In this document: positions 1 to 45,252 of the stretch, one piece after another
Layout of the letters: the number at the start of each line of letters is the position of its first letter
How positions within the stretch are numbered: the first letter of the stretch is position 1
Notes under the pieces: generated by a model
Database searches by the model: none
What the model was told of the DNA's origin: nothing
The model's input: the letters and a program-made list of their open reading frames with translations, nothing else
Source: a virus
DNA length: 45,252 bases
Reading direction: 5' to 3' (one strand)
IMG/VR virus record: IMGVR_UViG_3300034358_000012
Location: 1 to 45,252 of that record
Translations under genes and position numbers: made by a program

Positions 1-127
1 GACGTTGTCCCTCAAGCCTGTTCTGAGAAATCCGGAGAAGCCAAAACCGATGCGTATTTCGGATTCATCAGATCGGCACGAGGGATCCCGTAAAGAGATT
101 CGAATTCAGGGATACGGTTCAGAGGTA
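1..127. repeat. Terminal direct repeat, left copy (assembly overlap)
   Basis: These 127 bases are identical to the last 127 bases of the window (45126-45252). An exact overlap of 127 is typical of the largest k-mer used by common assemblers, so it most likely marks circular closure rather than a physical terminal repeat. It contains the 3' end of the repressor-like gene. The genome should be read as a circle of about 45,125 bp. Confidence 0.95.
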
Positions 128-533
128 CATAACCCTGATCCGCCCACTGCTGGACAGCTTGCGTAGAGACGCCAACACGCTTGGCTATATCTGCGAAGCT
201 GCCTTCAATCAGCACAGCGCGGAGTAAGCCGTTGTAGGAGCGCGCAGTGTACAAAATCTGCATAAGCTTACCGGATGCGTTTTTCGCCAGCGCTTCCTCG
301 ATAAGTACCGTCATGCGCGGGTCTTCGATTTCCCCGGCGGAGATATTAGCGCCGAAGACTTGATCAGCCTGTTGTAAAGACTCGATCCCGAGCTTCGCCG
401 CCTCCAGGCGGATAGTAGCCGCAGCATCCTCAGTTTTTACACCATTGAACGCCAGTCGAACGGCTGTATGGGCTATAGCGCGGAGGACGCTGCTATCGCG
501 GAATTTTGATTCAAGCTTTTTGCGGGTTGCCAT
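12..533 (-). CDS. Repressor-like regulator with C-terminal Cro/YdaS-type HTH
   Basis: The protein has 173 residues. Residues about 1-110 form a predicted helical domain I do not recognise. Residues about 111-165 form a helix-turn-helix domain (AKRVGVSTQAVQQW) followed by a tail (GIPRADLMNPKY). The same HTH and tail occur in the 75-residue Cro-like protein at 44341-44568, about 43% identical over roughly 58 aligned residues. The ATG at 533 has a GAGG ribosome-binding site seven bases upstream. The gene is divergent from the early plus-strand operon and sits next to overlapping promoters, the usual place for a repressor. No RecA-type peptidase domain (LexA/CI) is visible, so it is not a classical cleavable CI. 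It may be the lysogeny repressor or an early-gene regulator; the role is inferred from domain and position. Confidence 0.75.
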   Translation of the reverse strand: MATRKKLESKFRDSSVLRAIAHTAVRLAFNGVKTEDAAATIRLEAAKLGIESLQQADQVFGANISAGEIEDPRMTVLIEEALAKNASGKLMQILYTARSYNGLLRAVLIEGSFADIAKRVGVSTQAVQQWADQGYVPLNRIPEFESLYGIPRADLMNPKYASVLASPDFSEQA

Positions 534-566
534 TGTAGAGCCTCAGTGGTGTTTGGATTCGCTCGC

Positions 567-595
567 ATAATAGGGTTGATTTAGGTTTAAGACAA
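567..595 (-). promoter_or_regulatory. Sigma70-like promoter for the repressor-like gene
   Basis: Read on the minus strand there is a TTGTCT -35 element, a 17-base spacer and a TATTAT -10 element, about 35 bases before the repressor-like ATG. Both hexamers are close to the Pseudomonas/E. coli consensus. It lies back to back with the early rightward promoter, so one regulator could control both. Confidence 0.6.
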
Positions 596-600
596 GCATT

Positions 601-648
601 ACCGTTCGTCAAATGCTTGTAGACAAGTCAAGTATTAGGTTGTACATT
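601..648 (+). promoter_or_regulatory. Early promoter P1 with upstream ACCGTTCGTC box
   Basis: The box ACCGTTCGTC (601-610) is followed 38 bases later by GTTGTACA; TAGACA (620-625) and TACATT (643-648) are spaced by 17. The same arrangement recurs at 2098 and 7810, each time before a plus-strand gene block. The poor -35 hexamers and the conserved upstream box suggest activator-dependent or phage-specific transcription (inference). Confidence 0.55.
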
Positions 649-675
649 TGCTTCACCAACACAGGAGCCCCAACC

Positions 676-1050
676 ATGAAACAACTTCTCGCTTCCCTCG
701 CAATCGTAACGACCCTTTCCGGGTGCTCGACCATCATGAACGACCGTATGACCGACGTGCAGGTCACGTCCGAGCCAAGCGGTCAGCACTTCAGCATTAC
801 CGACGAAGACGGTCAGCGCGTCGCTACAGGCGTCACGCCGGCTAAAGTTAACCTGGACGCAGCAGCGGGTTTCTTCGACGGACAGACCTACCAGGTTGCC
901 TACGACAAAGGCCCGACCGTGGAACTGGACTCGCACGTTACTGGCTGGTACTGGGTCGGCTTTTGTATCAGCGTGGTGTCGGGCCTAATGGTCGACCCCG
1001 CAACCGGCGATATGTTTTCGCTTCCTGATAACGTGAACGGGACTTATTGA
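676..1050 (+). CDS. Phage lipoprotein, PEGA-like
   Basis: A 124-residue protein with a lipoprotein signal peptide: positive start (MKQ), hydrophobic stretch and lipobox LSGC, so cleavage before Cys17 and lipid anchoring are expected. The ATG at 676 has an AGGAG site nine bases upstream; an upstream in-frame ATG at 613 would destroy the signal peptide and was rejected. The mature part contains a VTSEPSG...TP pattern resembling PEGA-type surface domains. As the first gene of the early operon, a small lipoprotein suggests a role at the cell envelope, such as blocking superinfection at the receptor, as known for lipoproteins of other phages. That role is inferred. Confidence 0.8.
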   Translation: MKQLLASLAIVTTLSGCSTIMNDRMTDVQVTSEPSGQHFSITDEDGQRVATGVTPAKVNLDAAAGFFDGQTYQVAYDKGPTVELDSHVTGWYWVGFCISVVSGLMVDPATGDMFSLPDNVNGTY

Positions 1051-1051
1051 A

Positions 1052-1207
1052 ATGCGCAACCGCTACCCTGGAGTTTGCTACCGATGCGGTAAGGCCGTAG
1101 CAGCGGGCGCAGGGCATTTCGAGAAGTATCAAGGCGGATGGCGCACGCAACATGCCGAGTGCGCAATTAACCATAGAGCATCCAAGAATGAAAAAGCGCC
1201 CAGCTAA
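1052..1207 (+). CDS. Mini zinc-finger protein, paralog A
   Basis: A 51-residue protein starting two bases after the lipoprotein stop. It carries CYRCGKAV followed by GAGHF and WRTQHAECAI, giving a Cys-x2-Cys plus His-x3-Cys set that looks able to bind one zinc. A close paralog (about 80% identical over 37 residues) lies at 1513-1653. The pair probably arose by tandem duplication, with two other small genes now between them. Function is unknown. Confidence 0.75.
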   Translation: MRNRYPGVCYRCGKAVAAGAGHFEKYQGGWRTQHAECAINHRASKNEKAPS

Positions 1208-1313
1208 ACCTAAGATGTCAAAAGTAAACACCAGCGACTGCGCCAAAGGCCAGATGCATGACCAGGTGGCGCAGCGATATGTGAAAACCATGCCAGGAGG
1301 ATTTATAGCGTGA
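1188..1313 (+). CDS. Small basic protein
   Basis: A 41-residue reading frame with a lysine/arginine-rich start (MKKRPAKPKMSK) that overlaps the gene before it by 20 bases and the next one by four (GTGA). The tight overlaps match the style of this operon, but there is no recognisable domain and only a weak ribosome-binding site, so it is a tentative gene. Confidence 0.45.
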   Translation: MKKRPAKPKMSKVNTSDCAKGQMHDQVAQRYVKTMPGGFIA

Positions 1314-1516
1314 GCCAGCGAATCCCATGTTCTGAGTACGACAAAAATGCTAACCGCTGTAAAAGCGGTTTCCCGAAGATTCATTCGGATTGCTGGGGAG
1401 GCGCCAGTGGGTGCCCTACCTGCGGCGAGGCCAAAAGTAAACCAATGTGCATGCAAGAAGATTTGCCAGCGCATCTAATACGTCCCGACGGACTGCCGCT
1501 AGGATGGCCGATATGA
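1310..1516 (+). CDS. Cysteine-rich small protein
   Basis: A 68-residue protein starting with GTG at 1310. A strong site (AGGAGG) lies about nine bases before the GTG and decides this start. Six cysteines (about residues 7, 17, 28, 35, 38, 47), including a CPTCGEAK knuckle, suggest a zinc-binding fold. No family recognised. It overlaps both neighbours by four bases, so it is probably translated by coupling. Confidence 0.65.
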   Translation: MSQRIPCSEYDKNANRCKSGFPKIHSDCWGGASGCPTCGEAKSKPMCMQEDLPAHLIRPDGLPLGWPI

Positions 1517-1653
1517 GAAACAAACATCCAGGGGTGTGCTACCGCTGTGGTAAAGCCGTAGCAAAAGGCGCGGGCCATTTTCAACGCTTCCAAGGTACTT
1601 GGCGTACACAGCATGCGGAGTGCGCTATTGAATTCAGGAACAAGCCCAAATGA
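1513..1653 (+). CDS. Mini zinc-finger protein, paralog B
   Basis: A 46-residue paralog of the protein at 1052-1207, sharing PGVCYRCGKAVA, GAGHF and WRTQHAECAI. All four putative zinc ligands are kept, while the linker residues differ, which argues for selection on the metal site. The ATG at 1513 overlaps the stop of the gene before it (ATGA). Confidence 0.75.
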   Translation: MRNKHPGVCYRCGKAVAKGAGHFQRFQGTWRTQHAECAIEFRNKPK

Positions 1654-1808
1654 CCATCCAATGCCCAAAGTGCGGTAACCCGGACGTCATACGTATGAGC
1701 AGCCTACGCATTATCCACTGTCCGGATTGCCATACCGAATCACCCTGGCCGTTGAAGGACGGCCAGAAGCCTTTGATCTCATCCAGCCGAGGAGATCGTA
1801 AGAAATGA
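1650..1808 (+). CDS. Small zinc-ribbon protein
   Basis: A 52-residue protein with two cysteine pairs, CPKCGN near the start and HCPDCH about 20 residues later: a classical zinc ribbon. The layout resembles small phage zinc ribbons such as the Lar restriction-alleviation family, but the match is only in the knuckles, so function is left open. It overlaps both neighbours by four bases. Confidence 0.65.
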   Translation: MTIQCPKCGNPDVIRMSSLRIIHCPDCHTESPWPLKDGQKPLISSSRGDRKK

Positions 1809-2098
1809 CTAAGCACACACCCGCACCCTGGTTACTCGAGCAAACTACCATTTACGCTCTGAACAGCGAACGGATCCCTGTCAACAGATTCACGGCCAGT
1901 ATCGACCTCGGTTGGGGAGACGACGGTAAGCGCATAGAACAGCAAGAAGTCGAAGCAAATGCGGCGCTTATCGTCGCTGCACCTGAGCTAAAAGAAGCAC
2001 TGCAGAACCTCGTTTTGCTCTACGAAGCCGACGAAGGTTGCCGTGCTATGCCGGAATACGTCGCAGCTATCGCAGCGCTGAAAAAGGCGAAACCCTAA
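1805..2098 (+). CDS. Conserved phage protein of the TPAPW / AAPEL type
   Basis: A 97-residue protein that starts MTKHTPAPW and contains EANAALIVAAPELKEAL. This combination is very common in small phage proteins of unknown function, often in early regions. A diverged relative lies at 2471-2770 (TPGKWEI ... AASPKLFEAL). Its stop lies inside the upstream box of promoter P2. No biochemical role can be assigned. Confidence 0.75.
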   Translation: MTKHTPAPWLLEQTTIYALNSERIPVNRFTASIDLGWGDDGKRIEQQEVEANAALIVAAPELKEALQNLVLLYEADEGCRAMPEYVAAIAALKKAKP

Positions 2099-2144
2099 CC
2101 GTTCGTCGGACCTACAAGCAATCGCAAGTTTCGTGTTGTATAGT
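2098..2144 (+). promoter_or_regulatory. Early promoter P2 with upstream ACCGTTCGTC box
   Basis: ACCGTTCGTC (2098-2107) precedes GTTGTATA (2135-2142) by 37 bases. The candidate -10 is TATAGT (2139-2144) and the weak -35 is AAGCAA (2116-2121), with a 17-base spacer. A CTACAAGCAAT stretch in the middle also occurs upstream of 4744. The 83 bases between the flanking genes hold only this promoter and a leader ending in a strong ribosome-binding site. Confidence 0.55.
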
Positions 2145-2181
2145 TGCATCACACAGTAAATGGATATTGAGGAGAGGGAAT

Positions 2182-2307
2182 ATGTGGCCTACCAAAGAAT
2201 CGAATCAGCCAAAGGCTTGCCGTTACGCAACTCGCTCTTTGCGTAAATCCCGCAAAGCCGAGCAATTCAAGACGCTTCAGCGCAAAGCGTTTGGCGGTTC
2301 CAAGTGA
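2182..2307 (+). CDS. Small basic protein, first gene after promoter P2
   Basis: A 41-residue, very basic protein (about a third Lys/Arg). The ATG at 2182 follows a good GGAGAGGG site. Being first behind a promoter and strongly charged, it could bind nucleic acid, but no domain is recognised. Confidence 0.55.
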   Translation: MWPTKESNQPKACRYATRSLRKSRKAEQFKTLQRKAFGGSK

Positions 2308-2474
2308 ACCGCTTCAAACCCGATCAGACCGTCCGCATTAACGACACGCAGAGCGAGTACCACAAGTGTCTGGCGCGTGTCGTGAAGGTCGGCGTCAAGA
2401 GCTACGACGTAAGCGTAGGGCCTACCACCATGCGCGTCGTCCCCGAACAACTGCTAGGAGTACGCAAGCCGTGA
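2304..2474 (+). CDS. Small protein, SH3-like beta pattern
   Basis: A 56-residue protein starting with GTG at 2304 and overlapping both neighbours by four bases. The pattern FKPDQTVRI...ARVVKVGVKSYDVSV is a run of short beta strands around a basic turn, like small KOW/SH3-type barrels. Fold assignment is a guess; the coupled overlaps support expression. Confidence 0.5.
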   Translation: MNRFKPDQTVRINDTQSEYHKCLARVVKVGVKSYDVSVGPTTMRVVPEQLLGVRKP

Positions 2475-2770
2475 AAGACTTCAAAGGAACGCCCGGTAAG
2501 TGGGAAATAAACGACATCGAAGACGGCACGGCGGAAATCGTAGTTTGGGACTACGACGCGAAAGGAGAAGTCGAAGGCTCCACGATCGTAGTTCCGGTCC
2601 TCTATATGGACGACGAAACGGCGGAGGCCGACGCCTCTATGCTTGCGGCTTCCCCGAAGCTGTTTGAAGCTTTGAACGATTTCCTCAACCACTTCGAAGG
2701 CAACATCCCTCTTTGGCTCTTTGAGAAAGCAGAAGCGGCTGTGTCTGAAGCGCTAGGAGAGACGAAATGA
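2471..2770 (+). CDS. Conserved phage protein, paralog of 1805-2098
   Basis: A 99-residue acidic protein starting with GTG at 2471, with AGGAG about eleven bases upstream. TPGKWEIND near the start and ASMLAASPKLFEAL in the middle place it in the same small-protein family as 1805-2098. The two are likely old duplicates. Function is unknown. Confidence 0.7.
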   Translation: MKDFKGTPGKWEINDIEDGTAEIVVWDYDAKGEVEGSTIVVPVLYMDDETAEADASMLAASPKLFEALNDFLNHFEGNIPLWLFEKAEAAVSEALGETK

Positions 2771-2982
2771 TCACCCGCGCACAGGCTGAAGCGTTATTGA
2801 CCCTGGCCGAGTCGCTGGAAGCGTGCGAGCGCTTCGGTATTGAGTTATGCGTACCAGGTCGTGATGAGATGGTTCTGATTGTAGGTGACTGCCCTGAGAA
2901 CCTCGATCTACACAACGGAGGTTTGACCAGTGTGTCAGTCCGGCTCGCTGTCAACGCGCTGATCCCAAAGAGCGATACCTAA
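2767..2982 (+). CDS. Hypothetical protein
   Basis: A 71-residue protein beginning at an ATGA overlap with the gene before it. The N-terminal half is predicted helical (AQAEALLTLAESLEAC) and the second half has short beta strands. No family recognised. Confidence 0.6.
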   Translation: MITRAQAEALLTLAESLEACERFGIELCVPGRDEMVLIVGDCPENLDLHNGGLTSVSVRLAVNALIPKSDT

Positions 2983-2983
2983 C

Positions 2984-3052
2984 ATGGACGACGCCGACTT
3001 CATGTTCCTGACCGTGCTCTGTCTAATCCTGATCGGATTCTACTTCGCCTAG
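2984..3052 (+). CDS. Tiny membrane peptide
   Basis: A 22-residue frame one base after the preceding stop: MDDAD followed by 17 mostly hydrophobic residues (FMFLTVLCLILIGFYFA), long enough to span a membrane. Tiny one-span peptides are common in phage early regions. There is no strong ribosome-binding site, so expression is uncertain. Confidence 0.35.
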   Translation: MDDADFMFLTVLCLILIGFYFA

Positions 3053-3060
3053 GAGGCGCC

Positions 3061-3243
3061 ATGCTTCAGCCGCCAGTATCTGACTTAACCCCATGGCTGC
3101 CCGGCCACTGGATCACGCAAACCGGGTACGCACTGAACGAAAGGGATGTAGAGGTCGGCGTCAAAGACGACCGCCGCTGCGTAGATATGCAGACCACCGT
3201 GTCTGTAGTGGATTCGATAATGGAAAAGGTGATGCGCAAATGA
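3061..3243 (+). CDS. Hypothetical protein
   Basis: A 60-residue protein whose ATG follows an almost perfect site (AGGAGG, five bases away), so it should be translated well. No recognisable motif. It overlaps the next gene by four bases. Confidence 0.6.
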   Translation: MLQPPVSDLTPWLPGHWITQTGYALNERDVEVGVKDDRRCVDMQTTVSVVDSIMEKVMRK

Positions 3244-3530
3244 ATATCCCAAAAGGTGCGACGCATACGAGCGCAGGACATTACTACCGTAGAACTCTAG
3301 GCGAGTGGCTAGTGTTTAGCAGTCGAGGATGGGAGTCCTCGGATTGCCATCCGGTTTGGCTTGACCATAACGCAACACCTATTTTTGACGCGGCGGAGCA
3401 AACCCGCCAAGCAATAATCGACCTGGCCGCGAAGCAGTGCGGCATGTCCGGCGACTCTATCCGCCAGCTCGCCACCGTGCTAGCCGCGGAAGGCTACCGC
3501 AAATTCGAAATCGTCGAGGGGGACGTATGA
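3240..3530 (+). CDS. Hypothetical protein
   Basis: A 96-residue protein; the ATG at 3240 overlaps the previous stop (ATGA). It has an N-terminal part rich in aromatic residues (GHYYRRTLGEWLVFSSRGW) of the sort seen in small phage proteins of the T7/N4 early regions, then a helical second half. Function unknown. Confidence 0.65.
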   Translation: MNIPKGATHTSAGHYYRRTLGEWLVFSSRGWESSDCHPVWLDHNATPIFDAAEQTRQAIIDLAAKQCGMSGDSIRQLATVLAAEGYRKFEIVEGDV

Positions 3531-3795
3531 CCAATCTCGTACTGACACGCAAAGCCGGCCAAGCTGTGCGGCTGATCATCGACGGCGTAGCGGAATACGT
3601 TGACATCCTCGATGTGTGCGGCGGATCTTGTCCACGCTCCGGGTAGAACGCGTCCGGTTCCGTGACTCCCTGCAAATTGCTGAAGGCATTTCTGTTTGCG
3701 TCGTTGACCTCGCCAAAGGCCACGCAAAGCTCAATTTCACCGCACCGCGGGAAGTACAGATCCTGCGTACTGAACTGATTAAGGAGGATGTATGA
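3527..3795 (+). pseudogene. CsrA/RsmA-like gene interrupted by a frameshift
   Basis: The first frame (ATG 3527, stop 3644-3646) gives a 39-residue product opening with LVLTRKAGQAVRL, the signature start of CsrA/RsmA post-transcriptional regulators. The second frame (3616-3795, minus-one relative to the first) gives ISVCVVDLAKGHAKLNFTAP then REVQILRTEL, matching the second half of CsrA, including the APREV...RTEL strand that contacts RNA. There is no ribosome-binding site before the second frame and no classical slippery heptamer in the 30-base overlap. A mutation or sequencing error is therefore the simplest reading; an unusual programmed shift is possible. The span between the halves is longer than in host CsrA (about 60 residues), so the ancestral phage form carried an insertion. 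The next gene starts at its stop (ATGA). Confidence 0.6.
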
Positions 3796-4169
3796 GACAC
3801 CCTATTCAGCCGCTGCAGCTCGACGACAAAGGCGTTCTGCGGTTCAAGAAAAATGCGATCGTCGAACACCTGCTAGACAACGGCGGAATCGACATGAACG
3901 ACCTGGCACGGAAGGACTTCTCCAGGGAAGACCGCGAGCAGTTCGCCCAGTTGATCGGCTACAGCCTTTCGGGGTACGCAGACCTTGGGTACGTCACAGA
4001 CGCTACATACGCTGCCGCTCAAGCCGTAGGCGACAACCCAGAGCTTGAAGCACTACAGGCCCGTGTCGCGCACCTGGAAGGTGTATTGGAAAAGATGCGT
4101 GAAGGCTTCAAAGAATCGTTGTCGGCGCTGTATGAGAAGCATCCTGACGACTTTACATACCGTGCTTAG
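3792..4169 (+). CDS. Conserved phage protein with C-terminal coiled coil
   Basis: A 125-residue protein. The middle contains DLARKDFSREDREQFAQLIG and YSLSGYADLGYVTD, a pattern often seen in early phage proteins of unknown function. The last 45 residues look like a coiled coil (LEALQARVAHLEGVLEKM). The start overlaps the stop of the CsrA-like remnant, indicating that this gene was translationally coupled to it. Confidence 0.7.
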   Translation: MRHPIQPLQLDDKGVLRFKKNAIVEHLLDNGGIDMNDLARKDFSREDREQFAQLIGYSLSGYADLGYVTDATYAAAQAVGDNPELEALQARVAHLEGVLEKMREGFKESLSALYEKHPDDFTYRA

Positions 4170-4473
4170 GTATCCCTGCCGCTGCAGGCACTGTGATGGC
4201 CGCAGAACCCTTGCGCAGCTACCCGAGAACATGCGCAACGGCTGCAAGTGCAAAGCGTGCCGGGAAGCACGAGCAAAAGGTATAGAGCCGATCGTGCATT
4301 GCGATTGCGGCGGTACATATCGGGTAGACAAATATCGCATGAAGAAAGAGCACAAGAAGTATGGCTGCCAGTGTTCGGGATTCCCGTTCGACAACGGCAC
4401 CCACCGCAAAGGCAGCTCCAGCCCGTCAAACGGGTGGTATTGCATACATAACGTGAAAGGAGAAGGACGATGA
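4162..4473 (+). CDS. Cysteine-rich zinc-binding protein
   Basis: A 103-residue protein read from GTG at 4162, just before the previous stop; an upstream in-frame ATG at 4045 would overlap the previous gene deeply and was rejected. Cysteine clusters CRCRHCD, CKCKACR, CDCGG and CQC suggest two or more zinc sites. Basic residues lie between them. It could bind nucleic acid; no family recognised. Confidence 0.65.
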   Translation: MLRYPCRCRHCDGRRTLAQLPENMRNGCKCKACREARAKGIEPIVHCDCGGTYRVDKYRMKKEHKKYGCQCSGFPFDNGTHRKGSSSPSNGWYCIHNVKGEGR

Positions 4474-4718
4474 GCGAAGAGAATTGCAGAGGCTTAGGAC
4501 TCGATCACCGGTGGGCTAAGAGCGAATTCAGTGATCGAGAGTACTGCCATAAATGCGGTGAGGCGCGCTACCCGCTGACTTTGGATTCAATCGGATTGGT
4601 TAGCGTATCTGAATTGCAAGCGCGTATAGCGAAGCTAGAAGAAGCCCTAGCATATGCCGTCAAACAAGTTCCTGAACTCGGGACTGTGCCAGGCATCGCC
4701 GAAGCACTGCGTAAATAG
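4470..4718 (+). CDS. Small protein with zinc knuckle and coiled coil
   Basis: An 82-residue protein. The N-terminal part has CRGLGLDHRW and YCHKCGEARY, a Cys/His set for one zinc. Residues about 48-65 (VSELQARIAKLEEALAYA) form a short coiled coil. The start overlaps the previous stop (ATGA). It ends the first early operon; a promoter follows. Confidence 0.65.
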   Translation: MSEENCRGLGLDHRWAKSEFSDREYCHKCGEARYPLTLDSIGLVSVSELQARIAKLEEALAYAVKQVPELGTVPGIAEALRK

Positions 4719-4743
4719 CTACAAGCAATAGCAATTAAACTAC

Positions 4744-4772
4744 TTGACATACCTTGTGCTGCTCTCTACCAT
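4744..4772 (+). promoter_or_regulatory. Sigma70-type promoter before the replication module
   Basis: A perfect TTGACA (4744-4749), a 17-base spacer and TACCAT (4767-4772) lie between two genes and about 36 bases before the ATG at 4808. Upstream, CTACAAGCAAT repeats a stretch of promoter P2. This is the best consensus promoter on the plus strand, so the nuclease/SSB module may be transcribed by host polymerase alone. Confidence 0.65.
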
Positions 4773-4807
4773 CTGCGGCACACCTTAACCGAAAAGGAAC
4801 TTGCAAC

Positions 4808-5242
4808 ATGTCGATCGAAGCCCTGATCCAAGCTCATACCGAAGCGATGCTCGCGAACACCGAAGCCGTCAAGCTGCTGACCCTCTCCCTGGCCGGGCGT
4901 ACTCCCAAAGCGGAAGACAAACCGAAGGCCAAATCGGAACCTATCGTTCACGACGTGAAAAAGCTCGAAGAAGAGCATAAGCCAGCGGTTAAGAAGGAAG
5001 AGCCGAAGGTCGAAGAAGCGCACGAGCCTATCGGCGAATCGACTGGCGTATCTTACGAAACCGTCCGCGCATTGGTGCTCAAACTGGCCCCAACGCAGCG
5101 TGACGCGATCAAGGCGATGAACGCGAAGCACGGTATTGCTAACCTCAAAGTGCTACTGGACAAAGAAGACGACTTCAGCACCGTGAACGACCAGGTGAAG
5201 TTGGAAGCCGTCTACGCCGAACTGCAGGCACTGGAGGCTTAA
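4808..5242 (+). CDS. Hypothetical protein with charged linker
   Basis: A 144-residue protein. Residues about 1-35 are helical, 38-85 form a Lys/Glu/Pro-rich flexible linker, and 90-144 form a compact C-terminal domain (SYETVRALVLKLAPTQRDAI). The ATG at 4808 has AAGGA nine bases upstream. Sitting first in the replication module, it may be an adaptor for the nuclease or SSB downstream, but that is inference. Confidence 0.65.
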   Translation: MSIEALIQAHTEAMLANTEAVKLLTLSLAGRTPKAEDKPKAKSEPIVHDVKKLEEEHKPAVKKEEPKVEEAHEPIGESTGVSYETVRALVLKLAPTQRDAIKAMNAKHGIANLKVLLDKEDDFSTVNDQVKLEAVYAELQALEA

Positions 5243-5245
5243 GCC

Positions 5246-5404
5246 ATGACTGCTCTCGAAGAGATCGTTAAGCATGTCGAGGAAGGCGCCAGCCAAGAGC
5301 AGATCCAGACTGGCGATTACGCGGAGCGTTACATCAACGCGCTGACCAACTTCGAACTGCTGAAGCTGCTCAGTGAAGTTTCTGAAACGAAGGGGTTCGA
5401 ATAA
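5246..5404 (+). CDS. Small acidic helical protein
   Basis: A 52-residue acidic protein between two clear genes, starting three bases after the previous stop and ending in a TAATG overlap with the nuclease gene. It is predicted to be all-helical. The coupling with the DUF2800 gene suggests a shared role. No family recognised. Confidence 0.6.
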   Translation: MTALEEIVKHVEEGASQEQIQTGDYAERYINALTNFELLKLLSEVSETKGFE

Positions 5405-6813
5405 TGGCACACGCCTTTCTTTCTCCAAGTGGCGCGGCAGCGTGGATGCGCTGCAACGCTAAGCCATACCGGGAGCGTGATTTCCCGGATACCTCGAACG
5501 AATCCGCCGACGAGGGAACTGCGGCCCATTTCCTGCTTGAGCAATGCCTCGAGCAGAACGTAGATGCGGCGCACTTCACCGGCCTGCGCATCAAAGTCGA
5601 AGACGGTAAGACCGAGTTCCACACGTCCGGCGCTTACCCTGTCGGACCGGACATGACTCGCGAAATTCAGAAGGTTTTGGATCTCGCACGAAGCGACGCT
5701 GATGGCGCGACCATTTACCCGGAACAGGTTTTGTCGATCAGCCAGTTTACTGGAGAGGAAGGCGCAACCGGCACCTGCGACATGGTTGTAGTGAAAGGAA
5801 AAACGCTTTGGATTCGAGATTTGAAATACGGCCGTGGCGTCCAGGTCTTCGCTGAAGGCAACGAGCAGTTGCTTTTGTACGGTGGCGCCGCGCTCGACGA
5901 GTTCGACGTTATGGGAGAAATCGAAACGCTGGTGCTGTGCATCGATCAACCGCGGTTAAGCCACTTCGACACCTGGACGATCTCGGTAGCTGATGCGCGT
6001 TTCCTGCTGGAGACGATAAAGCTTACTGCGATTTACATCCTTGAAGCGCCTGAGGAGCTAACCGCAGTGCCGGGCGACAAGCAGTGCAAGTTCTGCAAAG
6101 CGTCCGCTACCTGCCCTGAGCGTACCGAGCACACCATGGAGCTAATCGTGGGCGAATTTGTTGATCTGGATAAGGGTTTCGTCAAGGTCGAAATGCCGCA
6201 GGCTGAAAAGCTTTTGGCGCAGTCGTTCGGCGTGAAGCCGGCGGCGATCACCTGGCATGAACGGTGGATCAGCGATCACGATCCGCGAGATACAACCGAC
6301 GCACACTTCACCGTCAAGAAGCCAAGCATTCGGCCATCGCTGGAAGCGGCAACCGAAGCGGTAGCCACGGCTGACGATGAGCGTTTGGCGACCCTGATGG
6401 ACGCCGCCGACATGATCGAAGGCTTTGCCAAAGCGGTACGCGCTGAAGTTGAGCGACGCCTACTGGCCGGCGAGTTCACTGATGCTCGATACAAGCTGGT
6501 CGAAGGTCGGCAGGGCGCACGTAGCTGGACCAGCGAGGAGGAAGCAGAAGCCGCGCTGAAAGCGATGCGATTGAAGGTCGACCAAATGTACGACTTCAAG
6601 CTGATCAGCCCTACAACGGCGGAGAAGGTCTTGAAGGAAGCGAACCCACGCAAGTGGACCAAGTTGCAGCCTTTGATCGGCCGTAGCGATGGCAAGCCAT
6701 CCGTAGCACCTGCCAGCGATAAGCGCCCTGCCCTGAACCTGGCGATTGCCGAGCAGTTCGAAGAGCTGCCGGCGGAAGAACCTGTGATTGATAATTTCGA
6801 GGATTTGGTATGA
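5404..6813 (+). CDS. DUF2800 family RecB/Cas4-like nuclease
   Basis: A 469-residue protein of the DUF2800 family, which has a PD-(D/E)XK nuclease core. Visible parts are GTAAH (residues 38-42, the histidine of RecB-type enzymes), Asp126, and DLK at 139-141 as the catalytic D-x-K. A cysteine set Cys228-x2-Cys231-x5-Cys237 resembles the iron-sulphur-binding cysteines of Cas4/AddB-type nucleases, though only three cysteines are plain. The C-terminal third is a linker-rich extension. It is followed by the DUF2815 ssDNA-binding protein. The same pair occurs next to phage polymerases and SNF2 helicases elsewhere and is thought to act in replication-linked recombination. Confidence 0.85.
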   Translation: MAHAFLSPSGAAAWMRCNAKPYRERDFPDTSNESADEGTAAHFLLEQCLEQNVDAAHFTGLRIKVEDGKTEFHTSGAYPVGPDMTREIQKVLDLARSDADGATIYPEQVLSISQFTGEEGATGTCDMVVVKGKTLWIRDLKYGRGVQVFAEGNEQLLLYGGAALDEFDVMGEIETLVLCIDQPRLSHFDTWTISVADARFLLETIKLTAIYILEAPEELTAVPGDKQCKFCKASATCPERTEHTMELIVGEFVDLDKGFVKVEMPQAEKLLAQSFGVKPAAITWHERWISDHDPRDTTDAHFTVKKPSIRPSLEAATEAVATADDERLATLMDAADMIEGFAKAVRAEVERRLLAGEFTDARYKLVEGRQGARSWTSEEEAEAALKAMRLKVDQMYDFKLISPTTAEKVLKEANPRKWTKLQPLIGRSDGKPSVAPASDKRPALNLAIAEQFEELPAEEPVIDNFEDLV

Positions 6814-6962
6814 AGCCCTGCACTCTCGGAAAGCGCCACGCGTGGGTACATGCTCACGATCAAGTTGTTCAAAGCGGCGGTCCAAGCACCATCCGAATTT
6901 CCAAACGCGGCGTGTACCTTTGTGCCTGCGGTGCTAAAAAACTCGGCCAGCCCGCCGTTTAA
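6810..6962 (+). CDS. Small zinc-ribbon-like protein
   Basis: A 50-residue protein starting at an ATGA overlap with the nuclease gene. It has Cys4, two histidines, and YLCACGAKK near the end, giving a possible single zinc site. It is basic. Its place between nuclease and SSB hints at DNA binding; unproven. Confidence 0.55.
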   Translation: MKPCTLGKRHAWVHAHDQVVQSGGPSTIRISKRGVYLCACGAKKLGQPAV

Positions 6963-7007
6963 ACCATAAACCACTGAAATACCAACGACATATACTGAGG
7001 ATTTACC

Positions 7008-7556
7008 ATGAAACATACTTTCCAAAACGCCCGCATTTCCTTCCCGAACATCTTCGAACCCAAGGCATCTGAAAGCGGTTCGCTGCAGTTCAGCGCGGCT
7101 TTCCTGTTCGACGCTGCACACCCAGGTATCGCAGGCCTCGATGCAGTAATCGACCAGGTGGGTAAAGCCAAGTGGGGCGACAAGTGGGGCGCGGTCAAGA
7201 AGGAACTTAAAGCCGGCGACAAGCTGTTGACTCACAACGGCGACAGCAAAGCCTCCCTGGCCGGCTACGAAGGCAACATTTACTTCAACGCCTACAACAC
7301 TGTGCGACCTACCGTCGTAGACCGCGATCGTAGCCCACTGGTAGCCGCTGACGGCAAACCGTACTCGGGTTCTTACGTCAACGTGATCATTGACGTGTGG
7401 GCGCAGGAGAACAAGTACGGGAAGCGCGTCAACGCACAGCTTCAGGGCATCCAGTTCGTCAAAGACGGCGAAGCGTTCTCCGGTGGCGGCACCTCGGCAG
7501 ACGCCAGCGACTTCGAAGAGATCGCAGACGGCGCGGACGCGGACGACCTGGCATGA
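7008..7556 (+). CDS. DUF2815 (Enc34-type) single-stranded DNA-binding protein
   Basis: A 182-residue protein of the DUF2815 family. The start ARISFPNIFEPKA and the later FNAYNTVRPTVVDRD are hallmarks, and the Enc34 phage member of this family has been shown to be an OB-fold ssDNA-binding protein. The C-terminus is strongly acidic (ADGADADDLA), as in SSBs that recruit partners by their tails. It should coat ssDNA during phage replication and work with the nuclease before it and the split polymerase after it. Confidence 0.88.
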   Translation: MKHTFQNARISFPNIFEPKASESGSLQFSAAFLFDAAHPGIAGLDAVIDQVGKAKWGDKWGAVKKELKAGDKLLTHNGDSKASLAGYEGNIYFNAYNTVRPTVVDRDRSPLVAADGKPYSGSYVNVIIDVWAQENKYGKRVNAQLQGIQFVKDGEAFSGGGTSADASDFEEIADGADADDLA

Positions 7557-7756
7557 GCAAATCATCGAGTTCTTCCAGTGGCGTTAGCGCAATTGGTTTG
7601 CTCGGTCTCCTGTTCGTAGGTCTGAAGCTGACCGGTTACATCGATTGGAGCTGGTGGTGGGTAACAGCACCGTTCTGGGGCGGCCTATCCGCGGTGGCGT
7701 TCTTCCTCGCTGTGATCGGCGTAGGGATTCTGTTCGCTAAGATCTTCAGCCGGTAA
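7553..7756 (+). CDS. Two-span membrane protein (Fragile-X-F-like)
   Basis: A 67-residue protein with a serine-rich start and two membrane segments (about 11-28 and 37-62) around IDWSWWWVTAPFW. The WSWWWV core is the mark of a small phage/bacterial membrane family usually labelled transmembrane Fragile-X-F protein; that name carries no function. It is the last gene before a terminator. Confidence 0.75.
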   Translation: MSKSSSSSSGVSAIGLLGLLFVGLKLTGYIDWSWWWVTAPFWGGLSAVAFFLAVIGVGILFAKIFSR

Positions 7757-7778
7757 AGGTTATCCGTATAACCATTCG

Positions 7779-7805
7779 AAAAGCCCGGCTTGCGTCGGGC
7801 TTTTT
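7779..7805 (+). terminator. Intrinsic terminator
   Basis: AAAAGCCCG and CGGGCTTTT form a nine-pair stem (7779-7787 with 7796-7804) followed by a short run of T. It lies 22 bases after the membrane-protein stop and directly before promoter P3, cleanly separating two plus-strand operons. Confidence 0.85.
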
Positions 7806-7809
7806 GTTG

Positions 7810-7857
7810 ACCGCTCGTCGGGATACGCAAGACAATACAAGTAACACGTTGTACAGT
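7810..7857 (+). promoter_or_regulatory. Early promoter P3 with upstream ACCGCTCGTC box
   Basis: ACCGCTCGTC (7810-7819) precedes GTTGTACA (7848-7855) by 38 bases; -35-like AAGACA (7829-7834) and -10-like TACAGT (7852-7857) are 17 apart. It is the third member of the P1/P2 class and follows straight after a terminator, which strongly supports a promoter here. Confidence 0.6.
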
Positions 7858-7892
7858 TGGCTTATCGAAAACAAATAGTAGGGAGAAGGGAA

Positions 7893-8441
7893 ATGATCGA
7901 TTCACGGGTTATCAAGGCCGCAACGTTCTTCGCAGCCAAGAAGGATATTCGCAGTTATCTAAACGGCGTTTGGATTGAGTCGAAAGACGGCAAGAAAACT
8001 CACGTTCTCGCTACTGACGGCAATCGCATGTTTGCGCATACCGTTGAAGGAACGGGCGATCCTTGCCGGTTCCGTCTTAGCGGCGCTACGCTCGCTGCTG
8101 TTCTCGGCGACGCATACTTCCATATCACTGCCGAGGGTAAGGTACTTCTGCATAATGGTGCCGTGCTGCCCTTCGACGAAGAGCCCGGTAATTACCCGGA
8201 TTGGCGTCGCGTTGTTCCTCGCCAAGTATCCGGCGAACCAAACACCTTTCCACTTCACCGGATGGCCGACGTGGAAAAAGCATTCAAGGCGCTCAAAGTG
8301 AAGCCGGAGCGTTACCGGATCGCCTTCAACGGACAATCGCCGTCGGTTATCACCCACCTGGACGTGCCCGAGATGCTTATTGTCCAAACCGGATTCAAAC
8401 CGCTTAAAGATCTTGATATCGACTACTTAGCTATCTTGTAG
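7893..8441 (+). CDS. Beta sliding-clamp-like protein, single-module length
   Basis: A 182-residue protein; the ATG at 7893 follows a GGGAGAAGGG site. SYLNGVWIES and HVLATDGNRMFAH match the conserved turn of bacterial DnaN clamps (LNGV...ATDGHR). Host DnaN is about 366 residues with three domains; here only about half that length is present. It might form a higher-order ring or block the host clamp rather than replace it. It lies at the head of the operon with the split polymerase, so a clamp or clamp-loader-related role is likely. Confidence 0.65.
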   Translation: MIDSRVIKAATFFAAKKDIRSYLNGVWIESKDGKKTHVLATDGNRMFAHTVEGTGDPCRFRLSGATLAAVLGDAYFHITAEGKVLLHNGAVLPFDEEPGNYPDWRRVVPRQVSGEPNTFPLHRMADVEKAFKALKVKPERYRIAFNGQSPSVITHLDVPEMLIVQTGFKPLKDLDIDYLAIL

Positions 8442-8450
8442 GAGCAAGAA

Positions 8451-8567
8451 ATGAACATCACATTCAGCGTCCAGTGCTACAAGAAGCTCCGCGCCAAGTG
8501 GTATAAACCCGCCGCCGCGCTCTACGCGGCCAGGTTCTACAAATCCCGTTATCCGTTCATCAAGTAG
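8451..8567 (+). CDS. Small basic protein
   Basis: A 38-residue, strongly basic and aromatic protein (CYKKLRAKWYKP ... ARFYKSRYPFIK), with a clear AGGAG site before the ATG. No family recognised. The charge suggests binding to nucleic acid or membrane. Confidence 0.5.
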   Translation: MNITFSVQCYKKLRAKWYKPAAALYAARFYKSRYPFIK

Positions 8568-8578
8568 GGAGAAGCGAA

Positions 8579-8773
8579 ATGAACCTCGAAGAGGCTCGCG
8601 CCAAGATTAACGCTCTTCTAGACCTAGTTGATGCAGGCGCTGAATGCGATGTTACGGAAATCGTTATGCAGGAGATCGAGCCGCATAAAAACACGCCTCG
8701 GTACTTTGCCCCTCGGTATCGACTGGTCGTAGACTTAGAAATTCTAAAACTCAAGGAAGCCGCCAAATGCTAA
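8579..8773 (+). CDS. Hypothetical protein
   Basis: A 64-residue protein, helical at both ends, with a good GGGAGAAG site. It overlaps the next gene by seven bases. No recognisable domain. Confidence 0.6.
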   Translation: MNLEEARAKINALLDLVDAGAECDVTEIVMQEIEPHKNTPRYFAPRYRLVVDLEILKLKEAAKC

Positions 8774-8913
8774 CCCCAATCGTTCTTAACGGTTACGTCC
8801 AGTGGGTTCATCCGTGGCGCGCTGCCCAAGGCCAAGCCGCCCTTCTGTACGGTGAAGACTTCAACTCTCCATACTGCCCAATTCAATTCGAGGTGCGCAA
8901 TGACAGCGTTTGA
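8767..8913 (+). CDS. Small hypothetical protein
   Basis: A 48-residue reading frame overlapping both neighbours. It has two tryptophans in VQWVHPWRA and ends in NDSV. Its position in an unbroken chain of overlapping genes supports it; nothing else does. Confidence 0.45.
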   Translation: MLTPIVLNGYVQWVHPWRAAQGQAALLYGEDFNSPYCPIQFEVRNDSV

Positions 8914-9052
8914 ACAAGGCTACGCGGCCTTCCTGAAAGGCTTGCAGCGCGACGAGAACCCCTTTGATAAAGAGACCTGTTCATTCTCCCTGAAGCGTTG
9001 GGCGGACGGATGGAACAAAGCCTACCGGGCGCGCCAGGAGAAGCAGACATGA
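8900..9052 (+). CDS. Rmf/CrpP-like small protein
   Basis: A 50-residue protein with EQGYAAFLKGLQRDENPF followed by LKRWADGWNKAY. The spacing of GY-x-A...G...NPF...W-x2-GW matches the ribosome modulation factor/CrpP family, whose host member (Rmf) dimerises ribosomes in stationary phase; CrpP-like members occur on mobile elements. It could tune host translation or stress state during infection (inference). It overlaps neighbours on both sides. Confidence 0.55.
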   Translation: MTAFEQGYAAFLKGLQRDENPFDKETCSFSLKRWADGWNKAYRARQEKQT

Positions 9053-9150
9053 TTTGGTATTTCTCGATCGGCGTTTTGCTTTTATCAGTCGGCGTATCGC
9101 TGTTAGCTGGCGCCGCGATCAAGTGGGCAGACGGGGAGGATGTGTTGTGA
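9049..9150 (+). CDS. Single-span membrane peptide
   Basis: A 33-residue peptide: MIWYFSIGVLLLSVGVSLLA is hydrophobic, then a short polar tail ending DGEDVL. The start overlaps the previous stop (ATGA), and its own stop overlaps the GTG of the next gene. Coding context is good although the product is tiny. Confidence 0.5.
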   Translation: MIWYFSIGVLLLSVGVSLLAGAAIKWADGEDVL

Positions 9151-9440
9151 ATATCGATCCAGATCTCGTTATGGACATGCGTAAGCAGGGTAAATCATGG
9201 AACGAACTCGCGGCCGAGTTCTGCACTACGGTGTACAGGTTGCGCAAAGAACTTACCGCTGCCGGCAAGCAGCACTGGAGGCGTTACACGGACGGCGGAC
9301 GATTCTCGAATAGGCTGCTCAGCCCGTACCAACTGCAGCGCATGAAACGCCTCAAGGCAGCCGGCGCAACGTGGAAAGAACTTAGCAAACTGACAGGCAT
9401 CGATCCAACCAGGTTGGAACGCTATGTCAATCACCACTGA
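9147..9440 (+). CDS. Two-HTH DNA-binding protein
   Basis: A 97-residue protein starting with GTG at 9147, with GGGGAGGA six bases upstream. It contains two similar helix-turn-helix-like halves: MRKQGKSWNELAAEF...RLRKEL (about 10-42) and LKAAGATWKELSKLTGIDPT (about 68-90). The G-x-x-W-x-E-L pattern in both suggests internal duplication. It may be a transcription factor of the middle genes or a DNA-binding accessory factor. Confidence 0.65.
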   Translation: MNIDPDLVMDMRKQGKSWNELAAEFCTTVYRLRKELTAAGKQHWRRYTDGGRFSNRLLSPYQLQRMKRLKAAGATWKELSKLTGIDPTRLERYVNHH

Positions 9441-9451
9441 GACGACGGGAT

Positions 9452-9598
9452 ATGCGAAATAAAAAAGCTATCCCCCTGGCCGACTTGGCCTTCGCGTATG
9501 AGCTTTACTGCCAGGGGTTGCCGTGGAAGTCCATAACTCGCCACGTATCAGGGGAACGTACCGCGCTTATCAAGGGCATCGCCCGGCGCATGAATTAA
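9452..9598 (+). CDS. Small HTH-like protein
   Basis: A 48-residue protein. AYELYCQGLPWKSITRHV has the same spacing as the two HTH halves of the protein just before it (G-x-x-W...), so this looks like a third, separate copy of that module. It probably binds DNA. The ATG has no strong ribosome-binding site. Confidence 0.5.
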   Translation: MRNKKAIPLADLAFAYELYCQGLPWKSITRHVSGERTALIKGIARRMN

Positions 9599-9609
9599 GG
9601 AGAGCTTAA

Positions 9610-9912
9610 ATGTCAGAACAAATAACTTGGACACACGTTGATAAGCTAGTACGCAAGATGCACGACGATCTAGGAATGCGGCCTATCGGCCTTACTGATG
9701 CGGAAGTGACGCACGCGTTTATTCAGTGGTTAATGCGACGTAGCAAGGAGATCCAGCACGATTCCGGACGCTTGGAACAACGCGCCGATATGCTAGAGAT
9801 CGAGCTTAGCAAATTGCGTAACGCTCCGAAGTCGAAGACCAAACAGCGCTTGGCGAAGCTCGAGGAGCAAGTATCTGAAATGCAACAGAGGCTCGAGCGC
9901 AACTGCATATGA
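9610..9912 (+). CDS. Coiled-coil protein upstream of polymerase
   Basis: A 100-residue protein; AAGGAG precedes the ATG. Residues about 52-98 form a long coiled coil (LEQRADMLEIELSKL, then LAKLEEQVSEMQQRLE). It overlaps the polymerase exonuclease gene by four bases. No known family. Confidence 0.65.
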   Translation: MSEQITWTHVDKLVRKMHDDLGMRPIGLTDAEVTHAFIQWLMRRSKEIQHDSGRLEQRADMLEIELSKLRNAPKSKTKQRLAKLEEQVSEMQQRLERNCI

Positions 9913-10982
9913 ACCTCGACAAGTGCATTTTCCTCGACACGGAAACCTTCTGCGAAACGCCGATCAACAACGGCACGCACCGTTATGCAGAAGGCGCCGA
10001 GATCATCATGTGGCAGTGGGCGGTCGGCGATGGGCCTGTGATCATTCGCGACGGGGATGAAGACATAAGCGACTTGCTCGCGCTCTTAGAGGACGAAAGT
10101 TATGAAGTGGTCATCCACAATTCTGCGTTTGATCGGAATGTCATCCGACACGCAACCGGAATAGTTATCCCCGTTGATCGAGTCTTCGACACCATGGTCT
10201 GCGCAATGGCTCACAGCTTGCCAGGGGCGCTCGGCACACTATGTTCCATTCTTGGCGTCGCCACCGATAAAGCCAAAGACAAGGAAGGTAGAACGTGGAT
10301 CTCCCTTTTCTGCAAGCCGCAGCCCAAGGGTCGCAAGATACTCCGTGCTACGAAGCACACCCACCCGGTCGAGTGGCAGCGCTTCCGCGACTACGGCGGC
10401 CTTGACATCGAGGCGATGCGCGAGATCTACAAAAAGCTGCCTCGCTGGAACTACCGGGGCGCAGAACGCGAACTATGGATGCTCGACCAGAAGATCAACG
10501 AACGCGGCGTGCTGATGGACCTGGACTTAGCGCACGCTGCGATCAGAGCTTCGGATCGTGCACAGAAGATCCACGCGGCCGACGCAGTGCGTTTGACCGA
10601 TGGCGCCGTGACCAGTGCCAACCAGCGCGACAAGATGCTGGAGCACATCCTGGAGGCTTACGGCGTCGGACTCCCCGATCTGCAGATCAGTACGCTGGAG
10701 CGCCGCATCGATGATCCGGATTTGCCGGTTGAGTTGCGCGAACTGCTGGCAGTTCGGCTGCAGGCCAGCAAGACCAGTGTTTCGAAGTACAAACGCGTTC
10801 TGAACGGGGTTAGTGCTGACGGCAGGCTGCGAGGGCTTCTAGCGTTCTGTGGCGCGTTGCGCACGGGACGGTGGGCGGGTCGCCTATGGCAGCCGCAGAA
10901 CCTAGCTAGACCTACGATCAAGAACAAAGAAATAGAACTGTGGATTGAAGCCCTTAAAAATGACGCGGAAGACCTTGTATGA
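9909..10982 (+). CDS. Family A DNA polymerase, N-terminal part (3'-5' exonuclease and thumb)
   Basis: A 357-residue protein. LDTET (Asp10, Glu12) is the Exo I motif of DnaQ-like proofreading domains, and VIHNSAFDRNVI fits Exo II. The part from about residue 180 (GAERELWMLDQKINERGVLM) is the thumb of phage Pol I enzymes. Residues 318-335 (TGRWAGRLWQPQNLAR) are the motif that precedes the palm. The protein stops just before motif A, which appears in the separate gene at 12134. In related phage enzymes known to me these parts lie in one chain. The stop overlaps the ATG of the inserted methyltransferase (GTATGACC). Confidence 0.88.
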   Translation: MNLDKCIFLDTETFCETPINNGTHRYAEGAEIIMWQWAVGDGPVIIRDGDEDISDLLALLEDESYEVVIHNSAFDRNVIRHATGIVIPVDRVFDTMVCAMAHSLPGALGTLCSILGVATDKAKDKEGRTWISLFCKPQPKGRKILRATKHTHPVEWQRFRDYGGLDIEAMREIYKKLPRWNYRGAERELWMLDQKINERGVLMDLDLAHAAIRASDRAQKIHAADAVRLTDGAVTSANQRDKMLEHILEAYGVGLPDLQISTLERRIDDPDLPVELRELLAVRLQASKTSVSKYKRVLNGVSADGRLRGLLAFCGALRTGRWAGRLWQPQNLARPTIKNKEIELWIEALKNDAEDLV

Positions 10983-12100
10983 CCGCTTATTATAACGAGT
11001 TTGACCCCTACGCAGCCCAGTGGCTGCGCAACCTTATTGCTGCCGGGCACATCGCGCCGGGCATCGTAGACGAACGGAGCATTGAAGATGTCACACCCGC
11101 AGACCTTGCCGGATTTACCCAGTGCCATTTCTTTGCCGGGATCGGTGTCTGGAGCCTCGCTTTGCGAAAAGCCGGATGGCCTGATGATCGCCCAGTATGG
11201 ACCGGTAGCTGCCCATGTCAGCCTTTCAGCGCGGCAGGCGCTGGAGCTGGGTTTGCGGACCCAAGGCACCTTTGGCCAAGCTTCGCCTGGCTCATCGGCC
11301 AGTGCAAACCTCCAGTCCTCTTTGGAGAGCAAGTTGCGAGCAAGGCTGTCGAGCCTTGGGTCGACCTTGTACACGCTGACATGGAAGCCTTGGACTACGC
11401 CTTCGGGGTCGTCCCGTTTCCGTCTGCGGGCGTCGGTGCGCCGCATATCCGAGACAGATTGTTCTGGGTGGCCGACTCCAACATGCAATGCCAAGAATCA
11501 GCCGGAGACGCAAAGAGGGCTGGAAACTCTAGCAGGCATGTGCAAGTTAACCGCCTGGCCGACACCGACCGTTGGCAATGCGATGGGGTCGCAGAGTTGC
11601 GCGGGGATGAGTGCAACAGGAAAAATGCCGGATGGGCGGAAGGTTTCTGTCAGCCTGAATCATGTGGCGACGTTCGCGGACTGGCCAACGCCGATGGCGG
11701 GGACGCCGGCGCAGAACGGCAACAACGCGGCGGGGAACAACGATTCCAGCCGCAAGACGGTGGACGTGGTGGCCTGGAACCTGGGCGTGTGGACGACGCC
11801 GCAGGCTCACGACACCAGTGGCCGGTCGAAAACCCAGAAGGCGATCCACGGGACCAAACACGGCTGCGCCTGTCTGGTGAGGGACACGGACAAGATCAAC
11901 ACGGACCAGCCGGCCCGACTAACGGCTTCTGGGCAGATGCTGACTGGCTCAGCTGCAGGGATGGAAAGTGGCGGCCAGTTGAACCCGGCACATTCCCGCT
12001 GGCTCATGGGGCTGCCTCCCGAGTGGGACGATTGCGCGCCTATGGAAACGCTATCAATGCTGAAGCGGCGCACGAATTCATCGCAGCGTACCTGGCGTGA
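10979..12100 (+). CDS. C5-cytosine DNA methyltransferase inserted between polymerase parts
   Basis: A 373-residue protein with the C5-methyltransferase motifs in order: I ([12 protein letters not shown], 51-62, SAM binding), IV ([12 protein letters not shown], 76-87, catalytic Cys80), VI (GEQV, 116-119), VIII (IRDRLFWVA, 157-165), a variable target-recognition region (about 166-310) and X ([11 protein letters not shown], 351-361). The variable region contains repeated LADTD/LANAD-type segments. It methylates cytosine in DNA, most likely phage DNA, to resist host restriction. No cognate nuclease is seen. It starts inside the stop of the polymerase N-part. Nearly its whole length also carries a second open frame (11088-12137). 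Confidence 0.9.
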
Positions 12101-12137
12101 AATTGCCGACGACTATCTGTACGGGGATCTCGTATGA
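11088..12137 (+). CDS. Overprinted frame on the methyltransferase gene
   Basis: A 349-residue frame shifted relative to the methyltransferase and overlapping it by over 1,000 bases. The ATG at 11088 has GGAG eight bases upstream, a fair ribosome-binding site. The product is rich in Ser, Thr and Pro, holds repeated WPTP segments and ends with [20 protein letters not shown]. Similar WPTP...[11 protein letters not shown] proteins are, to my knowledge, often predicted beside phage cytosine methyltransferases, without a known function. Its stop overlaps the ATG of the polymerase C-part, so translation of this frame could deliver ribosomes to that gene. It could also be a by-product of the repeated methyltransferase sequence. 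Confidence 0.55.
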
Positions 12138-13126
12138 CCACGGTTATGGAAGCCTGCAGCAGCGCCACACGCGGCTGTGTGATCGCGCCCAAAGGTAAGA
12201 AGCTGGTAGTGGCCGACTTGAGCAACATCGAGGGTCGCAAGCTCGCTTGGCTGGCCGGCGAAGAGTGGAAGCTTCAAGCGTTCCGCGACTTCGACGCCGG
12301 CCAAGGGTTCGACCTATACAAACTTGCCTACGCGAAAGCGTTCGGCATCGATCCTGCCGACGTGGACGGTGACATGCGCCAGATCGGCAAGACGATGGAA
12401 CTCGCATTGGGCTACGCCGGCGGCGTAGGTGCGTTCATTACCTTTTCGCTCGCGTTTAACATCGACCTAGAAGCAATGGCCGATAAGGCGATCAACGCGA
12501 TTCCTGATAGCACTTTGCACGAGGCTAAAGACTTCCTTGAATGGCAATTGAGTAAAGGCAAAAGTCAATACGGGCTTAGCGATTCAGCGTTCATCGTCTG
12601 CGAAGCTTTCAAACGCCTGTGGCGTGAAGCGCATCCGAACACTGTCAGTTACTGGAAGGAGCTGGAGAACGCTTGCCGCAACGCGATCAACAATCCAGGT
12701 CAAACGCTGACCTGCCGCCGCCACAAGATCCGCCGCGATGGCGCATGGCTTCGTGTGATGCTGCCGAGCGGCCGTTACCTGTGCTACCCATCACCCCGCG
12801 TCGAAGACGACGGGCAGATCACTTACATGGGCATCAACCAGTACAGCCGCAAGTGGGAACGGCTGCGGACCTACTCCGGCAAGCTGGCGGAAAACGTGAC
12901 GCAGGCCAGTGCGCGGGATGTATTGGCCTATCGCATGCCGGATATCGAGAAAGCCGGTTATGAAATCGTTCTGACCGTCCACGATGAAATAATCAGCGAA
13001 GCGCCGGACACCGACGAGTACACGCACGAACACCTGGCCGAACTGATGTCCGCCGGTTGCGACTGGACAGAAGGCTTACCGCTAGCCGCCGCCGGCTTCG
13101 AAGCGTATCGCTACCGGAAAGGTTGA
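12134..13126 (+). CDS. Family A DNA polymerase, C-terminal part (palm and fingers)
   Basis: A 330-residue protein holding all three polymerase motifs: A ([11 protein letters not shown], Asp28 and Glu33), B ([16 protein letters not shown], Arg82, Lys86, Tyr94) and C (VHDEI, His283-Asp284-Glu285). It therefore has both catalytic aspartates but no exonuclease and no thumb, which are supplied by the gene at 9909. The first residues ([12 protein letters not shown]) match the loop just before motif A in intact phage enzymes. The ATG overlaps the stop of the overprinted frame. An active enzyme probably needs association of the two chains. Confidence 0.9.
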
Positions 13127-13135
13127 CGGCGAGTT

Positions 13136-13176
13136 CTATCTAGGAATACTATCTAGATTCTAAGGTTTCTAGATAG
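13136..13176. repeat. Direct and inverted CTATCTAG repeats after the polymerase
   Basis: CTATCTAG occurs at 13136-13143 and 13149-13156, and its inverse CTAGATAG at 13169-13176. The second and third form an eight-pair stem with a 12-base loop. They fill the only gap between the polymerase and the next gene. This may be an operator for a dimeric regulator or an RNA hairpin controlling mRNA stability; no T-run follows, so it is not a standard terminator. Confidence 0.6.
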
Positions 13177-13186
13177 GTTAAATGCG

Positions 13187-13342
13187 ATGCGCGAACAAGT
13201 ATATTTCGGTCGGCTTTGCCCGAAGCACCCTGAGTTAAAAGGGGAACGATGGATCAAGTCCTACCGCTGCGTTGAATGCCTGCGGATCTACCAGAAGTCA
13301 TATCGCGATGCGAAAAAGGAGAAGGGCGATGTATCGATTTGA
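13187..13342 (+). CDS. Small zinc-binding protein
   Basis: A 51-residue protein: LCPKHPELKGERW and YRCVECLRIYQ provide a Cys-x2-His and a Cys-x2-Cys pair. A longer start at 13182 is in another frame and closes at once. The pattern is like the zinc knuckles that accompany HNH nucleases, but no HNH is present. It overlaps the next gene by 14 bases. Confidence 0.6.
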   Translation: MREQVYFGRLCPKHPELKGERWIKSYRCVECLRIYQKSYRDAKKEKGDVSI

Positions 13343-13505
13343 AAGCGCAGACGCCGTTATTCGACAACTGGCCGATACGCATGCGAAGAGAGTTACCTGC
13401 CCGGTTTGCGCGGCCGTAGTCGGTGAACCCTGCCGCAGAGAAGGTTTTCGACCCCATGTAGCTCGGACGAAGAAAGCCAATAAGACGGAGTACGCAAAAT
13501 GTTAG
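13329..13505 (+). CDS. Small zinc-finger protein
   Basis: A 58-residue protein with CPVCAAVVGEPCRREG and a later HVARTK: three cysteines plus a histidine in the order seen in a short zinc-finger family of phages and bacteria (CPxC...GxPC...HxxR). AAGGAGAAGG lies before the ATG. Probably binds nucleic acid. Confidence 0.65.
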   Translation: MYRFESADAVIRQLADTHAKRVTCPVCAAVVGEPCRREGFRPHVARTKKANKTEYAKC

Positions 13506-13819
13506 AACGCGATATCGAAGCGTACCTCGTCAAGCGCTGCAAAGAGATTGGCGCGCTGTGCGACAAGTTCACCAGTCCCCAGCGACGTTCGGTGCCTGAT
13601 CGGATGATCACGTTCAATGGCCGCGTGTTGTTCGTTGAGCTGAAAGCGACCAGCAAAAAGCCTACCGAAGCTCAGGTGCGCGACCACGAGCGTCGCCGTG
13701 CTGCGGGTGCCGAAGTGGTTTGGCTGGATAGTAAAGCGGGCGTAGAGGCTGCTATCGAAGATATGTACGTCCATAAGTGGGCGGTAAACGTCGACGATGA
13801 ATTTAAGGTGATTGTCTAA
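13499..13819 (+). CDS. VRR-NUC domain nuclease
   Basis: A 106-residue protein that is nearly all VRR-NUC domain. VPDRMITF provides the Asp and FVELKATSKKPTEAQ the E-x-K of the PD-(D/E)XK core. Stand-alone phage members are thought to act as structure-specific nucleases, cutting branched DNA during replication or packaging. It sits directly before the SNF2 helicase, a pairing common in phages. Confidence 0.88.
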   Translation: MLERDIEAYLVKRCKEIGALCDKFTSPQRRSVPDRMITFNGRVLFVELKATSKKPTEAQVRDHERRRAAGAEVVWLDSKAGVEAAIEDMYVHKWAVNVDDEFKVIV

Positions 13820-14013
13820 TGGACAACTCAGAAGGTTTTTACGGTAAGTGCTCGATCTCCGAGGACACGCTAGCCGGTTCGGTAGATATCGACGGCGACC
13901 TGTTCCTTATGGTTTACCAAAACGGTGAAGGCGTCGGTTCAGTTGTTTTTACGCCGGAACAAGCACGAGCGTTACGCGATTGGTTGTCAAAGGAATTCCC
14001 AGATGGCAATTGA
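13819..14013 (+). CDS. Hypothetical protein between nuclease and helicase
   Basis: A 64-residue acidic protein starting in a TAATG overlap. DGDLFLMVYQ and SVVFTPEQARALRDWL suggest a small beta-sheet plus a helix. It overlaps the helicase start by 11 bases. No known family. Confidence 0.65.
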   Translation: MDNSEGFYGKCSISEDTLAGSVDIDGDLFLMVYQNGEGVGSVVFTPEQARALRDWLSKEFPDGN

Positions 14014-15400
14014 GTATCGGCCCCACAAATACCAAGATCTAATCATGTCGGCGATCCACGCGACCAAGCGAATCGCTGTGTGGGCCGGGATGGGCCTCGG
14101 CAAGTCTGTAAGCACGGCCACGGCTTTGGAAGACCTGTCGCTAACCGAGGATGTCTACCCGGTCTTGATCGTCGCTCCATTGCGCGTAGCGCGTACCACC
14201 TGGCCGCAGGAGTACCAGAAGTGGAACCACCTTAAACATCGCCGGGTTGTGACGATCTGCGGCGCGCTAAAGGATCGACAAGCGGCTTTGCGCATGAAGG
14301 CCGATGTCTACACCGTCAACTTCGAGCAACTGGAATGGCTGGTCGAGCACTTCGGCGACAAATGGCCGTTCCGCACCGTGATAGTCGACGAAGCGACCAA
14401 GTTGAAGGGCTTCCGGCTGCGCCAGGGTACGCGCCGCGCCAAAGCCCTGGCTCGAGTTGCGCATACCAAGATCAAGCGGATCATTCTGTTGACGGGTACG
14501 CCCAGTCCTAACGGGCTGCAAGACCTTTGGGGGCAGATGTGGTTCGTGGATAAGGGCGATCGCCTCGGCCGCACCTACGACGCCTTTAAGCAACGCTGGT
14601 TCCGCGCTTCGCATACCGGGTTCGGGGTAGAGGCGACTGACCAAGCACAAGAGCAGATCCAGAAAGCACTGGGCGACGTGTGTATCACGATCGACGCTGC
14701 GGACTGGTTCGACCTCAAAGAGCCAATCGTAAACGTGATCCGCGTAGAGCTGCCGCCGGCCGCGCGAGTCCTCTACAAGAATATGGAAAAGCAAATGTTC
14801 ATGGACTTGGAGGGCTCGCAGATCGAGGCGCTGAACGCGGCTGCGAAGACACAGAAGTGTTTGCAGATCGCTTCAGGCGCTGCGTATGTAGAGGGCGGAC
14901 ATCAGTGGAAGAAGATTCACGACGAGAAGCTGAACGCACTGGAGGAGATCCTAGAGGAAGCTGCCGGTATGCCGGTCCTTGTGGCCTACAACTTCAAGAG
15001 CGATCTAGCGCGGCTCCTAGCGCGTTTCCCACAAGGCCGACACCTGGACAAGAAGCCAGAGACGATCGACGCGTGGAACCGCGGAGAAATCCCGATCATG
15101 TTCGCCCACCCGGCCAGTGCGGGGCACGGTCTTAACCTGCAGGACGGGGGCAACATTCTGGTGTTCTTCAGTGTGAATTGGAATCTTGAAGAACATCAAC
15201 AGATCATCGAGCGTAACGGTCCTGTGCGCCAGTTGCAGGCCGGGCACAACCGTCCTGTGTTCCATCATTTCATCCTGGCCGCAGACACCGTCGACGAGCT
15301 AGTGCTTGAGCGTCTGCAGACCAAGCGTGAGGTTCAAGAAATCCTATTAAAAGCGATGAAGGACCGCGGTTTTAACCCAATCGAAGAGGATGCAGCGTAA
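14003..15400 (+). CDS. SNF2-family helicase-like ATPase
   Basis: A 465-residue superfamily 2 helicase. Walker A GMGLGKS (29-35), motif II DEAT (129-132), motif III LLTGTPSPNGLQDLW, and a C-terminal lobe ending in NWNLEEHQQIIERNGPVRQ (motif VI arginines) are visible. The start at 14003 keeps the HKYQ Q-motif. Phage SNF2 proteins next to VRR-NUC nucleases are thought to remodel or migrate branched DNA in replication and recombination. It probably works with the VRR-NUC protein. Confidence 0.9.
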   Translation: MAIEYRPHKYQDLIMSAIHATKRIAVWAGMGLGKSVSTATALEDLSLTEDVYPVLIVAPLRVARTTWPQEYQKWNHLKHRRVVTICGALKDRQAALRMKADVYTVNFEQLEWLVEHFGDKWPFRTVIVDEATKLKGFRLRQGTRRAKALARVAHTKIKRIILLTGTPSPNGLQDLWGQMWFVDKGDRLGRTYDAFKQRWFRASHTGFGVEATDQAQEQIQKALGDVCITIDAADWFDLKEPIVNVIRVELPPAARVLYKNMEKQMFMDLEGSQIEALNAAAKTQKCLQIASGAAYVEGGHQWKKIHDEKLNALEEILEEAAGMPVLVAYNFKSDLARLLARFPQGRHLDKKPETIDAWNRGEIPIMFAHPASAGHGLNLQDGGNILVFFSVNWNLEEHQQIIERNGPVRQLQAGHNRPVFHHFILAADTVDELVLERLQTKREVQEILLKAMKDRGFNPIEEDAA

Positions 15401-15891
15401 TGGAGAGAACATGCCCTTTGCATGCTGAAAAATACGAATGGTCTTACGGCCAAGAATCGGGATGCAAAAAGTGCTCCGAAGCTCGGCGAAATTCGCTATC
15501 AAAACAGAAACCTGATTGCCCGGGCACTTGGCATTGCGATAAGCACGGCACCGACAATGACTACCGTGAAGAGTGCGCGCATTGCGTCGTCGCCAGAAAG
15601 CAACAGTCCGGCGAACAGAAAACCGGCGGCAGCGTCGACTATTACAAATGCCACGTCGCCGAGCCAATCGATCCTAATAACCCGCCGTACACCGCCGAAA
15701 GCATCGACATTATCGAAGCACTCGGTATGACCTTTGCGGAAGGCGAAGCGTTTAAAGCGATCTGGCGTACCTGCACTGGCCGCATGGGTGGCGCGGTAAA
15801 GGCGGACAACAAAGCGTTATACAACGCTGAGAAAGTCGAATTCTTCGGCGCTCGCATGGTGCGGGCCGCGAAAAGGAGTGAAGCGGAATGA
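15400..15891 (+). CDS. DUF3310 protein with N-terminal zinc clusters
   Basis: A 163-residue protein. The first 65 residues contain several Cys/His knuckles (CPLHAEKY, CKKCSEAR, WHCDKHG, CAHCVVARK). Residues about 80-150 (YYKCHVAEPIDPN ... IIEALGMTFAEGEAFKAIWR) are DUF3310, the family of T7 gene 1.1-like proteins of unknown function. The fusion to zinc knuckles is notable. It starts in a TAATG overlap with the helicase stop. Confidence 0.8.
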   Translation: MERTCPLHAEKYEWSYGQESGCKKCSEARRNSLSKQKPDCPGTWHCDKHGTDNDYREECAHCVVARKQQSGEQKTGGSVDYYKCHVAEPIDPNNPPYTAESIDIIEALGMTFAEGEAFKAIWRTCTGRMGGAVKADNKALYNAEKVEFFGARMVRAAKRSEAE

Positions 15892-16151
15892 GTGGCGAAT
15901 CTGTACTGGAAACGTTGGCTTCCGAAGCATACGAGTGGGGCTATGGGGAGGGGCAAAACAGCCCAAATGGGTATAGCGACAAGGAGGACAGAGATAGTTG
16001 CGTAGCCTCCCTAGTTAAGGGGGCAGCGACGATTGTGCTGCCTCATATAAATCCTGAGATGTTCAATGAAGACGTTATTTTCGGATTCGAGAAAGCTCGG
16101 AATGCGGCTAAAGCAAAACTGGAAGCGATGGGCTTTAAGGTTAGTCCATGA
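15888..16151 (+). CDS. Hypothetical protein
   Basis: An 87-residue protein, predicted mostly helical, that starts in an ATGA overlap. No recognisable domain; the aromatic stretch YEWGYGEGQN resembles small phage proteins of unknown function. Confidence 0.6.
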   Translation: MSGESVLETLASEAYEWGYGEGQNSPNGYSDKEDRDSCVASLVKGAATIVLPHINPEMFNEDVIFGFEKARNAAKAKLEAMGFKVSP

Positions 16152-16294
16152 AAATCCTAGCGATGCTCTACATGCTAACCGCAAACGGCCCGGTGCCAGT
16201 GGCCGCGTACTTCACGCAGGACGCCCAGGTTATCTGCCAGGCGACAGCCGCTGCGCAAAATGCAACTGAGGAAGAGGAGTATTACTGTGAGTAA
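16148..16294 (+). CDS. Small possibly secreted protein
   Basis: A 48-residue protein with a hydrophobic start (MKILAMLYMLTANG) and an acidic tail (TEEEEYYCE). The N-terminus could be a weak signal or membrane anchor. It overlaps both neighbours. Confidence 0.45.
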   Translation: MKILAMLYMLTANGPVPVAAYFTQDAQVICQATAAAQNATEEEEYYCE

Positions 16295-16580
16295 AGCGCA
16301 CAAAGACGCGTGCAAGGGCTGCGGGAGGACCATATACACCGATGGTCCCCTCGGTGAAGTCTACTGCTGGGATTGCAAATCGCCCGAGAGTGAGACCGTT
16401 GCAAAGGCAGGAGTTAAGAGCGAGATGTCAAAAGCTAAAGAATGTTGGCTCACGGCTATGGTAGTTATGCTGACAGCGAATGCAGCGGGCGGCATCGTGC
16501 CTTCTTGGCTTTCGCTGTTACTTATCGTGTGCGCCTCCATCGAATTTATTCGAGGCGCGTATTACTTTCTATTTCGCTGA
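16287..16580 (+). CDS. Zinc-knuckle membrane protein, last early gene
   Basis: A 97-residue protein read from GTG at 16287, with GAGGAG nine bases upstream. CKGCGRT and CWDCKS form a zinc ribbon in the first 40 residues; two membrane segments follow (about 55-72 and 75-93). Its end overlaps the end of the Rz spanin gene on the other strand by 12 bases, the point where early and late transcription collide. Confidence 0.65.
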   Translation: MSKAHKDACKGCGRTIYTDGPLGEVYCWDCKSPESETVAKAGVKSEMSKAKECWLTAMVVMLTANAAGGIVPSWLSLLLIVCASIEFIRGAYYFLFR

Positions 16581-17066
16581 CCGCTTCCTCAATTCCGACC
16601 GGCAGAACTGCAACTCGGCAAACTGCCGGTCGAGTCCTTTCTTCAGTAGGAAATAATCCGATCTAACAGAGGCGTCAAGTTCTGCGGTTCCGCTGACAGC
16701 TCCGTCGGGAACGGTTCCATCGGCGCGCACTGCTGGACAACTGGCTTTGATACGCAGCCGCTTAGAGCCATCAGCAACAGCCCGCTCAAGAGCACTCGTC
16801 TCATTTTCTTTACCTGCCTTGTACTCGATGAACGTCGCCCGAATGGCTTCCGTCTGTGCGCGTGACGCGATTAGCTGTTGGTTCACAGCGTCCACGTTCG
16901 CGCTGATCGCCAGGGCTTCGGATAGGTCTCGCTCTGCCCACTTCTTTTGCCACTCTGCGTTAGCTCCGGCTCGCCCGTGACCGTATAACGCGAAGCCTAC
17001 CCACACGACCGCAGCGACAGTCAGGATATGCAACCAGTATTTCCCGAGCAACTTTAACGCGATCAC
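16569..17066 (-). CDS. Rz-like inner-membrane spanin
   Basis: A 165-residue protein with one N-terminal membrane segment (about residues 10-28) and a long periplasmic helical part, the shape of i-spanins. It lies directly after the endolysin, and the o-spanin Rz1 is embedded inside it in another frame. The pair fuses inner and outer membranes in the last step of lysis. It overlaps the endolysin stop by four bases. Confidence 0.85.
   Translation of the reverse strand: MIALKLLGKYWLHILTVAAVVWVGFALYGHGRAGANAEWQKKWAERDLSEALAISANVDAVNQQLIASRAQTEAIRATFIEYKAGKENETSALERAVADGSKRLRIKASCPAVRADGTVPDGAVSGTAELDASVRSDYFLLKKGLDRQFAELQFCRSELRKRSAK
16596..16632. terminator. Inverted repeat at the convergent early/late junction
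   Basis: CGACCGGCAG (16596-16605) and CTGCCGGTCG (16623-16632) pair perfectly over ten bases with a 17-base loop, inside the 3' end of Rz and just past the last early gene. No T-run follows on either strand. It might slow polymerases or protect mRNA ends where two operons collide; terminator function is a guess. Confidence 0.4.
16643..16804 (-). CDS. Rz1-like outer-membrane spanin lipoprotein, embedded in Rz
   Basis: A 53-residue frame wholly inside Rz, in a different frame. It starts MRRVLLSGLLLMALSGC: positive start, hydrophobic core and the lipobox ALSGC with the acylated cysteine at residue 17. The mature part is short and Pro/Gln-rich (KPVVQQCAPMEPFP), typical of o-spanins. Embedded Rz1 genes are known from lambda. 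This is the outer-membrane partner of Rz. Confidence 0.9.
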   Translation of the reverse strand: MRRVLLSGLLLMALSGCVSKPVVQQCAPMEPFPTELSAEPQNLTPLLDRIISY

Positions 17067-17593
17067 TTGAGCACCGTCAGAGCGTACTTGTACCGCGCCT
17101 TCCTGTCTTCGAGTCCATTGGTGCCGCCGTTGATTGCTTTCGTGATCTCGGTGATCTGAGCACCGTCAGCGAGCAAATTCAGGTTGCGCGTTGTCCAGTA
17201 CCAAACGGCAGACTTCGCTGCCCACTCCGGCTGTTCCAAAAGTTCAGGCGTCTTCAACAGACGATCGTCACCGAACAGCGCTTGGCTAGCGCGGCCGTAG
17301 TTCGCTCGTCCAGTGACCTGGATCAGTCCGCGCCCGCAGAAATTAGCCCCGTCACCGGGTTGTGTGTTACCGAGATCTTTACGTCCGTCGTACTTGGCGA
17401 AGTAGCTCGGGCCGCCTAGCTCTTTCACGTAGACCAGGGAACCGCTCTCGTGACCGATCTGTGCCAAGAAAGCTGCGATGCGCAGTCTTGTATTGATCTT
17501 GCCACCTTCCATCGCCAGGGTAAGCGCTGCGGCCCATTTCTGCGCGCGTGCCAGTGGGATGTTCATCGCCAGCATCAGTTCGGCAGCGTCCAT
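17063..17593 (-). CDS. GH19 (chitinase-like) endolysin
   Basis: A 176-residue glycoside hydrolase family 19 lysozyme. AAFLAQIGHESGSL carries the catalytic glutamate and GRGLIQVTGRANYG is the family signature. The ATG at 17593 overlaps the holin stop (TAATG); an upstream start at 17674 would overlap the holin heavily and was rejected. No signal peptide, so it needs the holins for release to the peptidoglycan. Confidence 0.92.
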   Translation of the reverse strand: MDAAELMLAMNIPLARAQKWAAALTLAMEGGKINTRLRIAAFLAQIGHESGSLVYVKELGGPSYFAKYDGRKDLGNTQPGDGANFCGRGLIQVTGRANYGRASQALFGDDRLLKTPELLEQPEWAAKSAVWYWTTRNLNLLADGAQITEITKAINGGTNGLEDRKARYKYALTVLK

Positions 17594-17898
17594 TAGAGAA
17601 TCCTTGGCATTTTGAAAGGAGGGATCATTTTCGCGACGTTGCCGCCGGCCCTGACTAGCAGTCCGAACATGCAACCAAAAGCGAGGATAAGCAAAGCATG
17701 AGCCATAGCGGGGCCTGCTTTAACGCTTCCGAGGAGGATTAGAACAGCCAAACCAACGTTACTGGCTGCCATCCCTATCGCCAACGCTGAAACGCCCCAG
17801 CGCTGTCGAGAGTGGTGTTCGTTGTACAGGAAAATTACTAGGAAGGTGGCGAAGTGGATAACGCACTCGACCCATAGCAGAATGACGTTAAGTTCCAT
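17593..17898 (-). CDS. Holin-like protein, three membrane spans
   Basis: A 101-residue protein with three hydrophobic segments (about 4-24, 34-58 and 63-84) and a basic C-terminus (KMIPPFKMPRIL). The layout fits the small three-span holins found beside endolysins. The ATG at 17898 was chosen over an in-frame start at 18030, which adds an unlikely polar leader and overlaps the gene before it. It is directly coupled to the endolysin. Confidence 0.75.
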   Translation of the reverse strand: MELNVILLWVECVIHFATFLVIFLYNEHHSRQRWGVSALAIGMAASNVGLAVLILLGSVKAGPAMAHALLILAFGCMFGLLVRAGGNVAKMIPPFKMPRIL

Positions 17899-18271
17899 CG
17901 CTGTTACCCCGGCTTTTGAAGAACGGAATAAGGTCGATGATGGTCTTAATCCACTGTGGCACTGGGCCATCCTTCTCAACCATGTAGCCAAGAGCGGTAA
18001 ATACGACGGCGACCATGGCTGATATGGCACCGGCTACCAACATTGCTTTTTCGCTATAAGGCGGACCGCCACCGTACCAGAAGATCCCACCACCGTAGCC
18101 CATTCCCAATGAGAACAGACTAAGCATAAATCGTTCCCTAATCGTCGTTGCGCGCGGCGCCGCCATGAAGAAACAGCAGCCTATGGCGGCGCCGGCCGCC
18201 GCGAATGGATGGACGCCCGACATTACTGCGCAGATCCACCACCACGCCCACAGTGTGCATTGTTCCCGCAT
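17888..18271 (-). CDS. Second holin-like membrane protein
   Basis: A 127-residue protein with hydrophobic segments at about 9-35, 48-63 and 73-97, then a polar C-terminus with SRGNSDGT. It overlaps the three-span holin by 11 bases. Two adjacent holin-like genes may form a holin/antiholin pair controlling lysis time. Which one makes the lethal hole cannot be told from sequence. Confidence 0.65.
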   Translation of the reverse strand: MREQCTLWAWWWICAVMSGVHPFAAAGAAIGCCFFMAAPRATTIRERFMLSLFSLGMGYGGGIFWYGGGPPYSEKAMLVAGAISAMVAVVFTALGYMVEKDGPVPQWIKTIIDLIPFFKSRGNSDGT

Positions 18272-18315
18272 GGCGTACCCCTATGAGTTTGCGGCAGTGT
18301 AACACGACAGTGCCA

Positions 18316-21021
18316 CTACGGCGGGAACGCGTCGTCGTCCAAATACATGCGTTCGTCGTAATTCACGGCCTTGACCGAGCATGTTTTCGTGCCGTTCGGT
18401 TTCACCTCAGTGATCAGTGCCGGAAAGCACCACGTCGATTCATGGCCGAACTGGATAACCGGCGGAGTATCAATGTTGCCGGACAGATCTGGAACGAAGT
18501 CCAGGGTTGGGATCGTGAACGTGTAGTCATCGACCCGGGTCGCGATGTACGGACCGGACGCTGTGCCATCCTTGCGGCGCAGAACGACTTTGTAAGTGCC
18601 GGCTACGGACCAATCCAGCGGCTCGGAAGATCCGATCGTAACCGGCGGACCCGCCTGATAGCTCTCTACCAGTGCGGATTGTCCATATCCCGGCGTAGTA
18701 ACGCCTAGCGCGACGTAGTCCCAATACCCGCTGTTCAGCGCGTCCAGTTCCGTTTTGAATGAGTATTCGCGCTGGCGGTACAGATGCGCACGGCGCTGCC
18801 GCATACCGATACGCCAAGCGCGGAACCTAACGCAGACCCCTTCAAGCTTCACCTTCTCGACTCGCGTACCCGCGTCGCCTGACAATCGGCACTGCACAGT
18901 TTCATATTGCCGCGTCGTGTGATCGAAGTACTCAACATCCACGCCGTTGAAGTCGTCAGGCTGGTTCGGTGCGTTGAAATCATAGATAAGAGGATCGAGC
19001 ATCACTTGCGGATTGTAAACGTGATCGAACGTTTCCCCGCGCGGCTCGTCGCGCACCGGCACCAACACACCGCGATCGATCGTGAGCTCCGAGAACCCGG
19101 CCTGTAAGCATTCGATCAGGTTCGACTTAACAGTATCGGAGTCAGTGACGATACGATCGTAGGTGTCTCCTCGTGGTGTCCAGCGAGTGGACTCCAAGCG
19201 ATCCAGCTCGGCCAGGTCAATATCCGCTGTGTCAGAGTAACCAACGCTGCGAATGATGTGACCGACCCATGCCGAGATCTCCCGCGTCGGCTGTGGCGCC
19301 TGCCATACGCCTCCCCGAAGCACTGGCAGGATGCGAGTACATTCCACCGATACCAGGTTCTCGGTCTGAGACGATATCCGATCGCCGCCGCGGATGTTGC
19401 ATGCAAGCATGGTCATGCCGGCATAACTGGTCGGGGAAGACCCGGCCATCAAGCCTTTGAGACCCAGCCACATCACCGTGTCGTTAACTTCGGAGGAGTT
19501 AGAGCCGCCGACTTTCGGTTCACGTTTCATACGCACTTCAGGACGCATTGCGTAGGGCAGAGACACCCGGTAGGTAAACCCCTGGCTGTCGAGTGTCTGA
19601 CCAGTTTGCGTGCGCGGGAACACCGTCCACACGCCGCCGATCGACATGTCTCGGTATTCCATCTGGTTCGTGGAAGGCACCGTGTACATGCCGTCTGTAC
19701 CAAGCCCGACGATCCCTGATGGGAACAGGATATCCCACTCTATAGCCGTTACTGTTTCGCCCTCCGGACAAGCGGGGAAGGGCCCGCGGTATCCCCCCTG
19801 GTAGTTCGAGGAGTCCAGTTGCACACGCCCTTGGTTAGAGGACGTCGACGTCCATCCCGGCCAAGTTCCGTCTGCTGTGCCGTTCGACTTGATTCGTTCA
19901 ACGGTAAGCGATGAAGTACCGGCAGTAATGATTCGGTAACGCATACCTCGGAATGCGATCGACATAACAACAGGACCAGTAACCAATCCAGTGCCGGGAG
20001 CGCCGCTGGCGTAATCCAGTTGGAGAGTGGTCGACGTCAGCGAGAAGACGGTGTAAAGGCCAGCGTTCTGCCCGGCGATCTCGATAGTGTCACCAGCGAC
20101 CAGGCCTAGCTGGGTAATGTCGCCCGAGATCACATCGCGACCTCCGGTGCCTGTCCCATCGGCCACGGTGTAGTTATACGGGCTGATGATGTTCAGCATC
20201 AAACCCGCCGTCCAGTCAGCAGGAAACGTTCCTGCGCCGCTCGGGATGCTAACGGTGAATGAGTTGAATGCGAAGACTGAAGCCGAGGCCTGTGTTGTCA
20301 GATCAGAACTGACGGTCAGTTCAAGACCCGCTGTGCCCGTAGATCCGGCGCCGACTTCGGGCGCCGCATACCAAAACAGGTGTGCCGGTTCTCCCGATAG
20401 GTCTACGCCCTCTCCATAAACTGTGAAGCTTGCGTCGTCGCCGAGCGAGAGCATCGGGGTTTGCCCGACCTTCACGGTGCTAGGAGGTATCAGATACGAG
20501 CCGACGCCCACAGCCAGCAGCATTTCAATGCGCTGCTCGCGCGGCGATCCTTCGACGAAGTACCGCCGCGGCAATACAGCGTAATCAGGATAACGAGACG
20601 GATTGAACCCGGCGCATTCTGGTCGCACGTCGTTGATCTTTACCTTGTTGCCCTTCGCACTGGCCTCGTCGAGCGCTTTGCCCTGCCCTTGGTTGTTTGA
20701 CCCTACCTTAGGCAGCTTCGGCATCAGTGCGGCCAGTACAGCTTTAGCACCGAAGATCAGCGCGAAGGTAATCGAGAATGGGTCAGTGCCGGCCGGTTCG
20801 CGATAGATCTCGACGTGATCCGTCGGAGAGAACTCTGCGGTTTGCCACTGACGTGGCAATAACCGCTCGCCGTTCAGGTAAACGCTGATCTGCAGTTTGT
20901 TGATGTTGGTATCACGCGAAATGCCGTTCCCCTGCAGCCAGTGCAGAACAGTTTGCTTGCGGCGAGTGCGGTAGGTTTCCTTACCCTTCTCGGAAAGGCG
21001 ACTGGCGTAAATTTCAATCAT
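18316..21021 (-). CDS. Tail tip protein, lambda gpJ-like central protein
   Basis: A 901-residue protein, last of the tail genes. It begins IEIYASRLSEKGKETYRTRR..LNGERLLPRQW and includes MRPEVRMKREPK and an insertion-rich middle, as in lambda-type J proteins that form the tip of the tail and bind or position receptor-binding proteins. It is shorter than lambda J (about 1,130). A hydrophobic stretch near residues 103-121 (ITFALIFGAKAVLAALMP) resembles the membrane-active part of such tips. It overlaps the NlpC/P60 protein gene by eight bases. Confidence 0.82.
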   Translation of the reverse strand: MIEIYASRLSEKGKETYRTRRKQTVLHWLQGNGISRDTNINKLQISVYLNGERLLPRQWQTAEFSPTDHVEIYREPAGTDPFSITFALIFGAKAVLAALMPKLPKVGSNNQGQGKALDEASAKGNKVKINDVRPECAGFNPSRYPDYAVLPRRYFVEGSPREQRIEMLLAVGVGSYLIPPSTVKVGQTPMLSLGDDASFTVYGEGVDLSGEPAHLFWYAAPEVGAGSTGTAGLELTVSSDLTTQASASVFAFNSFTVSIPSGAGTFPADWTAGLMLNIISPYNYTVADGTGTGGRDVISGDITQLGLVAGDTIEIAGQNAGLYTVFSLTSTTLQLDYASGAPGTGLVTGPVVMSIAFRGMRYRIITAGTSSLTVERIKSNGTADGTWPGWTSTSSNQGRVQLDSSNYQGGYRGPFPACPEGETVTAIEWDILFPSGIVGLGTDGMYTVPSTNQMEYRDMSIGGVWTVFPRTQTGQTLDSQGFTYRVSLPYAMRPEVRMKREPKVGGSNSSEVNDTVMWLGLKGLMAGSSPTSYAGMTMLACNIRGGDRISSQTENLVSVECTRILPVLRGGVWQAPQPTREISAWVGHIIRSVGYSDTADIDLAELDRLESTRWTPRGDTYDRIVTDSDTVKSNLIECLQAGFSELTIDRGVLVPVRDEPRGETFDHVYNPQVMLDPLIYDFNAPNQPDDFNGVDVEYFDHTTRQYETVQCRLSGDAGTRVEKVKLEGVCVRFRAWRIGMRQRRAHLYRQREYSFKTELDALNSGYWDYVALGVTTPGYGQSALVESYQAGPPVTIGSSEPLDWSVAGTYKVVLRRKDGTASGPYIATRVDDYTFTIPTLDFVPDLSGNIDTPPVIQFGHESTWCFPALITEVKPNGTKTCSVKAVNYDERMYLDDDAFPP

Positions 21022-21394
21022 TATGAAAGGTCACTCGGTTGTGGTCACGCAGCCATTTTTCCAAAGGTAACATGCGCGGCCCTCGCGTCGGGTTTATCTC
21101 CAAGATCTTCAGCCGGCCGTCGAGGTTTAGCACTAGGGCGACGTGAACGCAAATCTCGCCAATCAGCACCGCAGCGATAGCACCATGTTCCGGGCCGCAT
21201 TCTCTCAGAAGGTGGGATTCAGCGCGATAGGCTTTGGTGAAGTCGCGGGGAGACGTGTTGCGTAGTGATCCGTATTCAGGGAGCAGCTTCAAACCAAACT
21301 CGACGTGGCGAACGTGGCGCACCATCCCCCAACAGTCAAATTCTTCTGGTCCGCGTCCGCCGTCGCGGTAACGCGTATCGAGGTATTGGTTCAT
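21014..21394 (-). CDS. NlpC/P60-like tail tip peptidase (lambda gpK-like)
   Basis: A 126-residue protein. GRGPEEFDCWGMVRHV carries the catalytic cysteine and ICVHVALVL the histidine of NlpC/P60 enzymes; INPTRGPRMLPLEKW follows. These tail proteins are thought to cut peptidoglycan during entry and help tip assembly. It is coupled to its neighbours on both sides. Confidence 0.82.
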   Translation of the reverse strand: MNQYLDTRYRDGGRGPEEFDCWGMVRHVRHVEFGLKLLPEYGSLRNTSPRDFTKAYRAESHLLRECGPEHGAIAAVLIGEICVHVALVLNLDGRLKILEINPTRGPRMLPLEKWLRDHNRVTFHND

Positions 21395-21888
21395 TAGATA
21401 TACCTAAGCGCAGGGTACTCGTTCACGGTGTATAGCTCGCGCGGCCAGGCTACGCCGATCATGTTGAAGTATCCGGTCTGGAGCTGAGCCACGATCCCTT
21501 GAATCGTTCCAGATAGCAGCGACAGGTAATACGGCCTTTCTGCTGGCGCCGTGAGGTTTCCGCTCAGGTATGTGCGATAGATCACCGTCACGCGAGCGTT
21601 ACCATCAATCGCTTGGTCGACCCGCTGAGACACTTCACCCGTCGTATTGTCCACCGCGAAGGCCAGTGTCTGATTCCCTTTGTTGTTCTTCGAGGCCAGG
21701 GCGATGTCGATGTTCGCACCAATAAAGGTAACGGTCCGCGCGTCTTCCGTGACGGCGGTAATGTCCTCGAAACCGGTGCAGATAAAAACCGATTCGTCCC
21801 ACGCCGGACAGGTAATTTCGAGCGTCCTGATAATCTCATCAAGACGCTCGTTAGCCCCGGCGTTTACTTCAGCCAGGATTATGCTCAT
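21394..21888 (-). CDS. DUF1833 tail protein
   Basis: A 164-residue protein of the DUF1833 family (TLEITCPAWDESVFICTGFE near the start, FIGANIDIALASKN in the middle), always found next to NlpC/P60 and J genes in tail operons and probably part of the tip. Its stop and the start of gpK overlap. Confidence 0.75.
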   Translation of the reverse strand: MSIILAEVNAGANERLDEIIRTLEITCPAWDESVFICTGFEDITAVTEDARTVTFIGANIDIALASKNNKGNQTLAFAVDNTTGEVSQRVDQAIDGNARVTVIYRTYLSGNLTAPAERPYYLSLLSGTIQGIVAQLQTGYFNMIGVAWPRELYTVNEYPALRYI

Positions 21889-23822
21889 TGCGTTCTCAGG
21901 ACTTGGAAGCTAAATGGGCAATCAGCGAATGGTGTAGCGTCACTGGTACGGAAGGATAGTCTGAATGTCGAAGCGTTTGTGCGCGTGCAGATATCAAGCT
22001 TAAAGCCCGCCGTATTAGGAACTGCGAAAGCGGAATACCCATCAACAGTCGGCGCCCATCCGCCTGCCTTGATCACATCGTATACCCCAGCCCCTACCCG
22101 GGTAACAGACACCCCCGACAAAGTCCCGCTGAGTATGGTTCCCGCCCCGTTAACGTTGCCGGAGATTACGGCGCTACTGGTCGAATAGAAGCTAGTAGGG
22201 ATCGACGTGTTTTCGTTATGGGTACAAGTATCCCAGCCCACGATCTCAACGTTAGCCCCATACGAAATGAACGGACGGGTGTTCAAAGGTACGTAAGTGC
22301 CGGCGCTGTAAAAGCTGCAGCCGACCAGGATTACTTTCAACAGGCCGCCGCCCGAACTAAGGGCGGTGATGTTAGCAGTAGTAAACTTCACGTTGCTGAC
22401 ACGGTTGAAGGTACAACCCTTGAGCACAACGGTTACCGGTACGCTGGAGATGTTATCTAGTACCAAGTCCGCAGGGCCGCCGTTTCCTTCGAAATAAACG
22501 GAATCAAGGGTTAGGCATGCCGTACCGTTCGATCCGTTGAGGTTGAAGTACATGCCGGCGGACGCGGGGTTGCCCATGGTCCCATTGCTTTCGATACTGC
22601 CGCCAATAAAAGTGTTAGTCGCACCGATCGTACCGCTCACCCCGGCCAGTGAGTTGCCGCCGGCCAAGAAGCCGACAAACGTGTTGGCGTTCGGCAAAGT
22701 GTACGCAGTCGGTCCGACTTGCATACCGGTTACGCCGTTTTTAACGGTGATGTTATGGAACTTCGAGCTAAGCACGCCGTCGAGCAACAGCCCAATATTT
22801 AGGGATTCGGTGGCGTAGTCCTCAAGGCACATATACGCCTTGTTCAAAGCGTACAGGCCAACGCCGAGGTTATTCCGAAGGGCAGGGTATACCGTGAATC
22901 CGCTGTACTTATCCTGGCTATGGATGCCTTGGCCAACAGCAGCAGGATCAGTGCCGATCAGCTTCAAGCCAACGTCATTGGCACCGACAGGAGTGATCTC
23001 GAAAATGGTGTTTGCTGTCGAGTTTCCCTCAAGCCGAAGGCGAGTGGAGGGGAAAGCTACCTCGGGGAAAGTCAGACCGGAATAGTCTGCGGTTACGGTA
23101 GACGTTAACTTGTACACGCCGTCGCGAACGGTGTGCGTGCCCCCCTTGGTAAACGCTGCCTGGAATGCGGCTGTGGAATCAAAAACCTTGGTCGGATCGG
23201 CGCCGAACTGCATAACGTCGGTAGGCAGAACAGAATTCAGCTTCCAGCGGCCTCCGTCAGTAGCTACGACGATATTCGGCAAAGACTCAGTTGAAGTTGT
23301 ATCCGCCAAGTCTAGGTCATATTGCAGACCCTGGATCATCGCCTTACGGCCAGGTGCTGTTTTAAGAATGGTCCTCATCGCCGCGAACGTATCCACTCCG
23401 ACGATTCCGTTACCGACCAACGAGGCTCCGTTAGTCCCGGCGAGGGATGACCGCAAGGAAGAATCGCCGACATCGACGAGAAGCAATTGATCTGTAGCCC
23501 AGTTCCCCGTTAGGTTAACCGGGAAGGTGGCCGGCGCCTTCACCTTGTATACCGATGGTGCGCGGTCGATAAGCTGCGTGGGTCGCAGCACGGTTAGCGG
23601 CGTGCCATCAACGTATTGGAGGTGAGTCGCCTCGAAGCCCATGGCCGACAAGAAATCATTTACCAGGTTCTGCATTCCTTGCCAGGTTTCCCGACGCTTT
23701 CCGGAACGGTCGAAGAAAGCCGGGCCGTCGCTGTTCATCGCGTCATCAAAATTCTCGGCATTGTCGTATAGATCTTTCACGGACGTAGAGCCGAGAGGGT
23801 TGCCTGTGTTGTAGGTAGTCAT
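21885..23822 (-). CDS. Tailspike with beta-helix, possible depolymerase
   Basis: A 645-residue protein. Residues 1-45 (YNTGNPLGSTSVKDLYDNAE and on) form a docking adaptor also found on the fibre gene before it. From about 205 (VMQFGADPT ... FDSTAAFQAAF) the protein has the pectate-lyase-type right-handed beta-helix pattern of phage spikes, then repetitive T/S/G/N-rich rungs and a C-terminal trimer-like domain. Many such spikes cut surface polysaccharides, but no catalytic residues can be fixed here. The ATG at 23822 was preferred to a TTG two codons upstream. Confidence 0.8.
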   Translation of the reverse strand: MTTYNTGNPLGSTSVKDLYDNAENFDDAMNSDGPAFFDRSGKRRETWQGMQNLVNDFLSAMGFEATHLQYVDGTPLTVLRPTQLIDRAPSVYKVKAPATFPVNLTGNWATDQLLLVDVGDSSLRSSLAGTNGASLVGNGIVGVDTFAAMRTILKTAPGRKAMIQGLQYDLDLADTTSTESLPNIVVATDGGRWKLNSVLPTDVMQFGADPTKVFDSTAAFQAAFTKGGTHTVRDGVYKLTSTVTADYSGLTFPEVAFPSTRLRLEGNSTANTIFEITPVGANDVGLKLIGTDPAAVGQGIHSQDKYSGFTVYPALRNNLGVGLYALNKAYMCLEDYATESLNIGLLLDGVLSSKFHNITVKNGVTGMQVGPTAYTLPNANTFVGFLAGGNSLAGVSGTIGATNTFIGGSIESNGTMGNPASAGMYFNLNGSNGTACLTLDSVYFEGNGGPADLVLDNISSVPVTVVLKGCTFNRVSNVKFTTANITALSSGGGLLKVILVGCSFYSAGTYVPLNTRPFISYGANVEIVGWDTCTHNENTSIPTSFYSTSSAVISGNVNGAGTILSGTLSGVSVTRVGAGVYDVIKAGGWAPTVDGYSAFAVPNTAGFKLDICTRTNASTFRLSFRTSDATPFADCPFSFQVLRTQ

Positions 23823-23837
23823 CAGCAATACACCGTT

Positions 23838-25094
23838 TTATACCAAAGGAATGGTTGCAGAGAAGGAGATTACGCCGTTAGAGCAATTTTGGCAGCTAAC
23901 AACCCCGGTCGTATCGATAAATACAAACGGCGGGGTAACTGTCGTGCTCAGTGGGGTATTGGGGCCGCTGATAACCGGTACGGCTTGCAAAATGACAGGC
24001 CTGAACCCTGCCGGCAAAGTGAAAAGAGTCGTTCCGTTTGTCGCCGTGCCACCGGTTATCGTGATGTCAAGTTGCAAGTTGTCCATAGTTTTACGGTAAA
24101 CAGCGCGCCGAGAAGCTACTACGGTCCAGCTATTGACCAAGGTTGCAACAGTGAAAGCAGTGTTAGCTACGCCGCCAGTGACTCGACCTTTCACGTCGAC
24201 AACTACCTGGTCGTAAGTACCCGCACCCACGCCGCTTGCTGCTAGGGTTAGGGCGCCAGTTACGTTGGCACTACCGTCAAAGCTTGTAGTGTAAGTGGCA
24301 TCGCCTGTTATAGCTATGTTGCGAGCCGTGGTAAGTTTTACCGCGCTGCCGGCGGTATTCCCGGTTCCGCCCTGAGCAATGCTAAGCGGAGTAGTAAGGC
24401 CTGTCAGGCTGGTGATATCTGAGTTAGCTCCGCCGCGTGAAAACTTCGTCCACGTTGCGTCCCATGCGCCGGATATCTGCTTCCGGTAATAGGCGTTACC
24501 GCCAGTTACAGGGAACAGAATATCCATCGCGAATCCGGCGCTGGCATTCGTGATGCGCAGGCCGTAACTGTTGATGTTCTCTGGAAGCACTCCGCCTGCG
24601 GAAGCTGACACGATCATAAATTGCGTCGGTCGAGTGTTGTTCAGCGTCGCTTCTGTAACAGAAAGCGGGTTGCCTCCCAGGCCGAAGGCGCCAACTATCA
24701 AAGCTGCGAGGGCGGTAGCATCAGACGTTGAGGATTGAACGTTCGCTACAGCGGCAGTTCCCAGAGCCAGTGCCGTTCTCTGCAATGCGGTAGTGGTAGC
24801 AGCAAGGAGCGTACGGGCTTGTGCAGGGAAGTCTGCTACTGCGCCCGTGCCGGAGCCTGTGAAATAGAAAATCTTATTCGCGGCGCTTACCGCTGACGCC
24901 AATGCTGAGACGTTAGGCGAAACCAGTGTCGCTGCATCCAGCTCCATCTGATGCCAAGTCTTGCGTTGAGCGCCAAGACGATCGGGAACGCTTGCCGCAC
25001 TCGATTGCAGTAAGTTATCAAAGACCGTCGCGTTATCGTCCAGGTCGCGAGGGTCAATAGAAGGAACCGGGTTACCCGTGTTGTAATTGCTCAT
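23838..25094 (-). CDS. Tail fibre, receptor-binding protein
   Basis: A 418-residue protein with the same N-terminal adaptor as the spike (YNTGNPVPS, then DLDDNATVFDNLL and DRLGAQRKTWHQM). The body holds fibre motifs: IAQGGTGNT, SGVGAGTYDQVVVDVKGRV, and a C-terminal beta domain with TLPAGFRP. The ATG at 25094 overlaps the stop before it (ATGA), which settles the start over a TTG at 25106. It likely binds a host surface receptor. Confidence 0.8.
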   Translation of the reverse strand: MSNYNTGNPVPSIDPRDLDDNATVFDNLLQSSAASVPDRLGAQRKTWHQMELDAATLVSPNVSALASAVSAANKIFYFTGSGTGAVADFPAQARTLLAATTTALQRTALALGTAAVANVQSSTSDATALAALIVGAFGLGGNPLSVTEATLNNTRPTQFMIVSASAGGVLPENINSYGLRITNASAGFAMDILFPVTGGNAYYRKQISGAWDATWTKFSRGGANSDITSLTGLTTPLSIAQGGTGNTAGSAVKLTTARNIAITGDATYTTSFDGSANVTGALTLAASGVGAGTYDQVVVDVKGRVTGGVANTAFTVATLVNSWTVVASRRAVYRKTMDNLQLDITITGGTATNGTTLFTLPAGFRPVILQAVPVISGPNTPLSTTVTPPFVFIDTTGVVSCQNCSNGVISFSATIPLV

Positions 25095-25606
25095 GGCTGC
25101 GGCCAATCCTCGTTAATTGCTCGGTCCATGGCGTCGGCGTATTGCTGCCAAGGGTTCAAAGGCCATTCTCTATTCATCGCCAAATCAAAGATATCGGCGT
25201 ACAAAATGTAGTCCGGCAGAATCTCTACCCAACCGGGGGGAAGCAAAGGCATTTTTCTGCTTTCACAAACTACCTGGAAGCGCCATAAGAATTTTCCGGT
25301 CAGCTCCCCGCCTACGGGGGTCGTCTTGAACCGAACTTCCTCGTCGTCGAATCCAAGAGGGCTGAGCAACGGCATGGTAAACCATCCAGCCCCGGCGACT
25401 TGCGCGGCCCAAGCCTGGAACAGAGAAGCCTGTGGTGCCGTGAAAACCCAGGTCAGCCGGATCATGTCAGGCTGACTTCTAAAGTCTATGCGCTGGCGAG
25501 AGCGCCCCGAATCCATAGACGTGCTACGGATGTTATTGACTGGCTCGCGGCCGTAGTTCTCCCTGAGCGGGTACGGCAACCCTATAGGGTACGCAGGGAT
25601 TGCCAT
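25091..25606 (-). CDS. Tail tip/minor tail protein
   Basis: A 171-residue protein that begins MAIPAYPIGLPYPLRENYG and ends ADIFDLAMNREWPLNPW. This position (after tape measure, before fibres) and the WVFTAPQASLFQAW pattern fit distal-tail or minor tail proteins of Pseudomonas siphophages. No enzymatic motif. It is coupled to the tape measure stop. Confidence 0.65.
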   Translation of the reverse strand: MAIPAYPIGLPYPLRENYGREPVNNIRSTSMDSGRSRQRIDFRSQPDMIRLTWVFTAPQASLFQAWAAQVAGAGWFTMPLLSPLGFDDEEVRFKTTPVGGELTGKFLWRFQVVCESRKMPLLPPGWVEILPDYILYADIFDLAMNREWPLNPWQQYADAMDRAINEDWPQP

Positions 25607-28479
25607 TAGCGGCCCACGCCTTGAATGCCAGTTTTGCGGTTAAGCGCTTCCATCACATCGTCATCCGCATAAAGTTTCGCGATCCACAGGTCAATAAACT
25701 TTTGGCCGTTCTCTTCTCTGGTCTGAGACTGGCCGGCGCGAGAAGCATCCTCAATCTGGTTAACTATAACGTCTCCCTTCCCTGCTGGCGATTTTATATC
25801 ATTCAAGGTTTTGTCTAGCTTGGCGCTAGTCTGCGCAGTCGTGACGCGTTCCCCTTTCTGGAGCAGCCATGTGCCTGTCTGAGGTACGGAATCAATACCA
25901 TCATGCGCCATACCGGCCAGGGCGGAAGTCGCTACGCCGGCCACGAGAGGAGCTGCGAAGGCGCTTGCCGCCGCTGCCGCACCGGGAGCCAAGATCGGTC
26001 CAACGATAGGAATTGCAGCGGTGGACGCGAAGGCTGCCAGGGCCGCTTGGAATGCCGTAGCTTGTGCGTTAGCGATTAGCGCGGTAGCCGCACTGGCCTG
26101 CGTGGCTTTGCCGGTGATAAGCACCACAGCCTGATACACGAGCCACTGCGCGGCCATCTTGACCAGGGCGCCGACGATCTCTTTTACGAGGATCGCGCCG
26201 AGGTCAGAAAATGCTTCCCCAACCGATTTCGTACCGTCCAAGATAGACATGAAGGTATCGGCTAAGCCGTCGCTCAAGCTGTCGAGGGAACCCTTAACGA
26301 ACTCTGCGGCCTGCGCACTGTAGTTGCCCGCCTCATCCGCCCAGTTCGCCCAGCCTTCGGAGGCGCCGAGGAAAAAGCTAGATTGCGCTTCGTCTACTTG
26401 GTTGTAGTAGTCCTGCTGCATAACGAGGCGCGACGCCAGGTTCTCTTCGAGAATGTCCGTCTCTTGCTGATAAAGATCTTCGCTGATCTGTCCGGTGTTG
26501 AACTGCTTGTTCAGCTTGTCGACTTCGGACTGATACTCTTTGCGGATCGCGATATCTTCTTTCAAGCGTTCGCGTAGCTTCTCGCCAGAGCCCAACCCGG
26601 TAAGCTGCGAGTTCAGCCCTTCCTGTGCCGTGTTCAGTTTCGACGCTTGGTTCTCTTGGAACGCGGCCAGCTTCTCGGCTTCCGACGTTGCCTGTTTACG
26701 CGCGGCGACTTCTTGCTCGAGCGCTACGTTGCGTTTGAGCTGGGCCCGCAGCAGATCCTCCGAAGCGAGGATCGATTTCTGGTCAGCAGTTTGGATGTCC
26801 TTCGACTTGATGTCGGCAATTTGTTGCTCAAAGCGCGCCAAGGCTTGCGCCTGTGCGCCGAGCTTCTCTCCGGTCTCCGACTGGACTTGAAGCGCTGCCG
26901 CCTGTTGCCGAAGGCTGTCCAGCATCTTCTGGCCGGCGTCTTCGCGGAACGCTTTTGCAGCTGGCGACGCAGCGGCTTTGTACTGCTCTTCAGCGGCTTT
27001 ACGCAACTGGGTGATCTGCGCTTCGCTGTACTGCACCCCACGCGCTGAGGCAGCCGCTACCTGCTTATCGATCTCGGCGAAGCGCTTGGCCAGCTTGTCA
27101 GTCTTCGGCGCCGTTTCGTCCAGGGACTTGTTCAGGGCTTCAACAGCGGCGATGCCGCGTTTGTCTTGAGCGACGACGTTCGCGGTCGCTGCGGAACGCT
27201 TACGACTTTCCTCCTGCTGTACGAGAAGGTCGGTTATCTGCTTTTCAGTTTCTTCTCGGCGGATATCATCACTCGGAGCTAATAATCCGCCACTACCGGG
27301 GGCGGCGTTAGTTTTAGCCGCGTTTCTGATGTCGGCTAATCGATCATTCAGGACTTTGAGCTTCTGCTCGATCGTCCCTTCGCGTCCAATGTCGAGGAAA
27401 GCATCCCACGCGTCTTTGGCGGCGTTCTTCACGGATAGCCAAGCGCTTTCGACGAAGCCCAAATTGCTCTTGATCGAATTCGCACGGGTTGTCAACGCTT
27501 CGGCGTAAGCCTGTTCGGCTAGGTTGGCGGCACCTTGCGTGTCGCCTTGGCGCTGTAGTGCTTCAATCTGCGCATATGTGGAAGTAGTCAAGTAGTTCAG
27601 GGAGTCGTTCAATTCCTTCGAATACTTAACGGGGTCTTTCGCCAGCTTCTCGAAATCCTTTACGGTCTCCTCAGCAGCTTTCCCGGTGGCTTCCTGCATC
27701 TTCAGGGCCGCGATAGCGATCGTGTCGAACGAAGACGCAGGAATCTTACCGGAGGCCGCAAGTTGCGCTAAAACGGCCGCAGCGGCGCCCACGGTGCCGA
27801 CAGACTGGCTAACGCTTTGTGCCTGCTCGGCCAGTTGGTTTGCGTTAGTTCCGGCGGCGTTACCGTTCAAGATCAGCGCGTTGGTGAACGCCGTAGTCTC
27901 GTCGCTACCCTGCTTATACGCCAGGGTAAGAACCGCAGCGGCTGCCGCAGCAACAGTGAAAGGGTTAACTAGTCCGAGGACATAACCGCCAAGCGCTTTT
28001 GCTGCGGGACCGATGCCGCCGAACATGTCCTTAAGCTGGCCGCCTTGCTGGAGAAGTACCGTAAGAGGCGCCTGACCAGATTGAAGGGATACCGCGATAT
28101 CGGTGAACTGCGCGGGCACTCCGCGAAGTGCTGCTGCGGTAGCCTTGGCCGACATGCCGGCTTTGTTCAGCGCCGCGTCATTCTTTCCGATAGCATCACG
28201 TGTAGCGTTCAATTGTGCGATGTAAACTTTGTAGTCTTCTGTGGGGAGGCGACCTGCTTTGCGGTGAGCTTCAAGCTGCTGCTCCATCTTATCGAGACGG
28301 GAGTAGGCGGCAACGGTGGGATCAATCTGCCCGATCAAGCGATCGAGGGCGTCGCCTTGCTTCTTGGCTTCCCGCGTGGCCGATTGCAAAGCGCGTTCGG
28401 CCTGATCCATACCGCGTTCGAAGCCGGCGGTGTTGGCGACCAAATCCACGGTCAGTTGGCCCAGTGATCCTACCGCCAT
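25606..28479 (-). CDS. Tape measure protein
   Basis: A 957-residue protein: N-terminal VDLVANTAGFERGMDQAERAL is the phage tail-length (TMP) domain; PAQFTDIAVSLQSGQ and the hydrophobic segment GGYVLGLVNPFTVAAAAAAV match lambda gpH-type proteins. Long coiled coils fill 360-730, and hydrophobic stretches occur near 800-880. At about 1.5 A per residue it predicts a tail near 140 nm. It sets tail length and may enter the cell membrane with DNA. Confidence 0.92.
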   Translation of the reverse strand: MAVGSLGQLTVDLVANTAGFERGMDQAERALQSATREAKKQGDALDRLIGQIDPTVAAYSRLDKMEQQLEAHRKAGRLPTEDYKVYIAQLNATRDAIGKNDAALNKAGMSAKATAAALRGVPAQFTDIAVSLQSGQAPLTVLLQQGGQLKDMFGGIGPAAKALGGYVLGLVNPFTVAAAAAAVLTLAYKQGSDETTAFTNALILNGNAAGTNANQLAEQAQSVSQSVGTVGAAAAVLAQLAASGKIPASSFDTIAIAALKMQEATGKAAEETVKDFEKLAKDPVKYSKELNDSLNYLTTSTYAQIEALQRQGDTQGAANLAEQAYAEALTTRANSIKSNLGFVESAWLSVKNAAKDAWDAFLDIGREGTIEQKLKVLNDRLADIRNAAKTNAAPGSGGLLAPSDDIRREETEKQITDLLVQQEESRKRSAATANVVAQDKRGIAAVEALNKSLDETAPKTDKLAKRFAEIDKQVAAASARGVQYSEAQITQLRKAAEEQYKAAASPAAKAFREDAGQKMLDSLRQQAAALQVQSETGEKLGAQAQALARFEQQIADIKSKDIQTADQKSILASEDLLRAQLKRNVALEQEVAARKQATSEAEKLAAFQENQASKLNTAQEGLNSQLTGLGSGEKLRERLKEDIAIRKEYQSEVDKLNKQFNTGQISEDLYQQETDILEENLASRLVMQQDYYNQVDEAQSSFFLGASEGWANWADEAGNYSAQAAEFVKGSLDSLSDGLADTFMSILDGTKSVGEAFSDLGAILVKEIVGALVKMAAQWLVYQAVVLITGKATQASAATALIANAQATAFQAALAAFASTAAIPIVGPILAPGAAAAASAFAAPLVAGVATSALAGMAHDGIDSVPQTGTWLLQKGERVTTAQTSAKLDKTLNDIKSPAGKGDVIVNQIEDASRAGQSQTREENGQKFIDLWIAKLYADDDVMEALNRKTGIQGVGR

Positions 28480-28481
28480 GC

Positions 28482-28799
28482 TTAGGGCCTCTTAGATGCT
28501 TGCAGCACTCGCAAGAAGTCTTGCGGTGTAGCCAGTTTCAGTTCGTCGTCAGATTCCCGATTAGGGATGAAGTCCGCGACCTTGACATTCTTGTTGCCAA
28601 GCAATTGTGCGCCGGTACTGCAGATCAACGCGGCTGACTGTTCGACGCGTTCAGCGATGTTCAAGCCCCCATGGCGCCGGATGTACTGAGCCCAGTGCCG
28701 AGCCTCGATAAACGACAGGTTCTGTTGGGCTTCGGCGATCGTTCGACCGCCTACACCGTTTAAAACTATTTCGAACCAGAAGTCTTCGGGGGGCTCTTC
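28482..28799 (-). CDS. Tail assembly chaperone, GT extension made by -1 frameshift
   Basis: This frame has no useful start but is open right from the slippery heptamer GGGAAAG to 28482. After slipping, the chaperone continues EEPPEDFWFEIV ... IEARHWAQYIRRHGGLN and FIPNRESDDE, which resembles lambda gpT. The fused GT product would have about 221 residues (116 from the upstream frame and 105 from here). As in lambda, a minor GT form binds the tape measure while the G form binds tail tube. Confidence 0.85.
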   Translation of the reverse strand, partial: EEPPEDFWFEIVLNGVGGRTIAEAQQNLSFIEARHWAQYIRRHGGLNIAERVEQSAALICSTGAQLLGNKNVKVADFIPNRESDDELKLATPQDFLRVLQASKRP

Positions 28800-29146
28800 T
28801 TTCCCGAGTTGGCTTCGTTCACCGCGGTGATCAAGGCCAGGAACAGCGTGTCGCAGATCGGGCCTCGGGAAGGATCAGCAGTGCCGAGAACGTCAGCCGT
28901 GGTGAAGATCGGCGCGCCTTCCTCGTCACATACCATGGTAGCAATCCGTGCAGCCAGGTGTTCCTGATTGCCTTCAGCGGCTTTCCAAGTATTGGTGATC
29001 GTGTGGTACGACGCCAAGCGAACCCATATGTCGGCTTTCTGCTCTTCGCCTTCCGTGTTGTGCCAAACAATTTCGCGCTTGACGGTGGGCTCTGTGGCGC
29101 TAACGAAAGCGCCTTGGGCAACGAGGTCTTTAAGGTTCAAGGCCAT
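28766..29146 (-). CDS. Tail assembly chaperone, G-like protein
   Basis: A 126-residue protein after the tail tube gene and before the tape measure. It holds FVSATEPTVKREIVWHN and a C-terminus GKKSPPKTSGSK read past the slippery site. It is the main product of the G/GT pair and coats the tape measure during tail assembly. Ends with TAG at 28766. Confidence 0.85.
   Translation of the reverse strand: MALNLKDLVAQGAFVSATEPTVKREIVWHNTEGEEQKADIWVRLASYHTITNTWKAAEGNQEHLAARIATMVCDEEGAPIFTTADVLGTADPSRGPICDTLFLALITAVNEANSGKKSPPKTSGSK
28799..28805 (-). promoter_or_regulatory. -1 frameshift slippery site GGGAAAG
   Basis: Read on the minus strand, G GGA AAG in the frame of the G gene matches the X XXY YYZ rule and is identical to the lambda G/GT slippery heptamer. 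It sits ten codons before the zero-frame stop, and the new frame is open to the end of T. Confidence 0.88.
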
Positions 29147-29149
29147 GAG

Positions 29150-29632
29150 TTAACTCGACGACTTAGGAATGAGAACCGGTTCGCCGGAGACTTGGATACC
29201 AACGGTCGAGGTGACCATGGTGTTCAGGCCGAAGGTGAACGGATAGCTGTTCATGTAGCCTTCGAAGGTCAACCAGCTGCGGGTAGGTGGCAGGACGAAT
29301 TCATCATTCCCCGAGCTGTCGGTGCCTACAGTCGGCGGCACGGTGCCGTCGGAGAAGCCGATAGCCCATTGCAGCGTAGTGCCGGCCGTCTTCAGTTGGT
29401 GCAAACGGATGTGCGCAGGATCGGCCGGGTCAAACTGCAGACCGAAGGTCGCGGCGCCTGGAGTAGCCAATCCGGCTTCGTATGTACGTGAAAGATCGTT
29501 GAGACAGGTTGTCTCGATCTGATCAATGGCGGTATCGATACCGTCGATGGAAGTAATACAACCCACGTCCAACAGGGTGCCTGTTGCGGGGTCAATGGCA
29601 TACAGGTCGGTGCCCTGGGCCTTGATGGTCAT
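29150..29632 (-). CDS. Major tail tube protein
   Basis: A 160-residue protein with the tail-tube pattern: a first strand GTDLYAIDPATG, CITSIDGIDTAIDQIETTCL, and a C-terminal GYMNSYPFTFGLNTMVTS. It polymerises into the tail tube under control of the G/GT chaperones just downstream. The leader TGAGGCTCTACA before the start is the same 12 bases as before the repressor-like gene. Confidence 0.85.
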   Translation of the reverse strand: MTIKAQGTDLYAIDPATGTLLDVGCITSIDGIDTAIDQIETTCLNDLSRTYEAGLATPGAATFGLQFDPADPAHIRLHQLKTAGTTLQWAIGFSDGTVPPTVGTDSSGNDEFVLPPTRSWLTFEGYMNSYPFTFGLNTMVTSTVGIQVSGEPVLIPKSSS

Positions 29633-29677
29633 TTGTAGAGCCTCATGGAAGTGGGTAGTGTCCCGCGCAAGAATATC

Positions 29678-30046
29678 CTAGTTCCGATCAACAATCCAAT
29701 CCACGTCGAAGCTGGTGCGGTAAAGCTTCGTTTCCTCATCGCGCATGTCGCCTCGATAGGAGGTGACGTAGGAGTCAAGTTCAATCGCGTACCGAATCGC
29801 TTTTGCCACTGTGGTAGTCGACTGCGTAGTAAGACCGTATACGTCGACTTGGAGGCTGGCGCGGTCCGCGTCAGGCCGGCAGTTCAGCATGTTAAAAGGA
29901 TCGCCGCCGATCCACTGGTAGACGACGTAGGGTTTGGCGACGGTCTGCGGGGCCTGCCCAAATGGAAAAATTCTTGGTTCAGGTGAACCGAGCAGAGCCA
30001 GTACGGCTGCGTCCGCTTTGCAGGTTGTGTAGAACGGTACGTCCAT
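29678..30046 (-). CDS. DUF3168 tail completion protein
   Basis: A 122-residue protein of the DUF3168 family (VAKPYVVYQWIGG, RASLQVDVYG, DEETKLYRTSFDVDW), which act as tail terminators joining tail to head. Its start overlaps the stop of the gp10-like gene (TGATG). Confidence 0.85.
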   Translation of the reverse strand: MDVPFYTTCKADAAVLALLGSPEPRIFPFGQAPQTVAKPYVVYQWIGGDPFNMLNCRPDADRASLQVDVYGLTTQSTTTVAKAIRYAIELDSYVTSYRGDMRDEETKLYRTSFDVDWIVDRN

Positions 30047-30489
30047 CAGTTGAGCCCTAATTTAATGAGCTGGAATTTTGCAGAGGAGAGGAATTCTTGA
30101 AACACGGCCTGTTGGTTCTGCCCAAGCGCATTCCTCATGAAGGGCTGTGCTCGGTTCCGAGACGTGCCTAGCTCGACCCACCACCAGTAAAAAGTGTTTC
30201 CGCCGCGCTGCCCGCGTTTTGTCTTACGCACTCCAACGGAGATCTTTGTAGAACCGGTCTCCGCGAAATATTTCTTGTCTTCCACCAGGGCGATGTTCTT
30301 TGAAATGTCTGGAATGGTAGACGGGTCATCGATCGCACTGGCGCGTTGGATGGCGTCTTTCAACACAATGTCCATGGCGTCTTTAGCCGCCGGAATCACG
30401 ACTTGGCGTTGAAGCTCCTGGGGCAAGGTCTTAAAGATCCTCGACAGCTCTTCAGCGCCGGTAAGCTTGTAAGTGATCCAGTCGGCCAT
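30046..30489 (-). CDS. HK97 gp10-like head-tail/tail completion protein
   Basis: A 147-residue protein; LTGAEELSRIFKTLPQELQR near the start and WWVELGTSRNRAQPFMRNAL match HK97 gp10-type proteins that complete the neck. The ATG at 30489 has GAGGA seven bases upstream; a TTG start at 30528 would enter the terminator region and was rejected. Confidence 0.85.
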   Translation of the reverse strand: MADWITYKLTGAEELSRIFKTLPQELQRQVVIPAAKDAMDIVLKDAIQRASAIDDPSTIPDISKNIALVEDKKYFAETGSTKISVGVRKTKRGQRGGNTFYWWWVELGTSRNRAQPFMRNALGQNQQAVFQEFLSSAKFQLIKLGLN

Positions 30490-30529
30490 ATCGTCGTCCT
30501 CGGTTTGCCGGGAGTTTATCACAGGCAAG

Positions 30530-30557
30530 AAAAAGCCGCCCTAGTAAGGCGGCTTTT
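30530..30557 (-). terminator. Intrinsic terminator after the methyltransferase
   Basis: On the minus strand a ten-pair stem AAAAGCCGCC/GGCGGCTTTT with a seven-base loop is followed by T. It lies 33 bases after the methyltransferase stop and just before the gp10-like gene, so the accessory cassette can end separately from the tail operon. Confidence 0.85.
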
Positions 30558-30589
30558 GGTATCACAGGAAGCATTGACGTAGGAGGATC

Positions 30590-31213
30590 TTACTCTGCGA
30601 CGCGCTTGAAAGCAAACGAAGCGATACCCTCGCGGCCAAGTTCGGTTTCCGCCCAGTTGACTTCCTGGCACTCGAAGCCCTGCTCGCCGCACCAGCGGAT
30701 AAAGCCTTGCAGGCTGAAGTAGTGGATGTGCTCGCCCGGCTTCATGTGCTTCGACTCGACCCACTCACTGGCCGTTTCGCAGATGGGGATCGAGACGAAC
30801 AGCCATTCCTTGACGCGCTCGAGAAGCTTTTCGGGTTCGGGGATATGTTCCAGGCTATCCCAACATGTGATCGCCCTGACTTCCTCCGAGCCGTAGGGAT
30901 CGCGATAGGCGTAAGTGCTCTGCAACCACTTCACCGCGTCCGGGCAAACGTCGTAGCCCATACCTTGCGACTCTTGGACGAAGCGCCCGCCGCCGATACC
31001 GATGTCCACGACCTCGGCCGGATTGAAATACTTCTTGACCAGTTCAACCCGCGCCTTAGTCAGCAGACCGCCAATTTTTGTCGCATCAAGCTTTTGGTAA
31101 TTGGCAAAATACTCGCCACCGTAAAGCATCGCCGGCCGAGTATGGAACCCTTGACCTTTAGACGGAGACCACAGGAAGGTGTCCTCCAGTCCAATCGGTA
31201 AGCTTTGAGTCAT
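30590..31213 (-). CDS. Class I SAM-dependent methyltransferase
   Basis: A 207-residue protein. VVDIGIGGGRFVQE is motif I (SAM binding); CWDSLEHIPEPEKLLE fits motif IV/post-I. The target is not visible: it is neither a DNA-adenine nor a C5 enzyme, and resembles small-molecule, sugar or lipid O-methyltransferases. The ATG at 31213 has AGAGGA nine bases upstream. It overlaps the glycosyltransferase-9-like gene by 56 bases, so the two probably act together. Confidence 0.75.
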   Translation of the reverse strand: MTQSLPIGLEDTFLWSPSKGQGFHTRPAMLYGGEYFANYQKLDATKIGGLLTKARVELVKKYFNPAEVVDIGIGGGRFVQESQGMGYDVCPDAVKWLQSTYAYRDPYGSEEVRAITCWDSLEHIPEPEKLLERVKEWLFVSIPICETASEWVESKHMKPGEHIHYFSLQGFIRWCGEQGFECQEVNWAETELGREGIASFAFKRVAE

Positions 31214-31994
31214 AATCCGAGATCCTCTTGTCGCAGCCATGCTGCTTTAATCTGCACCGGCAAAAGTTGTCCGGCACCGCAAACGTAATTGTACTACCGG
31301 ACGGACAGATTAGCTCCGGTGCGTTAAAGCCGCCTTGGCCGCCGCAGATGATCCATGCGGGAACCTTGGCCGCAAGCGCAGCAGGAACCAGCCAACCGAT
31401 ACCGCCGATCACGGCCGAAGCGTTGGCGACGAGCGACAGCAGTTGTTCGACTGGCAGTTCGCCTTTGTGGTATCGCACATCGGCCGGGTAGTCAGCCGGA
31501 CCTACTAGCCACTCTTGACCATCCTGCAGGTCCGCTACCGAGATCACCTTGTAGCCGCGTAGCCGAGCTTCCCAAACCCCCCGATAGATGTACTCAGGAT
31601 CAGGGTTCCGGGTATCGGCTCGCCACTCGCTACGCACCGTAGCGGGCCTAACGACAACGTATTTACCCTGCTCAGGGGATGGCGGAAGCGGTGGTAGGTC
31701 GAACGCACCGGGTGCAACGCCGAAGCTTGCCGTCATGCCGGGGATGATGCCTTCGGCGCCATAGCGGATCTGTCGGGTAGGTTGGCGCGTCGGCGGCATT
31801 ACCCAATCAGCATGGCGCGCGATGTTCTTCGCTTGGGTGCGCAATGTGGTTTGCGGACGGATGAAGTGGACGCCGGGAATGTCTGAATAGACTTCCGGCC
31901 AGGGGGTATCGAGGTAAACCGGTTTAGGCAAAGCTTTTATGAAGGCGCGTTGATAAACGTTATCACCTAAGCCTTTCATAGAATGAATGATCAT
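31158..31994 (-). CDS. Glycosyltransferase family 9-like protein
   Basis: A 278-residue protein. MKGLGDNVYQRAFIKAL (residues 6-22) is the N-terminal glycine-rich loop seen in heptosyltransferases and related enzymes; SAVIGGIGWLVPAALAAKVP with ICGG is the donor-binding site of the C-terminal half. The C-terminus has CRCRLKQHGC. It is smaller than host WaaC/F (about 320). It may modify a sugar on the virion or host surface; substrate unknown. It is next to a methyltransferase and near an MptE-like protein. Confidence 0.65.
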   Translation of the reverse strand: MIIHSMKGLGDNVYQRAFIKALPKPVYLDTPWPEVYSDIPGVHFIRPQTTLRTQAKNIARHADWVMPPTRQPTRQIRYGAEGIIPGMTASFGVAPGAFDLPPLPPSPEQGKYVVVRPATVRSEWRADTRNPDPEYIYRGVWEARLRGYKVISVADLQDGQEWLVGPADYPADVRYHKGELPVEQLLSLVANASAVIGGIGWLVPAALAAKVPAWIICGGQGGFNAPELICPSGSTITFAVPDNFCRCRLKQHGCDKRISDYDSKLTDWTGGHLPVVSV

Positions 31995-32155
31995 ACGCCG
32001 CTGAACCGGACGTCAGGACCGGCTTTAAACTTGGCGGCTTCGGTGACAATCAGAGCTAGCCGCAGCAGGCCGGAAATATTCAAACGTTTCGTGGGGTAAG
32101 GGTAGATAGCTCGATCGTACGTTACCAACTGGAAAGTTTTCTCTTTCAGGTCCAT
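31991..32155 (-). CDS. Small hypothetical protein
   Basis: A 54-residue protein; GGAG lies eight bases before the ATG at 32155. A longer reading upstream would run through a terminator and a structured RNA and was rejected. It ends in an ATGA overlap with the glycosyltransferase-like gene, so they are likely co-translated. No domain recognised. Confidence 0.6.
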   Translation of the reverse strand: MDLKEKTFQLVTYDRAIYPYPTKRLNISGLLRLALIVTEAAKFKAGPDVRFSGV

Positions 32156-32170
32156 GTTCAATCTCCACTT

Positions 32171-32196
32171 AAAAAGAAGCCCGCTTAGGGGCGGGC
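32171..32196 (-). terminator. Intrinsic terminator downstream of the tRNA-like RNA
   Basis: On the minus strand GCCCGC/GCGGGC forms a six-pair stem with loop CCCTAA followed by TTCTTTTT. It lies 60 bases after the tRNA-like element and directly before the ribosome-binding site of the 54-residue protein, so RNA from the non-coding stretch would end here. Confidence 0.8.
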
Positions 32197-32256
32197 CAAG
32201 GGTCTGCACGGAGTAGATTGGTGCAACGGCCGGGCACTCCCAACCTCGTTTCAATC

Positions 32257-32359
32257 GCACCAAGCATGTAGGATCTGTGCGGAGTCGAACCGCGTTGCAG
32301 GCTAAACCTTTCGGCCCGTACCCCGCTCTACCATCCTCGGCAGATCCTACGCTTGGTGC
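32257..32359 (-). ncRNA. tRNA-like structured RNA with extended stem
   Basis: On the minus strand a 77-base core has a perfect seven-pair acceptor-type stem (GGATCTG/CAGATCC), a D-loop-like GATGGTAGAG, a CGGGC/GCCTG stem and a canonical T-loop in GCGGTTCGACTCCGC. The anticodon loop is too long and no amino acid can be assigned; there is no CCA. The stem continues outward as TA, G/C and then GCACCAAGC/GCTTGGTGC, about 19 pairs with one small bulge. So it is either a decayed tRNA or a phage RNA mimic. Confidence 0.45.
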
Positions 32360-32637
32360 AACTATTCCGCATGTGCGGGCTGCGACGGGCAAACTTCTCT
32401 AGACTTGCCATGCTTTCGCGGTCGGTGGCGTTGGTTGATCAGAATTCTTTGTACGGTCGGTGCTGATCTCCGACTTGACGACGATAGGCGCGCTGGTGGT
32501 GTCGCCTCGTTTTATAAATCACCGGGAGCCTAACCATACTCATCTCGGCCCCTACACCCGCACCGTATCGCTACACCGGGTGATCTCTCGTTCGTCTGAT
32601 TAGAAGGTCAACCCCTTCACTTCGTACAACCCGAACT

Positions 32638-33198
32638 CTAGTCACTCGCATCACAAGTGTCAACAACCTTTTGCAACTCTTTTTCCAGCATGCCCAAACT
32701 GTATGCCGTCAGCGCTGTGTCTCGCGAGCAGTTTACCACGCTTTCCCGCTGCGCCAACCGGGCGTGCTGTTTCGCCCATTCGCGGCACCGGATCTCGTCA
32801 GGGTTTTTAGTGTCCGGGTGATCCCCATGCCAATGGCTGCCGTTCTCTGTCGTACAGTCGAAGCCGAGCAATAACACCTTGTCCGCCCCTAAGCTGAAAG
32901 CTAGCTCTATGGCACGGAGTCCGGAGTTATAAGGCCCGTATGCAGTGTGAAGGTTCAGAGCGTGCTTAGCGGACGCCTGGCGGGTACACGTCCATCGCTT
33001 AGGGCCGTCGGGCACTTGGCTGACATTCGCATCCCACCATGCGAGATCACCTGCGTAAAGGTGATTGCACCATGGGGCTAGCTGCCAAGAGTTGTTCACA
33101 GCGATTGTGGGGAGTCCTGACGCGCGCACCAGTTCGCAGTCGTGCGCGTTGAGGCTCGGGCCGGAGGCGATGCAGACGAAGGTTTTAGAGAGGCTCAA
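32638..33198 (-). CDS. MptE/DUF115-like Rossmann-fold protein
   Basis: A 186-residue protein with CIASGPSLNAHD at residues 9-20 and DKVLLLGFDCTTENGSHWHG (about 109-128). The GPSL loop and the later LLGFD strand are typical for the MptE/DUF115 group, often labelled phage glycosyltransferase or morphogenetic protein without proof. The only available start is TTG at 33198, because a stop codon lies two codons upstream. It overlaps the gene before it by 14 bases. A role in surface sugar modification is possible because a GT9-like gene follows. Confidence 0.6.
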   Translation of the reverse strand: MSLSKTFVCIASGPSLNAHDCELVRASGLPTIAVNNSWQLAPWCNHLYAGDLAWWDANVSQVPDGPKRWTCTRQASAKHALNLHTAYGPYNSGLRAIELAFSLGADKVLLLGFDCTTENGSHWHGDHPDTKNPDEIRCREWAKQHARLAQRESVVNCSRDTALTAYSLGMLEKELQKVVDTCDASD

Positions 33199-33373
33199 AC
33201 GTCACATTCTCGAGAACGACATCCTCGAACAGTGCCTCGCCATTCTCGGCGCGTAATGGCTCCCTGAATTTACGGCATTCTCCGGTTTCGGTATCGACTC
33301 GGATCACTTTGTTGATCTCTACGCCATTAGAAAAGACCCTACCGCGGTCACCTTTCTCGACATCGTAAATCAT
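33185..33373 (-). CDS. Small protein after head-closure gene
   Basis: A 62-residue protein, beta-rich (GRVFSNGVEINKVIRVDTET), beginning four bases after the head-closure stop. Its start MIYDVEKGDRG follows directly, and it overlaps the MptE-like gene. No family recognised; possibly a minor virion protein. Confidence 0.6.
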   Translation of the reverse strand: MIYDVEKGDRGRVFSNGVEINKVIRVDTETGECRKFREPLRAENGEALFEDVVLENVTFEPL

Positions 33374-33376
33374 TGT

Positions 33377-33715
33377 TTAGCCCTCATTGACGCCACGCGA
33401 GCAGGGTGCAGAAACATAGTCACGCCCGCTTTCCTGATCGGGCAGCCACGCGTGAACGTTGTAAATATCGCCGTTATGCAAAATGCGTTGCTTGGCATTC
33501 AGGCCGGGGCGCTGGCGGATCACAATGCGCGCGATGATCTCGGACTGAATCGCCGCAGCGGCCAGGAATTCCCGACCACTGGCCGGAGCAATGCGGGCAG
33601 GGACGTTGGTGAAAACCGTTACCCATGACTCTGTAAAGCCGCCAGTGTCGGGATCGCGGACTTCTACCCAATCCTGAATATCGATGCGGTGGCGGTACTG
33701 GCCGGCGCGGCTCAT
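33377..33715 (-). CDS. Head-closure / head-tail adaptor protein
   Basis: A 112-residue protein of the SPP1 gp16/HK97 head-closure type: YRHRIDIQDWVEVRDPDTGG, ARIAPASGREFLAA and ILHNGDIYNV. It closes the portal after packaging and receives the tail. Start overlaps the connector stop (TGATG). Confidence 0.88.
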   Translation of the reverse strand: MSRAGQYRHRIDIQDWVEVRDPDTGGFTESWVTVFTNVPARIAPASGREFLAAAAIQSEIIARIVIRQRPGLNAKQRILHNGDIYNVHAWLPDQESGRDYVSAPCSRGVNEG

Positions 33716-34089
33716 CAGCGTAGCGCCGGATCGCGTAAGGCATAAAGCAATGCCGTTACGGGTTTTGGTAAATAGCCCTGGGCGAAAGCCTGATCCGGGT
33801 TCTCGTCCCGATCTTTGTACAGGAAGCCAATCTGCAGCAACGTGGCGGCCTGCACAGCGTACTTCACAATCTTATCGCCGGAACTGTCGACGACGTAAAC
33901 AGGATCGCCGGAGCTATCGAGGATCGGATCGTCGTTGCTGTCGCGCTCTACCTCGTAAGGGCTCGCGCTCTTCAGATAGTTCTTCACTGCCTCGGAGGAC
34001 GCGCCGATATACGCCTTGATCAAGGTGTCGTCTAGATCGTGATCCATGTTCAGATGCTGTTTCGCCCGGACGAGCGTGACGTACATCAT
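33715..34089 (-). CDS. Head-tail connector (HK97 gp6-like)
   Basis: A 124-residue protein; YVTLVRAKQHLNMDHDLDDT and IKAYIGASSEAVKNYL are marks of the gp6/gp15 connector family. It forms the ring below the portal. ATGA overlap with the virion protein before it. Confidence 0.88.
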   Translation of the reverse strand: MMYVTLVRAKQHLNMDHDLDDTLIKAYIGASSEAVKNYLKSASPYEVERDSNDDPILDSSGDPVYVVDSSGDKIVKYAVQAATLLQIGFLYKDRDENPDQAFAQGYLPKPVTALLYALRDPALR

Positions 34090-34988
34090 AGCTTGACCCC
34101 TTTAGCCGGGTCGAAGGTGCTCGCGTTCTCGCGAAGGTCTTTGCCATTCCGGCCGGCCTTCACGCAAAGCGTCCACGCATCACTAGAGCCGGGCTTGTCA
34201 GTGTTCTCGGCTTTGGTCGAAGTCCACTGGCTACCGGCCCATGTCACGTTGTCGTGGGCGTCGTAGGCTTGCTCCTCGCGGAACACGCCTTTGTAGATCT
34301 GGATCGGCAGAGCAAACTTCTGCGCGACTTCCTGGCCGCTAGACTTCATCAGCTTAACCGAGAACTCCCGGTCGCCGTCCTGCGTGATGCTCACACCGTC
34401 GATACCGTCCACGATGCATTCCCAGCCGCGCATGCCATGGGTGCGCTCGTAAGACTTCCACAGGCCGCCGCGGTGAGCGGCATAAGTGCCGCGCGGATAC
34501 TGCTTCGCTTCCTCGATCGTCGGCAGGATCTCTACGTCTATAGCGTCGCGGCCGTCTTCAGCCTGACGCACTTCCGGTACGACGATCAGCGCGGCGGCTT
34601 CGCTCGCAATCGCTTTCAGGTCAATCACAGGAAGCCCAGGAACTTTAACTAGGGCGGCCACTGCTTCGAGGTCTACTGGGTCGGCGTCTTTGCCGTCCTT
34701 CACTTCGGGCAGTACGATCAGAGCCGCTGCCGCTTTGGCCAGGGCTTCCAGGTCGACCGGCTCAGCGTCTTTGCCGTTACGGACTTCGGGAAGCTGGACG
34801 CGTTTAGCAATAGCTTCTAGATCAATGGCCTCAGGTTTCGGCACTTCGTCGAGGCGTTTCGCTAGGATGTTATTTGCTTCGAGCAATTGCTCTATTTCTG
34901 CCCTCAACGGGCCGACAGCCTTCGCCACCGCGGTGGCAATAACCGGCGCGAGGAATTCGGCTTGCGCTTCAAGTTCACGCAGGTTCAT
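34086..34988 (-). CDS. Repeat-bearing virion protein with carbohydrate-binding-like end
   Basis: A 300-residue protein placed between portal and connector. Residues 1-45 are helical. Residues about 50-150 hold a repeated unit VDLEAxA...LPEVxxGKDADP (at least three copies). Residues about 230-285 (YKGVFREEQAYDAHDNVTWA, QWTSTKAENTDKPG) look like a small carbohydrate-binding module of the type found on fibres. It may be a head fibre or decoration protein binding cell-surface or environmental glycans; that is inference. Confidence 0.65.
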   Translation of the reverse strand: MNLRELEAQAEFLAPVIATAVAKAVGPLRAEIEQLLEANNILAKRLDEVPKPEAIDLEAIAKRVQLPEVRNGKDAEPVDLEALAKAAAALIVLPEVKDGKDADPVDLEAVAALVKVPGLPVIDLKAIASEAAALIVVPEVRQAEDGRDAIDVEILPTIEEAKQYPRGTYAAHRGGLWKSYERTHGMRGWECIVDGIDGVSITQDGDREFSVKLMKSSGQEVAQKFALPIQIYKGVFREEQAYDAHDNVTWAGSQWTSTKAENTDKPGSSDAWTLCVKAGRNGKDLRENASTFDPAKGVKL

Positions 34989-36339
34989 TAGCGAGCCTCT
35001 TTTCGATCAGCAGAGCGAGCATTTTCGCGCTGTCTTGGATTTGTTCGTCGGTTGGTTCTGCCGGCGCGGCCTCGGGTGTAGCTGCGGGTTGCGCCGTGCC
35101 GAATGGGTCGGCCTGAGCGTCACGTTTAGCCAAGGCAGCCAAGGAGTAGTTCTGCTGTTGCATGTAAACCGTATCGCCGCCTTCTACTGGCGAAAGGTTA
35201 AGCTTAGCCATGGCGATGTTCGGAGGCATGATACCGCCTTTAACAGCAGCGGACAGTGTTTCAACGAGTTTGCCCATGTCCATACGCAACAGACCTTCGA
35301 TGTCCAGCTCTACGCCGTATCGATCCGGCAATGCTAAACCGTCGTCCATGCAAGCTTCGTACTCTTCTGCCAAAACCTGGATGCAGTCGGAGTAATACTT
35401 CTGGTTTTCTTGCTCTGCCGTGGTCCCGGTGGCCGCGATCGTAACCCCGACCTTTGACGGAGGAACGTGGAACGCTGTGCAGATCATTTCTGCGGTTAGC
35501 TTGAACTGTTCGATCAACTGCGAATCCGTAGCAGACATTTTCATCTGTTGGAACTTCAAATCGTCGCCGACCACGGCGACCTTGCCGGCATTTTGCCCGG
35601 TATAGTTCGAGTCCCAGTGCGCTTTGAGCCGTGCTGCAGTCTCGTCGCTGATAGCGCCAGGGGCACTCAGGATGCCGCCAGGGCGGGCGCCATTCTCGAA
35701 GAAGGTCGAGCTATCGTTCTGCATTTTCAACGACTGACAGGCGGCTAGGGCGCACGCATATAGCGGCGAGATACCTACCAGGGGGTGGAACAGGCAGTTC
35801 ATCCGATCGTGGATAATTTCTGACGCCGGAACGGTGACGCCCGCAGAGATATCGTTCAGGTCGTCGCCGTTGCACTGGTAATAAACATCACCGTTCTCCG
35901 CGACGAGTACAGTCACTTTGTCCGGGTCGAGGATGTAGATACCCGTCACTACACCGCGCTGGTCTCGTTGCTTCAAACCGTAGGCATTGCCCTTGGTCAA
36001 CTTGCTGGTCTGCCACCACTGCTTGAACTGGATATGGTTCTGGTAATTGTTTGGCTTTTTCAGCACGGGGGAAAACGAAGGACTAGAAGTTTCCTTCCAA
36101 ATACCGTTGGCATCCAGTTGCATAAGTCGTTGGCGAAGTTTGCCGATGTCGTTCGCGATGAGCGTGACACAGGCGTACACCGCGTAATGCGCCAACACGG
36201 TTGGATTGCGCCACTCTAGGTTAGCTTGCCACGCTCCGGTAAAGGGTTCTCGGATTATGGGCAACCATCCTCCGCCTTGCGGCGAGGGAGGTGCCATCGG
36301 CGCTCGCTTGAAGGTAAGCTCTAGGCCGAATATACGCAT
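34975..36339 (-). CDS. Portal protein, HK97 family
   Basis: A 454-residue portal protein; VLAHYAVYACVTLIANDIGKL near the start, GNAYGLKQRDQRGVVTGIY, HPLVGISPLYACALA and FHVPPSKVGV are family signatures. It forms the dodecameric ring for DNA entry and interacts with TerL. Start in a TAATG overlap with the small head protein. Confidence 0.94.
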   Translation of the reverse strand: MRIFGLELTFKRAPMAPPSPQGGGWLPIIREPFTGAWQANLEWRNPTVLAHYAVYACVTLIANDIGKLRQRLMQLDANGIWKETSSPSFSPVLKKPNNYQNHIQFKQWWQTSKLTKGNAYGLKQRDQRGVVTGIYILDPDKVTVLVAENGDVYYQCNGDDLNDISAGVTVPASEIIHDRMNCLFHPLVGISPLYACALAACQSLKMQNDSSTFFENGARPGGILSAPGAISDETAARLKAHWDSNYTGQNAGKVAVVGDDLKFQQMKMSATDSQLIEQFKLTAEMICTAFHVPPSKVGVTIAATGTTAEQENQKYYSDCIQVLAEEYEACMDDGLALPDRYGVELDIEGLLRMDMGKLVETLSAAVKGGIMPPNIAMAKLNLSPVEGGDTVYMQQQNYSLAALAKRDAQADPFGTAQPAATPEAAPAEPTDEQIQDSAKMLALLIEKRLANEPA

Positions 36340-36635
36340 TAGGCGAGATCCTGATCCGCGATAACCGCTTCCACGTCGGATTTCTTGATCCGGCCGTCCT
36401 TACCTGTGCCAACTACTTTATCCAGGTCCACGCCATGCTCTTTAGCGAACTCGATAACTGCGTCAGAAGCGCGCGGTTCTTCCGCTGCAGGAGGTGACCC
36501 TGCGGTCAACATACGAGTGTTATAACCGTCGTCTGGATAAGTACCGTGACCCATTTTGCGCAAAATCTCAGCGTAGCGGCGCGGCATTTCGATCGCCTTT
36601 CCGCCTTTACCATACGTAAATTTAACTTTCGACAT
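36339..36635 (-). CDS. Small head protein with E3-binding-like domain
   Basis: A 98-residue protein. Residues about 56-94 (ASDAVIEFAKEHGVDLDKV then VGTGKDGRIKKSDVEAVI) match the peripheral-subunit-binding (E3-binding) fold of dehydrogenase E2 enzymes almost motif for motif. The first half is a short phage-specific part. Position between capsid and portal suggests a structural or assembly role. The fold may serve as a protein-binding module. Confidence 0.7.
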   Translation of the reverse strand: MSKVKFTYGKGGKAIEMPRRYAEILRKMGHGTYPDDGYNTRMLTAGSPPAAEEPRASDAVIEFAKEHGVDLDKVVGTGKDGRIKKSDVEAVIADQDLA

Positions 36636-36671
36636 AATGCATACCTCTGATTTAACGCGATACTAGCACAT

Positions 36672-36702
36672 AAAAATATGGCGGCACATTGGCCGCCATA
36701 TT
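36672..36702 (-). terminator. Intrinsic terminator after the capsid gene
   Basis: AATATGGCGGC and GCCGCCATATT pair over 11 bases with a six-base loop; on the minus strand TTTT follows. It lies just after the protease-capsid stop and before the small head protein gene, allowing extra capsid mRNA relative to the portal. Confidence 0.85.
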
Positions 36703-36720
36703 CAGTTTACCGCGTCGGTC

Positions 36721-38676
36721 TTACGACCAGCTAACGCCCGACAGGTAGGAAACGGCCTGTGGACGGCGCTTTTGCCACCGCACATATCTCTCGGCACGCA
36801 CGGCCAGTTGGTTAGTCTGGAACATGCTGACGAGCTGCGCAGCAGTAGGGGTGGAAGTGGCTGCCGCATCATCCAGGAAGATTGTCGCTTCGCGGGAAAT
36901 GTCGATGTTCACTTGACCGTCATCCGCCAGGTAGATCTCGGAAGCGAAGGCCAGGATGAACAGCGAACCGCTGGAATCCGAAGGGACGTAGTTGCTGATG
37001 ATGATCGGCGTACCGTCGAGATCACCAACACCGTTCACCCGCACACCTGGGAACTCACGAGTACCGAGTGGGTTACGCAGGAGCGACAGTGCACGAGCGG
37101 TCTTCGCGTCGGTGATGTAGACCGCGCTGCCGGTAGGCAGGTTGGTGTTGTCAGCGACAGCCCACAGAGCGGCGATGTCAGCGCGGATGCCATCAGCGTC
37201 AGTACCGGTCGAAGGGATCGGAGTGACGCCGTTGGTGATCGAAGCTGGCGATTCCGAAGCACCGGTGCCGGCTGCCTTCAGTGGATCGACGAAGTCTTCG
37301 TCCATTCTTTCGATTACAGCGTCGGCCAGGTCGTCGCGGGTTAGCTGAACGATGGCTGGATCGCTGAAGCGTTCCAGTTCTTCGGTCACTACCGAGATCG
37401 CGGCGATTTTCGCCCACTTCATAGTCACAGCATCGTAACCGGCAGCCGTTACCGGCTTGCGATACCCTTCCCCTACCCACTGGGCGCGGCCTGCAGCGGT
37501 CTTGCCTGGGATACGCGAGTTGAAGGGGACTCGGCGCAGCGCCGGGATACCGTTCGTACCGAACTGACCGACGATGGTTTTCGGACGCAGGAACTCGATG
37601 AATTCAGCGGACAGGTTTTGGTAGTCGACCAGGTTGCCGGCCCAGGTTGGGCTGGTAGTGGTGCCTGCGGCTACGGCTGCTTTCATTACGGATTGCAGAC
37701 GAACGTCGTCACCGAATTTGTGTTCGGCGAAAGCCTTGGCGCTGGTTGGGTCGCCTTTACCGGCATACATCGCCAGGGCGAACTTGGCGAAGCCAATGCC
37801 GGGTTCTTCGTTCTTCAGCGACTTCACGACCGCAGGCGCACGGTTACGCTCTTGCATGCCGGAGGTATCAACTACTGGTTTAGCGTTGGCGATGCTGGAT
37901 TTTTCCATCACTTCCAAGCGCTTGATGTGAGTCTCGGTTGCGGTGATTTCGTCAGACAGAGTATCGAACTCTTCCGATTCCGCTTCGTTCAGGGTGCGGC
38001 CTTCTGCGCTGGTCAACAGCTCAGTTTGACGCGCGGATTTTTGCTCAAGGGCATCCTTGAATGCTTTGATCTGTTCTGCGAATTTCATGTCTTGGCCCTC
38101 CTCGGGCTTCGGAACTACAGGAATGTGCTTTACAACAGGTGCCGAAGCGCCGGCAGGTTTACCTAGACGAACTACAGTGAAGTCCTTTTTGCCTGACGCG
38201 ACAGGAGCCCCAATGTCGAACGACTTGATACTGGTGATTGTCGCTTCCGCGTTTGCGGGAATCGTGACTAGCGACAATTCATAAACTTCTGTCTTCAGGA
38301 AGCGAGTACCCCAACTTCCCTTGATCGGCTCGGAGCCCATGTCGCGGAAACCGATCGACACAGCGCGAACCAGGCCGGCTTTAACCGACTGCCAAGCCTC
38401 TTCGATCCGGTTGAACAGACCTACAGGCTCCGTAACTTCAGCGAAGGTCGCGGTAAAGGGAACGCCTTTCGTGGTCGGCTTGCCGAACTCTACGAGGCCG
38501 ACGGGCTGCTGGTGATCATGCTGCCACAGGAGCGGGAGCGGGTTTTTGTACTGGACTCCGAGCGGTTCCACGATGTCGCCTACGCGATCAACCCCGGGTG
38601 TTGTCGCCCAGCCGGTGATGGTCCGCGTTTCAGCGTTAACCGCTTTTACGTCTAGAACGCTATAGGCTCTGTTCAT
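36721..38676 (-). CDS. Fused prohead protease and HK97-fold major capsid protein
   Basis: A 651-residue fusion. Residues about 1-160 are an HK97-type (S78) prohead protease: GDIVEPLGVQYKNPLPLLWQ, AVSIGFRDMGSE with the serine, and VYELSLVTIPANAEAT. Residues about 195-285 are a helical scaffold (delta) region, and 290-651 the major capsid protein (FIEFLRPKTIVGQFG, RIPGKTAAGRAQWVGEGY, YVRWQKRRPQAV). In most phages protease and capsid are two genes. The protease must cut itself out after shell assembly. Confidence 0.9.
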   Translation of the reverse strand: MNRAYSVLDVKAVNAETRTITGWATTPGVDRVGDIVEPLGVQYKNPLPLLWQHDHQQPVGLVEFGKPTTKGVPFTATFAEVTEPVGLFNRIEEAWQSVKAGLVRAVSIGFRDMGSEPIKGSWGTRFLKTEVYELSLVTIPANAEATITSIKSFDIGAPVASGKKDFTVVRLGKPAGASAPVVKHIPVVPKPEEGQDMKFAEQIKAFKDALEQKSARQTELLTSAEGRTLNEAESEEFDTLSDEITATETHIKRLEVMEKSSIANAKPVVDTSGMQERNRAPAVVKSLKNEEPGIGFAKFALAMYAGKGDPTSAKAFAEHKFGDDVRLQSVMKAAVAAGTTTSPTWAGNLVDYQNLSAEFIEFLRPKTIVGQFGTNGIPALRRVPFNSRIPGKTAAGRAQWVGEGYRKPVTAAGYDAVTMKWAKIAAISVVTEELERFSDPAIVQLTRDDLADAVIERMDEDFVDPLKAAGTGASESPASITNGVTPIPSTGTDADGIRADIAALWAVADNTNLPTGSAVYITDAKTARALSLLRNPLGTREFPGVRVNGVGDLDGTPIIISNYVPSDSSGSLFILAFASEIYLADDGQVNIDISREATIFLDDAAATSTPTAAQLVSMFQTNQLAVRAERYVRWQKRRPQAVSYLSGVSWS

Positions 38677-38721
38677 GTATACAGCTCCGGTAAATTACGC
38701 GCATTAAAGCACAGATATTTG

Positions 38722-40395
38722 TCAAAGGAAAAACATCTGATGCTTACGATGCGCCGCGGGCGGGTTAAGTGCCATCAGCGACACGGCGTTGAACAGCGCC
38801 ATCACCGGGTCAATCTTTGCCGAGCCGGAAGCCTGTTTGGTGATTAGGATCGAGTTTGCCCGGGGCTCAACGCGGCAGTTGCTTACCGCCCAGTTCATCA
38901 ACGGTTGCACTGCGTGCTCCATGTCACCGGCCGCTAAACGGCGTTCAGTCGTCTTTATAGCGCCGCCGAGCTTCCAGCCCTGGCTGATCCCGACGATCTT
39001 GTCTTCAGGGATATCGCGCGCTACCAGTTCGTCAAAGATCGCACCGATGCCGACCGGGTCGACGCCGATTTTGTCTAGTAGTCCCGATTCGTAAATCTGC
39101 TCAACGATGTCGCAAACTTCGGTCACGTCGTCGCCTATGCGCTTCACCATCACAAGGTCGCCGTTGTCACTGAAGTCCTGCATCTTGGATGCTTCTTTCA
39201 AGTTCCGCTGCAGCGCGGAAGGGTGCGCCCACGCTTTAGACCACGAGAGCCACTTACCGCCGCCAGTTAGGCGCCCCACGATCGACAGACCTAGCAAGTC
39301 GTCAAGGCCGCCGCCGTCGATCCCTACGTCGATCACTTCGCACATCTCAAGCATGAACGGCAATGTGATCCGTTCGTTGTTCTGCGCGAGCCAGTAATCC
39401 GCCGCCGCCCATCGGTCAGTGCGCAGCGCCATGCCGATTTCGATGTTCAGGTATTTTGACAGGACGATCAGCATTTCGTGAGGCCCGGTCTCCTTGGCCC
39501 GTCGAATCTCCCTCGCGATGAAGTCTATGCTCGCCGACTTCCCTAAGTTCGGGTTGGTCATATGGAAGTTAGCCGGGTCGAGATACGCTTCGCTTTCGAT
39601 CATCGACTTAGGGAATTCATACAGGATCGGCAGGAACTGAGGGTCGTCTATTTCACCGTCGCGCACTTTCCGAGCGTACATCAGCTTCGAGGCGAACACC
39701 CCTGCAGGCGGTTCGTCGGACTGAGTAGTCAGGTAGAGCACGAAACCCTCAGGACGCGAAGCCAGGCCGCCGGTCGCTTCCACGAGCATTTTTGCCGCGT
39801 TCGGGTTTTTACCGAAAAGGTGGATCTCATCGACCAGGATAACCGCAGCTTTCTTGCCGCCGACGGTGTTCGTGTCCGCCGCTACTACTTTCAACGTGGC
39901 GCCCGTGCCGAGGTGGGTAATGGTTCGGATGTGATCCTGAACCTGCATCATGCTGTCCAGGGTTGGATCTTTCTTCACCATGTCGCGGGCCGGGGCGAAG
40001 GCGTTATCGGCGACTTCCTTGGTCGGCGCCAGGATGATGAACTCTGCCGACTGCCTCCAGTTCAGTTTCAGCACTGTGAGCATGATGCTCGCCGCTTCTG
40101 TCGACTTGGCATTCTTCTTGCTGATCAGGACGAACGCTTCCCGGATTAGCTGAATGCCGGTCTCAGGGTCGTAGGCGCCGAAAACAGCGTTGGCGACATC
40201 TTCCGCCCATGTAGAACCGATGGCGCCGATCGTTTGTTGCCCGTCGCCCACGTCTACGATCTTGAGCTTATGGCGGAACTCTCTGGCTTCCCTAGCCGAC
40301 TCCGGAAACAGTGGCTCGAATGGAACGAGGCTGCGCCCTTCGATAATTCGCTGTTCCCAATCGGGGCAGGCAGTCGTATACGCAGGCGCTCCCAT
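38722..40395 (-). CDS. terL: Terminase large subunit
   Basis: A 557-residue protein of the HK97-type large terminases. Walker A is SKKNAKST (92-99), Walker B is VILVDE (185-190) with Glu190 as catalytic base; CEVIDVGIDGGGLDD starts the RNase H-like nuclease. It pumps DNA and cuts ends. Coupled to TerS (TGATG). With the HNH gene nearby, a cos-type cut is likely. Confidence 0.94.
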   Translation of the reverse strand: MGAPAYTTACPDWEQRIIEGRSLVPFEPLFPESAREAREFRHKLKIVDVGDGQQTIGAIGSTWAEDVANAVFGAYDPETGIQLIREAFVLISKKNAKSTEAASIMLTVLKLNWRQSAEFIILAPTKEVADNAFAPARDMVKKDPTLDSMMQVQDHIRTITHLGTGATLKVVAADTNTVGGKKAAVILVDEIHLFGKNPNAAKMLVEATGGLASRPEGFVLYLTTQSDEPPAGVFASKLMYARKVRDGEIDDPQFLPILYEFPKSMIESEAYLDPANFHMTNPNLGKSASIDFIAREIRRAKETGPHEMLIVLSKYLNIEIGMALRTDRWAAADYWLAQNNERITLPFMLEMCEVIDVGIDGGGLDDLLGLSIVGRLTGGGKWLSWSKAWAHPSALQRNLKEASKMQDFSDNGDLVMVKRIGDDVTEVCDIVEQIYESGLLDKIGVDPVGIGAIFDELVARDIPEDKIVGISQGWKLGGAIKTTERRLAAGDMEHAVQPLMNWAVSNCRVEPRANSILITKQASGSAKIDPVMALFNAVSLMALNPPAAHRKHQMFFL

Positions 40396-40868
40396 CAGTT
40401 AGGCACCGCTTTGAGAGCTGGCGGTTTACGAGTGGCGTAAACATCGGTACCGGCGGCGGTCTCTTTGGCTCCGTCGGCTTTCGTGGCCTTCTTGCCTTTC
40501 TCGCCGATCTTGGCGTGCTGGAAGGGGAGCAGAGTTTTTGCCGCTTCCATCCGGCGGCCAAGTGGAATACGCGGATTAGCGACCACGGCTTCCAGGAACT
40601 CAAGCGAATCTTCCGTTTTCGGCAGGTCGTCGATTGGCTCCTCTTCAGGCTCGGGTTCGGTATGCATGACCTTTGGGCCGGCAGCAGGTGCGCCAGGGGT
40701 TGAGATACCGATAGCTGCCAGTGCTTCCACGATTGCAGGTTTCTTGCGCAGACGCGCACCGGCCACGCGGGCGGTTTTCTCACTAAGGCCGGCAGCGATG
40801 GCCGCTTCCTCAGGCGTGGCGCCGCGTAGCGTGGCGGCGAGGAACTTTTCATCGGTTGCGTTGAGCAT
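40395..40868 (-). CDS. terS: Terminase small subunit
   Basis: A 157-residue protein: N-terminal HTH (GATPEEAAIAAGLSEKTARV), a middle linker rich in Pro/Glu and a C-terminal basic end (KKATKADGAKETAAG). It binds the packaging start and recruits TerL. The repeats upstream (41014-41114) are candidate binding sites. Confidence 0.88.
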   Translation of the reverse strand: MLNATDEKFLAATLRGATPEEAAIAAGLSEKTARVAGARLRKKPAIVEALAAIGISTPGAPAAGPKVMHTEPEPEEEPIDDLPKTEDSLEFLEAVVANPRIPLGRRMEAAKTLLPFQHAKIGEKGKKATKADGAKETAAGTDVYATRKPPALKAVPN

Positions 40869-41226
40869 TGTTACACCTCGTGTTTCGGTTGTTCAAAGCG
40901 TAACACGGTCAACAGGAGGGCTGTAGGGGAATTAAATCTCTAAAAGGGGTCGGCGCGATCAGGCTTCCCGGAAGGGGTGTAGCACGTCACTACCCCCCGG
41001 TAGTGCGAATTTCTCTCATTTGACCCCCATTTTGCACCGAAATGGTGCGAGAATCGTTCTCATTTGACCGTTCGTCGCCTTTTTGCATCGATTTTCGATC
41101 GAATCATTCTCATTCAGGTCGGGTTGGCACGATAGATGCAACGTCGAACGCGCATTCAGCACGCCGACGGATGGTCATTGCGGGGTTGGTGGATCGATGG
41201 TATGGCGAACGCGCAACCGGTGCGGA
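40869..41226. other. Candidate cos/packaging region with repeats
   Basis: The 358 bases between TerS and HNH hold no gene. Features: a hairpin CACTACC-CCCC-GGTAGTG (40988-41005), an exact 12-base direct repeat TCTCATTTGACC at 41014 and 41058, the related GAATCRTTCTCATT at 41051 and 41101, small palindromes GCACC-GAAAT-GGTGC and ATCGA-TTT-TCGAT between them, and a copy of the promoter box ACCGTTCGTC at 41067. Such repeats next to terminase fit a cosB/pac binding cluster. Confidence 0.5.
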
Positions 41227-41577
41227 TCAGCCTAGACGCGCAGCGCCTACACCTTCGGCTGCGGTTTTCGCACTATGACACGGTCCACAAAGCGGTTGCC
41301 AGTTTCCCTCTGAATCCCAGAACATCTTCATGTCGCCTCGATGATCGACGATGTGGTCGACCACGTTGGCTGCCGTCACCTTGCCCTGCGCCTCACACAT
41401 CCTGCAGAGCGGATGCTTAGCCAGGTAGGCGAGGCGCGCACGCTGCCACTTCCCACCGTACCCACGTTGTGCCGTGGTCAACCCTTCGCGCCATGCGTCA
41501 GGGTTCAGCATCTGCACAGTCTGCGTGCTGACCTCCTTGGCGCGTGTGGGCTGCATGGTGACCCTAGACTTACTCAC
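41227..41577 (-). CDS. HNH endonuclease, packaging-associated
   Basis: A 116-residue protein; HPLCRMCEAQG, VVDHIVDHRGD and LCGPCHSAKT are the zinc and HNH motifs. In HK97-like phages the HNH protein next to the terminase is needed for cos cutting and packaging. The GTG at 41577 overlaps the gene before it; an ATG at 41556 with AGGG upstream is an alternative start. Confidence 0.88.
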   Translation of the reverse strand: MSKSRVTMQPTRAKEVSTQTVQMLNPDAWREGLTTAQRGYGGKWQRARLAYLAKHPLCRMCEAQGKVTAANVVDHIVDHRGDMKMFWDSEGNWQPLCGPCHSAKTAAEGVGAARLG

Positions 41578-41917
41578 CTCGGCGCATCCCGGTGTTCCCG
41601 TCCAGTACGAGTGGTCTGCTGTTCAACCCTGTCGACCTAGCGTTAAGAGCCTGTGGTGCGATCTGAGCCTCGCTAATCTCGGGTGGCTCTCCTTGCTTGA
41701 CCAGTGCCTCTAACGCCGCACAGATGCGCTCCAGCAAAGCCGAGGAGCCCATCTGCAGTTCTACGTCTACCCCAAACGGGAGAACCATAGGCTCGACGCC
41801 CAGGGTATCAGCTGTCGGGCGGATGACTTCCGTCAGATCGGCGATCACCTTGCCCGACGCGCTGGTCGACAGCTTGAGTACCAGTAATCCGTTGCTTGAG
41901 TTCTTCGAATCGTTCAT
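41570..41917 (-). CDS. Hypothetical protein before HNH
   Basis: A 115-residue protein, probable beta-strands in the first half (LLVLKLSTSASGKVIADL) and a helix (SALLERICAALEALVKQ) in the middle. It overlaps the HNH gene by eight bases. No family recognised. Downstream of the iteron region. Confidence 0.55.
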   Translation of the reverse strand: MNDSKNSSNGLLVLKLSTSASGKVIADLTEVIRPTADTLGVEPMVLPFGVDVELQMGSSALLERICAALEALVKQGEPPEISEAQIAPQALNARSTGLNSRPLVLDGNTGMRRGE

Positions 41918-42067
41918 TGGCTAAGTCCAGTAGTCGTTTAAGTTTTGCCCGTCGCCGGGCACAGGCTGCACATGGCATTTCATTTCTCCGCTGATGTGCG
42001 ATCAGCGTACCCGAGAACCAGCAACCAGTGAACAGCGGATCGGCCAGGGGTCGTTATCTTCATTACG

Positions 42068-42302
42068 CGCAATTCTTGCGGGTTTATGTAATCTGCATTT
42101 CTTGCGTCTTTAGCTATTAGTATTTGAATCTGTAAAAAGCAACGCATTCACCTCGGTACAGTGGTACGGTACGGACGGTTTATATAACCTTACCGTACCA
42201 ACCGTACCAGTACCTTGACCTCCCGGTACGGTACTGTTTGACCCAAAACGTACCAACCGTACCAACCGTACCAACCGTACCAGTGAATGCGCAATTCTTA
42301 CG
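42068..42302. repeat. Three CGCAATTCTTGCG-like sites flanking the iterons
   Basis: CGCAATTCTTGCG at 42068-42080, TGCATTTCTTGCG at 42094-42106 and CGCAATTCTTACG at 42290-42302, all in the same direction and with partial dyad symmetry (GCAA...TTGC). Two sit before and one after the iteron cluster. They may bind a replication or regulatory protein. Confidence 0.5.
42152..42284. repeat. Iteron-like CGTACC repeat cluster, candidate replication origin
   Basis: Four head-to-tail nonamers CGTACCAAC (last one CGTACCAGT) fill 42249-42284, two more lie at 42194-42211, and the inverse GGTACGGTAC occurs at 42163-42172 and 42225-42234. An AT-rich TTTATATAA (42179-42187) lies inside. The cluster sits in 380 non-coding bases directly after the primase-helicase gene. 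The dense repeats plus an AT-rich box resemble an origin with initiator sites. Confidence 0.6.
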
Positions 42303-44337
42303 CATCGTCACTCACGACGGTGTATGTCTCTTCTCCGTTGAATCCGTCTTTTTCTACGCGTTTGTCGGTAATGAGGCTAGCCAGTGCCGCGGAGAATTGC
42401 CGTGGCCGAGGATCTTTTGCCTTGTCCCCTCGTGTCAGCTTGCTTTCGACCAGTTTCCAGAGAGCGCTATGGGGCACCGGGGCACCGTCGAATGACAACA
42501 ACTCGTGTAGCGACGCCAGAACGATCTTCTTGTTGGCGCCCTTAACGCCTGTTTCAGCCTCTGAAACCTTGCCGCGAGCGTTGTATTGCACAACGCAGCT
42601 AGAGATATCGTCACCACGCGAATCTGTCCCTAGAACCACCGTAGCTAACGTGAACCCCTGGATGAACCCGGTTTCCCCGTCCTTCATCTTGGTCACTTCG
42701 ACGTGCCGTGCGTTCTCGTTATTGACCACTTCAAGCTCCACGTCAGCGGCTGCCTTAAGACCCGACCAACCGCGAGCGCCACGACTCGAGTCCTTACCAA
42801 CGTGGTGTACCAAAAGGATCATAGAATCGTGAGGGGCGCGGATCAGCCGGCAATTAGCCAACGCATCGCCCATGTGCTCGCCGCTGTTCTCATTAGCGCC
42901 AGGCGTCACCTGGGCGAACGTATCGAGGACGATCAAATCGAACGGGCCGAGGGCCGTTACGTCTTCGACCAACTTAGCGACACTTGTAGCATCCGTGAGG
43001 TTAGGGATCAGCCGATGGATGATCTGCATAGGGAATTCGGCCGGGTCTAGGCCATGGAACTCACAGTAAGCTCTACCACGCTTACGAAAGCCTCTTGAGC
43101 CTTCCGCAGCGACGTATAGGACGCGACCAGCCTGAACCCAACGACCGTTCCACTCAACGCCACGCGCGATCGCCAAGCACATGTCCAAGGCCAGAAACGA
43201 TTTGCCGGAGCCCGAGGCGCCGAATAACATTCCCATATCGGCTCTAGGCAGGAAGCCTTCAATGAACCAATCCTCTTCTTCTATTTCAGCCGCGATGAAG
43301 TCCGCGAACGAGCACAGACCGAAGTGGCCTTTATCCGGTTGAGGAGGCAACGACAGAGCCGGATTGTTCTTAGGAATGCTCCACGTCTTGCCTTGGGCCT
43401 TGGCGCCTTCCTGCGCTTGCTTGAAGTAGGAGACGATGCGGATTGCATTCTCTTTAGTTGAGTCAAAGCCTTCCCAACGATGTTCGAAGTATTGCGTGCC
43501 AGGGTAGCCGTTACCCTCGGCGCTCCACTCGTCCCAAAGCGCGCACCCTTCCGGCGAACCTTCAGTCTCATGGTGTAGGGCAGCGCCGAGGTCGTGCCAT
43601 TCCTTATTGCCCATGTTCGGATCGAGGTACGTCAGCATTTCGCGCAACTGCTCGGTAGACATGCCAACGCGCGGGCCGGACATCGTAAACACTTCGTACT
43701 CGCCGGATGATGGGGCCTTCTCTTTAGGCGCAGCAGGTCCGAAACGCTTCTCGATATGTTCAAGCAAAGCGCGGGTAGGCTTTCCGACCGTATTCTCATC
43801 GCCGAATAGCTTGGTGTTCTCTGTGACGTTCCCGGTGAAGGTAACGAAGCCGGTGCCGTTGAACAGCTCTAGACCGTATTCCCAATCTTCGTGGTGCGCT
43901 TGCCGGCCATTGCCAACTTCGCCGGATACGAAAGCGCGAACGCCTGTACCTGACGGGCTGATCTCGGCGTACGTCCCGTCGATCATCTGCGCCACTTCTG
44001 CATCTATCTCAGGTTTTCCGTCGGCGCCGATAATTACGCACCGGTCAAAATCTAGAGCGGTAACTGGCGAGCCTTTGATCATGGCCAGGCCTACACCCCA
44101 TTCCGGGCCTTTCTTAGCCGCAGCCGCCTTTGCTTCCGAGAAGCCTACTAACTGGCGGATGTCGTCCGGGGTGTTCTGTTTGCCGCGAGTTCTGCCGCTC
44201 CATGCGTAGTACGGCATCTTGCGAGGCTTAGGCCCGTGTGGATTGTTTTCTAGCCGCCAGATAAGCCACTGCTTCAGCTCACGTATGACGGCTGGCGCCT
44301 GGACGCTTTCAATGTCGGTTGATGTCTTAGGTTCCAC
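42298..44337 (-). CDS. Primase-helicase (prim-pol, PriCT-2, RepA-like ATPase)
   Basis: A 679-residue protein. Residues about 20-190 form a primase-polymerase domain (TALDFDRC, 93-100, with two metal-binding Asp; EISPSGTGVRAF, 125-136). Residues about 229-292 (LREMLTYLDPNMGNKEWHDL) match PriCT-2. From 360 a RepA/DnaB-type ATPase follows: Walker A GASGSGKS (373-380), Walker B FDLIVLDTF (466-474). It should load at the origin, unwind and prime. The iteron cluster lies directly after its stop codon. Confidence 0.9.
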   Translation of the reverse strand: MEPKTSTDIESVQAPAVIRELKQWLIWRLENNPHGPKPRKMPYYAWSGRTRGKQNTPDDIRQLVGFSEAKAAAAKKGPEWGVGLAMIKGSPVTALDFDRCVIIGADGKPEIDAEVAQMIDGTYAEISPSGTGVRAFVSGEVGNGRQAHHEDWEYGLELFNGTGFVTFTGNVTENTKLFGDENTVGKPTRALLEHIEKRFGPAAPKEKAPSSGEYEVFTMSGPRVGMSTEQLREMLTYLDPNMGNKEWHDLGAALHHETEGSPEGCALWDEWSAEGNGYPGTQYFEHRWEGFDSTKENAIRIVSYFKQAQEGAKAQGKTWSIPKNNPALSLPPQPDKGHFGLCSFADFIAAEIEEEDWFIEGFLPRADMGMLFGASGSGKSFLALDMCLAIARGVEWNGRWVQAGRVLYVAAEGSRGFRKRGRAYCEFHGLDPAEFPMQIIHRLIPNLTDATSVAKLVEDVTALGPFDLIVLDTFAQVTPGANENSGEHMGDALANCRLIRAPHDSMILLVHHVGKDSSRGARGWSGLKAAADVELEVVNNENARHVEVTKMKDGETGFIQGFTLATVVLGTDSRGDDISSCVVQYNARGKVSEAETGVKGANKKIVLASLHELLSFDGAPVPHSALWKLVESKLTRGDKAKDPRPRQFSAALASLITDKRVEKDGFNGEETYTVVSDDA

Positions 44338-44340
44338 GGC

Positions 44341-44568
44341 TTAGCCCTCAACAGGAGCGATAAGGGCCAAGTACTTAGGATTTAGCAGCCTGGCGCGTGG
44401 AACGCCGGACATTGATTCGACCTGCGCTACGTGGGGCACCGGAACCCACCCGCGCTTAACCCAACGGGAAACTGCTTGCTGGGAAAGCCCTAGCCGCTTG
44501 GCCAAGGCACCCTGGCCGCCGGCCGCCACGATAGCGTCCGCTATTCCGGTCGTAAATTGCTCTGACAT
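44341..44568 (-). CDS. Cro-like HTH regulator
   Basis: A 75-residue protein. GALAKRLGLSQQAVSRWVK is the helix-turn-helix; the tail SGVPRARLLNPKY also ends the repressor-like protein at 12-533. The ATG at 44568 has AGGAG seven bases upstream, preferred to a GTG two codons earlier. It lies at the head of the late/replication strand, three bases before the primase gene, and divergent from the pentapeptide gene. Likely binds an operator in the 44,575-44,668 gap. Confidence 0.82.
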   Translation of the reverse strand: MSEQFTTGIADAIVAAGGQGALAKRLGLSQQAVSRWVKRGWVPVPHVAQVESMSGVPRARLLNPKYLALIAPVEG

Positions 44569-44574
44569 TTTCAC

Positions 44575-44668
44575 GCTCCTCTGTTTTCGATTGGTCGAGC
44601 ATACACTTGCTCACTACGTATTTCTACATTATGTTGTATACGAACCTAAACAGCCGACGAGGCGAGAA
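44575..44668. promoter_or_regulatory. Divergent control region between Cro-like and pentapeptide genes
   Basis: This gap must hold two opposite promoters. Visible are GAGCA...TGCTC (44597-44612, inverted), GTATTTC...GTTGTATAC and, at 44643, AACCTAAA, whose inverse TTTAGGTT occurs in the other control gap at 580-587. GTTGTATA also resembles the -10 region of P1-P3. Exact promoters cannot be fixed. Confidence 0.4.
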
Positions 44669-45127
44669 ATGATCCAGTACACGAAAGAAGAGATTGAAGC
44701 GATGCTTGAGAAGCACGCAATGCACTTGCGGCGTGATGACGAAGCAGAGAAATACGACTACCGAGATACAGAAGCGCTGGGGGATTTTCCGCTAGGTGAG
44801 AAGGCAGACTTTCGATATTGCCTTCTAGACGGCTTCGATTTCAGCCATAGAGATTTGCGTGGTATCGACTTCAGATACGCTAGCCTACGCGGTGCCAAAT
44901 TCTGCTATGCGAATCTTCACAGCAGCAACATGCATTCGGCAAATCTGCTGAAGACCGACTTTCTCTACGCAGTTTTAGATTTTGCGAATATGTGGTCCTG
45001 CAACGCGAGAAGGGCGGATTTCAGGTACACAGAAATGCACGGAACTGACTTGGAATCAGCGTGCATAGACGGGGCGAATTTCGAGTTCGCCAATATGGCT
45101 CATAACCGGATCAAAGACCCGGTTTGA
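44669..45127 (+). CDS. Pentapeptide-repeat protein
   Basis: A 152-residue protein with about twenty unbroken pentapeptides from residue 46 to 145 (ADFRY CLLDG FDFSH RDLRG and so on), with Leu, Phe or Met at the central site. Such repeats form a right-handed quadrilateral beta-helix that mimics DNA. Known members (MfpA, Qnr) bind DNA gyrase. The first 45 residues are charged helices. The ATG follows GAGGCGAG. Placed in the control region, it could alter gyrase or a DNA-binding host factor early in infection; inferred. Confidence 0.85.
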   Translation: MIQYTKEEIEAMLEKHAMHLRRDDEAEKYDYRDTEALGDFPLGEKADFRYCLLDGFDFSHRDLRGIDFRYASLRGAKFCYANLHSSNMHSANLLKTDFLYAVLDFANMWSCNARRADFRYTEMHGTDLESACIDGANFEFANMAHNRIKDPV

Positions 45128-45252
45128 CGTTGTCCCTCAAGCCTGTTCTGAGAAATCCGGAGAAGCCAAAACCGATGCGTATTTCGGATTCATCAGATCG
45201 GCACGAGGGATCCCGTAAAGAGATTCGAATTCAGGGATACGGTTCAGAGGTA
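45126..45252. repeat. Terminal direct repeat, right copy
   Basis: Identical to bases 1-127. Its first two bases complete the pentapeptide stop codon. It includes a partial second copy of the repressor-like gene end (45137-45252), which is not a separate gene. Confidence 0.95.

Follow-up and report, generated by a model that had tools for sequence, protein, structure and literature searches.

Two polymerase genes and the segment between them

The window, by which we mean the whole analysed stretch of DNA, is an IMG/VR virus record of 45,252 bases. Its tail, portal, head and terminase genes lie on the minus strand, and the plus strand carries a replication operon. A 127-base terminal direct repeat (1-127 and 45126-45252) makes it probable that the genome is complete and either circular or terminally redundant. 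Within the replication operon, the Pol I-type (family A) DNA polymerase of this phage is encoded by two separate ORFs, 1154 nt apart, and the locus is composed of the following features:

9909..10982, plus strand: polymerase N-half gene, 3′-5′ exonuclease domain and thumb, 357 aa, C-terminus ...AEDLV before the stop; PF01612; phrog_17 positions 670-989
10979..10982, plus strand: ATGA overlap of the N-half stop and the methyltransferase start, read from the sequence
10979..12100, plus strand: cargo gene, Dcm-like C5 cytosine methyltransferase, 373 aa; PF00145 (E=6e-11); phrog_363 (E=9e-87)
11082..12137, plus strand: nested ORF X, in the +1 frame inside the methyltransferase gene, 351 aa from TTG; phrog_1008/31772
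12126..12137, plus strand: 3′ boundary of the slot, Shine-Dalgarno-like GGGGATCTCGT and then ATGA, repeating the N-half end GAAGACCTTGTATGA at 10968-10982
12134..13126, plus strand: polymerase C-half gene, palm and fingers with motifs A, B and C, 330 aa; PF00476; phrog_17 positions 994-1232

A preliminary description of this DNA had proposed a family A polymerase split into an exonuclease/thumb gene and a palm/fingers gene, with all key residues kept and neither half looking dead, and both points were borne out. The N-half terminates shortly past TGRWAGRLWQPQNLAR and the C-half begins just upstream of motif A; since they cover positions 670-989 and 994-1232 of phrog_17, the halves are complementary. 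The match to PF00476 is accompanied by motifs A (Asp), B (R...K.......Y) and C (HDE), and that to PF01612 by a DEDDy 3′-5′ exonuclease domain, while each ORF has its own start and stop, so that the single polypeptide typical of family A is missing. The exonuclease residues D10, E12, D75, Y162 and D166 are all present in the window N-half, as are the polymerase residues D28, E33, R82, K86, Y94 and H283-D284-E285 in the C-half, and the same catalytic residues were invariant in 16 of 16 aligned split sequences. Pairwise dN/dS ranged from 0.03 to 0.13 for the N-half and from 0.02 to 0.19 for the C-half; both are under strong purifying selection and neither is decaying. Stand-alone phage exonuclease subunits (phrog_403 and phrog_192) matched the N-half weakly, and a PDB sequence search with the N-half profile returned only a chance match to a repeat protein.

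Two further loci in the window are mentioned here in their own right. The adjacent minus-strand ORFs at 34975-36339 and 34086-34988 correspond to the N- and C-terminal parts of the portal protein family phrog_2271 (859 positions), so the portal too may be split here, or be a fusion in other phages. The ORF at 7857-8441 weakly matched phrog_947, a processivity factor of phage DNA polymerase, and more strongly matched a family labelled RusA; it could encode a sliding-clamp-like protein for the split polymerase.

Intact relatives

The intact polymerases of cultured phages were compared with both halves by tblastn. BPP-1 Bbp42 belongs to the same family and showed 60% identity to the N-half and 64.5% to the C-half; residues 7-357 of the N-half aligned to 36422-37486 of the BPP-1 record and residues 3-329 of the C-half to 37493-38473, with 6 nt between. 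In the single-chain relatives BPP-1, APSE and YeP5, the stretches matching the two halves are only 6-9 nt apart, and the polymerases of Yersinia phage YeP5, APSE, the Caulobacter phage and BcepC6B behaved like that of BPP-1. That related phage enzymes are contiguous single chains, given as background in the preliminary description, is thus what the alignments returned. The halves abut on the intact homologs, complementary and together complete; no polymerase sequence is lost at the split. BPP-1, APSE, YeP5 and BcepC6B share the same exonuclease-nuclease-helicase gene neighbourhood with the window, but their polymerases are single chains, and in BcepC6B a related methyltransferase gene lies just upstream of the polymerase gene, not inside it.

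The methyltransferase and the nested ORF

The insert between the halves (about 1.15 kb, methyltransferase and ORF X) was absent from the preliminary description, as was the variability of the slot. Its first gene matched PF00145 above the cut-off and carries the catalytic PCQPFS motif of C5 cytosine methyltransferases; it is a plausible anti-restriction gene. Homologs of this methyltransferase were found in epsilon15, BcepC6B and other phages, where they are located at other sites.

ORF X has an ATG 6 nt downstream of its TTG start, and its stop overlaps the start of the C-half in the ATGA at 12134-12137. In all the homologs that were tested, at identities as low as 39%, the +1 frame stays open over nearly the full length of the methyltransferase gene; codon-permutation p values ranged from <0.0005 to 0.06 per homolog. 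Third-position divergence of the methyltransferase gene from that of contig L007 was 0.59 in codons 1-34, 0.21 in codons 35-170 and 0.10 from codon 311 on; in some other methyltransferase pairs the drop at the ORF X overlap was weak or absent. The open frame and the lower third-position divergence support ORF X as a real second protein. Its predicted model had a pLDDT of 45 and no confident fold. ORF X contains repeated WPTPT modules and is conserved across phages as different as epsilon15, BcepC6B and Haboob, among others; epsilon15 has no annotation for it, and in PhiXhv-5 it is labelled a methyltransferase.

The split across IMG/VR and its cargo

We pooled two IMG/VR scans with the halves, a junction-pattern scan and a profile scan, and removed duplicates. 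This left 107 intact polymerases and 39 split sequences including the window, with both halves visible in 36 of them (the window plus 35). These 35 other distinct contigs, from many metagenomes, are split at the same residue as the window, so the split is not an assembly chimera, an outcome that the preliminary description had named as refuting. The N-half ends in ...DAEDLV or a close variant, and the C-half start is likewise near-constant. All split members are metagenome assemblies, and no cultured phage with exactly this split was found.

Of the 35 contigs, 11 have no gene separating the halves, which mostly meet in ATGA overlaps, and the other 24 have 100-1251 nt between them; in every case with both halves seen, these either adjoin or flank the slot. 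The inserts are ordinary complete genes that differ between phages:

C5-methyltransferase with nested ORF: L083, L088
N6/N4-methyltransferases, PF01555: L003, L005, L106 (family search); L011, L082, L087 (by sequence)
phrog_757 DNA methyltransferase: L032 (family search); L014, L042, L092, L136 (by sequence)
NUMOD4-HNH: L009 (family search); L013 (by sequence)
HNH-AP2 nucleases: L017 (family search); L090, L091, L104 (by sequence)
families without known function: L019, L020

L007 and L100 have an empty slot, with a related methyltransferase gene further downstream on the same contig. One contig of a separate lineage, L124, is also split and differs by one base from an intact gene; being a single base in a single contig, it may be an error and was not counted as an independent origin of the split.

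Evolution of the split

In the trees of the N-half and the C-half, the 35 split rows fell into one starred clade (values of 100 and 97, respectively, both starred). Two intact sequences, L107 and L108, were found inside this clade in both trees, nested beside the split L018, L019, L104 and L106. For the C-half, a split clade forced to exclude L107/L108 was rejected (AU p=4e-5), while for the N-half their exclusion was not rejected (AU p=0.18). The simplest reading of these trees would be one split, followed by one re-fusion in L107/L108.

The N-half and C-half trees were in strong conflict. A special recombination hotspot at the slot was considered and dropped, as the control comparison between two parts of the N-half showed comparable conflict, which points to general phage mosaicism.

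Position of the first cut and a second cut

The AlphaFold model of the re-fused L107 (mean pLDDT 91.8) had Klenow and other Pol I structures as its best structural matches, and thus a Klenow-like fold; this model is of L107 alone. On it, the first cut falls in an 11-residue loop (351-361) between helices 339-350 and 362-373, in agreement with the loop before motif A that had been suggested from the sequence. Compared with Taq, the cut lies within additional residues located after the QN(L/I)P segment (QNIP in Taq) and ahead of the strand that precedes motif A.

Eight contigs (L032, L033, L041, L042, L087, L100, L136 and L103, of which L033 is nearly identical to L032) have a second cut in the C-half, immediately ahead of motif C. 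Upstream of this cut, the ORF ends in MPRIEAWRP or similar, directly before the stop, and the HDE motif is on another ORF, which in L032, L041, L042 and L087 is 65 residues long with the start METVKQFDQGFEIVVTVHDE. The coordinates of the twice-cut C-halves are as follows:

L032: 5001-6121
L041: 4426-5585
L042: 4091-5211
L087: 6787-8819
L100: 6071-8064
L136: 4737-6727
L103: 3149-4185

On the L107 model, this second cut falls at residues 630-633, where the chain passes from helix 606-631 to strand 635-640; in the model, then, both cuts fall in loops. Polymerases with the second cut would be made of three chains.

Separately from these cuts, in-frame inteins were seen in the polymerases at two sites, at ENC| and at ELAC| near motif B. 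Inside each such intein, another reading frame holds an HNH-type ORF of 223-251 aa, and the ORFs of L014 and L100 matched HNH families:

L014: 5968-6639 (intein-bearing ORF 5001-6905)
L087: 7859-8530
L100: 6544-7299
L136: 5210-5962
L121: 2269-2991

Sequence of the slot boundaries

Both ends of the slot have a short Shine-Dalgarno-like stretch followed by ATGA, with GAGGATTTGGTATGA where the N-half ends and GGAGACCTCGTATGA where the cargo ends. Three copies of GAYYTNGTATGA were detected on the window plus strand (6802-6813, 10971-10982 and 12126-12137), each at the end of one ORF and over the start of another; the copy at 6802-6813 ends the exonuclease gene. A looser pattern, GAYYTNNTATGA, occurred 45 times in 397 kb of split-clade sequence versus 6 times in 329 kb of intact relatives. 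In the split clade it was on the coding strand in 45 of 45 cases, and in 44 of the 45 it closed an ORF of 60 codons or more. This distribution suggests that GAYYTNGTATGA and GAYYTNNTATGA are a reusable gene boundary. The C-half has its own ribosome-binding stretch and ATGA start, and for this reason its translation is likely coupled to the upstream ORF.

A probable two-chain polymerase and its alternatives

We are highly confident that this is a split Pol I-like polymerase, with two chains encoded by one operon and a junction that serves as a cargo slot. The two chains most likely assemble into one polymerase; assembly is strongly implied because two nested relatives are re-fused. In the scenario we propose, a single-chain phage polymerase of the BPP-1/APSE type would have been broken in an ancestor of this phage clade, in a short clade-specific helix-loop-helix linking thumb and palm, by a frame change that created the ATGA stop/start overlap. 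One operon would then yield two polypeptides, exonuclease plus thumb and palm plus fingers, that fold together like the single-chain enzyme without the peptide bond, the missing bond being in an exposed connector. The assembled product is expected to be a normal proofreading polymerase, and the ATGA junction, acting as an ordinary operon junction, would have become a slot for differing cargo genes.

Programmed frameshifting could instead yield one chain from the insert-free alleles, and in L004, L006 and similar ATGA alleles the two frames do overlap. It seems very improbable: by-eye inspection of the junction revealed no obvious slippery heptamer, and frameshifting is impossible across the 100-1251 nt of cargo in the window and other alleles, yet both halves are under purifying selection. 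To the same small degree, the halves might no longer cooperate, the N-half being a stand-alone exonuclease, as the weakly matching phrog_403 and phrog_192 subunits are, and the C-half a thumbless or unrelated enzyme. However, the N-half retains the thumb and the TGRWAGR..QNL segment, which are part of the polymerase and not of an exonuclease alone. The halves, moreover, keep together around the slot wherever both are seen, and the two nested relatives are fused again.

Slightly less probable still is a rejoining of the halves after transcription or translation, with the insert as an intron or the ORF ends as a split intein. Phage polymerase genes commonly carry introns and inteins, and C-halves of relatives contain inteins here; an intron was also suggested for the MEP401 split by its authors (PMC10580990). 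Nevertheless, insert-free alleles are still split by a stop and a frame change (ATGA), and removal of the insert restores no single frame. The end of the N-half and the start of the C-half are native residues that leave no space for intein fragments, and intein N/C blocks are absent from the ORF ends. The inserts are ordinary complete genes, different in each phage, and an Rfam intron search of the window detected none. With insert-free alleles split and native residues at the ORF ends, splicing is ruled out in practice, and both forms of it were rejected. A decaying gene or a sequencing or assembly artefact has a negligible chance. The window is a metagenome contig, and L124, a single base away from intact, might be such an error, but the identical junction was seen in 35 other distinct contigs drawn from many datasets, with strong selection and all motifs intact.

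Going beyond the two-chain polymerase itself, the split junction could be a cassette dock, where cargo is swapped via the short boundary GAYYTNGTATGA and the synthesis of cargo and polymerase is translationally coupled. We put this forward tentatively and consider it less likely than not. The cargo would then comprise methyltransferases of several unrelated families, HNH nucleases and unknowns, with GAYYTNGTATGA supplying a Shine-Dalgarno-like stretch at the 3′ end of every cassette and the ATGA at which the C subunit starts. If true, coupling in the window would run through a dual-coded ORF, and at its most extreme the enzyme would consist of three interchangeable chains, one of them a 65-residue peptide carrying motif C.

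Comparison with known split polymerases and significance

The T4-like Aeromonas phages 25 and 44RR also have a replicative polymerase in two parts, 43A/43B, with a homing nuclease gene or untranslated sequence between them; the products of the split gene 43 of phage 25 co-purify and are active (PMC2988022). In function this comes close as a precedent, but it is an unrelated family B polymerase, and no methyltransferase cargo is described there (PMC2988022). In phage Aeh1, nrdA is likewise an essential gene, split by the free-standing nuclease gene mobE with the enzyme still active, but the enzyme is a ribonucleotide reductase and the cargo a nuclease (PMC2988022). Closer in layout are the OM43 phages MEP401 and MEP402, with an exonuclease plus thumb ORF, an ORF with motifs A-C and a small ORF between, and this type of split family A polymerase is widespread in their own (marine) phage group (PMC10580990). 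They differ in belonging to another polymerase lineage. One small insert, with no known function, is described for them (PMC10580990). In their sequences the N ORF ends in ...TGRLSSSSPNLQNFDGEIKTLFLSRYGE (...IKTLFLSRYGE) and the C ORF starts with MILNADAKALEW, a cut slightly further downstream than here, right before motif A.

A split phage polymerase as such is already known, from 43A/43B and from the MEP401 type. What is new against the open-licence literature is the clade with a fixed split site, its exchangeable methyltransferase and nuclease cargo, its re-fused members and its three-piece members.

Replicative polymerases are usually regarded as continuous catalytic chains. Here, a Pol I-type enzyme appears to have been cut repeatedly in nature, between thumb and palm and again before motif C, with one of the cuts rejoined, and the cut positions could serve directly as split sites in structural work and in split-polymerase tools. 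An essential phage gene would also be a site of DNA-modification gene exchange, which bears on how these phages may change their protection against restriction.

Follow-up and report, generated by a model that had tools for sequence, protein, structure and literature searches.

A candidate "RNA moron": a mosaic array of structured RNA modules between two late genes of a siphovirus

A stretch of 482 nucleotides, located between two late genes of the 45-kb viral DNA considered here as a whole (the window), is best explained, although tentatively, as an "RNA moron", i.e. an autonomous unit delivering trans-acting RNAs, in which a tRNA-like payload would most plausibly be a decoy. The existence of the array and its mosaic nature are well supported by sequence, as are a predicted promoter, a terminator, a covarying module, termed X, a covarying carrier stem and the exchange of modules among relatives. 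It is highly probable that the array consists of trans-acting RNA modules; a tRNA-decoy or counter-defence role for the payload found in the window is put forward with some doubt. The elements recognized are listed below in the order in which they would be transcribed.

32635-32663, minus strand: predicted sigma-70 promoter TTGACA-N17-TAGAGT, matching 10 of 12 consensus positions; -35 box at 32663-32658, -10 box at 32640-32635
32472-32602, minus strand: module X, a structured RNA of about 131 nt with six helices, an invariant GCGA-capped hairpin and an invariant 16-nt internal loop
32456-32474, minus strand: 3' hairpin GTCGG-AGATCAGCA-CCGAC after module X, with related hairpins at this place in many homologues
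32346-32440, minus strand: hinge CAACCAACGCC and module B, with a GAAA hairpin, a GGCAAG/TTTGCC hairpin and a CCGCACATGCGG hairpin
32341-32361, minus strand: 5' strand of the carrier stem, TTGCACCAAGCGTAGGATCTG, pairing with 32255-32277
32271-32347, minus strand: tRNA-like payload of 77 nt, with a 7-bp acceptor, the D-loop GGTAGAGC (32325-32332), a GAAA-capped middle arm (32305-32316) and a T-arm (32279-32293)
32255-32277, minus strand: 3' strand of the carrier stem, CAGATCCTACATGCTTGGTGCGA, pairing with 32341-32361
32218-32226, minus strand: third strand, TTGCACCAA, repeating the 5' stem strand in direct orientation, at a position conserved in relatives
32171-32197, minus strand: intrinsic terminator GGCCCGCCCCTAAGCGGGCTTCTTTTT, a GC hairpin followed by a T-run

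The window derives from a siphovirus record, that of a soil phage, and its minus strand carries D3/PAJU2-like genes for head and tail; within its 30001-40000 stretch, no named phage record was matched at the DNA level. The phage has genes of its own for DNA polymerase, helicase and primase, and the proteins scanned include no integrase; on these grounds it looks virulent. The DNA polymerase is encoded on the plus strand (9909-13126) by two ORFs, 9909-10982 and 12134-13126, which match adjoining parts of phrog_17 and have a DNA methyltransferase ORF between them. The protein encoded at 15400-15891, also on the plus strand, matches several unknown families and, in its C-terminal half, the 3'-phosphatase/5'-polynucleotide kinase family phrog_7063, with no match in Pfam.

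The region 32156-32637 had originally been described as 482 bases free of genes, and this holds: read on the minus strand, it contains only short mechanical ORFs. One of these, a 34-aa ORF at 32439-32543, was evaluated as a small coding gene and discarded, since it overlies the covarying RNA X. The predicted promoter ties for the best sigma-70 match anywhere in the window and reaches into the upstream gene, the TAG stop codon of that gene supplying the first three letters of the -10 box. The promoter is kept in all the fetched relatives examined (32 of 32), in addition to the window, the -10 box being mostly TARAGT, with AATACT in two of them. The terminator noted after the structured RNA was found as well, at 32178-32197, within the stretch listed above, and the arrays of relatives likewise end in a GC hairpin and a T-run. 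The predicted transcript, from promoter to terminator, would be about 455 nt long. The array has its own predicted promoter and terminator between late genes, as expected for a moron-type cassette; its assignment to the late operon is correct as to position only, the unit having its own sigma-70 promoter. This promoter, modules X and B and the variability among relatives had all escaped the original prediction.

Eighty related loci were found, of which the 32 nearest usable ones, together with the window, provided a set of 33 arrays, spanning roughly 180 to 660 nt. The ends of the upstream genes share a median identity of 75.5%, and the median shared fraction of the arrays is 0; among the 120 pairs above 80% identity in the upstream gene ends, 96 share less than 20% of the array. 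Variable content is thus found between conserved flanks. Module B is 95-100% identical in several relatives and absent from others, its neighbours differ from phage to phage, and in one relative (L030) its GGCAA/TTGCC pairing is replaced by GGTGA/TCACC. Hairpins of the GTCGG...CCGAC type also occur in arrays lacking X, such as L009 and L034. H-type pseudoknots with an A-rich loop, none of which was seen in the window, are found in the arrays of relatives, and their stems co-change (GAGG/CCTC to GTGG/CCAC, CTCGGA to CCGGGA, CGAG/CTCG to AGAG/CTCT). At gathering score, no known Rfam family (GOLLD, ROOL and group I/II introns included) was detected apart from tRNA, matched in relatives.

T-arms are concentrated within the arrays, where 20 were found in 12.2 kb (1.64/kb, a count taking in near-identical modules common to related arrays), against 0.026/kb in the flanks, an enrichment of about 64-fold, with none in antisense. 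Some of the sibling tRNA-like modules have near-normal acceptor ends and retain CCA and an anticodon. In L006 and L041 the anticodon arm is GAAA-capped, while L155 and L028 contain tRNA-like payloads inside the carrier stem, with a tetraloop instead of the anticodon loop; for L155 the cloverleaf is the best fold. In some relatives, such as L138 and L157, a 236-aa HNH-endonuclease-like protein, recognized by eye from a DHVRP motif and Cys pairs, is encoded between the array and a glycosyltransferase-like gene; it could drive the exchange of array content.

Module X is a conserved structured RNA. In the window it scores 147 bits with the covariance model R1, for which a brief calibration makes E-values rough. 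Covariation in the alignment reaches 0.444, against 0.132 for shuffled alignments and at most 0.094, and near zero, for slid controls; 95% of cells are paired, 18 pairs show double changes, and double-change cells number 102, against 29 after shuffling. The aligned sequences had been picked by two exact motifs, but helices 1, 2 and 5, which hold most of the variation, do not contain these motifs. About 60 positions are invariant, and Rfam 15 contains no match to the module.

Among the close relatives searched, module X is present in the window alone; those lacking it still keep promoter and terminator. A degenerate pattern recovered it from 30 other viral stretches, among them D3-like prophage contigs and contigs as long as 103 kb. 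Further occurrences are in the N4-like Klebsiella phage phi1_146050 and, as a diverged copy scoring 45 bits, in the P22-like Escherichia phage Huey. Depending on the phage, its neighbours are tail genes, terminase, holin or RNA ligase, and because of these differences the module is not tied to any one of them. In other phages it lies inside or beside tRNA arrays, tRNA genes being located near X in several contigs. A simple pattern search found no promoter or terminator around X in other phages, and a search with strict filters and no positive control detected it in none of 144 Pseudomonas-related bacterial genomes.

Some of these locations deserve a description. In Huey the copy (1375-1539) lies between a Q-type antitermination gene and the holin gene, and in L106 X (about 4730-4870) lies between the gene in the Q position and holin. 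Of 5426 complete E. coli genomes, 1208 contain matches to parts of the Huey region, and the matches listed carry no annotated feature. Within L124 (963-1505), the X pattern match is followed after 77 nt by an RNA ligase gene (phrog_548), which suggests a link with RNA or tRNA repair. In phi1_146050, short ORFs for hypothetical proteins, on the opposite strand, cover X and its flank (1148-1632); two of the called genes overlap the module, and these ORFs are probably spurious.

The carrier stem, TTGCACCA...TGGTGCAATTG, had been described as a stem of about 19 pairs: the long stem is real, and its length is corrected to 21 pairs with one 2-nt bulge. Compensatory changes, proposed as a check of the original prediction, are found here: across 13 relatives 97.7% of the stem is paired, covariation is 0.478 against 0.157 after shuffling, and 10 pairs show double changes. 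Roughly ten unrelated types of payload are held by this stem, those outside the tRNA-like group making up most of them. The third strand, TTGCACC, could pair with the same 3' strand; as the complement is flanked by TTGCACC twice, two competing helices may form, and the layout (32341-32361, 32255-32277 and 32218-32226, minus strand) is retained in relatives.

Within the carrier stem of the window, the 77-base core was correctly recognized as tRNA-like from its acceptor, D-loop and T-loop signatures. All 7 acceptor pairs are formed, the D-loop and 3' D-stem sequence GGTAGAGC is present in the arm where GGTA was originally noted, the D-stem being broken, and the T-arm, GCGG-TTCGACT-CCGC, has 4 of 5 pairs and a canonical loop of the TTCRA type. 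The anticodon arm is abnormal, as had been remarked: in the cloverleaf form a GAAA-capped middle arm replaces it, no 7-nt anticodon loop is found, and the acceptor end lacks CCA and a discriminator end, being followed by TACA, which is paired in the stem. An ordinary tRNA gene was therefore rejected on the absence of a D-stem, anticodon and CCA and on the outcome of searches of the kind suggested at the outset: ARAGORN found no gene in the region, and Rfam gave no tRNA, the best match being tRNA-Sec, below threshold at 15.8 against 47 bits.

The 109-nt fold is far more stable than expected (z = -5.95), none of 200 shuffles being as good. With acceptor and T-arm enforced, RNAfold yields three arms, including the GAAA-capped middle one, at -29.1 kcal/mol, in energies which do not include tertiary contacts. 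The best fold of the payload reaches -34.4 kcal/mol, the T-arm has a pairing probability of 0, and the cloverleaf is thus not the favoured fold. Two pattern scans found no homologue of this payload, which appears unique to the window phage. The early reading, which placed a tRNA-like core within the long stem of a structured RNA, is sustained by the covarying stem and by the recurrence of T-arms in sibling arrays. It must be modified in that the region is not one RNA: several modules form an array under a promoter of their own, and the tRNA-like part is an exchangeable payload among them.

Several other explanations were weighed. Chance structure in an ordinary intergenic region would agree with the negative ARAGORN and Rfam results; it is contradicted by the z-score of the fold, by the covariation of X and stem and by the T-arm enrichment, and has almost no probability left. 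The remnants of a tRNA gene cluster, decaying and devoid of present function, would account for the degraded D-stem, the missing anticodon and the near-normal, CCA-bearing tRNAs of some sibling arrays. Such decay is quite improbable, given that stem and X covary under selection, tetraloop caps recur and the promoter is kept in every relative. Equally improbable are base-pairing regulatory RNAs, or sponges, directed to host or phage mRNAs or sRNAs. A promoter and a terminator of their own are typical of sRNA genes, and phage anti-sRNAs such as AgvB do exist, the match to it being weak, sub-threshold and confined to the terminator hairpin; what is conserved, however, consists of folded domains whose loops are invariant and whose stems covary, rather than of exposed seeds, and the payloads are highly paired.

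Two further possibilities concern the transcript itself. Module X might be a cis-acting leader or antiterminator, acting on RNA polymerase to let it read through the terminator and on to the late genes, on the model of the HK022 put RNA. X directly follows the promoter in the window, and elsewhere it lies between Q, in the P22-like phage, or the gene in the Q position, in the D3-like prophage, and holin. The presence of promoter and terminator in close relatives devoid of X, and of X in tRNA arrays, between tail genes and after terminase, argues against this role, which is considered improbable. The tRNA-like and long-stem elements might instead be processing punctuation, i.e. signals for RNase P and RNase III, the functional RNAs being their neighbours X and B. 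The 21-bp stem has the length of an RNase III substrate, and, among the sibling tRNA-like modules, several end in a near-normal acceptor with CCA. In the window the acceptor runs on into the long stem on both sides, leaving 5' leader and 3' trailer paired, which makes a poor RNase P substrate; moreover, the stem alone would suffice for processing, because the payloads it carries are unrelated. Punctuation is thus regarded as unlikely.

According to the preferred explanation, an RNA moron, the unit would run from a host sigma-70 promoter to an intrinsic terminator and would encode several independent structured RNAs and no protein. As the promoter is of the host type, the transcript may be made from early in infection. 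RNase III would open the 21-bp stem and release the modules, which would act in trans on host factors; for X, a trans-acting role is most likely, since its fold is kept in unrelated contexts. The payload would present a tRNA elbow and acceptor helix with neither anticodon nor CCA, and therefore cannot decode; it may occupy a host protein recognizing tRNA bodies, for example a defence effector that attacks tRNAs or an enzyme of tRNA processing. Capture of such a protein is the most likely and most economical function that can be proposed for it, and the quick turnover of payloads fits an arms race. Phage tRNAs protect against retron-Eco7 and PrrC, and alteration of the anticodon abolished this protection (PMC11555353); a decoy without anticodon would hence need a target that is not an anticodon nuclease. 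Against the preferred explanation stand the minimum-energy fold of the payload, which is not the cloverleaf, and the other payloads, most of which are not tRNA-like; no defence system was linked to any array.

More generally, the presence of the same unit, filled with different RNAs, in related phages suggests, with reserve, that phages possess an "RNA cargo slot", possibly used to fool the host: cassettes, running from promoter to terminator, of trans-acting RNAs that fold independently and can be interchanged, whose contents (the uncatalogued, widespread X, pseudoknots, and anticodon-less tRNA mimics on a constant carrier stem) would be the RNA counterpart of anti-defence gene islands. Searches for phage counter-defence have been confined almost wholly to proteins, and stretches without genes are passed over or given spurious ORFs, as probably in phi1_146050. 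If cassettes of this kind carry trans-acting RNAs, annotation lacks an entire layer of the interaction between phage and host. Module X, with its strong covariation and invariant positions in unrelated phages, is a concrete target for structural and functional work, and the constant stem with varied payloads lends itself naturally to use as a scaffold for RNA display.

No description of such arrays was found in the open-licence literature, and an earlier account may exist beyond that scope. Lambdoid morons consist of promoter, cargo and terminator inserted between late genes; unlike them, the unit described here has a cargo of RNA only, in a phage which looks virulent. The stable RNAs C and D of phage T4, which are not tRNAs but are transcribed with phage tRNAs in one unit, are comparable by description; they are not known to be mosaic. 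GOLLD and ROOL (PMC12286853) are likewise complex, phage-linked structured RNAs of unassigned function; the RNAs reported here differ in having no Rfam match and in being modular, with modules of 60-180 nt. Racr RNA anti-CRISPRs (PMC10651486) are small phage ncRNAs, near a predicted promoter, which mimic a host RNA, the CRISPR repeat; the sole repeat-like string in the array, ATTGAAAC at the stem end, is present once and not conserved in relatives, which speaks against a CRISPR-repeat mimic. Phage tRNA clusters, such as those of the N4-like Klebsiella phage KP8 (PMC6950046) and the tRNA-rich regions of T5 and SP15 (PMC11555353), similarly line up small structured RNAs in tandem where genes are absent; CCA-bearing tRNAs occur in some of the sibling arrays, and X lies inside one cluster, in Klebsiella phage phi1_146050. 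Unlike these clusters, the arrays are mostly composed of modules other than decodable tRNAs, namely novel multi-helix RNAs, pseudoknots and a carrier stem with exchangeable payloads.
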